Assembly (NCBI GenBank): GCA_018389105.1
Contig: JACATO010001009.1
Location: forward strand, 1,635,066 to 1,699,065
Direction of reading: 5' to 3'
DNA length: 64,000 nt
Source of the DNA: Nautilus pompilius
Lineage: Eukaryota > Mollusca > Cephalopoda > Nautilida > Nautilidae
A program made the translations under genes and the position numbers. Under the pieces are notes generated by a model. That model made no database searches. It saw only the letters and a list, made by a program, of their open reading frames with translations, and was not told the DNA's origin. This document shows, piece after piece, positions 1-64,000 of the stretch. Each line of letters begins with the position of its first letter. The first letter of the stretch is position 1.

Positions 1-1679
1 TTTCTCCACACCCATTTTTGTCCATCTGATATGAACTGATAAAAGTGAGACTTTGTTGGACAGCCTGTCTGGACCTGTGTAAACCTATGCTTTACACTGA
101 CTTCCATAAGCGAGGGATTTTTCCAAGCCCAAATTCACTGTAGCCCAGTTTATGCAAACAACATTGTAACAAATTTACGGTATTGGCAATGTCTGCAAGC
201 CTTCAGCTTGGATTGGACCTCGCCTGCCAAACTAGAGCTATTTTGGTTCATTCTTTAACAAGTGATGGCTGTCCTAGTTGATCTTTCATTTGCCTGATTA
301 AAATGAGCAATGATGTAATGCACTATTTGATTTTCAAGCACAAGAATTCATGCTATCTGCCTCATTTTTACCAGTCTAATTCTCCAATCCCAACTTGTGT
401 AAATGGTGGCATCAACTGCATAAAGTATTTTTAACATTCTACTAGCTCTATCATTGTCTCATGACATGCACCATTTATAGCCTGAGCACAGGGTCTTGAG
501 GGTAACATGGTTTGTTCCATGACTCTTATGGTTCTCATTTTATTCTGGCAGGGGTCTGTACATATGAATATTGTACATTAGTGGCCAAAATTATTGATTT
601 GGTTTACTTTAGAAGTTAGAGGCAGGCTGAAAGCATCATAGCTTAATCATTAAACTGATAGATAATCTTTGATATTCTTGTCCAAAGACTTTCTTTACTG
701 TAGTCAGCATTGCCTTTTGTTTTGCAACCAAATTTAAATGTCCATTGTGCTACAATGAAAGATTGCATTTTTAATAAAATAAAGCCAGTTAAGCAGTGTT
801 CAGTTGCCTAATTTCTCATAGAATGCAAGTAATTTTTAATAAGCCACAACTGACTGTAACAAAAGAAATGCAACAATAATCAATCAGAAATAAGATTTAG
901 CCAGGGTGTAATTACATTTAAATTAACAAATTAGAATGATTCTGGTGTTGCAATAATTTGGGCTGCCAATGTACAATGTACATCACACGTCTACTTTTTT
1001 ATTTACAAAATTACTATCAATTTGGTATTCATATAATTATATTAAGTGTGCCTAAATATTTATATTTATTCTAATTACTGTAAAAAATGTTCTGAAAAAC
1101 TGCATAGCTTAACAGAAAAGAAAACTACCTTTTGCCTGACTCTGCATGTGATGAAAAAGCAACAAAGTCAGCTGATACAAACCAATAATAAGCAATATTG
1201 TTGAGCACAGGTGGTGGAAAATGACTACCAGCTGTGCAGTGTGGGCAGTATATTAATAGTGATGTTTTCATATATTTCTAAGCAAGTATAATCATAAGAA
1301 ACAGTTAAATATATACTTTTATTCTCATCAAAATTTATTTTTGAATTTTGGTGGCTGAACTTTCGAAATATTTTGCCATATTCAAAATTCCTTCACATTT
1401 GAAGATTTGGAAAGAGTAATTTTAAAGCCTGCTGTTATTTAAAATCAGATTTATTTATCTGCCATAACAACATAAGGTGAAAATTTCCCTTCCCAAAGAA
1501 CACCTATAAATAGTAACTAACTAACTCACTTGTCTGATGCTGCCAATGGGGTTTCATTTTCACAATAACCCCAACAAGTATTCCTAGTGTATAAAGCTGA
1601 TCTTTAATACTTAATTTTGTTTAGTTTCTTCAGATTTCTTGGTCCGAAAGTTTGTATAAGAATCAACTCTGGCACTTAC
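1..1679 (-). other. RAD50 intron following exon 19 (partial)
   Basis: AT-rich non-coding sequence to the left window edge. It holds a Tc1-type MITE (574-973). I saw no further convincing RAD50 exon here, so the next exon, towards the zinc hook, should lie outside the window. Confidence 0.6.
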
Positions 1680-4600
1680 ATCACCATCTTCCTTTGGGTT
1701 TCCTGTTTGGAATGTTCTTTCGACATGGTCAGCAGTTCTTTTCGAAGACGACAAATTCTTTCTGCCTGGTTTCTTAAACAACAAAAAATGCAAAAAAAAA
1801 TAATTTACAATTAAGCAGAGCGCTCAGGAACCAAGTTATATGCAGTGTTTCTCAAAGTTAGCCATATTGTCCCTTAGTGAACCACAATACATGTCTGGGG
1901 ACCATACAAATTTTCAGTCAAGCGTACAATTTGCTTTTTGGTATTGTAAGTATTAGGACATTTTCAGACTGATTGACAGTTAACAGTAGGCCTCTGTCCA
2001 GGTTTTTGGCTGGTTTCTTATGAGTTACTGAGAGTAATATTGTTATGGTAGGTGACAACCTTCCTGGACCTTGAATCGATCACATTATATATACATAAGG
2101 TATATCAAAGTTTGGTAGGCTCTAATTACACATTTATTTTTGTTATTCTGACTTTATAGAGGGGACCACAGTGATAAAAGGGGTTTAAAAAGGGGGGCAG
2201 AAACCAAAAACGTTTGAGAAACCCTGTTATGAAGGACAGCTACCTACTATGAACACACTGCACAAGTAAAGGCATTCTTTTTCATAAAGGTAAAATAATC
2301 CTAGATCAAATTTTAAATCCTTTTTACCTTTATATATAAAAAAAAAAACAGAAAAAAACTTTTCACTCATTGCTGAGAGAACAAAATGGCCACCAAAATC
2401 AAAATTCTTAAGCCGAGTTATTTCTGGACTAAAACCATATTAAAATAATGATTATCATATTAATTAAAATATTCCAATCTTTAAAGAGCTGATATTAAAG
2501 TGGCTGAACATGTTATCTAAATCTGCTTTTCTATTTACTGACAATTTAGAAAACCTTCCCACAGTGCAATGCTATTTAAACTCACAATTGCTTACAAGAC
2601 AAAGTTGGTTAAATATCTGACAATCTTTAAAAATAGACCACACTAATTCTTTAGCTCTTGTACTCTTTGTTTGAGCAGCAGAGATGCATACCATACCATA
2701 CCAGTCAGCTTTGGCTGAGAGGCAAAGTTCAATTCCCAAGGATGACTGGCCTGGTTTGGCAAAATTTGCTTAGGATGGTTTCTTCTTGCTCTTCAGTGTC
2801 AATCTACTGGCATGGGATTCCAGTAAAGATGTTCCATGTCCTCCTGTAGATTGGTGCCGCCTAGACCAACAAAGTGCAGGAATGCCAACACCGCTTATCA
2901 GCAACCACGACACTATGTACATATACATTTGTAAATGATGATCTGCCATAATGATCTGATAAACTAATTCAGAAATTAATGACAATGGTCAGAACCTAAT
3001 TGCAAATTTTTGCAGCACTGCATTTTGAGGTTTACTAAATTATCAACACATAAAAACGAGGTCCTGATTGCATACAACTGTGCTGGTTCAAAAAAACTTC
3101 CAGTTAAATATTTAAATCCCATGTAAAGCCAAAGTTACTGGGCATACCTGAAGATCTAATTGGCTAGAAAGGATATTGCTGTAGAATGAAAATAAATAAT
3201 TATTAATAATTTAAGTATTAAATTCTTATTTTACTACAAAAAAGTCACCTGAGGTTTTTTGTGAGGATTTTACTGTTTTTTCCCACATGAAAAAATTACT
3301 ATCACCATCATCTTGACATGAAAAATTTTGGCCAAAATCATAGAAGTCCCTGTCAGGCTTGAGACAAAATCACTTTCTGCTAAATAGTGTCCAGGTATAA
3401 GCTTAATGATCTCCACAACTTTACCTATATCTTTCAGGTAGCATGATTGCTAGTTAGAGCAAGCACAGACGACATGACCTCCACTCCAGTCAGTCAGTCT
3501 GAAAGAATCAGCACCATAAATGCCTATCTAGCTGTCTTCCACCTATAGTCTGCAATTTTCACAACACTGCTTTATCCTCTATAGTAAACAGGTGTGGATA
3601 GAAGTATACCTGCACAGTGAGCTGTTGGCATTATCAGAGTAGGATAGTTTTCAAATGACCAGGCATCTTAAAAGCTTGAGAAGGACAGCATAGTTTAAAA
3701 ACAAAAACTTTCTGCCACTGTTGTTTCTAACATGTGATTTGTTCACATCCACTGGTACTCACATTACATACTTATCCAGCTCCCCTCTCAGGTGACTTGC
3801 TGGCATTTCACCAAGTACACGGATAATGGTACCTTCATGTTTATCTTTCCTGCAGAGAAACACAAGAGCATGAAGAAATGCCAAAATAAAACCTCCAAAA
3901 TGTCATTCTCCAATAAGGAAATTAAAATGTTTGCTATCTTCCTTAGAAAAGCATCTAGAAAAAATGTTTACGGTATTACCACAAAAATGTTTTTGTTTTT
4001 TTTCTTTTTGTAAAAGTTGCTTAAAAGCCAATACAAGATTCCCTTGCCTGCCATGGTGGTTATATTCTTGAAAACCACCACAGTAGGAAAGGCCTTATAG
4101 GAAACAGGAAGTCAGGGGAACTGCAGCCACAGTTTCTTTAACCCCTATGTTATTTCACTACTGTGGTTCAGTGACATCTCAGAGGAGGATGTGGCTGGAG
4201 CATCAGTGGCGGCTTTCGTAAAAAACCTAAGATGGAAGGTTGGCTCATTTTCTTCTGTGGATGAAATCCCTTTGTAGTTCCTTATATGGTCTCATTAATT
4301 CCTCCAACCCTCACTTTAGGTTGAGGTTACGCTCTTTGAATGGATCAATTTCTTTCCATGAAGAGATAAGAGATTGGTAGCATATATCATTCTGAGGATA
4401 AGGTTGGCTAGTCATCTTCAGCTTCTCCACTACATCCTCACCTGCATTGTCATCACTAGATAATTATATCAGCTCCTCAAGGTCTTCCTTGGTTAATTCC
4501 TTCATGTGTGACTGAAGGAGCTCCTTGACCACATTAGCTTTGATGTTGGCCAGCCCCTCACCTCCCAAATGCTATGCAGCCTCCACAATGCATTTGAACT

Positions 4601-7600
4601 TCATCATCAAACATAGGGAAGCCTTTATATCTGTACAGTCTCCCTTTAAGGTTTAAACCAGCAGGTATTCAGTGTCGATAGCTTCACCTCATCAAGTGTT
4701 TCCTTAATGTTGGTGATACAGTCTGATGTCACACTTTTTCCACTCTGTCACTGTCATGGTCAGGTCCTTCTCCATGGTGTCCATGCCAGTGAAGGTGTTA
4801 GAAAGTTGTTATCATGTCCTGGTCCATGGTCTGAAGGAGCAACATCATGTTAGGAGGCAGGAACACAACTTCAGTACTTGGGTGGGCAAATTGGAATGCC
4901 TCAGGGTGGCCAGGTGCATTATCCAAGATGAGCAGCACCTTGAATGCTAGATTTTTATTTGCAAGGTACAATGCACAAAACAGTTGTTGAACCAGTCCAT
5001 ACACTGCAGTAGTAACCCATACCTTGCAGTTAGAGTGTCAAAAGAGAGGGTGGTAGTTTTTTGTTCTTTGTCTTCAGGGAATGGGGCTTCTGTGAGTGGT
5101 ACAAGAGCATTAGTTTGATGAAGCGATACCCCCGTGGTGCTGCCGGAACAGACTTCTCAACTTTGAGATGAAAGTTCTGTTAGGCATGTGCTTCCAAAAA
5201 AGACCAGTCTCATCGGCAGCATTGAAGACCTGATCTGGCAGGTAACCCTTCTCTTCAGTCAACTTATTCAGATGCTCTGAGTACATTACAACAGCCTCGT
5301 GATCAGATTCCCCTGCCCCCACAATCTTGATATTATCCAGGCTGTACTTCAAACCAGCCCTTACTAGTTTGAAACTTAATGTTTTCAATGCTTCCCTCCC
5401 CCAAAGTTTCCACAAGATGCATGTAGATACACCTGATCATCTCGTGTGACACTTGGCTACTTAAAGATGCTTTTTCTGGGCCTGGTCTTCAATCCATATG
5501 TTAAGACCATTAGGGTCACGCTACATAAGGGTCACTTTAGCACTTTTAGATGTACCACCAGTAATACTGACCCTTACTGAACCTTAACTTTTCTTTACTG
5601 TCCTAATGGTGGACTCGTTAACTCCCACGAATGATGCACACTCACTATGAGCGAGCTGATCAACCACTCCTAATTATTCACACTTTTTTCACCTTTACCA
5701 CTAAGTACACTCTTAGGGGCCAAATTATTGTTAATAAACTATAAATACAGGTGATGACACATGAAATAATGTTGAGCAATTGACAACATCCCCTTGGTAC
5801 AAATCACTGTGCAAGAGATTGCATGGCGGGGATGACCAGCAGTGATGAGGATGTTGCATGGATGAATGTGTGTTTGGTATTCCTAGCCGTGCTATGCCGC
5901 AGATACACAGAAATCCGTACTGTGGTTGCTAAAATGGCATACAGAAGGGAAACTGTAGATATATGCATTCTTTGGAGGGTAAAACTGTTTGGAGTGGGAA
6001 TTCTGTATATTTCTAAGTTAATAAAATAAAGGGAAAGTCGGTTCAGGAATTTCCCTAAAGGTAGTAACAGAACTTGCTAATAAACTCAGCAACCAAACAA
6101 TCCAAGGCTCAGCACAAGTTCAAGCCACTCATACAATCCAATTATCATCATCACACTCAAATCAAAACAGTCCTCCACAGGACTAAATCTTGAAGATGGC
6201 AACATGGAAAGATTTATCAAAAAATGGGTTACTATTCATAACATGATGGGAAAATACCGATTTACTCCTATACTTTATACAGATAATACATCACCAATAA
6301 CTTTCCAAACTTAAAGGGATGTAAAATCTCAAAAAGAATAACATAAGATTGAGAAATCTTTCAAAATACACCATTCTGAATGGGTAAACAGCGCAGATAG
6401 GTAATATTCAGAAAATGTCTAGACTGCTGTGAATACGGTAAACAAATTTTAAAAAATAAATAAACAAAGCTGATAGGCATTTGATTAATTTCAAACAAGT
6501 TTTTGTTTTTTAAAAATCATCAAATTTAGTCTGTGAAATTATCAAGATTACTGAAGAGCCAGTTATGAGACTTAAATCTCAGCAAGCAAGATTAAACAAA
6601 TGGCTACAAAAACCAAAAAATTCATGGAGGCAAATGTGCAAAGCAGGTGGCTCGGCCTGTCAAATCCAACTCTGCCTCTAATTTTACAAAACAAAGTTAC
6701 AGGCAAAAATTGTTTTCTGCTCCTTTACCTTTCCTAAGATTAGTCAGTTACTAGGTTTTGGTTCTCATAGTTAAATAGACAGAATAGCACACAAACCAAC
6801 CTTGTCCAACCAGCCAGTGGGCATACTAACCTCTTCCTGATATGTTCATCTTTCAGGTTTTTATCCTTTCTTAGCATGTCCAGCTGAGTCTGAAAGGTGG
6901 ACTGACGATGGAGCTGGTTCAACTCAGTTCTTAAAAAAAAAAGGGGGAAAAGCTAAAAAAAACAGAATATCTAAAAATAACGAGTACCACCACAAATACG
7001 TCTGAGTTAGCACCATGTCACATGTCTCTCAAAAGTTAGTTTTAACAAACATCCAAGACAAAAGACTGAGTCAAATGATCCGTATCGGAGTCGTGAAGTT
7101 TTGATGACTATTTATTTTGCGTAAAATAAATAAAAAAAGGGGGGGGATGTAGAATTCTGATTTATAACTTTTACTCCTACAAAAGTGACCAAGTACTTTT
7201 TCAAAACACATCCATGCACAGTAGCGCCATCTAGCTCAATCCGAAAGGAACCTAGGACTTGTTTTGACAGCTGCTATATTTAGTTTCAACTGTAAAAGTT
7301 GACTTGATGCCTGTTTAATTATCCACTCAAACCAGCATCCTCTCTTTAAGAAACAATGATGGATCAAGAAAGATAACAGCAGAGAAACCAGAATCAGAAT
7401 TAACCATCCAAATTCTGCCAGTGAAAAACTTCTGACAATCTTGATACCAACATTCAAAGGTGTATTAAAGAGTAACCTATCCCTGATGTGCTACACTTGT
7501 ACAGAGAAATCTACTTTGTCACTGATTGTTACAAATTTCCAGTGATAAAAAGCCTTGAACAAAAGCAAGAAATACAGTAATAACCCAGACTCCGTTCTCA

Positions 7601-10600
7601 TAAGTGCCCTAACCAAAGCAAACCAAAACAATTTGCTGAATCATTCTCAGCTTCCTTCAAAACAGTTCTCCTGTTTTTTCGTGTACTGTGAAAAGGAATC
7701 ATATACAAACTGTAAAGTTTTTTAAGATAAAAAGTTCATGAATTACTTTGAAGAAAATTGTTTTCTCACACATGGTGGAAAGTGGACCAATCTCAGAGAA
7801 AAGTGCAGGGCTCTGAATAGCAAGCACATAGAAACAAACAAGAATCCTGCACCACAAAGTATATTTCCAGCAAGAATAAAAATGGGTAGGCCCATATGGT
7901 TTTGACAGCAGATGATATCAATATTGTCGTCATCTTATTGTATCATGCAAGCCCGTATGATAAGAGAAAACTACATATGGATGTTGGGCTCTCATGGAAT
8001 AATATAATACAAGATGATAGATAGATGCAGCCTTCTTTTCAGAAAAGCTAGAGAAACATGTGCAGCATTGCCAGGCTCACATGCACAAATAGGATGTGCC
8101 CATGTCCCAGTTTTAAAGAAAAAAGAAAATATATGCTATCTAACAATAATGGGGAAAAAATCCGGAGTATACAGTGACAGTTGAAGAACTCAGATGTCAG
8201 AACTTGTCTACCAAAACTGAGGAAATGATTGTGTACCTGAATAGAAGAAAATTAACCTAGCCTGTTACAAGGTGTTAAATGATAGATATATTGACCAAAT
8301 GACAAAAGGCACACCTTTAGAAAATATCAAAAAGATGGAAGCAAACACATTGCCAGTAAGCCAATCAACTCTGAAGCAATAAAATTTGCATGCTAACTAT
8401 ATTTCAACATTATGGAAAAACACAGACAAGGCAAAAATGACACAACTAAAGCTAAAGAATAACAAATGGACCATTGAAGATGGTAAATACAAGTTAGTAT
8501 AGTTCTGCACTTAATCCCGCTGATGACATTGCCACAAATGTGAACACTTACCTTTCTAATTGTGTTTGGCATAACTTGTGAAAATCTTTTAAATTCAAAT
8601 AAATATACCCAAAACTCAATTTGAAGACTTATCAGTTAACTTGGTTCATGTAAAATAATGTCACAGCCCCCTGATTAAAATGAAATACTAAAAAAGGCAA
8701 ACATGACAGTGCACAGGAATTACATGCAAAACGTAGTCCTCTCTATCAAGAGTACATTTTAACAGAAAACAGTTACCTTTGCACAAGAGTTGTAAATCTT
8801 AATTCTACACAATTTTCTCTTCTTTTTTACATAAACAGTCATCAAACAACCTTCATAACTTAAACAGACAGATAAATGGATTTGGCTCCTGAACTTAACT
8901 ACAGCGACATATTACAAAACTAATTCTTTCCCCACATAACTTCATGCAGTATTTTCAGTTTTTTCTACTGTCACCAAGTTTAAGCAAATCATAAAATTCT
9001 TGAAATTGTATCTTCCCCTCTTATTGTAGAATATCCTACATCTTGCTCCAACAGCCACGTTTGGTGTAAATTTGTATTCTCTCCAACCAGCTGCTACTGT
9101 ACATTTGCCCCACATTTCAAACTTCTTACTGTTTGTGTCCACTGACATTTTTCTAACTCACTCACATTTTTTACCTCATATTTTCTACATTTTGAGGTTC
9201 TGAAGTATCCGCAACAATATACCAAGATGTCATTTGTAATGGGAAATCACCTCCAATTGTTCAGAAACAGATTTACTATTATAGCAGAGAGATACCCTGT
9301 TATTGTACATTAAAAATAATTTAAAAATAGAGGGTCATACATTCAAACTTTAAGAGATTTTAGCATATTTCTCAGAAAACTCAAGTGATTTAATAGTAAT
9401 GGGGTATAACCCTTCAAAATCAGTTATATCTCTAATTTTCCTAAACAAAGGGATACAATTTTCTTAACACTACAAATTACAAAGTTTCGATCAGAACAAT
9501 AAATAATGAATGGCTCATTCAGCACAATCTAGAATTTAGTTTGTACCAATAATACTTATTTTTCACCTAATAATTCCCTAGATCCATGCCTTACCTACAA
9601 TTTTTTTATTTTTTTCCAGATTTTAAATTCTATTAAAAAAAAAGAAATGGAAAAGAATTTTCAACTCTGAAAACATGGAAACTACATCACTAATAATCTG
9701 TGAAACTCAACAGATATGGCAACATGCTAGGCTGAATTTCTCAGCAAAACTGCCAGTGCATCTTACAAGAGATCTGTTTACCATTCAGCATAAAGGCACC
9801 CCAGGACAGAACCTTTATTGTGATGTTTAATGTCAACAACGACACCAATTATTTAAATTATATCCTTGCATGCAAAACCGCACATCGCCAAAAGCATTGT
9901 TTATCCCAATCATCCACCATCTTTGGGCTTGTATTTTTTTAGAGATGGAGGAAATCTGATTATTGAGTGCTAGTTTAAGATTTTTAATGAATGAAGAAGA
10001 GTGATGACAGGAATTCAATTATATCCAAAATATATCTATCATATGTTTTAGTCAAAAAATTAAATAAGGAACAAAAGAATAAGAAAGACCAATTTAAAGC
10101 TAAGGAATTGGTACGAATGTATCACTAAATGTATTGTCACTCCCTTCTTGCAGGCAATCAACAAATATTATATAAACCTGCATTTTTAATTATGCATGAA
10201 CAATTTTACTAGTGGCATAATTATTTACTGGTCATTTATCACTCTGTCTCAGCAACCTTCACTGGTGAAAAATTCAAATGAGTAATGATTATGACAAAAA
10301 TCAGAGAAATTAATAACACTAATTGTTTTAGCCAGTTTGATACAAAGCCATGGCAGAATCTTCCATCAATTTATAAGTATAAAAAATAAATAAAATATAT
10401 TAATTGGTACAGAGGACATTGGAAAAACGTCACCAACACAATACCTACCCCAGCTCAGTCAATCTCCCTTCTATAACAGTTTTCTCCCTATTAAGTTTAC
10501 CAATTTCCTTTTTCAGTCTGTCAATATCAACTGAGCTCACTGTGGTCTGAAGGTCTTCTTTCTGAAAGCACACGTAAAACAACAGGAAGTTATTGGTGAG

Positions 10601-13600
10601 ATAGACTATTTACATGGAGAAGATGGCTAGAATAGGCATTTCCTGGTACTTTATTAACAATAACAGAACTAATAAATGGATTTACATTTTGCACAATTAT
10701 CAAGATTTAGTCCGGAGGACAATGACGATGACTGTTTTAAAATAAAATGATTTCATTTGCACTAACCATTTCTATTTTGGGGGAGATTGTACCTATGGCC
10801 TGAGCTTCTTTTGAACCTGCAGCATGTTAGTTGCTGATGTTCCACATTGTCTTTTTAACAGTCCATTGTACCAATGGAGCAACCAACAGGTTGTGGATTC
10901 AAGACTAAACTTGAGTACCATTAGTTCAAGGTTTGCTAAAGCTGACCAGTCGGGAACTGCCAAACCAACGCTGAAGTTTTTTTTTTTTTAACCATAGTGA
11001 AGCAATTTAGTTTTTCATACTTGAGACCACAAATTGGGAAGAGTTAGCAGCCATGCCTCTGAAAATATTCATGCAGTTTCCTGAGAGAAAACTTAGAATT
11101 TCTTTAGTTAATAATAAAATATTCTATCTACAGAAATCCATTTAGTTCAATGCTCAGCATCGCTGCTTATGCCTGCTAATACAAAATAATTTAAATGTCT
11201 GCGCTAGAATTACAAAACTGAGGAGGCCATTTGCTGCTAAGAGAGAGGGAAATCCCTTCTTCATTTGATATGATTATAGGCAAATTTTATGCTGGGATAC
11301 AATGTATGCCAAGAAACCTGGGATACAAACCATGTAGAAAAGTGTGGGAAGACCAATGAGACGGTGCAATAAATACACGTTTTAGTAAGCAGACTCAACC
11401 ATTTGAAGTGAGAAACCCACTGGAGTTAATTTTACTCATCTTATTAGTTCTGCTTCACAAAAAGCTGACATTTCCTTGATTCATCTAGACACAGCATTGT
11501 CAGAGAGCGGTATGCCATCAAGTTTTTTGCAAAATTTCTCATCAATCATACGTCAATAAAATTTTCTGGAATAATGCGCCTTTCACCTGATTTTGCTATT
11601 GCATAACTGATATGATATGAAGCAACAAGTGCATTTTTGTTTTCATTATGCATAGAAGTTTGAAATGCACTTTTTTATCCTGAAGTTCAGCACATTTTCT
11701 CAAAATACTCAGAACTTTTCTCTCTCAAATGCGGATGTTTGGTTTGAAGATGTTTTTGTAACTTGGCAGATTATACCACTGCTACTCAATACTTGTTAAC
11801 ATTCAACACATTCTCCACTTGGTTTGTCTTTGTTACCAGACCAGGTAAAACCAAACTTGATAAAACTTTTGTCATACTTCCATTTTCTCACTGTACTTGG
11901 GTTTAACTTATCAGAAAGACAAAAAATGGACATATGTAATTGTTTATGTGTCTAGACATTGCAAAGTAGGAGAAACACCAGCAGCACTAGTATCATTTGT
12001 CTTGTTCCTATCATTTTCATCCTTGTTTACCAGTTTTTACCCTTGATCCATGTATAGCAGATAACAATGGTTTTTTTAAATAATAATGTTGCTGTGAGGG
12101 CTGGTTATTTCCTCACAAATTCACAAATATAGTGGTGTCAACAAGATGAAGGCCCTCACTTGGTAAAATCCAAAAATAGAACAACAAAAGGATAATGAGG
12201 ATGCAAAAACGAACTCAGATATTATCTACCTTCACTATGGCAATGTCCAGGTCACATGATAATCTGCTGGCTTGACCCTATATATTACAGATAGCAGCAG
12301 TCCTTTAGTTATCAGTAGCAGCAATTGAAAAGAGAGAGCAGTGTCCAGTCTCTCTATTTATAGAGTTCAGCTATTCTCTCTCATGGAGGTGAATGGGTCA
12401 AGGGGGGTAATCGATTTCAGATGGTTGATTCAACCACAATAATGTATCCAAACATGAAAACAACCAAGGGTCATTCCATGTCAAGTGGAACAAATTTTGG
12501 ACTCGAAGAAACCTGACCCCCCTCAGAAAAATTTGCAAAAATTACATGTTGTAGTAGAAGCTTTTAGAATTATAAATATGAAAGTTGAGCATCCTAAGTA
12601 AAAAATTGACTGAGATATGGTCATTTTTCTGCATAGTCCCCTTTCAGACTTAAAAACATCATTAATTTTCTTCCATTTATGCCTACATTTTTTTACTAGT
12701 TCCTGTTGGGCTACAGATACCTGACTTTGCAATCTGGAAGAACATTTCACGTAGATTACGAATATGCATTTGATTTTTCTGTATTTCTTAACCCTTTCCT
12801 GTCGGTGCTCTGCAAAAGCGAAAAAAAATTTGGGCTGCTTTGTATTTTGGCGTTTTTAGCGGCTTCTTAGAGTACCTGCTGTACCATCCAGAACCGTGCA
12901 AATTGAGTTTTCGGTATATGATTAGTCATATAGACTAGAAAATAACATTGTGGTCATATGAGTGATATCCCCCAAGATATCGCTTTCCCATGGGAAAGTG
13001 GCCATGTCAGACAATGTCAGCAAGATTCATTTTTATTGCAAATGAAAGCTCTGATGTCCAGTTCTAACTTATCCAAAATTCAACTCTGGCACTCAAGTGC
13101 TTCTATTTTTGTTTTTATCATCTTTTTTCGTGCGTCTTGGCAATATCGTGCATTGTTGCATCTTCGTAAGCTGATATCATCCTGAGTCCTAAGTTACTTT
13201 AACTACATCAACATAACTTACAACCTTTTCCAGCTCCCCAGTCAACTCATTCACTTTGCACTCAGATGTGTTAGCCTCATCAAGCTTCTGGTTGATGACT
13301 TTGATTTTATCATCATTTTTTCTCTGAAAAGAAACAAATCAAGAAACATTAGAATGAAGTCTCTTTATTTTCATTTTTGCGAACTAAGGGTGAATTCATT
13401 CTCCTCAACCACTGCACTCAAACTAAAAAAGATTTTTTATTACAATTGCTATAAACCATATAATTTTTAGATTTATTCAATTTGAACCATGTCTTTTAGT
13501 TTCCCTTTTCAACACAGTAAATAAACAAGCAATTCCTAAGATCAGTAATAGTAACAAAACCAAAGTGGTTATACACATAAACAACAGTAGCCAGACTTTA

Positions 13601-16600
13601 TGCCAACGGATGTTATGCTGACAAACAGATAAAATGAACAGAAAATCATATTTTACACGTTTTCTCGGATGAAATATTTTTGTCGAATATCTTAAATATA
13701 TTTTTTTAAACGTTTCAACTTCCCATTTCACTTCATTCATACAAACAGACAACAAGACTATAAATCCCTGTTATATATCTGCTAAAAATAATGACAGCCC
13801 GTCATTGAAAGCTGATGGAACGGCGTGTCAACATGCTGATGTAATAGTAGCATTGTCCGGAGCCATTTGGAGACTAGCTGATGAAATAAGGACATCACCC
13901 ATCTTGCTGCTATTGATAGACAATCTGTTGCCTGCTAGGGTCACTCTGACTGCTGCTTGCTGGTTTGCATAGAAATTCTTCCTCATCCGGAGTCCACTCA
14001 CTTTCCATGTGGGTTGGCATAACACAACAAAAGCATGGAGTTTGTTGAGACCAGCAAAGGTGGCAAGAAGCTTCTTTACATAGGCTCCGCCTATGTTATT
14101 GACAGAGAAAGAGACAGGCAAACTTACTGGAGATGTGAAAAGCAGAAAGGCTGCAGTGGGAGGCTGAAGACAATTAATGATGTCATTCAGAGTATTCCAT
14201 CAGAACACACATCCACCAGATACAGCATGCATTTATGCTCTAAAATCTGTACACAAAATGAAGCAAAGAGCTGGACAATCTGAGGAAGCTACTAGTGGCA
14301 TCATACACAATTGTACAGAAAATTTCCCTCTGAGCACAGTTGGCTTGTTGCCTAAAAAGGAAGCATTGGCACAAATAATTAGATTGTAGAGGACAACCCC
14401 TGATAGTGATGATATAAGCAAAAACCTAAAACTCACCACCAGAGGGGAACCATTTTTGGCATTTGAAAATGAACAAGTGATCATTCTAACATCATCTAAA
14501 AATCTAGACCTCTTGTCCACCAAGCCACACTGGTTGTGCGATGGCACATTAGACAGTGCACTTTTAGGAACCCAACTGTACACAGTCCACGCTATTATTA
14601 AGGAAACCCACACTCTGCCCTTAGTGTACCGTGTAATGAAGAACAAAAACGAGGACACACACATCATCATATTCAGTTACACGAAGAACGTTTGAAACAC
14701 AAATCCTGGGTCAATTACAAATGACTTTGAATGAGCAGTACTAAATAACATCAAAAGCATTTTCCAACCACCACAGATTTTGGATGCCTTTTCCACTTTG
14801 CGAAAAAATATTCAGTCTCTTGAACTGCAATGGAAAACACTTAACTGATTAGAAGTATACAGGCACTTGCCTTTGTTTCACCAAATGATGTCACTGACAC
14901 ATTTAATGCTCTGATGGCCTCTTTCGATAACGAAACAGATGAAAGAATAGCAGACTTTTTGGCCTATTTGGAGAGCACTTGGCTCAGTACTATTACTTGA
15001 GGGAGATCAAGGTCACCCACGTTTGAGATTGAAATGTGGAATGTCAAAAGCAGAGCTCAAGACAACCTGCCCCAAACCAATAATTCTCTGGAGAGCTGGC
15101 ACCAAGCTTTCAACCAATGCATAGTGATTACATACCCATCAATTTGTAGACTAAAAGAACAAGCCAGTAATGAAATTTTGACCAAGCAGGCTGCAATGGG
15201 ATTGAACACAAGACCACAAGACAAAAGGTACAACCCCATTAATAACTGCCTGAAGACACTATTTGCCAACTATGCCAATGAAGACAGACTTGCATATCTG
15301 AGGGTGACTGCTCATAATTTGTGACTGGTATGATTTTAATTCTCTATGATTCACTGCACTAAATTTCAATCATTAATTTACTACATTTCTATGGTTGTTT
15401 TAGAACATTTGTGTTGATGTGTTTGTAATAAACTACTTATGTATTATTATATTATATTTCTTATTATTGTCAGCATAATGCCCATCGGTATATTATCCAC
15501 ACATGTAAGTAACACAAAACTTGAAAAACAAATTAAATTATCCTTATAATTGTTCAAAATATTTCAGGCATGTTACCTGTAACTATTTCTATTTTATCTG
15601 TGTGTACTACCTCTTTGGTTTATTATTGAGCTTAAAACTTATCACTGATTGATCAAATGTTCAGTATTTTCTGCTTTTATTGAAAATTAAATACATTCTG
15701 CTAAATTCTCTATTCTTTGATAACCTAATTAAAAATATGGCTTTATATAAAGAGAACAAAACTAAGCAAAAAAACAACTCATCTATCTAGAAAGATCTCA
15801 ATATTTTTAGAAGAGAGATTAAGCTACAAATTCTTTTAATATTTCATATTGTGTATTATTTAGTTTTAACAAAGACATACTTAAAAATTATTTTTTCATC
15901 TTTTAAAGAGAACTGTTAATCGTTTTGACCACAAATAATGGTTAGCCAAAGTATAATTTAGATAAAAATAAATTTCAAAACCATTTTTTATTATAAACTT
16001 AAGAAAAACTCAAGCATCAGTTTTATACTGAAATAATAAGTGTATATAGTGATAAACTGAGTGAATATAAGGGTATATATAACCCAGATATAGAAAAACC
16101 TAGGAGAATATAAAAGATGGAGCAGAGAAATTTCATTCCTTTAAATTCAGTTTTTGATGGTATATTTTTGAAATAAAAATCCAAACAAGACATGGCCAGT
16201 GTTCACATCATCAAAGCCAAACGTACCCCCATGTTTTTTTACCGAGACTGAAATTACTTGGAAAATACACTGGATAGTTATTTCTAATGTATGCTAATCT
16301 ACGGTTCTAACATTTGACAGAAAAGTACATGTAATTTATCAAGGATTGGAATAGTCTTTAAATTTAAATAAAAAAACAAAATAAATGTCCCATTCCAGCA
16401 CTGATTGCATACTCTTGATGTGATATGCAGAAATAATTTTTTTCAAGTGGTTTTAATTACTTCTCTTTAAAGTAAAGCTGAGAGTACCTAAAAAGGGATT
16501 TTAGTATAAATAATCATTTTAGAAACAGGATCTAATCCATAATGGGTCAAGAGTAGAACATCTTCAGTATATTACATACAAGTGTCTTTAAATTTGAAGC

Positions 16601-19600
16601 AAAAACCATTCATCAGTTTTATATGATCAGTGAAGAAGAATGGAAACAAGATTTTCTTTAAAGCAAAGAAATCTGGTGTCTATTTTCTTTCTGGACACAG
16701 TCTGTATTATAAACTCGCTTTCACAGCTTACTTATGAAATGGTATTCTTTTGCTTTGCTTAAGAGATCCAGCCAAAAAATTCTGCCAAATAAAAATTAAG
16801 CAATTTTGTACCTTTTTTGTTGATTTTTTAACTAGTTTTTATAGGTTTCAGATAAAAGTGCACCTCCTCAGCAAAAATGAATGGATTTTTGTTAGATCAT
16901 TCAGGGATTACTTACAATCCTCTCCTGCTTCATATCTATCTTCTGCTCAATCTTTGTTTTCCTGTCTCGCACATCATCAATCTCCTGCTGCAGATTTTGC
17001 TCCAGGTCCTCAAACTCAAGCTACAGCAAGCGATGATAAAGGAATAAAAATAAAAATAAATAAAAAGTTACAAAAAAAGGTAAAAGTAATTTGTATTCAA
17101 TTATTTCAGGCTTTTGCCATTACCACATTAGTAACTGAACTTAATGTTTTGGTAATCACCTGGCACTGATCACCAGGGTTATTTAGCACACCAAAAATAA
17201 TCTTTCAGTACTGTTAGCAACAGAAAGATTGCTGGAATCTAAGTACATTAACTACTTCTAGTAATGAAAGCAAACTGGTAAAAATAAAGTCCAAATAACC
17301 TTATTTCTATATATGTTGCAAAAATCTACAAGACCTCATTCAAATGTGACTACACACGCTGTATGATAGATGTTTTAACAATAGTGCAGATTCAGACACA
17401 CCAACAATTTTTTAAAAACCCCAAAACCAGTGGGCAGGAAGTGCACACCCCAAACCCAGCATTCATCATCATGTTTTCTCTATTTTTTAATATCGGGAGA
17501 TTTTAGAGCCAGATTTGGAGATTTTTTGTACCACCTAAATATATTGGTAGCCTACTGATGAATATGGGGCAGCTAACATGTATCAAATGTGTAAAAGTTT
17601 TCAAGAACCAAGATCATTCTGAGGATAAAGTTGTCACAAAAGCAGTGGGAAAGGCAAAGACCCATGTATAACTGTGCTGAACTATATACAGGTATTAAAA
17701 CCTTGTTTATTTTTTCATTTTTGTTTATATTATTATTTTAAAAAATGAACAATCTGCTTTTAGTATGTCAAAGACTCACAATAACAGAAAGAGTATTAAT
17801 TAATTAACCAAATGACCCTTACCTTAGCCTCTTGGGCATTTTTCATAAAGATTTCATACTGTTTGTTAAGTTTATTCAAAAATTGCTTATAGGTTCCATC
17901 AGTGAAAGGACCGCGGCAGAACCCTACAAACAAATAATTCATTTAGTTTACAGACAAAAAGATATGGATATCATAATTTGAACATTATAGGCTTCACACA
18001 TGCATGTTTATTTCACAAATAGTGTACAATAAATGTATAAAAAATTAGTTTCAGTATTTTGCATGAGCAATTTCTTGCATTGTGTAGACATTCCTTTTGT
18101 GAAATAAACTGTCTATCAAGATGCTCCCTCCATGGGTGCTCAATAGGGATTGCTGCAATCCATACCAAATCTTCCAAGATGTAGTGCATATGCATACATT
18201 GTTATTCTATCCATCAATAAATGTAAGATCCAACTTACTTCCTACCAAATACCTGCTCAAATTATTGCTCCAAATCAACCATATTTGGCTCAAATGTAAC
18301 ACAAACCTGTCTCCAACAACTGTATGTCCAAAAGTGAACTAGTAAAAGTTTTAGACTTGTCGATGAAGAGTATGAATGGCACATATACAAAGAGCATGCC
18401 AATATACATACTGCACCTGTTAAGGCAATGTGGCCTTTATGTACACCTGTCACTAATGGTTTTGTCAAACAATTTTCCAGTATACCCATTTTATGCAGGA
18501 ACCATGCCATGGCAGTGATGTTGGTGCTGCAACAGCTGAAACAAGATGTTGGCAGTTGCTGCAATTCTGCTGAATGTAATACAAGCAGATTTGTGTTTAG
18601 TGATTACTTACACCTTCCTCCCCACACATATTTGGTCAAATCACAATATGTATGAATGGCAAAAACAGATGAGTAAATATCTTGGCTAACATGCATTTTT
18701 GGTAGCACATTTTATAGTGGTGATAATGTGGTTAGATAGATAAATCACAAAACTAACCCATTTCTTGAAGCTCTGTTTTGGAAAGGCATTTATATTGTTA
18801 TTATTATGGCAAAGACCTGCATGCTCTGTCTGTGAATATGAATGAATGAATGAGACAGATAATAACCAAAACTGCTTATGATTTATAACATTATCAAAGT
18901 ATTAAAATTATACTGAGAAAATCAGTTGAACAGTAGCAAAACAGCAATATCAGAAATGTGTGGCATCATAATTACATAGCAAAATTTCAAGCATGGTTAA
19001 AACATTTACAAATTAGTTATCTTGTTCCAAAAAGGTCTCTATTGTTGACAAATGTGTCCAACGTAGGAACCAATATCTAAAGTCCAAGAGAAGTTATGCA
19101 CTTGATGTGTAGTAGCTCTGTGTATAAGAAAGTTTGGATTTGATCATCACTAAAAGCAGTGGAAAAGAAAATGCCATCAAAATGTGAACTTTCCTAAATA
19201 ATAATTGCTTGTGCAATTTTATTGTACCGAATACTGAAAAAGTATCATAATATTCCTGGTATACATATGTATGAAGTCTTTTTTGGTGGGTGTTGCTACT
19301 GTACTGGAATTTCTCAACTAGTGATGTTTCAGCAATGTTTCCTGACACTGATTTAAGCATAGTCCAGGAAAATTGTCTGCTAGTGTTAGTTTCATCAGTA
19401 AGATTCTACAAATGTTTTTAAAACTGCTACAGTAGTCAATCAGAGATAATCATCTGCTCCACTGGCCAAGAGATTTTGAAGAGAGGAGGGAGAGCCAATG
19501 ACCAGGTTTGCACTTACACCATGTATATCACCAATAAAGTATCAAAAGTACTCTATATGTAAAACTGGATCACTGTAGTTTCAAGCTAGACAAATATGTG

Positions 19601-22600
19601 ATAAATGTAGCTGAGGTATACATATGCACATTTATATCAGATTAAGGAGAACAAAATTCAAAGTTTAACAAAATCAGCAGCAGGACATTAAACAAAATAG
19701 AGATTTTCAAACAAAGCCTAGTCAAGGATTAGTCTAAAAATTTCCATTTGGTTTGAAGTTATGTCTCTTATTCAAATAGATATTATAGGAGTCAAACCAT
19801 CCCCTGGTCATTTAGATCTCTCACACGTCTGTTAATATTCTAAACTGTCAAAATACAGAAACAGATTAACTAAATTCGTCACACACCTTACCATTCTTTT
19901 AGTGATAAAATCTAGGTATATTTTCATTCTCTTCTCTAAAAAAAAATCATTTACCAAGTGACAATACTTGGCTTGGGTTGTTTAATTTGTAAAAATTTAA
20001 GATTTGTTAGTATGTCCACAGAAACACTACTCTAATATTTTTACCTTCAAATTGATACTCTCCAGCCAATTTTCTTATAAGTGAATCTCTCTTCTGAATA
20101 TTCTCTTTATTTACCTGTTGAAAGAGAAGTTTTTATTTTTTGAACTTGTTATTCAGGATAATCAATTAGTAAAAAGCAACAAAGGTTTTATAAACTTTAA
20201 ATTTAGTGCCAGTCAAACAACTTATTGTGAGTAAAATTTCATTTATTCAAGTCACCATCTCAATCTACAGACTAACACCAATGTGGAACCAGTCAGTATC
20301 ATATACTGAAATATTGTCTTTGTTGAGCAACTACTGGTGAACAGAATTTCTCACAGCATTCTCACACTGTCCACTAGTCTCTGATGTTCTGAGACTTATG
20401 TGATCCCACCATGCACAAACTTTACATTAATCAAGGTTACTACTAATCATCTTTATGGTTTAACTCTCACTCAACTCGAACTGTGTCCATTTGCCAAATA
20501 AGTTCAACCTTCTGTGTACTGTTTTCATTAACAGCTCCTGCCAGTTGCCCATGGCAAGGTCTATCTCAGAGTTGTTTCTCCACTTTTCACACAATTCATA
20601 CAGCACTAATCATCAATGCATGTGTCCATACAGATTCATCACACAATGATGAATCTCAATCAGTAAAATCTACTCAGCTGTGAGATGCTCAAATTACTAA
20701 TCTACTTAACATATGGATCAAGCATTTTAAACTGCTGTAATATGTTATCTCCAGGTGAATAAAAGAAATGAAACTTTCAGAATAGCAGCAGCATATAAAA
20801 AAGACATTTTGTGTATGATTTTTATTACCATATCACTCAACATTTATCACAAAATAAATAGGTATTATTAGGTCGTTACAAAAGTTTTGTTGGTTTTTAT
20901 ATTATATTAATTTGGGGTTCATTTTTGCATGCTTGAGGTTTATATAGATAGGTTATATATTGTTTTGTAGTGTGTGCTTTGGCATACATTTGGCAAAGCC
21001 TACCTTCTTAAAAATCATACAATGGATATTTGTTTCGGGGTTCTGAGTAAAGCATGGATAGAGAAATGTTTTTGTGTCATTTTGCTTCATGAGTTCAAAC
21101 GGGTCACAAGCGAGCGAGGCAACCAGTGACATTAAGCAAGCATGGGGCGAGGACACAGTGAATGAGCACACAGTACAATGATGTTTTGCAAAGTTTCAAT
21201 CGGGAGGTGAGAGGTTCGAAGATAAAAAACATAGCAGATGTCCTTCTAGCTGTGATGACTACCATCTGAAAGCCTCGGTTGAAGCCGATCCAAGAAAAAC
21301 AGTGCGAGAAATTGCTCAAGAGCTTGACGTAAGCCCTGAAACTGTTTCTGGCCAGGTGAAAAAGTTTGACAAGTGGGTGCCTCACGAGTTGAAACACAAC
21401 AACAAAATTGTTGACTGGAGATCTGCTCTTCACTTGTCATGAGAAACAAAATCCATCACAGCTGAAAGGTACTGTCATGAATTAAATGTTGTTCATCAGA
21501 AAATTTCCCAACGGCAGCTGGCATTGTTGAATCGAGAGGCCCAATCCTGCTCCACGACAATGCTCATCCTCATATTGCATAAGTGACTCTTCAGAAATAA
21601 ACATGTTGAGGTACAAAATTCTCACTCACCCAGTCTATTTACCAGACCTTTCTCTCAACTTTTCAAGCAACTCGACAGCTTCCTTTGTATGAAATCCTCC
21701 AACCAAGCAGCAAATGAAACAGCCTTCCAACAGTTTATCAACTCCATAAATCCAGATTTTTTTTTTCAAAATGTTATAAATGCACTTGCACAAGTGCACT
21801 GATTATAATGGAACTTACTTTGATAAATAAACTTCACGTTCAGAAACGATACGAAGTCTCATTGTTGCAGTAAAAAAAAAATCAACAAAACTTTTGTAAC
21901 AACTTAATACCTTTGGGTGCCCATTGTATGTATATATATATATAGAGACTATATGCAAAATTGATGTACCTGGATGAAATAATATTTTAGTTTGTTTCTG
22001 ATTTACTGGAAAAAGATCCACAATGAGAAAATAATTTCGATCTCTAATATTGATTAAAATCAAATCGGACATTTGCTTGTAACATGTAAAAGCAACAAAT
22101 ATTTTCACATGTTATCAGAAATTTGAAAGCTACTGGGTAAGACAAATTTGTAATTTCGTGTGATTAAAGCTTGACTTTGGTTGGAATGTCATGCATTTGT
22201 TTTGTTTCAATCTATTCAAATCATAAACATTACCAATAACGACAAACCAAAAAAATGTGTATAATAAATGGAAAGACATGGATCGTTTTTGTGCTCTATC
22301 CTTAATGCACAAAGGAACAGAATATGACAGATGCAGATTTTAAATATTAAATCATGAATAATCCAGCCTGGAAAAATGTTAGGTTGGTTCATCCACAACT
22401 TAAAAGTGAAAACATTTCTGAATGAATACTGCCCATACTTGTCCTCAACAACTGTATAATGGAAGCTTCAAAGAGAAACCATTTATCCAATTCTTCATTT
22501 TTTTAATCGTCCTCTGGCAGCACTTGACAATTATTTAAGTAACAGTTTAAATTTACTGAGATAAACCTGATATAGATAAGTTATTAACAAGAAATATTTT

Positions 22601-25600
22601 AGTTCTGGAGTAAGTAAAGTCAATTAATTTCTCAGAATTCAGTGTTCCTGTCCCTAATGATTTTCCTTTCAATATTCATTAGTAAATTTACTTTTTTTAA
22701 ATTTCTTTTTAGAAGAGGGTATGACATATAGTGAAGGATCTTATATTGAGAAGCATCAATAGAGCTAAAGAAATTCAGGTAAAATCTAAAAGCTACGACA
22801 TGGAGGCAGCAAACCAGAACAGGAACTTTGGGTATAGGTGAAACTCACTTCGGCTTCCTGTTCTAACTTGCCCAGATCTAGCAGCAGCCTGGATTCATAT
22901 TGAGAAGCATCAATAGAGCTAAAGAAATTCAGGTAAAATCTAAAAGCTACCACATGGAGGCAGCAAACCAGAACAGGAACATTGGGTATAGGTGAAACTC
23001 ACTTCGGCTTCCTGTTCTAACTTGCCCAGATCTAGCAGCAGCTCAGATTCAGTTTTCTGCAAATTATCTGCCTTACTGATCAGTCTCTCTTGCTTGAACT
23101 CAAGCTGAAAAATGACAAGGTGAAAACTCATGAAACTATACTTATCTTTAGGTAAGAGAAACAAATATTCAGAAAAAAAGAGAATAGTAGTTCTTTTGAA
23201 ACAACAACATTCTGCTCAAACCTACAATCAAAGATACCACAGAGTCGGTTCTGTAAGTATAGGAAAGACCCTGTTTACATTTGAAGTATAGGACTATATT
23301 CTGTACTGTAAAGAAAAGATAAGAAAATCTAGAACAAGTTTATCCAAAACAGTTGAGTCTGCCCAGTTAAATTTGTTCACATTTGTGAAATCTAACAGAC
23401 AAGTTTGAGATTAAGAAGCAGGTTGTTTCTTATTGCCCCTCAGAGCAGCAATGTGTCAATCAGGACCAGATACCCTTTCTATGAAGAAACTAAAATAAAA
23501 TCACAACGGTAACAAACCTCGACCTGTAAGTCTTCCATCTCTGCTAACTTGCTCTGAAATTCATTCAACGTGCTTTGAAGTTTGTTGGTGGAACCTGCAA
23601 TACAGAAAAGAACATCAGCATAGCTTCTGAGGCAGCCTGACACAATCCTAACAGCATAAATAACATTGGCAGGTTTGCTCGAGAACAAAACTCATACTCT
23701 GCAAAGCGATAATTCTAACTTCCCACAACCTCAACATACTTTTACTTTACAAACAGGAGTTATGTAGAATGGAAGAAAGTTATTAACTACGTAGCTTGCC
23801 ATCTAGATGTCAAATACACACCTCAAATATGTAAATTTTGTCTCTAAATACATACATTTATGGCAGCTGCTAAACTAATATGGCAAGTCACTGAACTTTA
23901 TCACTAGAACACAATCTGAAATGAATTCCTTATCTGCAGGAGATTTTCAGTGATAAAAGTAAAATGATTATTTTAAGTCAGCAGAGCAGGCAGCTTTAAA
24001 CAAAACCTCAGCTAGTCTGTTTTTTTTACAAATATTTATACTGTTCCGCTTCCGGTATTTGTTCAGGTGGAGACTACTAAATAGCTACTAGCGCTACTAA
24101 TGCCTAACCAATAACATCTCTTATTTGGCACATAACGTTACACAAACTGTCAGAGAAATTATTTATCATTATACAATCCTCATCAGAAATTTTAAAATTT
24201 CAATTGTGCCACAATGAAAACACCTCTGTCCATAAATCAGACTATTACTAATAAAAAATGGTTAAATGTCCTAAAACATTTTCTAAGACATCTTATCACC
24301 TCAACCGAGATCCTACTGACTTCGAAACACACTTTACAGGGAAATTTGTCCTTTTCTTCTACTAGTGTATACTAGTGCATACATTTTATTATGAAATATA
24401 CAGTGTTGGCCAAAATTACTACTTCCCAAAATATTTTACATTTTTTTTATTCAAGTGTAATTATATCCACAACTTAGGACATTTATTTTGTTGAAATAAA
24501 AGTCAAAACAATATTTTGGGGTGATGTCACTGCTTTATTACTGCTCAACCAACTTCACAAGAGAAAGAATGTACCCTAAAAAATATTGAAACTGTAACAA
24601 GAAATGAACACAATATCTGGTAGGTTATGTGATAATTATGCCCACCAGTGTATGTCTGGTATTTTTACTGAGGTCTTGTGACATTTTCTAGTAAGGAGCT
24701 CATTACAAAACTTCCCCAGGTAAAGAGCTTTGGATGCAATGTAGAGGGGTTTCTTTGAGTGGGGGGGGGGGGTGACACTATTCAGGTTTTTAATCCAACC
24801 TCCAATCTATTTATCTCAATTTGTATAAATCAAAGCACACAAGCACCCGCTAACTACAAGTTTAGATCTCTCCACTAATGTATACATAAACCAGACGGTA
24901 CCCGAACAAATAGCCAACAAAACCACCCCAAAAAAGTCGATAAAAGCACAAGAAATAACCTGGAGAAAAAAAACAAACAAAAAGCTGAAGTACCTTGAAA
25001 TTCATTTTTAATATTTTTCTGAAGCTCTTCAATTGCCTTTTCCAGCTGTTTCTTTTCACCAGATAATTTTTCTGAAAAGTAAATATAAAACAGTTTCTAT
25101 TGCCACACTTTTTTTTAAAGTTTATGTGGTTTGGAGAAATTTTTGCCTGCAGTAGATAAAGCAAATGTCCCATTTCACTTGTTAATACTAGTTTAGCTAT
25201 AACATCATAGGGCAGGAGTCTTTAATTTTCACACTGGCTGTATTTGGCTGGACCTCTTAACAAGATGAGGTGGATAATGCATATGGTTAATTACCCACAA
25301 ACATTTGCCATTAAAAAAATAATAATATTTACTAGGTTTGCCATCTGCTCACAAACCTTACGGGGAAGAGGAAAAGAGAAAGAAAACTGCTTCTTGACAA
25401 AAATAGTATTGCAGAAAATGTAAATCAAAATTTAATTAATTTAGATTTTTGATTACTTGATATGATGAGTGTTGTTTTTTTCCTTTATTTAGAAACAACA
25501 GTAATGAAACCATTCATTTTCAGTAAACTGTTCTACAAAATATTTTACTCAAAATTGATCAATCTAATTTTGGTCTAAACCCTTCATATTTTATATTACA

Positions 25601-28600
25601 TATGTACGTAAACTTTACTATACAGTCTTACAAGTTTACTGGTCGTTGTTTCAATTGCCGGTACGAAGAGCATTTCTCAGTTGTCCAGGTACCTTTCTTC
25701 CTGTAACAGTTCCGTCGAAGAACTGTGGACCACCAATTCCATCAGACGATATCCTCCCAGGACAGTTATTCCAGGCTGGTTCAATTGGGACTTGATTCGT
25801 AACTGGATAAGACTGTATAGTAACTTTACGACACCCTGTATATTAATTATACTGTACCCTAGTTTCAGGAGAACACAACATTTTTTAATCTAATAAGAGC
25901 ACTGCATGAAATATCGAGTTTCCAATTATGAAAGCAAATGAAAACTGAATCCATCTCAGTAGTTTCTGCTTGTGCAATCTGCACATTGCCACGTTTCCAG
26001 ATGATATCTGAAATAAACACCTGATATTCATGCAGTGAACTCAAAGGTTTCTGAACAATCAGATTTATAAAAGGTTGAGTTTGATACAGCAAATTTACCA
26101 ATGTCATTTGAAAAGTTTATGAGCTTGGCTTGTATGGACAGGGATTGTCAAGCTTTTCCTGAAAAGAAAATTATACAGAGATGGATGCAGATAATGTCAA
26201 ATTATCGCTGCTACAAAAATTTTTGTCAGTGAAAAGTTCATGAGCTGACTCACCCAGGTAGGCTAATAAAAAAAGGGAGGGATGATGCCCAAAAATTACT
26301 TTAACTTACTGATATTATACTATTTAAACCTACATTTCAAAAATCAGTTTACCATCAAGTTCTCCAATAAAATGCAGTTCTATTCAGCTCTTCTTTTGAT
26401 GTTGGAGTTATTCTCAGCTGAGAGGTCATGCCAGCTATTAATAAACAAAACTACTGAAAACCATCAAAATTAATTACTATATAACTTCTGACAGCCAGTT
26501 TAGATTAGAACTCATATTGTGCAAGTCCTAATATTACTGATGTGTAAAACCCCTTTTCCTCAAATGTAAATCACATCTTTAAGTAGTTACACCCGCTTTA
26601 ACAACATAACTTGACATGGTCATTAGTCACCAAATTCAATGAAACAACTGTGAGATTATAAACTACAAGAAATGTTGACAAAAGAGAATTTTGAAGACAG
26701 GAACATAAAAAGTTTGCTGAAACAATAAAATTAGATCCCTCAAGTGGTGATAAAAGCTCACATAAAAAGCACCGTAGATAAATTCTCATAACAATAAATT
26801 TTATTCAGTAATTTGAGGGGTAAATAAAAAAAAGTTTAGGTTCAATTCTAATCTTGCTGTAAGGGCCACCAAGGGTCTGTGGGAATGAATTTACTCAAAA
26901 TAATATATGGCAGCATCTGCTCACAGTATGAGGGAAAGATAGCAGAGTCTAAGTGGAGGCTTGAAACTTACCTCAACTGGCTGCAACTTGCCTTAATGTT
27001 CCTATGGATTTTTCCAATTCTTTATGTTAGCTTGGTCGGCTTCTAGATTTTTTTTAGCTGTAAAAACAAACACACACACAATCACAGGAAATCAGTTTTT
27101 TAAAAATCAGATCAGTGTTTCTACAAAGCTAAATTAAACAATATCAAAAACCATGAAAAATTTTTGTTTTAAATGAAAGAAAAATTAGTTTGACTGTGTG
27201 CATGATAATGTTTATAACTTGTTCAGTCAATCTAATCTCTTTTCTTTCCAAGAACAGTAAAAATCTACTGAAAAAACAAATGTTCATCCATCCCCCTTCC
27301 TCTATCTCTTTCTTTTTCTCTCTTTCTAAAAGCATTAAAACTAGCAAAAAATATCACACATCCACTAAACAACTCACCTCACACGCCTTCTGCTTGTACT
27401 CCTTCAGGTATTTGATATCACGCCTGTACAACTTCACATTGGCATCCTGAAAGATGTACAAAAAATAATACATAGCATAAAAAGGGCAAAGACAAGATTA
27501 AAGTTATTACGTTTAAATTGCCTTATCCTCAAGCAAACTTAGATTTCCTCAGTTTGAAAATTTAGGTAATAACTTTCTTAGAAATATAGAAAGTGGAAAA
27601 CATTAGCATTATTATATCAATAAGTTAAATGAAAATTGAAAGTGAGCGTAGTAAACCAAGAGGGGCACAGGTATGTTAAAACTATACAAACAGTTAGGGT
27701 TCTAGTTCCTCTGTACAAATCACTAATCAGATCCATCCTGGAGTAGGCAGACCAGGCACAGAATCCTCACCACTTTGTTTCATTGAATATTCAAAGACAA
27801 TTCTAATAGAATGATCTGATGTGTCAGCAGTTATAGTCAAGAAAGAGTACAAAAGTCTGGAATGTCTGGTTTGAGTAATAGCATTTTAAAAGAGACATGA
27901 CAGAAAAATTCAAAATCTTCTTCAGGTGAAAAAGCATCTATTAAAGGAATTAGCTACCTCAGGCTGATGCTCAAGGTGATCATGCACAAGCAGGCGAACA
28001 CACCCACACACAATCAGATTGTGTTTTAAAATCTTGTTTTTAACAGTTGAGTGAACACTTTCTCTACCTTAACATCTCAACTTTGAGTTACAGGCCAGTT
28101 TGACTTAACGTTTGCTAAAACAGACAGAGAGAAATAAACCAGAGCCATACCAAATTAACACATAATGGATGTCTAAAAACTAAAATGAAAAAAAAAAACT
28201 TTTTTAATTCATAGTTGACAAAATCAGATTACTATTTACTATTAAACTAACAGTTTTGCATACTATTATACACTGGAACTTTATAATGTTAATTTTTGTT
28301 TGAGTTCCATCTTTGTATGGCAAAAAGTACCCTTCACTTTGCTTTCTTTTTTATTAAACACTAGTGCAATATTCGCAGTTCGGTCAGTCTCATTTTCCAG
28401 AATATTCTCTTATCACTGCTTATGAGGCATAGGCTCAGTTTCGTATATTCTTCTGTAGTTATGAGCATCTAACTATGCCATTCATTGTTGAAAAGATATG
28501 TTGTTGAGTTTCTGTAAGTTGAGAACTAAAGAGCAGTGCTTGGCAACGAGGATTTAGACTTTTTTACGGGAGAGGAAGCAGAAAGAAACTTATAGACACA

Positions 28601-31600
28601 TCCAACAATCCAGCCAATCTGTTGCAGAAGGTGTTGTATCTTTGTGCAAGAAATTCCATTACTGCAATTTTAGAAATAGCGTGAATAATAAATCTGTGAT
28701 TGTCTTATATTGGGAATCTGTTCAACAATGATTTGCTAAAAGTCTCTTCAGGAGAAGCTGGACATCAAAAGGTGTACTGAAATTGTCATGGCATCAAGCA
28801 TGCTGAGACAAATGTCATTTAAATTCAAGAAAAAACTACAGCACAGAAATTAAATTTAGAAAATATTAAATGAACATGTGAATTTTAAATAATACATCTT
28901 TCAAAAACAAAATAAGTAATTTTTCAAAAGTATTCTGCTAAATGGTAGTTAATATTATTAAGTTTTTGTTTGATTTTAGTTTCCTAACATAAGATTTTTA
29001 AATAGGTGGATATCTTGACAATTTCTGAACCTAGTTAGACAGACATAAAAAAAGAAAAGAAATGAGGGTGTTACCTGCTCCTGCTTGATTTTCCTGATAC
29101 AGTCTAAAGCCTTAACATAGCGTGTAGAAGCAAAAATGGCATCAAATTTATCCTTCAAGGCTTTTCCTTCACTAAGTGGCCTACAAAAAAGCAGCGAACA
29201 AAAGATTAAAGTCTATTTTAAATAATGGAGAAATTAAAAAAAATAAAATTTAACAATAAATGAATATATTCATATTGATAAGGATCAAATAATATTCCTT
29301 GCTTCAGAACAATCCTTTGTAAAGAGATAGTCTCTGTAAATTAACTCTGTCAGAACATCTTCTGGGTGCAAAAACTTAAAATCATTGATTTCACAGAAGT
29401 CTGAAAAGATTGCTGTTGAAAGGGTTAAATCTCTAACAGTCTGTAAACTACATTAGAAAGAATTAAAGACCTGATCCCGTTGTGGATTTAATATGGAAGT
29501 AAAAGATGTCATCTTCTAAATGGTTTTCTGTAAAGTAGGAACATAAACAAATGAAAGCATAAATGACAAAATTATCTGATTTTGCTAAATAATCTGTCAT
29601 CCACAAACTGAAGCCAGACCTCAGCATAAAGACATTTGGATGATTGATAGAAACATGAAAAATATAACCAGAGTCCAAAAGACACAGCTTTCAGACATGG
29701 TTGTTGTTACCCTTGCACTTTTATTTCTACTTGAATATAAGTTATACAATTTTAAATTTCTGGCATAAAGAAATTGTTAAACACTTTTATCTGTATGAAA
29801 AATCATCCTACATTCAGACAAACTGCAGATTTTTTTTTTACCCAAATGTTTACAATGTGCTTTTGTGCAAATGTTTTTGTCAATTTAAACTTTCTAAGAA
29901 GAATTCCAGTTTTGCTGAAACTGCTATTGCCATGCATTATTTCTTATCAAATTTCTCAGGTTAGAAATAGCAGAGTCGTGAAAACGCCTTGCTTAAAAAA
30001 TGTTCATTCTAAAATTAACTGGTCTGCTTTGCTAGAAATGGTAAAATCTGAATTATTGTCTCTGACAAGGTTATTCAAAAAAAAACAAACAAAATTAGTA
30101 TTCATTCTTGTACAGCATATTTACAAAATGTTCTTCTAATTCTAACTTCCACATTAAATTATTTTTATCAAAAAAATTACAGCAGCAAATGGTTATCCAT
30201 TAAAATTAGAAAATCAAGTATCTAGTGCTTTAAGTCAGTCAGATACAGTGTTTCCAAAACGTTATTTATCCTGTGCTAACCATTTTCAGGTATTTAGAGA
30301 GTTTGATCGCAGAAACTACGTGGCCTAAAACAAATTATTTTCTCAAATACTATTGAGAATAGTACTTCACATTTAAGGACAGTCCCCCACTTAAGGTCTC
30401 ATGTAGTTTACTACATTAAATGTTGAGACTGTAGTTATACATAGATTACACTGATAAGACCATCTATGAGAGGTTTGTTTCTCTTTTGTCTGGTCAACCA
30501 TGATTCTGCCTCACTTAGCCATGTGGCTGGCAGTTAATAGACATAGGTAATGTCAGGATTTTGGGCAGATCCTCTTCAAGGTCAAAGTTAAAAATCATGG
30601 AATTTTTTTTTTATTAGACACCTTAAACCTGCCTTGAACAATCACTTTTCTATTCCTTTGCTTAGCAAATATTTTTTTTTTCCCTCCCCTATTATACTTA
30701 CCATTCATTCACACACTATACACTGGATCCTGTTGGTCTGATTATCAGTTTTCCTTTTGTATATGTTAAGTTTTGTTTTTGTTAACAACGGATAAATTTA
30801 CACCCCAAAATGCCACTGCCAGCCCCTTGTTTTTTTTAGTTCTACTTAAATTTAAGATGTTCCATTCTGAATGTATGTGAAGAATATAATCCAGTCATTC
30901 ATGGAGCTCTGCGCAGCATCTGGCTCTTCAATTTCAGTTAGCTTTCTTGGGATTTTAGTACATCATTCACAATGATGTGGAAGATACTACCTGCATGGTT
31001 TGGAAAGTAGTACGCAAGCAGAGATGGAAACATCTGAGCATCAGAAATCTGGGTTCTACCTAACAAGGTGAGAGCACCCAGCATCAATGAGCACACACCA
31101 AAAGTGTAATGCTTTCTACAAGGGCCTAGTGCTGAAGTAGTCATTTAAAACAATTTATACAAAGTGAATTGCTAATTAGTAACATCTCCAAATCATTTGT
31201 CCAAAGCATTCAACTATTACAGTCTCAATTAAGATATACTGTCTGTTTTTAACAGAAAGTTCTTCCACAAGTATTAGTTATAATAAAATTTAATTAAGTG
31301 CAATCAGTTTTTCTGACATTTAGAAAGGCAGCTGCCAATTTAAAAAAATTTAATATGAAAAAAAAAACAATTCTATTTTCATTTACATCTGTATTGCTTA
31401 ATTATTTAATAAATATTCAATGCAAATTATGGAGAAAGACTCTATTCACTATTTTCTATCTAAAAGTTTGGTGGCTTCAACAAAATGTATAAATATGAAT
31501 CTCTCTTTTACTCGTTCTACCAGTAATAGGACTGTAAAAGTTGTTTCCCACTAGGATATCACCATATTTCTTGCGATTACTCGTAACCTAAAAATTAAAT

Positions 31601-34600
31601 TAACACCACAGAGATAAATGTTAAATACGAAAGATCAGTTTCCACAAATGACACATCAAACCCGCATATAATCACAGCTTTCAGTTTTGTGAGATCTTTC
31701 TTTTCCTTTCCAAATTCATTTTGGTACAATAATTTTCTTCACTATCACCACAAATATATTTCCTCATTTATTAGCACAAATAATTAACCACAACATCAAC
31801 AAGTATTGCTTTTCTAAATCAAAAATACTATAAAACTAATTCAGTTCAAACCCCAGAAAATCTAACTTCAGTATCCAATTGTCAAAGATTTTTTTTTTTT
31901 TTCCGAAATTGCATCTATCTAAAAGCAACCAACACAAATGTTTTTTCACATAATTTTCATGTATCCACAGTGAATGTTATTTAGGATTATAATTTTTCCT
32001 AATATTTTTGTAATGATATGGACAAATGTTTCTGAATCCAGAGGGTTTTTTAATAAGTATATTCAGAGGAGAGTTGGATGTAGATATTCAGGTTAAGGAA
32101 CTCTGCAAAATTCAGAGATATAAGCATTATTGGACTATTACTGTATGGCTACTGAGAAAGAGAGACTTTTCACAAACCGATTGTTTAGCAGTGGGTAAAG
32201 ATGCAGTATCTATGGTATTTCTTTAATAATTATTTGTCAGATGCATGCTACATTTAGGTTCTTATACTTAAAAAAAAATATTTTGTAATTCTGAACTTAA
32301 AAAAAGTAAATATGAATTGTAAGCACGTTCAGTCTGAGTCAATTAGGCTGGTAATTAAGGAAATGCTTTGACTTCACCTTTGGAAAAAATACACTGTTCA
32401 ACATCACAATCATTTACCAACATGAACATAAACAGTCCAGGTATTTTCTTTTCAGTATTTTCTCTGCAAAGTTTGAATAAATGATTCAATTCAGACTTAT
32501 AAAAGTTTAACAACCCGCATTTGTATACAAAATATTTAGAATTACTGCAATGAATAAAGACAGGTTGTTGTTATCTTGGACAGGATTCAATGTCAGGCAC
32601 ATGGATGTAGTTATCACATGAACCCAACGAGTCAGCTAAACCAAATTTGTTTTGACCTGTTATAAAGAAAATTAACCAATGCTTCTTTCACTGTAAGTTA
32701 ATGTTAGAATATTTTAACATTTTATGACTATAAACCATATAGGCATCTTTAATAACTCACAACATATATGCATTAACTGAGCAATTAATTTACCTACCAG
32801 TTGGAATCGTCCTGATGGCAGAATATCACATTTTCCAACACTGGCTTAGAAACTCCAAGAGCTGTAACCATCTAAAAATAAAACAGAATAAATTATTTAT
32901 TTCTACCGTTAGTTGGATAGCTTTCATATCCTGTAGTAGTTCACTGTAGTGTTGTTATATCAACTCGGGACCCAGAAAACCAAAAAAGGAGGAAATGTGT
33001 GAAGACAATGACTAGTACAACTTTCCTGATCTAGCCACACATGTGAAACAAAAAACCATAAATCTTCTGACTGGAAGTGAAGGAAAATCACAGAGGCCAG
33101 CAGACAAGGGTGACAGAATCCCTGCTACTGGCTACTCAGTATAACAAAAGTACCACCTTGTCATCGTTTAATGGAAACTTAAAATCTTAAATACAACAAT
33201 AATAGTAGTAATTTAAAAGGGAGATAACCTACGCAACTACACTGGAGAAGTCATCCTTCCTTTGATAATTTGTACATATATTAGTGTGTTTGAGCATCAT
33301 CATTGGTATACACAAAGCTACATAATCTCTGCTTTACAGAGAGTATTTCAAACAGATGAATAAAAAAATGCAGATTTTGGAGTTGGACAAATAATTGAAA
33401 GAAAACATCATTCATTGACAGAAATTCAATATCACAATTTATACAAGCAAAATTTCTCCATACTATCATTTTTATTTTTAGTATAGTTATGGCCTTTTTT
33501 GATGACCTCAGGAGACTCCCTGGTGGTCATATACTATGATTAATCATTATTTCTTTCAAAATGGTCAAGAAGGCAAAAAATCTATTATACAAAGCAACAC
33601 CCATTTATGCCCTAATATGAATAAAGTTGCTCTGAATAATTAAATGTAAATACTAAAAAAGACACAAATCTTTTTTTTTTTTTAAATTTAGCTTAAAATC
33701 CACTACAACTGCCCCTGTAACCTTGATAATGCTCGTCTACAAATTTAAGAAAAGAAAAGCTGAATAAAACAGTTGTGCAAGAAAACTATCAAAATAAGTG
33801 TCTTGGTAAAGATGAGTCTCAAAGCAGGTTAAAATGTTTCACAAACCAAGGGGCAAAATAAATTAATGACAATTAATATCTATGATCAAAGCATTTAGCA
33901 GTTACTTCACTTGAGTACACACAAAATTAAGTATTAATTTGATATTAATTAATATAAACAATTTGTTGCTTAATCTTTCTCCTATTACCTAGTTTTAAAA
34001 AAGCATATTCCAAAGCAAAAATTAATTTCCTCATCTTGATACTAACAAAGATCATCACAATAGATATGCGTGATGAGCTGAAGTTGTTTCAATTATGATG
34101 ATTGCTTTACATGAAATATTATTGATTCTAACCAAGTTGACATTTACCTCTCTGTCAATCTCAGCACATTTCTGAGTAATGCTTTTCTTTTCCCCATCTG
34201 GTCCACGACGTGCGATGATGCCATCTAGTGTCCGCATTTCAACTTTCTTTGGCTGAAAAGTTGAACATTGCAGTTAAATGAAAAATCCTAATGCGTATCT
34301 ACACAAGGGAAACAAGATTCATTGTGCACCATGATGACTGTTTCTCATAAATACATACATTGCATTTTCAGGTATACTTTCATTAATAGTAAATCCATGG
34401 AAAACATACTAGATTCACTTTTCGTTATTCAGTTTAATTTACATGAATAATTCAAATGAAATGTTGCGAGCTATTCACATACCTTAAAATGTATACAGTA
34501 GACATGACCAAGCACAATCACTATAAATTCACCTCAAATGGTTCTTAACATTGCATGGCATTCCAATCCGTGGAAAGAGCTACTTTATAAGATACAATCT

Positions 34601-36732
34601 TGAGGCTTTGCTATGTCCAATATTTATCCACTGCTGTCTGAGCAGATAAATGATGAGATCCGAGGTATGATCACTCAAGATCTCCACATAACCAAGAGAT
34701 GATTCGCTGTTAGATTCCATCGTGTATCAAGTAAATAAGCAAACTCAGTAATCACGTGGTTCACAGTAGCTTCTATAGTAAAATCACTTTTGCAGGAAAA
34801 CAGAACATAATAAATAGTAAGAGGAAGTGATATTTTGACAAGTGTACATCCTTCTATATGTACTATCTTTAATATCGATGGAAGTGATCATTAAATAAAT
34901 CAGTGCCTGGCTGGTTTCAGCTGATTTAAATTGGAAAGGATTCAATTATTTTAATTTGCATAAAAAGTGAATATAATTCTGTTTTAAAGAGAGTGGTGAC
35001 AGAATTAACAATTGTAACTTACTTTCTGTGTTGCTACCATTGAGCGCTGGACTACACACTGCTGCCCAGATATGTCCAGAAATTGCAGCTTTATCTGACC
35101 TTTCACCTCTCTCAGATTGGCCACCTATGAAATGAAATACCAGAAAGCATAAACTGACATAGTTACATCCCTAACTGATTCATTTATTTCCAAGCACTAG
35201 TGCAATTGGGTAGTGAGCATCAAACAAAACATAAAATTAAATAATAAAAAGGAACAGTTGATAAATCATATAGATGTACCAGTTTATAAGTTTCTATGCC
35301 AACAACCTCATACCAAAGTATATGATTAATTATTATTTCACTTTATATATCTGAAGATTAAATATTAATTTTCATCTAAATAAAACATGTAGAAACATTT
35401 TGGTCTCTGTCTGTTCAAATTCAGTTTTTTATTGAAGAAACAAATAATGTGAAAGTGAATGCATTTCTCACATTGGACATCATTTCCCCTCGAGTGAATA
35501 CCAGTTTATGCTCAGTGGTTTTAACTTTATTTATTTCCTAGTGATCTCAAGTCTAGTTTGCCTTACCTTGGGGTCGTGAATGAAAGCTGCTCCTGTTTTG
35601 CTTCCTGAAGGAAGATCACCTGTAGTCAAGTACTTCAGACACTCTATAATGGTCTTTTAAAAAAAAGGAATTAAAAAAGAATTATGAAAAAGGCATAACT
35701 TGCTGACACTTTATTACCATGAAAAACACCGTGAAAGAAACAATGATAAATTCTACAGGATGCAAAGTTGGAACAATCTAAGCAAAGCTCAAAATTCTTG
35801 AAATGTGTGACTGAACTTGAAAAATGTAGACCATGCTATCACAACTCTCGTTACATACATGCCACACAAACTAGCCCTCCATGAGGCAAATGAAAAGCAG
35901 CTACTACATATTAATTTAATGTTTTCTGCTATTTTGCATGATTCATAATTGTACATCTGTACCACAATAAAAATTACTGATGCTACATTCTCATTTCCTT
36001 CTGTAAATGGGATCAGAACCAGTTTGTAAAAGTTCTTCCATTTTTGCTCCATCTTAATATTTTGAAATCTTAAAATGTAAAAATTTGTCCAAAATATTGC
36101 AGAATTCAACAATACCACAGAATTTTTCAAAACGTTTGTCTATGGCTAGGATGGAGTCAAATATGAAATAGCTCGATCTGAGATAACCTTAAAACAAGAT
36201 TTTCTACCTGTTGAATCCCTTTTAAAATTTCAAATGACTTGTAAAAAGATTACATTTTCCTTATCACTCAGCGTACTTTGTTACCCAAATCATTTTGGAA
36301 AAATTCAAAGATATTTTTCCAGATTGTGAGCATCAAGCATACAACATAGTTCTGTTTAGCTTCAGTCTATGCGGAAGCCATGTTTCAACTTCATTACCAC
36401 TTTCAAGTTTAACTAAATTTAAAACCACACTGTACAAACTCCACAAATATTATAAAGATTTAGTTAGCATTATTGATTATGATGATTCCACACTCAGCAC
36501 TGGATTGGACTGATCCATTCCTGTGATGTAATGAAGATTGTTTCCTACTGTTCTTTCATTTGCTTCTGGCAACTCAAAACCGTAGAGAGTTCATTCTACA
36601 TACTGTTTTTCCTGTTCCATTCTGGCCCAGAATCAAGGTGAGAGGAGAGAAGAAGTGCAGCAGCTGCTTGTCCGAGTCACCATGTCCAAAACTTCGAATT
36701 CCCTGTATGCTCATTTTCTCAATTGTAGACAT
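1..36732 (-). CDS. RAD50: RAD50, 5' half of the gene (19 coding exons seen, gene continues left of the window)
   Basis: RAD50 is the SMC-like ATPase of the MRE11-RAD50-NBS1 complex, which tethers and processes DNA double-strand breaks in the nucleus. The joined exons follow the order of the vertebrate protein: start [16 protein letters not shown], Walker A GQNGTGKT, then CAEIDRE, Q-loop region [26 protein letters not shown], and long heptad-rich coiled coil. The coding parts add up to 1758 nt (about 586 residues). The CXXC zinc hook, descending coil and C-terminal ATPase lobe are not in the window. Introns range from 320 bp to about 5 kb and are full of transposon remnants. Exons 8 and 9 contain frame-breaking indels, so this is either a locus with local sequence errors or a damaged copy. 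Seventeen of 19 exons are open with good splice sites, which favours a functional gene. Confidence 0.93.
574..973. mobile_element. MITE with Tc1/mariner-type inverted ends
   Basis: Left end TACATTAGTGGCCAAAATTA; right end, read inverted, TACATTGGCAGCCCAAATTA, with TA at both borders. The 400 bp between are AT-rich and have no ORF. Ends and TA border fit a non-autonomous Tc1/mariner element. It resembles the element at 24399-24652, whose ends also have the GGCCAAAATTA block. Confidence 0.55.
1680..1772 (-). CDS. RAD50: RAD50 coding exon 19 (last one seen)
   Basis: One base, 30 codons and two bases. Reads [20 protein letters not shown] then [10 protein letters not shown], corresponding to vertebrate [20 protein letters not shown]. 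Acceptor ttgtttaag, donor GTAAGT. Its phase joins directly to exon 18 (AG plus A gives Arg). However, the ~30-residue segment present between these parts in vertebrate RAD50 has no counterpart that I could find in the intervening intron. Confidence 0.85.
1843..2226. mobile_element. hAT-type MITE, single copy, related to the MITE inside the large tandem array
   Basis: Ends are CAGTGTTTCTCAAAG and, inverted, CAGGGTTTCTCAAA, typical of hAT elements, 384 bp apart. The flanks GTTATATG and TTATGAAG could be a decayed 8-bp target duplication. Internal blocks such as TTGACAGTTAACAGTAGG and GTATTGTAAGTATTAG recur, inverted with respect to the plus strand, in every unit of the array at 43.6-64 kb. No coding capacity. 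Lies in RAD50 intron 18, just upstream of exon 19 in transcription order. Confidence 0.75.
4120..5690 (-). pseudogene. Degraded Tigger/pogo (CENP-B/jerky-like) transposase
   Basis: Reading the minus strand there is an HTH remnant near 5598-5650 ([17 protein letters not shown]). The open stretch 5110-5415 follows, with [20 protein letters not shown] (first catalytic Asp region of the DDE domain). The open stretch 4798-5004 has [14 protein letters not shown] and [15 protein letters not shown] (second Asp and the LQPMDQ-like motif). A C-terminal part down to about 4120 is recognisable but full of stops. The pieces are in different frames, so it is inactive. Terminal repeats could not be defined with confidence. 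Confidence 0.85.
6831..6929 (-). CDS. RAD50: RAD50 coding exon 18
   Basis: One base, 32 codons and two bases. Reads [20 protein letters not shown] then [10 protein letters not shown], matching vertebrate [20 protein letters not shown] and DKDEQIRK. Acceptor is a T-run ending taag; donor GTTAGT, a weaker type. Confidence 0.9.
6930..10448 (-). other. RAD50 intron 17
   Basis: Intron of 3519 bp. It contains a degraded fragment of an uncharacterised element family at about 7860-8480. The remainder is AT-rich. A 68-codon minus-strand ORF at 8942-9148 is not recognised and shows no other sign of being a gene. Confidence 0.65.
7860..8480 (+). pseudogene. Degraded fragment of a repeat-associated protein family (LPGxHAxxGC type)
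   Basis: Plus-strand translation shows, in order and across frames: [20 protein letters not shown], then [18 protein letters not shown], then [12 protein letters not shown] with ANYISTLWK, then [14 protein letters not shown]. These resemble the blocks (DTDVxVLLLYH, CxALPGxHAFTGCD, LPPxxxxLKQHxxRxxYQ, GWxxEDGxY) of an uncharacterised protein family that is repeated in many invertebrate genomes. Stops and frame changes show it is dead. Family recall is from memory and no function is assigned. Confidence 0.5.
10449..10561 (-). CDS. RAD50: RAD50 coding exon 17
   Basis: Thirty-seven codons plus two bases. Reads [20 protein letters not shown] then EGRLTEL, corresponding to vertebrate LKMEVISLQNEKADLDRTL. 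Acceptor gctttcag, donor GTAGGT; phase 2 at the end. Confidence 0.9.
10562..13221 (-). other. RAD50 intron 16
   Basis: Intron of 2660 bp. It holds a degraded ZBED-type hAT fragment (about 11455-11930). At 12470 there is a block starting GGTCATTCCATGTCAAGTGG, and at 12788 a TTAACCCTTTCCTGTCGG motif. Otherwise unassigned. Confidence 0.65.
11455..11930 (-). pseudogene. Degraded ZBED5/SCAND3-like hAT transposase, N-terminal part
   Basis: Minus-strand translation reads [20 protein letters not shown], then GECVEC (first Cys pair of a BED-type finger), later HYSRKFY and finally [20 protein letters not shown] with small differences. This order is that of hAT-derived ZBED5/SCAND3-like proteins: BED finger, then the conserved KxxxIPLSxxTVxRRI block. 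Multiple stops and frame changes occur, and the catalytic domain is absent downstream. Confidence 0.7.
13222..13323 (-). CDS. RAD50: RAD50 coding exon 16
   Basis: Thirty-four codons, phase 0 to 0. Reads [20 protein letters not shown] then ELTGELEKV. Coiled coil in the position of vertebrate [20 protein letters not shown]. Acceptor cttttcag, donor GTAAGT. Confidence 0.9.
13324..16915 (-). other. RAD50 intron 15
   Basis: Intron of 3592 bp containing the MULE/FLYWCH pseudogene (14035-15324) and its flanks. The stretch 15325-16915 is AT-rich with nothing I can assign. Confidence 0.7.
14035..15324 (+). pseudogene. Degraded MULE transposase with N-terminal FLYWCH zinc finger
   Basis: An open stretch begins [20 protein letters not shown] and contains [17 protein letters not shown], a FLYWCH finger (Trp-x-Cys and Cys-x-Gly-Arg). 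After a frame change, 14456-14695 reads [14 protein letters not shown] and YTVHAII, the DDE-domain start (catalytic Asp in CDGT) of Mutator-like elements. The 3' part 15034-15324 reads [20 protein letters not shown] and ends in a stop. Frame breaks separate the three parts. FLYWCH-MULE proteins of this kind are common in molluscs and arthropods. It lies antisense within RAD50. Confidence 0.85.
16916..17020 (-). CDS. RAD50: RAD50 coding exon 15
   Basis: Thirty-five codons, phase 0 to 0. Reads [20 protein letters not shown] then [10 protein letters not shown], coiled coil matching the vertebrate KQIDEIRDKKTGLGRIIE region. Acceptor cttgctgtag, donor GTAAGT. Confidence 0.92.
17021..17822 (-). other. 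RAD50 intron 14
   Basis: Intron of 802 bp, AT-rich, with nothing recognisable inside. Confidence 0.7.
17823..17923 (-). CDS. RAD50: RAD50 coding exon 14
   Basis: Two bases plus 33 codons. Reads [20 protein letters not shown] then [13 protein letters not shown], corresponding to vertebrate FERGPFSERQIKNFHKLV. Acceptor gtttgtag, donor GTAAGG; phase 0 at the end. Confidence 0.92.
17924..20044 (-). other. RAD50 intron 13
   Basis: Intron of 2121 bp. Several short ORFs on both strands between 18000 and 18660 suggest an old repeat, but I could not assign it. The rest is AT-rich non-coding. Confidence 0.65.
20045..20114 (-). CDS. RAD50: RAD50 coding exon 13
   Basis: Twenty-three codons plus one base. 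Reads [20 protein letters not shown], matching vertebrate [23 protein letters not shown]. Acceptor tttcaacag, donor GTAAAA; phase 1 at the end. Confidence 0.92.
20868..21907 (+). mobile_element. Internally deleted SETMAR-like mariner element
   Basis: Left end TTAGGTCGTTACAAAAGTTT and a near-perfect inverted right end (21882-21907) are flanked by TA on both sides, the mariner target duplication. Between them the plus strand encodes pieces of a mariner transposase: NEHTVQ, then [20 protein letters not shown] (HTH region), DKWVPHEL (the WVPHEL linker motif) and [17 protein letters not shown]. The part between the WVPHEL region and ITAERYC, which should carry the first catalytic Asp, is missing. 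Only traces of the C-terminus remain. Stops are present, so it is inactive. Confidence 0.88.
22741..22894 (-). repeat. 154-bp tandem duplication copying the end of exon 12 and its splice donor
   Basis: The segment 22741-22894 repeats 22895-23048 with only a few differences (for example TACGAC/TACCAC and CTTTGGG/CATTGGG). It includes about 40 nt of exon 12 coding sequence, the donor GTGAGT and about 100 bp of intron. The gene reads right to left, so the true exon uses the right-hand copy and the left-hand copy lies within the intron. It has no good acceptor, although AATCCAG at the junction could act as a cryptic one. Confidence 0.9.
23003..23104 (-). CDS. RAD50: RAD50 coding exon 12
   Basis: Thirty-four codons, phase 0 to 0. 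Reads [20 protein letters not shown] and ends QEAE before donor GTGAGT; acceptor catttttcag. Similar to vertebrate LLNQEKSELLVEQGRL. The 3' part of this exon, its donor and the adjacent intron are duplicated in tandem immediately downstream (copy at 22741-22894). Confidence 0.92.
23105..23517 (-). other. RAD50 intron 11
   Basis: Intron of 413 bp with nothing recognisable inside. Confidence 0.7.
23518..23594 (-). CDS. RAD50: RAD50 coding exon 11
   Basis: Two bases and 25 codons. Reads [20 protein letters not shown], coiled coil after the FQG motif. Acceptor ctgtattgcag; donor GTTTGT, which is weaker than the GTAAGT-type donors elsewhere in the gene. Confidence 0.88.
24399..24652. mobile_element. 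MITE with Tc1/mariner-type imperfect inverted ends
   Basis: Left end TACAGTGTTGGCCAAAATTA; right end, inverted, TACACTGGTGGGCATAATTA, 254 bp apart, with TA borders. No ORF. The end sequence resembles that of the 574-973 element, so the two may be related families. Confidence 0.55.
24761..24772 (+). repeat. Homopolymer run of 12 G
   Basis: Uninterrupted G12 in intron 10. On the RAD50 sense strand it reads as C12. Length may be unstable or misassembled. Confidence 0.9.
24994..25071 (-). CDS. RAD50: RAD50 coding exon 10
   Basis: Two bases, 25 codons and one base. Reads [16 protein letters not shown] then QKNIKNEFQ. It corresponds to vertebrate SRKKQMEKDNSELEEK and ends at the conserved FQG (Gly split across the intron). 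Acceptor cttttcag, donor GTACTT. Confidence 0.9.
25072..26098 (-). other. RAD50 intron 9
   Basis: Intron of 1027 bp containing a small inverted-repeat element at 25601-25840. The rest is AT-rich. Confidence 0.7.
25601..25840. mobile_element. MITE with mariner-like ends
   Basis: Inverted repeats CGTAAACTTTACTATACAGT at 25607 onward and TAAGACTGTATAGTAACTTT at 25808 onward match over about 22 bp with one small gap. The right end continues into ACACCCTGTA, the inverted TACAGGGTGT start seen in many mariner-type MITEs. The outer left end is eroded. The GC-richer interior has no recognisable transposase. Confidence 0.6.
26099..26158 (-). pseudogene. RAD50: RAD50 coding exon 9, one-base frameshift
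   Basis: Acceptor ttttcttttcag and donor GTAAAT bound 60 nt. The start reads EKLDN and the end reads [15 protein letters not shown] in another frame; the ending phase (ATT G) joins exactly onto exon 10 (AA AAA). One base is missing after the GAC codon relative to an open reading. The pattern resembles the vertebrate KLDNEIKALDSRKKQ coiled-coil segment. It is the second consecutive exon with a frame error, about 0.8 kb from exon 8. Confidence 0.75.
26159..26971 (-). other. RAD50 intron 8
   Basis: Intron of 813 bp between the two frame-broken exons. Nothing recognisable inside. Confidence 0.6.
26972..27057 (-). pseudogene. RAD50: RAD50 coding exon 8, frame-broken
   Basis: Acceptor tttttacag and donor GTAAGT bound an 86-nt segment whose pieces resemble RAD50 coiled coil in different frames: [12 protein letters not shown], then LEKSIGTL, then KLQPVE. 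Exon 7 ends in phase 0, and reading on in phase 0 reaches TAG after four codons. The breaks sit at a run of eight A, after an AAG codon, and after the TTA of SIGTL. The expected protein segment lies between exon 7 and exon 9 material, so position and content fit exon 8. Either a local cluster of sequencing errors or genuine decay of this copy. Confidence 0.7.
27058..27377 (-). other. RAD50 intron 7
   Basis: Intron of 320 bp, the shortest seen, with no recognisable content. Confidence 0.65.
27378..27446 (-). CDS. RAD50: RAD50 coding exon 7: start of coiled coil
   Basis: Twenty-three codons, phase 0 to 0. Reads [14 protein letters not shown] near its end, matching vertebrate ELKYLKQYKEKACE. 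First part of the ascending coiled coil. Acceptor catctttcag, donor GTGAGT. Confidence 0.92.
27447..29074 (-). other. RAD50 intron 6
   Basis: Intron of 1628 bp with a LINE reverse-transcriptase remnant at about 27655-27925. The part 28370-28830 is slightly richer in GC and may be another old repeat that I could not name. Confidence 0.65.
27655..27925 (+). pseudogene. Fragment of a LINE reverse-transcriptase C-terminal region
   Basis: Plus-strand translation reads [12 protein letters not shown], then ADQAQNPHH, and further on [10 protein letters not shown]. These match the C-terminal blocks of non-LTR retrotransposon polymerases (LYKxLVRPxLEY, xxAWNPH, RGDLIExFKI) in the correct order and spacing. 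Stops are frequent and no ends are preserved. Confidence 0.65.
29075..29180 (-). CDS. RAD50: RAD50 coding exon 6
   Basis: One base plus 35 codons. Completes the Trp and continues [20 protein letters not shown] then [15 protein letters not shown]. This is the conserved RAD50 stretch (vertebrate [21 protein letters not shown]) at the transition from ATPase lobe to coiled coil. Acceptor ttttttgtag, donor GTAACA, phase 0 at the end. Confidence 0.93.
29181..32797 (-). other. RAD50 intron 5
   Basis: Intron of 3617 bp, strongly AT-rich, with several T and A runs (for example near 31889). Short unrelated ORFs occur at 29774-30139 (plus) and 30938-31144 (minus). I recognise none of them and see no named repeat. 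Confidence 0.6.
32798..32871 (-). CDS. RAD50: RAD50 coding exon 5: Q-loop region
   Basis: Twenty-four codons plus two bases, residues 142-165. Reads [20 protein letters not shown]; the Gln in FCHQ is the family's Q-loop glutamine, which senses the ATP gamma-phosphate and magnesium. The exon ends within the Trp codon (TG, phase 2), completed by the first base of exon 6. Donor GTAGGT. Confidence 0.93.
32872..34147 (-). other. RAD50 intron 4
   Basis: Intron of 1276 bp, AT-rich, with nothing recognisable inside. Confidence 0.7.
34148..34252 (-). CDS. RAD50: RAD50 coding exon 4
   Basis: Thirty-five codons, phase 0 to 0, residues 107-141. Contains [19 protein letters not shown] and ends KCAEIDRE, the conserved RAD50 motif before the Q-loop region. 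Acceptor cttttcag, donor GTAAAT. Confidence 0.93.
34253..35022 (-). other. RAD50 intron 3
   Basis: Intron of 770 bp with nothing recognisable inside. Confidence 0.7.
35023..35124 (-). CDS. RAD50: RAD50 coding exon 3
   Basis: Thirty-four codons, phase 0 to 0, residues 73-106. Contains [15 protein letters not shown] and [11 protein letters not shown], corresponding to the vertebrate beta-sheet region with QIRLQFRDVNGE and VQRSMVCTQK in the N-terminal ATPase lobe. Acceptor ttcatag, donor GTAAGT. Confidence 0.93.
35125..35566 (-). other. RAD50 intron 2
   Basis: Intron of 442 bp with nothing recognisable inside. Confidence 0.7.
35567..35653 (-). CDS. RAD50: RAD50 coding exon 2
   Basis: Twenty-nine codons, phase 0 to 0, residues 44-72. 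Begins [17 protein letters not shown] and ends FIHDPK, matching the segment right after Walker A in RAD50 (vertebrate [23 protein letters not shown]). Acceptor ttttaaaag and donor GTAAGG. Confidence 0.93.
35654..36603 (-). other. RAD50 intron 1 (first intron within the coding sequence)
   Basis: Intron of 950 bp with donor GTATGT and acceptor taaaag. No recognised repeat inside. Confidence 0.7.
36604..36732 (-). CDS. RAD50: RAD50 coding exon 1: start codon and Walker A
   Basis: Residues 1-43. The ATG at 36732 begins [16 protein letters not shown], the expected RAD50 N-terminus, so this start is preferred over an upstream in-frame ATG in the presumed 5' UTR. The exon ends GQNGTGKT (Walker A, phosphate-binding loop) and is followed directly by the donor GTATGT. 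The boundary falls after the final Thr codon (phase 0). Vertebrate RAD50 has GPNGAGKT here, so Pro and Ala are replaced by Gln and Thr while the essential Gly-Lys-Thr is kept. Confidence 0.93.
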
Positions 36733-36769
36733 CTTGCCTGTGGATTGTCTTGGAACCCTGCACTGCAAT
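36733..36769 (-). other. RAD50: Likely 5' UTR part of the first coding exon
   Basis: Upstream of the RAD50 start codon, reading the minus strand, there are two closely spaced AG acceptors (attgcag then tgcag; exon would begin at 36762 or 36757) after an AT-rich tract. This suggests the coding exon is preceded by an intron in the 5' UTR, with the transcription start further right. A GC-richer candidate promoter lies near 39.4-39.6 kb. Inferred from splice-site appearance only. Confidence 0.4.
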
Positions 36770-37139
36770 ATTAACAAGCACTAATAAAAAAACTGCTAAG
36801 GATTAAACACTACATCATCAATGTCATATTTTAGATTCCATAAGGAAAGCAAAGTTGAAATGTGTAGAAGAATGCATTAATGTTTGAAAGCAAAGATATC
36901 ATTTTAAAAAAGGTACACCTCAAAAATAAAAAAAATATTTCTTTTAGTTAACAAAATAGTGTAAAATGTCAAATTCTTGTTCATAAATTCATTCAGTATC
37001 TTGTTTAAGAGCTTCTAACATAAATGACTATTTGACACGAACATCTCACATTTTTGATAATTCTTTGAATGTTATTCTGGGCTAAAACATCTCACATTCC
37101 TCTATAAGGACATCTTACAACAGAAGCCTGAAGCCTGTT

Positions 37140-37260
37140 TCAAATTCCTTTTATTGGATTAAGGTCTGGAAAATGAGCTTGGTACTCCATATGGTTGATT
37201 GTCTCCTGCTCCAGAGAAGGAATGACAATTTGAGCAGGATGTAGATAAGCATTATACACA
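37140..37260 (-). pseudogene. Tc1-like transposase C-terminal remnant
   Basis: Minus-strand translation reads NHMEYQAHFPDLNPIKGI and then a stop. This matches the Tc1 family motif around WPAxSPDLNPIE, which precedes the third catalytic acidic residue. Upstream residues (HPAQIVIPSLEQE) also look transposase-derived. It lies opposite in orientation to the remnant at 37590-37850. Confidence 0.6.
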
Positions 37261-37589
37261 ATAGTCAGTCTCAGTATCACAGCTAATCCCTCCCTACACC
37301 ACCCATCAGCCGTGTTCAGCAGTGTTAGCTTTTGAAATCTGCTTTCTCCTCAAGTGAATAAAGGCTTTTCCTCACTGAATACCATTAGTCTGAAGCTGAT
37401 TACATAATTTTAAAGATTCCTTTGAAAATAGTATTACTGGTCGTCTCATCTAGGAAGAATTCTATAGCTAAAATTTATGAAAATTATCATGGAAGTTGTT
37501 GCATTCTTCTGATTAGTAACTTTTGTGATCTCTTCAAAGGGCTTTAAAAGGAAAATGAGTTTTTAAGCTAGACTCCATTGATATAGAGT

Positions 37590-37850
37590 TGGATTTTAAA
37601 TATTATGTTCTATTGCATATGTCATGACCAGGTGTCTCTGTTCAGTATTACGTTCTAGATAAAGGCTTGAAGGTGTTTTGGATCTAATGTAGCTGATGAT
37701 CTTTGTACAATTAATGGAAGATATAAAAAAGTATGTTATCAGTCTTTTGCAAAGACATGAAATTTCTTCTGGCAGTTGATTAATAAGTACAGCATTTATA
37801 TGCAACAAGATAATAACCTTAAGCACATTTCTAAATTATGCAGACAACGT
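37590..37850 (+). pseudogene. Tc1-like transposase central-domain remnant
   Basis: Across frames the plus strand reads VADDLCTING, LLQRHEISSGS, then IYMQQDNNLKHISKLCRQ. The last block is the Tc1-family FQQDNDPKHTSK motif with the second catalytic Asp, and the earlier ones match the segments normally before it. Frame changes and stops show decay. The expected C-terminus does not follow on this strand. Confidence 0.72.
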
Positions 37851-38611
37851 GTACATATAACAAGGTGTCCCCCAGAACATAGTTTGGGCACTAAAATAAT
37901 CTAATTTATATCACCCATTAGATTTTTATATTTGTCAAAGTTACTTGATGGACTCCACTAAAAATTTGCAAAAGTTGTTATCCAAGCAAAAGACAGAGGG
38001 AGTTATTTTGATGAAGCCAAGATTTAAAGTCACAAGTTTATTGTTTGTTCTTTTTACATTCACCGTGTTATGGTGAGAAATAAAATGGTAATATTCTTTT
38101 TTAAATAATTATTCCCATATTTGTGTCAGCTTCCAAACTTTCAGCCAGTAGTTCATATATATATACGTGACTATATAGGTAGATAAATACCCAGATATAT
38201 TCATAAATTTATATGTACATATAATATAAATAATGGTTTCAAGTCTGAAAATCATGGTTTTGTAGAACTGTTAAAAGTAGGGTTTACTCTGTTAGAATTT
38301 AACTATTTTTCTAAATATAAATTCTATGCAGACGGGTCGGCCTTAAAGCTCACAGGGAATAAGTGGCTTTTATCCAGATCTATTACGGTTTATTTTACAT
38401 CAACAGAACTTTGATTTTGCAAGATTTTAATCTGATCGTTGTAAAATTATTCCTCTGACAATGGAATCGGTCTTGTGGTGGTGAGTTCGCCATCACGAAG
38501 CCACTGTTCTATTAGATAAACCTCGCTGTTGTGGCCGACTACTTAGAGCCGGTGAGTGCACTTACAGCCTCATAAAAACTGGCTTCCAGAGTCGGAGTGC
38601 GGGGCCCTAAC

Positions 38612-39385
38612 CCAGCAACAACTGTCTTGCTCTTCCATTGCCCGGAGAAGCTTTGGTCCATCTCCTGTCACCTGTCACCCCCCCCCCCGGACAGGTGACC
38701 GACTGTACCCAGCTCGAACACGAGACACCCAGTCATAAACCCAACAACAACTGTCTTGCTCTTCCATTGCCCGGAGAAACTTTGGTCCATCTCCTGTCAC
38801 TCCCCCCCCCCGGACAGGTGTCCGACTGTACCCAGCTCGAACACGAGACACCCTGTCACAAACCCAACAACAACTGTCTTGCTCTTCCATTGCCCGGAGA
38901 AGCTTTGGTCCATCTCCTGTCACCTGTCACACCCCCCCGGACAGGTGCCCGACTGTACCCAGCTCGAACACGAGACACCCAGTCACAAACCCAACAACAA
39001 CTGTCTTGCTCTTCCATTGCCCGGAGAAGCTTTGGTCCATCTCCTGTCACCTGTCACCCCCCCCCCCCGGACAGGTGTCCGACTGTACCCAGCTCGAACT
39101 CGAGACACCCAGTCATAAACCCAACAACAGCTGTCTTGCTCTTCCATTGCCCGGAGAAGCTTTGGTCCATCTCCTGTCACCTGTCACCCCCCCCCCCGGA
39201 CAGGTGCCCGACTGTACCCAGCTCGAACACGAGACACCCAGTCACAAACCCAACAACAGCTGTCTTGCTCTTCCATTGCCCGGAGAAGCTTTGGTCCATC
39301 TCCTGTCTCCTGTCACCTCCCCCTCCCCCGGCAGGTGCCCGACTGTACCCAGCTCGAACACGAGACACCCAGTCACAGTACCTGT
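38612..39385. repeat. Minisatellite: six copies of a ~127-bp GC-rich unit with hairpin and C-run
   Basis: The anchor TGTCTTGCTCTTCCATTGCC recurs at 38623, 38752, 38875, 39002, 39132 and 39261 (spacings 129, 123, 127, 130, 129). Each unit has a run of C, 5 to 12 long, followed by GGACAGGTG. In most units CACCTGTC precedes the run, so CACCTGTC and GACAGGTG can form an 8-bp stem with the C-run in the loop. The CAGGTG/CACCTG hexamers are E-box-like. The sixth unit has an interrupted C-run. Several frames are open on both strands, but the unit length is not a multiple of three, so I do not treat it as coding. Confidence 0.93.
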
Positions 39386-39620
39386 CTCCTAGTCGTTTAA
39401 CAGCGCAAAATTACTCCGTTATTCCGTTTCAGAAACGAAGAAGATAATATACTTGAAGGAAAGACAGACCTGAATAGGAAGTCGCTCGCTGGGTCGAGGT
39501 TTTAGAGAGAGAGACACACACACATATATTACATATCTCTCTTCATTCCATCGCGAGTCCCGCCATCCGAGAGAACGACCTTTAACCTAAAACTGGCGCG
39601 ATTTTCCGCGGGGAGACATC
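39386..39620 (-). promoter_or_regulatory. Candidate RAD50 promoter / 5' UTR region
   Basis: Locally CpG-richer sequence (TCGCGAGTCCCGCC, GGCGCGATTTTCCGCGGGG) in AT-rich surroundings, about 2.7 kb upstream of the RAD50 start codon. On the minus strand, ATTCAG followed by GTCTGT near 39470 could be a weak 5' UTR donor. A GA/CA microsatellite lies at about 39504-39530. Placement as promoter is an inference from composition and position. Confidence 0.35.
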
Positions 39621-41430
39621 ACTGCAAAAATTTACACTCTGAATAATAATCGTCTTATTCGAAGGTAATATTAAGTCAGAATGTTATTAATAATGCTTAA
39701 AATATACAGAAATTTCAAAAAAACACATTAAACATTTAATTTAACAACGTTCCATGTCAGACTTAGATTTAATGTTCAATCCGTATTTCGTTCCAAAATC
39801 ATTTTTGCTGAAACCCTGTAGCTCTAACATAGGCGGGGACCGTTCGTGTTACCAGAAATTAGGCGATGTGAAACAAAATATCTTGATGCATTAGAACAGT
39901 TTCTTTTTTTTGGTTTGTAAATATTCAAAATTAGTCTTCGGTATCGTTGTAGCGGGAATAGTGGCCGATTTTTCTCTACCTAAACGATGGTTGCAACGAA
40001 AATTGCATAGCTGTAAAACGAGACAATAGTAGTAGTAGTAGTAATAATGGGGTATTCCACGTCGAATGTACACACTTTTCAGCAAACTTCTGACACACCG
40101 CCTCAGATTCCACTCATTTTTTTGAGCAAGTGCTTGTTTCTATAGTGAAACATTATGTACCAATTTTCAGACCTTGGGGCCCACTGGGGGCCAATTTTAG
40201 AAACTCGCCCCCCCTCCCCCAAATTTGGAGTTCCCCGGCTGACCCACAATCTTTCAGAGGCTAAAGGGGGAAAACGGTTAGGGTCAGGGTCAGGTTGGGA
40301 AAATAAGGACTGATAAAAACGGGGTCTGCCTGCTCCTATTTTAGGGATTGATGTGATTTTCGTTGGGGAGGAGTAAGAGACTGCCTGTGTGGTGGAAGAC
40401 TTTTAGCTTTCGGTCTTTTAATTCCTTATTGAAGTAGAAAGGGTTAACTCTAAGTAAAAATTGTAAGAGTTAGAAAATGTAAAATAAATTTGTGGGAAGA
40501 TAAAAGTAAAAGTTGCTTATGGTGGGTTAGGGTCAGGTGAATGTTTACAGCATATAGTGTAAAAACTGAAAAAAATAAGTATGGAGGAAACTGAAAATTG
40601 GAAAAAGTGAAAACGGAAGAATCTTGTTGGTGGCGGCCCCTGGTGGCGGGATCAAGCGGTGTCGGCCTTCCTTGGTTGTCAACTGGACTGTCCGCCGCTC
40701 AGGCAGAGTTTCGATCCTGCTGTCGGCGGGTGGACCAGTGGGATTGATGCTGTGCCCGGCTGCTGTTCTGATGGTTCTCCACAGGGTTCTTATAGAGTGA
40801 TGGGATACGGTCCTCGCATTAAGGAGTCGTCCCCAGTTTTGAGCCGTTCTCAGTCCGGTTTGTTCAGCAGTCCATTCCAGGTTTCGCTGCCTGCCCTGGA
40901 TGATGATGTCCCTAAGGGTCGTGGAAGGACACTCTGCACGTGGTGCAGGAGGTGTAGAATATTGGGTTCCTGGAGGCGCACGTGATGCTTCGTTGGGAAT
41001 AGAAACAGTGTTTATTTTGGCTGCAGATGATATTACTAGTTGACAGGGTTCTCCTTCCTCCTGTGATGGTGTAGGGAGGATACTACCTGGTGTTCCATTG
41101 GATCAAAATGTAAAACAAGTGATGTCAGTTAAAATTTGCACAAAATTCTTTTAAAAATCAGTGGGGATTACTGTTAAGTGATGGTGTTCTGTCGTGCCTA
41201 TGCTACACCAATACCACCTACCATATGCAATTAATTATTACGATTTAAAATTTATCTGTACAAAGAACCCTATCCTCACGTTGTTAGCAGTTATCCCTGG
41301 CCTGGTCCTGACCCCTGACCGGGCGACAGATCTCTGATGGAAAAGGGAATCGATTTAAGGGGAGTCTCCAATAAATATAATAACAATAATTTGGAAAGTG
41401 ATTGTTTGTCTGTAGGGGTGGAAAATTATA
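39621..41430. other. Intergenic region between the two CpG-rich blocks
   Basis: Contains an AGT trinucleotide repeat (40027-40044) and, just after it, a GGGTATTCCACGTCGAATGT block similar to one at 12470. A GC-richer stretch (40620-41000) has an unrecognised 108-codon plus-strand ORF at 40659-40985. I see no domain, splice signal or start context supporting this ORF as a gene. Confidence 0.5.
40027..40044 (+). repeat. AGT trinucleotide microsatellite
   Basis: Six consecutive AGT/TAG-type triplets in non-coding sequence, followed by AAT triplets. Confidence 0.85.
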
Positions 41431-42060
41431 CAGTGATACCTCGATCTAACGGACCCCCCCAACCATCCGACGGACCCCGTCTGGTGCACCGACAACAAAG
41501 TTCGCGTAGAACTGTGCGAAAAAGTTTTTACTTTGCGCATGCGTCAGTAAAGGTCAGGGTTTAATGGCCTCCTGATGTCATCGACACCTTTCCCATAGTC
41601 CGTTGTGTCTGTCGCTGCACGTGCTTCCCGCTCGCCGACGTTCGGTGTCCAGAAAGCGGTCGGCCGACAGGTGTCGCTCTCTCCGCACATCCGTGATACA
41701 GGCACTGAACTGGTCTGGAGTTACTGCGGTGTTCTGACGGCTTTAGTCGGACAACTCGTCTCTGTCCGGCGGTGGTGACAGGGTTAACTGGGATGACGGA
41801 CGGCTGGCGGTGTTATCTTTGTGTAATCAGATAGGACGGTTTCCGAGCTTTCCGAACGTCCATAGTTTGTTTGTTTGTTTGGTTATCAGAGAATAGGAGG
41901 TAATTTAAGATATTAAACCAAACCCAACCGGGAGACCGAGTCCCTGTCGACCCTCACAGGTCCCCCCCCGTCTCTCCCCTAATGCGCCCTTTTGGCGGCG
42001 GTCGGTCGGTCGGATCTCGGTGGCGCCAAAGACCCTGGATTATTTTCCTTTTGTAAATCG
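41430..42060 (+). promoter_or_regulatory. CpG-rich block, possible promoter of a plus-strand gene
   Basis: Sequence from about 41430 to 42060 is clearly GC- and CpG-richer than its surroundings, with GTCGGTCGGTCGG near 42000 and several TCGCGT/GCGCATGCG motifs. Its left edge begins CAGTGATACCTCGATCTAAC, which resembles the terminal repeat of Tigger/pogo elements; no matching right end was found. The candidate splice structure at 42679-43137 lies downstream on the plus strand. Promoter role inferred. Confidence 0.35.
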
Positions 42061-42678
42061 TCTTTTTATTATTTTTTTATTATTCATTTATTTTCTGAAG
42101 AAAAAGTTTTTTGTCCAAAACCTCATAAATTTCTGCTTAATGAGTTAGAAAGGAATTTGCTGCATCTTCCCGAAGATGGATGATAACTGTGATGTCTGGA
42201 GCAGCTGTCAGCTCGGGTTGGCCGTCCTTGTCTTACCTGTCACATCCCAGCCCTGTGGGGTACACACACCCACTACACGTGTACTTTAGGGAAACAGAGG
42301 ACGGGTACATTTAAAGGTATCAGATAACTAGCAATGATTCTGCCTAAATAGGTCTTAATTCGCTTAGCTGTTAAGCACAACCAGCCAAGAGGGTCACAGA
42401 TGCTTTCATAGAATTGCCAAGAGTTTTGCAGCTTGGAAGGAAAAAGAGAGCAACCCTTAAAAAATGTGAAGAAACCCCTAAATCTCCACACTTTATTGCA
42501 CTGGGCATGAAACTGCTTTATATAGACCACACTTCTCATTAACCGGTTCTGTTACAATGAATGACCTTTGCCCTTTGTCTCCTTTCCACCAAAATTTTAA
42601 AATATTCGACTGGTTATTGATGTTTTTGTTTACTGCTGTTGTTTTTAAAAATAATTCCTTACTAATTGTTATTTGTAG

Positions 42679-42714
42679 GAATTGGGGAATCGTGCTGTGG
42701 AGTAAAGAAACGGG
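42679..42714 (+). other. Candidate small non-coding exon
   Basis: Thirty-six bases bounded by TTATTTGTAG and GTAAGA, a good acceptor and donor on the plus strand. It would be a 5' UTR exon between the CpG-rich block at 41.4-42.1 kb and the acceptor at 43134-43136. Based on splice-site appearance only. Confidence 0.3.
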
Positions 42715-43145
42715 GTAAGATTCTTATTTCCATTTTCTGGTTGGTTGTATTTTTAATAAAATCACAACCAGTTGACATCACACGGAAGAGAAGCAGTTCC
42801 AGCCACCGCATTAGGGTGAGTTAAATGTTCGACCAGAAAAAGCCGGTTGATAATTTGTACGGCCCGCAAATGATGTTATACATATCCAAATGTCCCTTGA
42901 TAGGAAAAAGGTTCCCCGCCTCGGGTATAAAGGAATGGCATTGATTGTCAGCAGGAACCAATGGCACTGCACAACCTCATCACCTATTTCTACAGCTGTA
43001 GACAATGATTGTTAAAAGAAGAAAAAGAAACCACAACTTCCATTTGGGATAATTTTTCATGAGCTGAAAAGAAACACAATTAATATTTTCTCGATGAGGC
43101 TAATTTCAATTCAGCTTGTTCTAAATTCCTTTTCAGGAGTGATAC

Positions 43146-43361
43146 ATGGCCACAGGTATTGCATCACCGACATCCTCCACATCATATTCAGGTTGTCATG
43201 GAAATGGTCGTTTTCTAGGCTTGCAGTCACTTTGCAGATGCTTAGGAAAACCAAATATAGTAGGCATCCTGCCACTGCGAATTCAAAAACAACTAACTGA
43301 TGCCTTGTCAATATCTTCTGCAAAGAGGCAAGAGTGCAACACTGCTGATTTGAGGGGTTAA
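43146..43361 (+). CDS. Hypothetical 71-residue protein in a candidate exon
   Basis: A strong acceptor (TTCTAAATTCCTTTTCAG, ending at 43136) is followed nine bases later by an ATG in good context (TACATGGCC). The 71-codon ORF begins MATGIASPTSSTSYSGCHGN, continues GRFLGLQSLCRCLGKPNIVG and ends in TAA at 43359-43361. Composition is protein-like, with four Cys and no low complexity, and unlike the AT-biased spurious ORFs nearby. I do not recognise the family. It has no transmembrane segment or signal peptide that I can see. It could be a complete small protein, a terminal exon or chance. The tandem array begins a few hundred bases downstream. Confidence 0.4.
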   Translation: MATGIASPTSSTSYSGCHGNGRFLGLQSLCRCLGKPNIVGILPLRIQKQLTDALSISSAKRQECNTADLRG

Positions 43362-43549
43362 TGTTGACTCTCTCTGTTGCTCTTATCCATTTTTCTCTCA
43401 ATTGTTGATTTTTTGGAAAATTGGAAAAATATAAGCATTTTTATGACAATTTTTTGAAAATCAATGATATTTTTCATATAAAAACTGGTGAGAGATTATG
43501 TAAAAGTGTTTTACACAACTGAATCATGGCAGTGGATTACAGTTTAAAA

Positions 43550-45060
43550 GAGAGGATTTTAAAAGTAGATGAAAGCAAGCGGAAGCAGCCTTTGATTTTA
43601 AACCAAAGTTTCTGAAATTTTTTTGGCTAATGTCATCCTTTTCAAACTCCTTGTACCAAGGTGAGCAATGACGTAATTTAGGCGGCTGCCAAAATTGATG
43701 TACATAATGATAAGTACCATGGTTGATTAAGGTCCAGGGAGTTAGCATTACAGTAACTCATCAGGAAGCAGCCAATGAACTAAACAGGGACCTACTGTTA
43801 ACTGTCAATTAGTTTGAAAATGTGCTAATATTTACAATACAAAAAGGAAATTGTACATCTGATAGTGAAAATTGGTGTTTTCCTCACATGTTTACTTGGC
43901 TTTCCTATGGTCTAATTGCTTTACATGACCTAGTAATGGCTCACTTTGAGAAATACAGATTTAATCCATAAGCATGTCCAGTTGATAATCATTTACATCA
44001 TTGTGGACGTTCGAGTTGAAGAATATCAAAAATGTTAGCTTTTCATGTGACCCATGGATTTCATTTATGCCAGGAAGTCATTGTTTATTCTTGTAACTGC
44101 AACCTTTAATTTAATCACTATAGCTGATATAAACAATTTAATTTTTGATGATGTTCTTGACATTAATCTGAATGCTACAATAATCTCACAAGGCTGAATT
44201 TTATAAATTGTTGAAGAATTTAGTTAGGTTTTTTTAGACTTTTTATTAATATAGAAAACAGATTTGTAAACAACTTATTTTGTTATGGTTAATTTTTTTA
44301 GGAATCAAATATATTATTTTTTCAGAATTTGTAAAAAATATACCAAAACAAGGTAAAAATTAAATGAGTTATGTCCGTTTTCCTAACTCTTGACAATGCA
44401 CAGTATTAAAACAGCAGCGCCATATGCCATCTACCTGATGATTTGTTTTTTTGTTGTTTTTTGTTTTTTTTTTTTTAAAAAAAGTTGCTTTAACTTTGTA
44501 CATTTTTTTGGTGGTTATTTTTGGAAGGTTCCATTATTTAGCAAAATGCATTTTTGTGTGTTTGAATCAATATATTGTATGACCATTTCTTCTTATCTTT
44601 TCTGAGAATTTGTTTTTTATACATGCAAAGTTTGGCTACATTACATTTTCATCATGCAGTATTCAATGACATAGAAATGCTTAGTTGACATTCTAGCTAT
44701 TCTCTTCCTCATCTGACTCCTTCCATTTATTTTTCCTAATCCTTTGTTTTTAGACTTAACATGAAAAAAGGGTGCTATGAATTGTTTTATCGTGAAATTC
44801 CTCAGCTTTTTTAACCTGTATTAAATATGTTATTTCTAATGGAAAAACTAACAATCACAGCAAGTGATGCACTTGTAATTGTTTTTTGCTTTCCCTAATA
44901 ATTAATGCCATAAACCAAAATATTTTGCTAATTTGTTAAAGATAATGTTTATTAATGGAATTTATTTCCCATGTTGAAGAATAGGATAAATAGCAAAGGT
45001 ATCTGACTTAACAGATAAGCATTATAGCAATCTAAAATATTTTAAGAACGTATCTTTTTT
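43550..45060. repeat. Array copy 0, diverged edge unit
   Basis: Recognisable along its whole length but with many substitutions and indels against the rest: ATGTCATCCTTTTCAAACTC, then CTACTGTTAACTGTCAATTA, then the TCATCATGCAGTATTCAATG block. Its MITE ends are eroded (AGTTTCTGAAATT at the left). The edge position fits weaker homogenisation there. Left boundary is approximate. Confidence 0.85.
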
Positions 45061-46508
45061 ATGCATTAACGCTATTGCTCTTATATCTTGGTTGGTATCA
45101 GCTGCCTTTTATATAAACCCAGGTTTCTCAAACCTTTTTTTTTTTTGTCTTATGTCATCCTTTTCAAACTCCTCCCGCCAAACGTTGATATACATTATGA
45201 ATTTGTACCATGGTTGATTAAAGGTCCAGGGGGCTTACCCTTACCACAACAGCATTACAGTAACACATCAGCAAGCAGCCAAAGAACTAAACAGGGACCT
45301 ACTGTTAACTGTCAATTAGTTTGAAAATGTGCTAATATTTACAATACTAAAAGGAAATTGTACCTCTGACACTGAAAAATTGGCGTTTTCCTCACTTGTG
45401 CGCCGTGGCTTTCCTATGGTCTAATTGCTTTGCATGACCTAGTAATGGCTCGCTTTGAGAAATACTGATTTAAGCCATAAGCATGTGCAGTTAAAAATAA
45501 TTTTCTTCAAAGTCTACTTCCACATTGATGCATCTCAAAATGTTAGCTTTTCATGTGAGGAAGTCATTGTTTAGTCTTGTAACTGCAACCTTTAAATATT
45601 TTTAACGTTAATTTAAGCAACATAGCTGATGTGAACAATTTAATTTTTGATGATATTCTTAACATTTGTCTAATTTCAAAATCTGAATGCTACAATAATC
45701 TCACAAGCTCTGTCTTAAAAATTTGTTGTAGCATTTAGATTTTTTAGTCTTTTAATATAGAAAACAGATTTGTAACAACTTATTTTGTTATGGTTAATGT
45801 CTTTTCAGGAAACACAGTTTTATTATTGCAGAATTTGTATAAATATACCAAAAAAAAAAAAGTTAAAATTACAATGAGTTATTTCCCTTCGACTAACTCG
45901 CTAACAATGCACAGTATTAACACCAGCGCCACATGCCATCTACCTTATGTTTTTGGTGGTTATTTCTGGAAGGTTCCATTATTTAGCAAAAGGCAGTTTT
46001 GTGTGTTTGAATCAATATATTGTATGACCATTTCTTCTTATCTTTTTCTGAGAATTTGTTTTTTATACATGCAAAGTTTGGCTACATTACATTTTCATCA
46101 TGCAGTATTCAATGACATAGAAATGCTTAGTTGACATTCTAGCTATTCTCTTCCTCATCTGACTCCTTCCATTTAATTTTTCCTAATCCTTTGTTTTTAG
46201 ACTTAACATGAAAAAAGGGTGCTATGAATTGTTTTATCGTGAAATTCCTCAGCTTTTTTAAACCTGTATTAAATATGTTATTTCTAATGGAAAAACTAAC
46301 AATCACAGCAAGTGATGCACTTGTAATTGTTTTTTGCTTTCCCTAATAATTAATGCCATAAACCAAAATATTTTGCTAATTTGTTAAAGATAATGTTTAT
46401 TAATGGAATTTATTTCCCATGTTGAAGAATAGGATAAATAGCAAAGGTATCTGACTTAACAGATAAGCATTATAGCAATCTAAAATATTTTAAGAACGTA
46501 TCTTTTTT
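45061..46508. repeat. Array copy 1 (1448 bp, full type)
   Basis: Nearly identical to copies 2-4. Contains the MITE at 45120-45467 and the 118-bp segment that is absent from short copies. Confidence 0.95.
45120..45467. mobile_element. hAT-type MITE within the array unit (representative copy)
   Basis: Begins CAGGTTTCTCAAACC and ends GCTTTGAGAAATACTG, giving inverted ends CAGGTTTCTCAAA and CAGTATTTCTCAAA, 348 bp apart. Read inverted, it aligns along its length with the single element at 1843-2226, sharing TTGACAGTTAACAGTAGG, TATTGTAAATATTAG and the ends. The outer flanks TATAAACC and ATTTAAGC may be a decayed target duplication. The corresponding segment is present in every complete array copy, so the insertion predates amplification. 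No ORF of its own. Confidence 0.85.
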
Positions 46509-47958
46509 ATGCATTAACGCCATTGCTCTTATATCTTGGTTGGTATCAGCTGCCTTTTATATAAACCCAGGTTTCTTAAACCTTTTTTTTTTGTCTTATG
46601 TCATCCTTTTCAAACTCCTCTCGCCAAACGTTGATATACATTATGAATGTGTACAATGGTTGATTAAAGGTGCAGCGGCGTTTACCCTTACCACAACAGC
46701 ATTACAGTAACTCATCAGCAAGCAGCCAAAGAACTAAACAGGGACCTACTGTTAACTGTCAATTAGTTTGAAAATGTGCTAATATTTACAATAGTAAAAG
46801 GAAATTGTACCTCTGGCACTGAAAAATTGGCGTTTTCCTCACTTGTGCGCCGTGGCTTTCCTATGGTCTAATTGCTTTGCATGACCTAGTAATGGCTCGC
46901 TTTGAGAAATACTGATTTAAGCCATAAGCATGTGCAGTTAAAAATAATTTTCTTCAAAGTCTACTTCCACATTGATGCATCTCAAAATGTTAGCTTTTCA
47001 TGTGAGGAAGTCATTGTTTAGTCTTGTAACTGCAACCTTTAAATATTTTTAACGTTAATTTAAGCAACATAGCTGATGTGAACAATTTAATTTTTGATGA
47101 TATTCTTAACATTTGTCTAATTTCAAAATCTGAATGCTACAATAATCTCACAAGCTCTGTCTTAAAAATTTGTTGTAGCATTTAGATTTTTTAGTCTTTT
47201 AATATAGAAAACAGATTTGTAACAACTTATTTTGTTATGGTTAATGTCTTTTCAGGAAACAGTTTTATTATTGCAGAATTTGTATAAATATACCAAAAAA
47301 AAAAAAAAGTTAAAATTACAATGAGTTATTTCCCTTCGACTAACTCGCTAACAATGCGCAGTATTAACACCAGCGCCACATGCCATCTACCTTATGTTTT
47401 TGGTGGTTATTTCTGGAAGGTTCCATTATTTAGCAAAAGGCAGTTTTGTGTGTTTGAATCAATATATTGTATGACCATTTCTTCTTATCTTTTTCTGAGA
47501 ATTTGTTTTTTATACATGCAAAGTTTGGCTACATTACATTTTCATCATGCAGTATTCAATGACATAGAAATGCTTAGTTGACATTCTAGCTATTCTCTTC
47601 CTCATCTGACTCCTTCCATTTAATTTTTCCTAATCCTTTGTTTTTAGACTTAACATGAAAAAAGGGTGCTATGAATTGTTTTATCGTGAAATTCCTCAGC
47701 TTTTTTAAACCTGTATTAAATATATTATTTCTAATGGAAAAAACTAATAATCACAGCAAGTGATGCACTTGTAATTGTTTTTTGCTTTCCCTAATAATTA
47801 ATGCCATAAACCAAAATATTTTGCTAATTTGTTAAAGATAATGTTTATTAATGGAATTTATTTCCCATGTTGAAGAATAGGATAAATAGCAAAGGTATCT
47901 CTGACTTAACAGATAAGCATTATAGCAATCTAAAATATTTTAAGAACGTATCTTTTTT
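46509..47958. repeat. Array copy 2 (1450 bp, full type)
   Basis: Full-length unit. It carries the variant CAGCGGCGTTTACCC in the MITE, shared with copies 6, 10 and 11. It also has GAATGTGTACAATGG in place of GAATTTGTACCATGG. Confidence 0.95.
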
Positions 47959-49380
47959 ATGCATTAACGCTATTGCTCTTATATCTTGGTTGGTATCAGC
48001 TGCCTTTTATATAAACCCAGGTTTCTCAAACCTTTTTTTTTTTGTCTTATGTCATCCTTTTCAAACTCCTCCCGCCAAACGTTGATATACATTATGAATT
48101 GTACCATGGTTGATTAAAGGTCCAGGGGGTTACCCTTACCACAACAGCATTACAGTAACACATCAGCAAGCAGCCAAAGAACTAAACAGGGACCTACTGT
48201 TAACTGTCAATTAGTTTGAAAATGTGCTAATATTTACAATACTAAAAGGAAATTGTACCTCTGACACTGAAAAATTGGCGTTTTCCTCACTTGTGCGCCG
48301 TGGCTTTCCTATGGTCTAATTGCTTTGCATGACCTAGTAATGGCTCGCTTTGAGAAATACTGATTTAAGCCATAAGCATGTGCAGTTAAAAATAATTTTC
48401 TTCAAAGTCTACTTCCACATTGATGCATCTCAAAATGTTAGCTTTTCATGTGAGGAAGTCATTGTTTAGTCTTGTAACTGCAACCTTAAATATTTTTAAC
48501 GTTAATTTAAGCAACATAGCTGATGTGAACAATTTAATTTTTGATGATATTCTTAACATTTGTCTAATTTCAAAATCTGAATGCTACAATAATCTCACAA
48601 GCTCTGTCTTAAAAATTTGTTGTAGCATTTAGATTTTTAGTCTTTTAATATAGAAAACAGATTTGTAACAACTTATTTTGTTATGGTTAATGTCTTTTCA
48701 GGAAACACAGTTTTATTATTGCAGAATTTGTATAAATATACCAAAAAAAAAAAAGTTAAAATTACAATGAGTTATTTCCCTTCGACTAACTCGCTAACAA
48801 TGCACAGTATTAACACCAGCGCCACATGCCATCTACCTTATGTTTTTGGTGGTTATTTCTGGAAGGTTCCATTATTTAGCAAAAGGCAGTTTTGTGTGTT
48901 TGAATCAATATTGTATGACCATTTCTTATCTTTTTCTGAGAATTTGTTTTTTATACATGCAAAGTTTGGCTACATTACATTTTCATCATGCAGTATTCAA
49001 TGACATAGAAATGCTTAGTTGACATTCTAGCTATTCTCTTCCTCATCTGACTCCTTCCATTTAATTTTTCCTAATCCTTTGTTTTTAGACTTAACATGAA
49101 AAAAGGGTGCTATGAATTGTTTTATCGTGAAATTCCTCAGCTTTTTTAAACCTGTATTAAATATATTATTTCTAATGGAAAAACTAACAATCACAGCAAG
49201 TGATGCACTTGTAATTGTTTTTTGCTTTCCCTAATAATTAATGCCATAAACCAAAATATTTTGCTAATTTATTAATGGAATTTATTTCCCATGTTGAAGA
49301 ATAGGATAAATAGCAAAGGTATCTGACTTAACAGATAAGCATTATAGCAATCTAAAATATTTTAAGAACGTATCTTTTTT
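47959..49380. repeat. Array copy 3 (1422 bp, full type with small deletions)
   Basis: Full-type unit, shorter because of small losses near 48905-48930 (CAATATTGTATGACC, CATTTCTTATC) and near 49265 (TAATTTATTAATGG). Confidence 0.95.
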
Positions 49381-50819
49381 ATGCATTAACGCTATTGCTC
49401 TTATATCTTGGTTGGTATCAGCTGCCTTTTATATAAACCCAGGTTTCTCAAACCTTTTTTTTTTTTCTTATGTCATCCTTTTCAAACTCCTCCCGCCAAA
49501 CGTTGATATACATTATGAATTTGTACCATGGTTGATTAAAGGTCCAGGGGGCTTACCCTTACCACAACAGCATTACAGTAACACATCAGCAAGCAGCCAA
49601 AGAACTAAACAGGGACCTACTGTTAACTGTCAATTAGTTTGAAAATGTGCTAATATTTACAATACTAAAAGGAAATTGTACCTCTGACACTGAAAAATTG
49701 GCGTTTTCCTCACTTGTGCGCCGTGGCTTTCCTATGGTCTAATTGCTTTGCATGACCTAGTAATGGCTCGCTTTGAGAAATACTGATTTAAGCCATAAGC
49801 ATGTGCAGTTAAAAATAATTTTCTTCAAAGTCTACTTCCACATTGATGCATCTCAAAATGTTAGCTTTTCATGTGAGGAAGTCATTGTTTAGTCTTGTAA
49901 CTGCAACCTTTAAATATTTTTAACGTTAATTTAAGCAACATAGCTGATGTGAACAATTTAATTTTTGATGATATTCTTAACATTTGTCTAATTTCAAAAT
50001 CTGAATGCTACAATAATCTCACAAGCTCTGTCTTAAAAATTTGTTGTAGCATTTAGATTTTTTAGTCTTTTAATATAGAAAAACAGATTTGTAACAACTT
50101 ATTTTGTTATGGTTAATGTCTTTTCAGGAAACAGTTTTATTATTGCAGAATTTGTATAAATATACCAAAAAAAAAAAAAAGTTAAAATTACAATGAGTTA
50201 TTTCCCTTCGACTAACTCGCTAACAATGCGCAGTATTAACACCAGCGCCACATGCCATCTACCTTATGTTTTTGGTGGTTATTTCTGGAAGGTTCCATTA
50301 TTTAGCAAAAGGCAGTTTTGTGTGTTTGAATCAATATATTGTATGACCATTTCTTCTTATCTTTTTCTGAGAATTTGTTTTTTATACATGCAAAGTTTGG
50401 CTACATTACATTTTCATCATGCAGTATTCAATGACATAGAAATGCTTAGTTGACATTCTAGCTATTCTCTTCCTCATCTGACTCCTTCCATTTAATTTTT
50501 CCTAATCCTTTGTTTTTAGACTTAACATGAAAAAAGGGTGCTATGAATTGTTTTATCGTGAAATTCCTCAGCTTTTTTAAACCTGTATTAAATATATTAT
50601 TTCTAATGGAAAAACTAACAATCACAGCAAGTGATGCACTTGTAATTGTTTTTTGCTTTCCCTAATAATTCATAAACCAAAATTTTGCTAATTTGTTAAA
50701 GATAATGTTTATTAATGGAATTTATTTCCCATGTTGAAGAATAGGATAAATAGCAAAGGTATCTGACTTAACAGATAAGCATTATAGCAATCTAAAATAT
50801 TTTAAGAACGTATCTTTTT
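49381..50819. repeat. Array copy 4 (1439 bp, full type)
   Basis: Full-length unit with a small loss near 50669 (TAATAATTCATAAACC). Confidence 0.95.
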
Positions 50820-52145
50820 ATGCATTAACGCCATTGCTCTTATATCTTGGTTGGTATCAGCTGCCTTTTATATAAACCCAGGTTTCTCAAACCTTTTTTT
50901 TTTTTTGTCTTATGTCATCCTTTTCAAACTCCTCCCGCCAAACGTTGATATACATTATGAATTTGTACCATGGTTGATTAAAGGTCCAGGGGGTTTACCC
51001 TTACCACAACAGCATTACAGTAACTCATCAGCAAGCAGCCAAAGAACTAAACAGGGACCTACTGTTAACTGTCAATTAGTTTGAAAATGTGCTAATATTT
51101 ACAATACTAAAAGGAAATTGTACCTCTGATACTGAAAAATTGGCGTTTTCCTCACTTGTGCGCCGTGGCTTTCCTATGGTCTAATTGCTTTTTGCATGAC
51201 CTAGTAATGGCTCGCTTTGAGAAATACTGATTTAAGCCATAAGCATGTGCAGTTAAAAATAATTTTCTTCAAAGTCTACTTCCACATTGATGCATCTCAA
51301 AATGTTAGCTTTTCAAGTGAGGAAGTCATTGTTTAGTCTTGTAACTGCAACCTTTAAATATTTTTAACGTTAATTTAAGCAACATAGCTGATGTGAACAA
51401 TTTAATTTTTGATGATATTCTTAACATTTGTCTAATTTCAAAATCTGAATGCTACAATAATCTCACAAGCTCTGTCTTAAAAATTTGTTGTAGAATTTAG
51501 ATTCTTTAGTCTTTTAATATAGAAAACAGATTTGTAACAACTTATTTTGTTATGGTTAATGTCTTTTCAGGAAACACAGTTTTATTATTGCAGAATTTGT
51601 ATAAATATACCAAAAAAAAAAGTTAAAATTACAATGAGTTTTGTGTGTTTGAATCAATATTGTATGACCATTTCTTATCTTTTTCTGAGAATTTGTTTTT
51701 TATACTTGCAAAGTTTGGCTACATTACATTTTCATCATGCAGTATTCAATGACATAGAAATGCTTAGTTGACATTCTAGCTATTCTCTTCCTCATCTGAC
51801 TCCTTCCATTTAATTTTTCCTAATCCTTTGTTTTTAGACTTAACATGAAAAAAGGGTGCTATGAATTGTTTTATCGTGAAATTCCTCAGCTTTTTTAAAC
51901 CTGTATTAAATATATTATTTCTAATGGAAAAACTAATAATCACAGCAAGTGATGCACTTGTAATTGTTTTTTGCTTTCCCTAATAATTAATGCCATAAAC
52001 CAAAATATTTTGCTAATTTGTTAAAGATAATGTTTATTAATGGAATTTATTTCCCATGTTGAAGAATAGGATAAATAGCAAAGGTATCTGACTTAACAGA
52101 TAAGCATTATAGCAATCTAAAATATTTTAAGAACGTATCTTTTTT
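50820..52145. repeat. Array copy 5 (1326 bp, short type)
   Basis: Lacks the 118-bp segment: ACAATGAGTT joins directly to TTGTGTGTTTGAATC near 51640. Confidence 0.95.
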
Positions 52146-53461
52146 ATGCATTAACGCCATTGCTCTTATATCTTGGTTGGTATCAGCTGCCTTTTATATA
52201 AACCCAGGTTTCTTAAACCTTTTTTTTTTGTCTTATGTCATCCTTTTCAAACTCCTCTCGCCAAACGTTGATATACATTATGAATGTGTACAATGGTTGA
52301 TTAAAGGTGCAGCGGCGTTTACCCTTACCACAACAGCATTACAGTAACTCATCAGCAAGCAGCCAAAGAACTAAACAGGGACCTACTGTTAACTGTCAAT
52401 TAGTTTGAAAATGTGCTAATATTTACAATACTAAAAGGAAATTGTTCGTCTGATACTGAAAAATTGGTGTTTTCCTCACTTGTGCGCCGTGGCTTTCCTA
52501 TGGTCTAATTGCTTTGCATGACCTAGTAATGGCTCGCTTTGAGAAATACTGATTTAAGCCATAAGCATGTGCAGTTAAAAATAATTTTCTTCAAAGTCTA
52601 CTTCCACATTGATGCATCTCAAAATGTTAGCTTTTCATGTGAGGAAGTCATTGTTTAGTCTTGTAACTGCAACCTTTAAATATTTTTAACGTTAATTTAA
52701 GCAACATAGCTGATGTGAACAATTTAATTTTTGATGATATTCTTAACATTTGTCTAATTTCAAAATCTGAATGCTACAATAATCTCACAAGCTCTGTCTT
52801 AAAAATTTGTTGTAGCATTTAGATTTTTTAGTCTTTTAATATAGAAAACAGATTTGTAACAACTTATTTTGTTATGGTTAATGTCTTTTCAGGAAACACA
52901 GTTTTATTATTGCAGAATTTGTATAAATATACCAAAAAAAAAGTTAAAATTTAATTACAATGAGTTTTGTGTGTTGAATCAAATATCTTGTATGATCATT
53001 TCTTCTTAGCTTTTTCTGAGAATTTGTTTTTTTTTATACATGCAAAGTTTGGCTACATTACATTTTCATCATGCAGTATTCAATGACATAGAAATGCTTA
53101 GTTGACATTCTAGCTATTCTCTTCCTCATCTGACTCCTTCCATTTAATTTTTCCTAATCCTTTGTTTTTAGACTTAACATGAAAAAGGGTGCTATGAATT
53201 GTTTTATCGTGAAATTCCTCAGCTTTTTTAAACCTGTATTAAATATATTATTTCTAATGGAAAAACTAACAATCACAGCAAGTGATGCACTTGTAATTGT
53301 TTTTTGCTTTCCCTAATAATTAATGCCATAAACCAAAATATTTTGCTAATTTATTAATGGAATTTATTTCCCATGTTGAAGAATAGGATAAATAGCAAAG
53401 GTATCTGACTTAACAGATAAGCATTATAGCAATCTAAAATATTTTAAGAACATATCTTTTT
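52146..53461. repeat. Array copy 6 (1316 bp, short type)
   Basis: Carries the same 118-bp deletion (junction near 52968). It also has a small insertion before the junction (AAATTTAATTACAATG). Confidence 0.95.
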
Positions 53462-54769
53462 ATGCAATAACGCTATTGCTCTTATATCTTGGTTGGTATC
53501 AGCTGCCTTTATATAAACCCAGGTTTCTCAAACCTTTTTTTTTTGTCTTATGTCATCCTTTTCAAACTCCTCGTGCCAAACGTTGATATACATTATGAAT
53601 TGTACCATGGTTGATTAAAGGTCCAGGGGGTTTACCCTTACCACAACAGCATTACAGTAACTCATCAGCAAGCAGCCAAAGAACTAAACAGGGACCTACT
53701 GTTAACTGTCAATTAGTTTGAAAATGTGCTAATATTTACAATACTAAAAGGAAATTGTACCTCTGACACTGAAAAATTGGCGTTTTCCTCACTTGTGCGC
53801 CGTGGCTTTCCTATGGTCTAATTGCTTTTTGCATGACCTAGTAATGGCTCGCTTTGAGAAATACTGATTTAAGCCATAAGCATGTGCAGTTAAAAATAAT
53901 TTTCTTCAAAGTCTACTTCCACATTGATGCATCTCAAAATGTTAGCTTTTCATGTGAGGAAGTCATTGTTTAGTCTTGTAACTGCAACCTTTAAATATTT
54001 TTAACGTTAATTTAAGCAACATAGCTGATGTGAACAATTTAATTTTTGATGATATTCTAACATTTGTCTAATTTCAAAATCTGAATGCTACAATAATCTC
54101 ACAAGCTCTGTCTTAAAAATTTGTTGTAGAATTTAGATTCTTTAGTCTTTTAATATAGAAAACAGATTTGTAACAACTTATTTTGTTATGGTTAATGTCT
54201 TTTCAGGAAACACAGTTTTATTATTGCAGAATTTGTATAAATATACCAAAAAAAAAAGTTAAAATTACAATGAGTTTTGTGTGTTTGAATCAATATATTG
54301 TATGATCATTTCTTCTTATCTTTTTCTGAGAATTTGTTTTTTATACATGCAAAGTTTGGCTACATTACATTTTCATCATGCAGTATTCAATGACATAGAA
54401 ATGCTTAGTTGACATTCTAGCTATTCTCTTCCTCATCTGACTCCTTCCATTTAATTTTTCCTAATCCTTTGTTTTTAGACTTAACATGAAAAAAGGGTGC
54501 TATGAATTGTTTTATCGTGAAATTCCTCAGCTTTTTTAAACCTGTATTAAATATATTATTTCTAATGGAAAAACTAATAATCACAGCAAGTGATGCACTT
54601 GTAATTGTTTTTTGCTTTCCCTAATAATTAATGCCATAAACCAAAATATTTTGCTAATTTATTAATGGAATTTATTTCCCATGTTGAAGAATAGGATAAA
54701 TAGCAAAGGTATCTGACTTAACAGATAAGCATTATAGCAATCTAAAATATTTTAAGAACATATCTTTTT
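53462..54769. repeat. Array copy 7 (1308 bp, short type)
   Basis: Carries the 118-bp deletion (junction near 54275). Shares the ATGCAATAACG and CTCGTGCC variants with copies 8 and 13. Confidence 0.95.
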
Positions 54770-56220
54770 ATGCAATAACGCTATTGCTCTTATATCTTGG
54801 TTGGTATCAGCTGCCTTTTACATAAACCCAGGTTTCTCAAACCTTTTTTTTTTTTGTCTTATGTCATCCTTTTCAAACTCCTCGTGCCAAACGTTGATAT
54901 ACATTATGAATTTGTACCATGGTTGATTAAAGGTCCAGGGGGTTTACCCTTACCACAACAGCATTACAGTAACTCATCAGCAAGCAGCCAAAGAACTAAA
55001 CAGGGACCTACTGTTAACTGTCAATTAGTTTGAAAATGTGCTAATATTTACAATACTAAAAGGAAATTGTACGTCTGATACTGAAAAATTGGTGTTTTCC
55101 TCACTTGTGCGCCGTGGCTTTCCTATGGTGTAATTGCTTTTTGCATGACCTAGTAATGGCTCGCTTTGAGAAATACTGATTTAAGCCATAAGCATGTGCA
55201 GTTAAAAATAATTTTCTTCAAAGTCTACTTCCACATTGATGCATCTCAAAATGTTAGCTTTTCATGTGAGGAAGTCATTGTTTAGTCTTGTAACTGCAAC
55301 CTTTAAATATTTTTAACGTTAATTTAAGCAACATAGCTGATGTGAACAATTTAATTTTTGATGATATTCTTAACATTTGTCTAATTTCAAAATCTGAATG
55401 CTACAATAATCTCACAAGCTCTGTCTTAAAAATTTGTTGTAGCATTTAGATTTTTTAGTCTTTTAATATAGAAAACAGATTTGTAACAACTTATTTTGTT
55501 ATGGTTAATGTCTTTTCAGGAAACAGTTTTATTATTGCAGAATTTGTATAAATATACCAAAAAAAAAAAAAAAGTTAAAATTACAATGAGTTATTTCCCT
55601 TCGACTAACTCGCTAACAATGCACAGTATTAACACCAGCGCCACATGCCATCTACCTTATGTTTTTGGTGGTTATTTTTGGAAGGTTCCATCATTTAGCA
55701 AAAGGCAGTTTTGTGTGTTTGAATCAATATATTGTATGACCATTTCTTCTTATCTTTTTCTGAGAATTTGTTTTTTATACATGCAAAGTTTGGCTACATT
55801 ACATTTTCATCATGCAGTATTCAATGACATAGAAATGCTTAGTTGACATTCTAGCCATTCTCTTCCTCATCTGACTCCTTCCATTTAATTTTTCCTAATC
55901 CTTTGTTTTTAGACTTAACATGAAAAAAGGGTGCTATGAATTGTTTTATCGTGAAATTCCTCAGCTTTTTTAAACCTGTATTAAATATATTATTTCTAAT
56001 GGAAAAAACTAATAATCACAGCAAGTGATGCACTTGTAATTGTTTTTTTGCTTTCCCTAATAATTAATGCCATAAACCAAAATATTTTGCTAATTTGTTA
56101 AAGATAATGTTTATAATGGAATTTATTTCCCATGTTGAAGAATAGGATAAATAGCAAAGGTATCTGACTTAACAGATAAGCATTATAGCAATCTAAAATA
56201 TTTTAAGAACGTATCTTTTT
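54770..56220. repeat. Array copy 8 (1451 bp, full type)
   Basis: Full-length unit whose left half carries the ATGCAATAACG/CTCGTGCC variants otherwise seen with short copies. This suggests unequal exchange between the two types. Confidence 0.95.
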
Positions 56221-57667
56221 ATGCATTAACGCCATTGCTCTTATATCTTGGTTGGTATCAGCTGCCTTTTATATAAACCCAGGTTTCTCAAACCTTTTTT
56301 TTTTTTTCTTATGTCATCCTTTTCAAACTCCTCCGCCAAACGTTGATATACATTATGAATTTGTACCATGGTTGATTAAAGGTCCAGGGGGTTTACCCTT
56401 ACCACAACAGCATTACAGTAACTCATCAGCAAGCAGCCAAAGAACTAAACAGGGACCTACTGTTAACTGTCAATTAGTTTGAAAATGTGCTAATATTTAC
56501 AATACTAAAAGGAAATTGTACCTCTGACACTGAAAAATTGGCGTTTTCCTCACTTGTGCGCCGTGGCTTTCCTATGGTCTAATTGCTTTTTGCATGACCT
56601 AGTAATGGCTCGCTTTGAGAAATACTGATTTAAGCCATAAGCATGTGCAGTTAAAAATAATTTTCTTCAAAGTCTACTTCCACATTGATGCATCTCAAAA
56701 TGTTAGCTTTTCATGTGAGGAAGTCATTGTTTAGTCTTGTAACTGCAACCTTTAAATATTTTTAACGTTAATTTAAGCAACATAGCTGATGTGAACAATT
56801 TAATTTTTGATGATATTCTTAACATTTGTCTAATTTCAAAATCTGAATGCTACAATAATCTCACAAGCTCTGTCTTAAAAATTTGTTGTAGCATTTAGAT
56901 TTTTTAGTCTTTTAATATAGAAAACAGATTTGTAACAACTTATTTTGTTATGGTTAATGTCTTTTCAGGAAACAGTTTTATTATTGCAGAATTTGTATAA
57001 ATATACCAAAAAAAAAAAAAAGTTAAAATTACAATGAGTTATTTCCCTTCGACTAACTCGCTAACAATGCACAGTATTAACACCAGCGCCACATGCCATC
57101 TACCTTATGTTTTTGGTGGTTATTTTTGGAAGGTTCCATTATTTAGCAAAAGGCAGTTTTGTGTTTGAATCAATATATTGTATGACCATTTCTTCTTATC
57201 TTTTTCTGAGAATTTGTTTTTTATACGTGCAAAGTTTGGCTACATTACATTTTCATCATGCAGTATTCAATGACATAGAAATGCTTAGTTGACATTCTAG
57301 CTATTCTCTTCCTCATCTGACTCCTTCCATTTAATTTTTCCTAATCCTTTGTTTTTAGACTTAACATGAAAAAAGGGTGCTATGAATTGTTTTATCGTGA
57401 AATTCCTCAGCTTTTTTAAACCTGTATTAAATATATTATTTCTAATGGAAAAAACTAATAATCACAGCAAGTGATGCACTTGTAATTGTTTTTTGCTTTC
57501 CCTAATAATTAATGCCATAAACCAAAATATTTTGCTAATTTGTTAAAGATAATGTTTATTAATGGAATTTATTTCCCATGTTGAAGAATAGGATAAATAG
57601 CAAAGGTATCTAACTTAACAGATAAGCATTATAGCAATCTAAAATATTTTAAGAACGTATCTTTTTT
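56221..57667. repeat. Array copy 9 (1447 bp, full type)
   Basis: Full-length unit, close to copies 8 and 10. Confidence 0.95.
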
Positions 57668-59100
57668 ATGCATTAACGCCATTGCTCTTATATCTTGGTT
57701 GGTATCAGCTGCCTTTTATATAAACCCAGGTTTCTCAAACCTTTTTTTTTTTGTCTTATGTCATCCTTTTCAAACTCCTCTCGCCAAACGTTGATATACA
57801 TTATGAATGTGTACAATGGTTGATTAAAGGTCCAGCGGCGTTTACCCTTACCACAACAGCATTACAGTAACTCATCAGCAAGCAGCCAAAGAACTAAACA
57901 GGGACCTACTGTTAACTGTCAATTAGTTTGAAAATGTGCTAATATTTACAATACTAAAAGGAAATTGTACGTCTGATACTGAAAAATTGGCGTTTTCCTC
58001 ACTTGTGCGCCGTGGCTTTCCTATGGTCTAATTGCTTTTTGCATGACCTAGTAATGGCTCGCTTTGAGAAATACTGATTTAAGCCATAAGCATGTGCAGT
58101 TAAAAATAATTTTCTACAAAGTCTACTTCCACATTGATGCATCTCAAAATGTTAGCTTTTCATGTGAGGAAGTCATTGTTTAGTCTTGTAACTGCAACCT
58201 TTAAATATTTTTAACGTTAATTTAAGCAACATAGCTGATGTGAACAATTTAATTTTTGATGATATTAACATTTGTCTAATTTCAAAATCTGAATGCTACA
58301 ATAATCTCACAAGCTCTGTCTTAAAAATTTGTTGTAGCATTTAGATTTTTTAGTCTTTTAATATAGAAAACAGATTTGTAACAACTTATTTTGTTATGGT
58401 TAATGTCTTTTCAGGAAACAGTTTTATTATTGCAGAATTTGTATAAATATACCAAAAAAAAAAAAAAAAGTTAAAATTACAATGAGTTATTTCCCTTCGA
58501 CTAACTCGCTAACAATGCACAGTATTAACACCAGCGCCACATGCCATCTACCTTATGTTTTTGGTGGTTATTTCTGGAAGGTTCCATTATTTAGCAAAAG
58601 GCAGTTTTGTGTGTTTGAATCAATATATTGTATGACCATTTCTTCTTATCTTTTTCTGAGATGCAAAGTTTGGCTACATTACATTTTCATCATGCAGTAT
58701 TCAATGACATAGAAATGCTTAGTTGACATTCTAGCTATTCTCTTCCTCATCTGACTCCTTCCATTTAATTTTTCCTAATCCTTTGTTTTTAGACTTAACA
58801 TGAAAAAAGGGTGCTATGAATTGTTTTATCGTGAAATTCCTCAGCTTTTTTAAACCTGTATTAAATATATTATTTCTAATGGAAAAAACTAATAATCACA
58901 GCAAGTGATGCACTTGTAATTGTTTTTTGCTTTCCCTAATAATTAATGCCATAAACCAAAATATTTTGCTAATTTGTTAAAGATAATGTTTATTAATGGA
59001 ATTTATTTCCCATGTTGAAGAATAGGATAAATAGCAAAGGTATCTGACTTAACAGATAAGCATTATAGCAATCTAAAATATTTTAAGAACGTATCTTTTT
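57668..59100. repeat. Array copy 10 (1433 bp, full type)
   Basis: Full-type unit with CAGCGGCGTTTACCC. It has lost about 16 bp near 58660 (TTTTTCTGAGATGCAAAG), and GATGATATTAACATT replaces GATGATATTCTTAACATT, a variant shared with copy 11. Confidence 0.95.
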
Positions 59101-60542
59101 ATGCATTAACGCCATTGCTCTTATATCTTGGTTGGTATCAGCTGCCTTTTATATAAACCCAGGTTTCTCAAACCTTTTTTTTTTTTGTCTTATGTCATCC
59201 TTTTCAAACTCCTCTCGCCAAACGTTGATATACATTATGAATGTGTACAATGGTTGATTAAAGGTGCAGCGGCGTTTACCCTTACCACAACAGCATTACA
59301 GTAACTCATCAGCAAGCAGCCAAAGAACTAAACAGGGACCTACTGTTAACTGTCAATTAGTTTGAAAATGTGCTAATATTTACAATACTAAAAGGAAATT
59401 GTACCTCTGACACTGAAAAATTGGCGTTTTCCTCACTTGTGCGCCGTGGCTTTCCTATGGTCTAATTGCTTTTTGCATGACCTAGTAATGGCTCGCTTTG
59501 AGAAATACTGATTTAAGCCATAAGCATGTGCAGTTAAAAATAATTTTCTTCAAAGTCTACTTCCACATTGATGCATCTCAAAATGTTAGCTTTTCATGTG
59601 AGGAAGTCATTGTTTAGTCTTGTAACTGCAACCTTTAAATATTTTTAACGTTAATTTAAGCAACATAGCTGATGTGAACAATTTAATTTTTGATGATATT
59701 AACATTTGTCTAATTTCAAAATCTGAATGCTACAATAATCTCACAAGCTCTGTCTTAAAAATTTGTTGTAGAATTTAGATTCTTTGGTCTTTTAATATAG
59801 AAAACAGATTTGTAACAACTTATTTTGTTATGGTTAATGTCTTTTCAGGAAACACAGTTTTATTATTGCAGAATTTGTATAAATATACCAAAAAAAAAAA
59901 AGTTAAAATTACAATGAGTTATTTCCCTTCGACTAACTCGCTAACAATGCACAGTATTAACACCAGCGCCACATGCCATCTACCTTATGTTTTTGGTGGT
60001 TTTTTTGGAAGGTTCCATTATTTAGCAAAAGGCAGTTTTGTGTGTTTGAATCAATATATTGTATGACCATTTCTTCTTATCTTTTTCTGAGAATTTGTTT
60101 TTTATACATGCAAAGTTTGGCTACATTACATTTTCATCATGCAGTATTCAATGACATAGAAATGCTTAGTTGACATTCTAGCTATTCTCTTCCTCATCTG
60201 ACTCCTTCCATTTAATTTTTCCTAATCCTTTGTTTTTAGACTTAACATGAAAAAAGGTGCTATGAATTGTTTTATCGTGAAATTCCTCAGCTTTTTTAAA
60301 CCTGTATTAAATATATTATTTCTAATGGAAAAACTAATAATCACAGCAAGTGATGCACTTGTAATTGTTTTTTGCTTTCCCTAATAATTAATGCCATAAA
60401 CCAAAATATTTTGCTAATTGTTAAAGATATGTTTATTAATGGAATTTATTTCCCATGTTGAAGAATAGGATAAATAGCAAAGGTATCTGACTTAACAGAT
60501 AAGCATTATAGCAATCTAAAATATTTTAAAACGTATCTTTTT
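59101..60542. repeat. Array copy 11 (1442 bp, full type)
   Basis: Full-length unit sharing GATGATATTAACATT and CAGCGGCGTTTACCC with copy 10. Confidence 0.95.
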
Positions 60543-61865
60543 ATGCATTAACGCCATTGCTCTTATATCTTGGTTGGTATCAGCTGCCTTTTATATAAAC
60601 CCAGGTTTCTCAAACCTTTTTTTTTTTTTGTCTTATGTCATCCTTTTCAAACTCCTCCCGCCAAACGTTGATATACATTATGAATTTGTACCATGGTTGA
60701 TTAAAGGTCCAGGGGGTTTACCCTTACCACAACAGCATTACAGTAACTCATCAGCAAGCAGCCAAAGAACTAAACAGGGACCTACTGTTAACTGTCAATT
60801 AGTTTGAAAATGTGCTAATATTTACAATACTAAAAGGAAATTGTACCTCTGACACTGAAAAATTGGCGTTTTCCTCACTTGTGCGCCGTGGCTTTCCTAT
60901 GGTCTAATTGCTTTTTGCATGACCTAGTAATGGCTCGCTTTGAGAAATACTGATTTAAGCCATAAGCATGTGCAGTTAAAAATAATTTTCTTCAAAGTCT
61001 ACTTCCACATTGATGCATCTCAAAATGTTAGCTTTTCATGTGAGGAAGTCATTGTTTAGTCTTGTAACTGCAACCTTTAAATATTTTTAACGTTAATTTA
61101 AGCAACATAGCTGATGTGAACAATTTAATTTTTGATGATATTCTTAACATTTGTCTAATTTCAAAATCTGAATGCTACAATAATCTCACAAGCTCTGTCT
61201 TAAAAATTTGTTGTAGCATTTAGATTTTTTAGTCTTTTAATATAGAAAACAGATTTGTAACAACTTATTTTGTTATGGTTAATGTCTTTTCAGGAAACAC
61301 AGTTTTATTATTGCAGAATTTGTATAAATATACCAAAAAAAAAAGTTAAAATTACAAAGTGATTTTGTAGTGTTTGAATCAATAGATTGTAATGACCATT
61401 TTCCGTTTCTTCTTTTTTCTGAGAATTTGTTTTTATACATGCAAAGTTTGGCTACATTACATTTTCATCATGCAGTATTCAATGACATAGAAATGCTTAG
61501 TTGACATTCTAGCTATTCTCTTCCTCATCTGACTCCTTCCATTTAATTTTTCCTAATCCTTTGTTTTTAGACTTAACATGAAAAAAGGGTGCTATGAATT
61601 GTTTTATCGTGAAATTCCTCAGCTTTTTTAAACCTGTATTAAATATATTATTTCTAATGGAAAAAATAATCACAGCAAGCAAGCAGTGATGCACTTGTAA
61701 TTGTTTTTTGCTTTCCCTAATAATTAATGCCATAAACCAAAATATTTTGCTAATTTATTAATGGAATTTATTTCCCATGTTGAAGAATAGGATAAATAGC
61801 AAAGGTATCTGACTTAACAGATAAGCATTATAGCAATCTAAAATATTTTAAGAACATATCTTTTT
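60543..61865. repeat. Array copy 12 (1323 bp, short type)
   Basis: Carries the 118-bp deletion with a scrambled junction (ACAAAGTGATTTTGTAGTG near 61356). An AGCAAGCAAGC expansion occurs near 61675. Confidence 0.93.
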
Positions 61866-63186
61866 ATGCAATAACGCTATTGCTCTTATATCTTGGTTGG
61901 TATCAGCTGCCTTTTTATAACCCAGGTTTCTCAAACCTTTTTTTTTTTTGTCTTATGTCATCCTTTTCAAACTCCTCGTGCCAAACGTTGATATACATTA
62001 TGAATATGTACCATGGTTGATTAAAGGTCCAGGGGGTTTACCCTTACCACAACAGCATTACAGTAACTCATCAGCAAGCAGCCAAAGAACTAAACAGGGA
62101 CCTACTGTTAACTGTCAATTAGTTTGAAAATGTGCTAATATTTACAATACTAAAAGGAAATTGTACCTCTGATACTGAAAAATTGGTGTTTTTCCTCACT
62201 TGTGCGCCGTGGCTTTCCTATGGTCTAATTGCTTTTTGCATGACCTAGTAATGGCTCGCTTTGAGAAATACTGATTTAAGCCATAAGCATGTGCAGTTAA
62301 AAATAATTTTCTTCAAAGTCTACTTCCACATTGATGCATCTCAAAATGTTAGCTTTTCATGTGAGGAAGTCATTGTTTAGTCTTGTAACTGCAACCTTTA
62401 ATATTTTTAACGTTAATTTAAGCAACATAGCTGATGTGAACAATTTAATTTTTGATGATATTCTTAACATTTGTCTAATTTCAAAATCTGAATGCTACAA
62501 TAATCTCACAAGCTCTGTCTTAAAAATTTGTTGTAGAATTTAGATTCTTTAGTCTTTTAATGTAGAAAACAGATTTGTAACAACTTATTTTGTTATGGTT
62601 AATGTCTTTTCAGGAAACACAGTTTTATTATTGCAGAATTTGTATAAATATACCAAAAAAAAAAAAGTTAAAATTACAATGAGTTTTTGTGTGTTGAATC
62701 AATATATTGTATGATCATTCTCTTATCTTTTTTCTGAGAATTTTTTTTTTTTACATGCAAAGTTTGGCTACATTACATTTTCATCATGCAGTATTCAATG
62801 ACATAGAAATGCTTAGTTGACATTCTAGCTATTCTCTTCCTCATCTGACTCCTTCCATTTAATTTTTCCTAATCCTTTGTTTTTAGACTTAACATGAAAA
62901 AAGGGTGCTATGAATTGTTTTATCGTGAAATTCCTCAGCTTTTTAAACCTGTATTATATATATTTCTAATGGAAAAACTAATAATCACAGCAAGTGATGC
63001 ACTTGTAATTGTTTTTTTGCTTTCCCTAATAATTAATGCCATAAACCAAAATATTTTGCTAATTTGTTAATAATTTTATTAATGGAATTTATTTCCATGT
63101 TGAAGAATAGGATAAATAGCAAAGGTATCTGACTTAACAGATAAGCATTATAGCAATCTAAAATATTTTAAGAACATATCTTTTTT
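61866..63186. repeat. Array copy 13 (1321 bp, short type)
   Basis: Carries the 118-bp deletion (junction near 62683). Single-base indels become more frequent from here onward. Confidence 0.93.
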
Positions 63187-64000
63187 ATGCATTAACGCTA
63201 TTGCTCTTATATCTTGGTTGGTATCAGCTGCCTTTTATATAAACCCAGGTTTCTCAACCTTTTTTTTTTTTTGTCTTATGTCATCCTTTTCAAACTCCTC
63301 GTGGCCAAACGTTGATATACATTAATGAATATGTACCATGGTTGATAAAGGTCCAGGGGGTTTACCCTTACCACACAGCATTACAGTAACTCATCAGCAA
63401 GCAGCCAAAGAACTAAACAGGGACCTACTGTTAACTGTCAATTAGTTTGAAAATGTGCTAATATTTACAATACTAAAAGGAAATTGTACCTCTGATACTG
63501 AAAAATTGGCGTTTTCCTCACTTGTGCGCCGTGGCTTTCCTATGGTCTAAATTGCTTTTTGCATGACCTAGTAATGGCTCGCTTTGAGAAATACTGATTA
63601 AGCCATAAGCATGTGCAGTTAAAAATATTTTCTTCAACGTCTACTTCCACATTGATGCATCTCAAAATGTTAGCTTTTCATGTGAGGAAGTCATTGTTTA
63701 GTCTTGTAACTGCAACCCTTTAAATATTTTTAACGTTAATTTAAGCAACATAGCTGATGTGAACAATTAATTTTTGATGATATTCTTAACATTTGTCTAA
63801 TTTCAAAATCTGAATGCTACAATAATCTCACAAGCTCTTCTTAAAATTTGTTGTAGAATTTAGATTTTTGTCTTTTAATATAGAAAACAGATTTGTAACA
63901 ACTTATTTTGTTATGGTTAATGTCTTTTCAGGAAACACAGTTTTATTATTGGCAGATTTGTATAAATATACCAAAAAAAAAAGTTAAAAAATTACAATGA
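63187..64000. repeat. Array copy 14 (partial, cut by the window edge)
   Basis: First 814 bp of a unit. It has many single-base gains and losses at otherwise invariant places (for example GTGGCCAAACG, CCACACAGC, GGCAGATTTG), a pattern expected of low-accuracy sequence. Confidence 0.93.

Follow-up and report, generated by a model that had tools for sequence, protein, structure and literature searches.

The right part of the window (the whole stretch of 64,000 nucleotides of Nautilus pompilius DNA analysed here) contains a tandem array of large units, each carrying a short insert that we take to be a hAT-like MITE, and a related copy of this insert lies near the left end of the window (Table 1). 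The array takes up 20.4 kb of the window. Its unit, mostly 1.31-1.45 kb long, recurs head to tail and is read here as 20 bp, then the MITE, then a right flank (R) and a left flank (L). In a blastn comparison of the window with itself, direct repeats at ~95-98% identity were found over 44502-64000, the family extending from ~43.7 kb to the right end, and the self-comparison that had been suggested as a check thus bore out the tandem structure. The units were cut at the right MITE end, and the 15 anchors gave 14 intervals, of which the first measures 1509 bp, eight are long (1423-1449 bp) and five are short (1312-1323 bp). In order, the first nine spacings are 1509, 1447, 1448, 1423, 1444, 1322, 1315, 1312 and 1449 bp, and the remaining five are 1449, 1434, 1442, 1321 and 1323 bp. 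They represent 13 complete homogenized units (U01-U13) and one hybrid first unit, with a 404-bp partial unit at the window end; the initial annotation's count of at least 13 complete tandem copies of a 1.3-1.45-kb unit, running off the right edge, therefore stands on both self-comparison and unit alignment.

Alignment of the unit profile set the left border at 43584 (E 1.1e-86; envelope from 43564), about 34 bp to the right of the start at 43550 given previously. When window positions 1-43960 were searched with the unit profile, the edge copy and the MITE outside the array were recovered and then nothing better than E 0.91, which excludes chance as the source of the array. The array is not listed by Tandem Repeats Finder because the longest period there was 500 bp. 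The units are arranged head to tail, non-coding and homogenized, as in satellite DNA, and the array is confirmed as real in the sequence as assembled. Macrosatellites have kilobase units, are confined to one or a few loci with tens to hundreds of copies, and vary between individuals; the kilobase unit length fits this class, with 14 homogenized MITE copies inside the 64-kb window and the right end of the array beyond it.

Table 1. Coordinates of the array, its MITE copies and related features in the window
Feature	Position	Strand	Basis or remark
Related MITE outside array, 384 bp	1843..2226	- (opposite to array copies)	blastn, alignment, nhmmer E 2.7e-43
Tandem array	43584..64000	+	Self blastn, unit alignment; left limit from unit profile; continues past window end
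Diverged MITE of first unit	43604..43958	+	Ends CAAAGTTTCTG...TTTGAGAAATACAG; flanked by TTTTAAAC and ATTTAATC
Diverged R segment of first unit	43959..44441 (end approximate)	+	376/446 aligned bases as consensus, 72 gap columns
T-rich insertion, first unit only	44442..44502 (limits approximate)	+	64 alignment columns; identity switches here
Homogenized L segment of first unit	44503..45118	+	608/613 aligned bases as consensus, 5 gap columns
First homogenized hAT-like MITE copy, 349 bp	45119..45467	+	Flanked by ATATAAAC and ATTTAAGC
118-bp segment of a long unit, missing from short units	45881..45998	+	AGTT at both break points
MITE copy	46567..46914	+	Sequence block B
MITE copy	48017..48362	+	
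MITE copy	49439..49785	+	
MITE copy	50878..51229	+	
Short-class junction	51625..51655	+	Exact
MITE copy	52204..52551	+	Sequence block B
MITE copy	53519..53866	+	
MITE copy	54828..55178	+	
MITE copy	56279..56627	+	
MITE copy	57726..58076	+	Sequence block B
MITE copy	59159..59510	+	Sequence block B
MITE copy	60601..60952	+	
MITE copy	61922..62273	+	
MITE copy	63245..63596	+	

An insert of 346-352 bp occupies one and the same place in all 14 homogenized copies, and the diverged edge copy also carries it. By the boundaries used here this agrees with the 348-bp hAT MITE that had been described at the same place in every complete copy. Its proposed ends held in part: the right end TTTGAGAAATACTG is exact in 14/14 homogenized copies, while the left end CAGGTTTCTCAAA is exact in 11/14 and has one mismatch in the other three, where it reads CTTAAA (46567 and 52204) or CTCAAC (63245). 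The insert is short and non-coding, and its ends form short inverted repeats of ~14 bp of the type starting CAG expected of a hAT MITE; one end reads CCAGGTTTCTCAAA in the array and CAGGGTTTCTCAAA outside it, and the other reads CAGTATTTCTCAAA. The array left end starts CAGG in the earlier reading, which we replaced: an ungapped comparison of the array, edge and outside copies sets the end one base earlier and yields better 8-bp flanks, although the array end then departs from CAG and this boundary was picked after the flanks had been seen. No hAT transposase was found among the reading frames of the window, and exact patterns from the MITE core had no matches in viral and prokaryote contigs, which says little for an animal element.

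Within the window one interspersed copy has the same ends. This outside MITE lies ~43 kb from the array, aligns end to end with the array copies and has similar terminal repeats; 275/393 aligned bases are identical when some flank is included, and the core shows 77-80% identity over 213-216 columns (blastn). The profile alignment exceeds its terminal repeat by 23 bp (2227-2249), which we read as alignment overrun.

The window also holds other repeats and possible transposon remnants. In a GC-richer region at 38609-39377, a 129-bp unit with a poly-C stretch is repeated six times in tandem (94% matches), and 22743-23042 holds a direct duplication of 154 bp (1.9 copies, 98% matches). Frames at 14023-14695 (+), which may perhaps belong to a decayed Mutator-like transposon, encode a FLYWCH zinc finger (E 2.5e-10) and match a MULE transposase weakly, below the cut-off (E 0.021); the frame at 15001-15324 had no Pfam match. 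At 21182-21442 (+) there are helix-turn-helix matches, including a weak Tc3-type transposase domain below the cut-off (E 0.008), in a frame that we take to read like a mariner N-terminus. The frame at 5110-5436 (-), presumably a fragment of a pogo/Tigger-type transposase, had no Pfam match. The FLYWCH, weak MULE and weak Tc3-type matches agree with an animal source of the DNA.

Insertion of a hAT element duplicates an 8-bp target, with the pattern nTnnnnAn. The 8-mers that flank the MITE are ATATAAAC and ATTTAAGC for the array, TTTTAAAC and ATTTAATC for the edge copy, and each of these four main versions is one base off ATTTAAAC, which itself fits the hAT pattern. Left and right flanks match at 6/8 places in 11/14 array copies and in the edge copy, and at 5, 4 and 4 places in the other three. 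Among random 8-mer pairs of the window at least six matching places occur with P = 0.0078, a value whose true weight is lower because the offset was chosen after looking. The flanks of the outside MITE match at 3/8 places directly and at 5/8 with a one-base shift (counted by eye), giving no clean target duplication. The array and edge flanks are thus compatible with one ancestral 8-bp target duplication, ATTTAAAC, that would since have decayed.

With units taken in the order MITE-R-L, the first one is whole and not truncated, and only half of it is diverged: identity to the array is 80-84% in its MITE and right flank and 99% in the remainder. The 'diverged left edge copy' of the initial annotation is therefore an apt description of the MITE and R segment but not of the L segment. 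By blastn, 43744-44444 has ~80-81% identity to the array; the edge MITE with its flanks matches one homogenized copy at 342/406 positions, and relative to the array MITE it has 32 bp extra and 15 bp missing. Rooted with the outside copy, 13 derived changes fall on the array MITE and 12 on the edge MITE in 301 aligned columns, which puts the MITE insertion before the split between array and edge. The switch of identity from 80-84% to 99% at the T-rich tract inside the first unit suggests that homogenization reached only this far, and the earlier proposal of weaker homogenization at the array border is thereby retained in a sharper form. The T-rich tract itself may block conversion of the first unit, which is a guess.

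The R/L junctions of U01-U13 follow the order LLLLSSSLLLLSS, and U14 leaves the window before reaching its junction. Besides the exact short junction in Table 1, the short form is exact at 54261, carries two small edits at 62670 and was recognized by eye near 52950 and 61345, the latter junction being garbled. All five typed short units are compatible with one deletion (two exact, one with two edits, two by eye), which fits derivation of the short class from a single 118-bp deletion with 4-bp microhomology (AGTT). Since the edge unit has the long form, the long form is ancestral. Grouping of the two length classes along the array is borderline (69/1287 arrangements, 0.054), as judged from the 13 typed units; U14, whose sequence stops before the junction, was excluded.

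Differences among the 13 complete units reach 3.1%, corresponding to identities of 96.9-99.7% when substitutions only are counted, and the eight long units (U01-U04 and U08-U11) differ pairwise by 0.3-1.0%. No pair of the 13 is identical, the smallest difference being 3 per 1000. A minority base occurs in at least two of the 13 units at 25 sites, and all four combinations are present in 86/200 biallelic site pairs. Such mosaic variants fit what exchange or conversion predicts, and repeated mutation or errors in the consensus may account for some of the four-combination pairs. Similarity between neighbouring units does not clearly exceed that in shuffled order (lag 1, 0.633 versus 0.575, p 0.065). 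A 7-unit higher-order repeat, suggested by a 9.7-kb offset match and by the order LLLLSSSLLLLSS, was rejected, as similarity at lag 7 equals that of shuffled units (0.582 versus 0.577, p 0.46).

Some of the variation is concentrated in a block (block B) of 76 columns in the left half of the MITE, where U01, U05, U09 and U10 share 3-6 substitutions and a one-base insertion; in all the rest of the unit these four differ from five compared A-type units at 4-13 sites. In U10, 4-6 of the 9-11 substitutions that separate it from the five A-type units fall inside 76 of ~1500 columns (binomial for 5 of 9, 3.5e-5, for an interval chosen after seeing the data); for U01, U05 and U09 the corresponding share is 3-6 of 10-19 substitutions. 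Another MITE copy could have donated block B by conversion, the captured MITE having opened the array to exchange with the dispersed MITE family, a reading that we consider rather unlikely; the outside MITE copy does not resemble the donor of block B.

Three of the short units stand apart in their private substitutions. Private substitutions number 10 in U06, 20 in U12 and 12 in U13, against 0-3 in the other ten units, and among those with two states 6/9, 16/19 and 5/10, respectively, are transversions, clustered in U06 and U12. Small indels lie at or beside the short junctions of the same units (52945-53020, 61340-61415 and 62670-62745) and look like those of an unpolished long-read consensus. 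U06, U12 and U13 thus probably hold consensus errors, and as their private substitutions are read mainly in this way, the assembly appears imperfect within the array; some true divergence may be present in U13, with its transversions at 5/10. Weaker homogenization towards the right side (U12, U13) was considered and not adopted, given the clustered transversions (16/19) of U12 and the indels beside the junction.

The history that we regard as very probable from these alignments begins with a non-autonomous hAT-like MITE that would have inserted once into non-coding DNA. A segment of ~1.45 kb containing the MITE would then have been duplicated in tandem and expanded by unequal exchange, the MITE being a passenger, and exchange together with gene conversion would keep the homogenized units 96.9-99.7% alike. 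About 860 bp at the left border would have escaped homogenization and are now 80-84% identical to the rest, and a 118-bp microhomology deletion in one unit would have founded the short class, which spread among the long units. Single insertion followed by passenger amplification is indicated by the shared place of the insert (14/14 copies and the edge copy), by an outside element of the same extent and by flanks that fit one target duplication, and it was in this order, capture in the ancestral unit and then amplification, that the locus had initially been interpreted. The order and mechanism of amplification, and the view of the array as a passive repeat that has no function in itself, are what we infer from the units.

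The MITE could have been more than a passenger, its ends or a hairpin having caused the amplification as proposed for Xstir and Angel elements, and such a role might overlap with the passenger view. The left limit of the array does lie only ~20 bp outside the MITE (43584 versus 43604). However, this limit does not coincide with the end of the MITE and is the one border visible, the inverted repeats are short (~14 bp), and the MITE strand shows no better folding than its shuffled versions (z 0.37; 61/100 shuffles at least as good), which together make a causal role of the element unlikely. We find it improbable, too, that the array is wholly or partly an assembly artefact in which a few units were multiplied by the assembler. 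The copy number and the independence of the units do rest on the assembly, and the private substitutions of U06, U12 and U13, the transversion clusters and the junction indels resemble uncorrected read errors; yet copying one unit would not give an array with shared variants, two length classes, mosaic combinations and no identical pair among 13 units. That the whole 1.45-kb unit is a transposable element amplified in tandem, or a dispersed unit, is highly improbable: in window positions 1-43583 the unit profile recovered the MITE part alone, once, with the next best match at E 0.91 and no recurrence of L and R, and the MITE is bounded by terminal repeats and an inferred target duplication. 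Large uniform units can be gene arrays, but a multi-copy gene or functional non-coding RNA locus has the least to commend it here, since no Rfam family at gathering score and no tRNA (ARAGORN) were found in the window and the longest ATG frame varies in length from unit to unit (40 to 114 codons in the 13).

Capture of a MITE in the ancestral unit makes this array an easily read instance of a transposon insertion that became fixed within the unit of a satellite, by an ordinary kind of repeat evolution. Its diverged border copy would place the insertion before the amplification and marks where homogenization appears to stop. The array is useful as an example and leaves the understanding of satellite origins unchanged. 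Among human macrosatellite or tandem loci, D4Z4 and RNU2 have transposon sequence in the unit, with known loci and copy numbers; they share with the present array the kilobase units in tandem, whereas the latter is known from one assembled window.

Transposons within satellite DNA are already documented in the excerpts available of the published accounts (PMC12628747, PMC9659126, PMC2581405), and further parallels appear in excerpts of PMC7018970, PMC11136912 and PMC4857426. A described hAT MITE inside a macrosatellite unit was not found in the passages of the literature searched, whose coverage mostly leaves out subscription journals. In satellite DNA of Messor ants a mariner/MITE element (Mboumar; Palomeque et al. 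2006) lies inside the repeat, according to the passages available (PMC2581405, PMC9659126); a DNA transposon within satellite DNA is common to both cases, the Messor element belonging to the mariner family whereas the one described here is hAT-like. The 'transposon graveyards', as portrayed in the part of the source at hand (PMC12628747), are composite satellite monomers in which transposon remnants stand beside other DNA and were amplified with it as one, as in our array, but they contain several short degraded stretches per monomer where the present unit contains one complete MITE with recognizable ends. In Xstir and miDNA4, MITE-associated satellites of Xenopus, as far as the excerpts describe them (PMC12628747, PMC9659126), MITE and tandem array likewise share a history; what is repeated in them lies within the MITE, whereas here the MITE is itself part of a larger unit.
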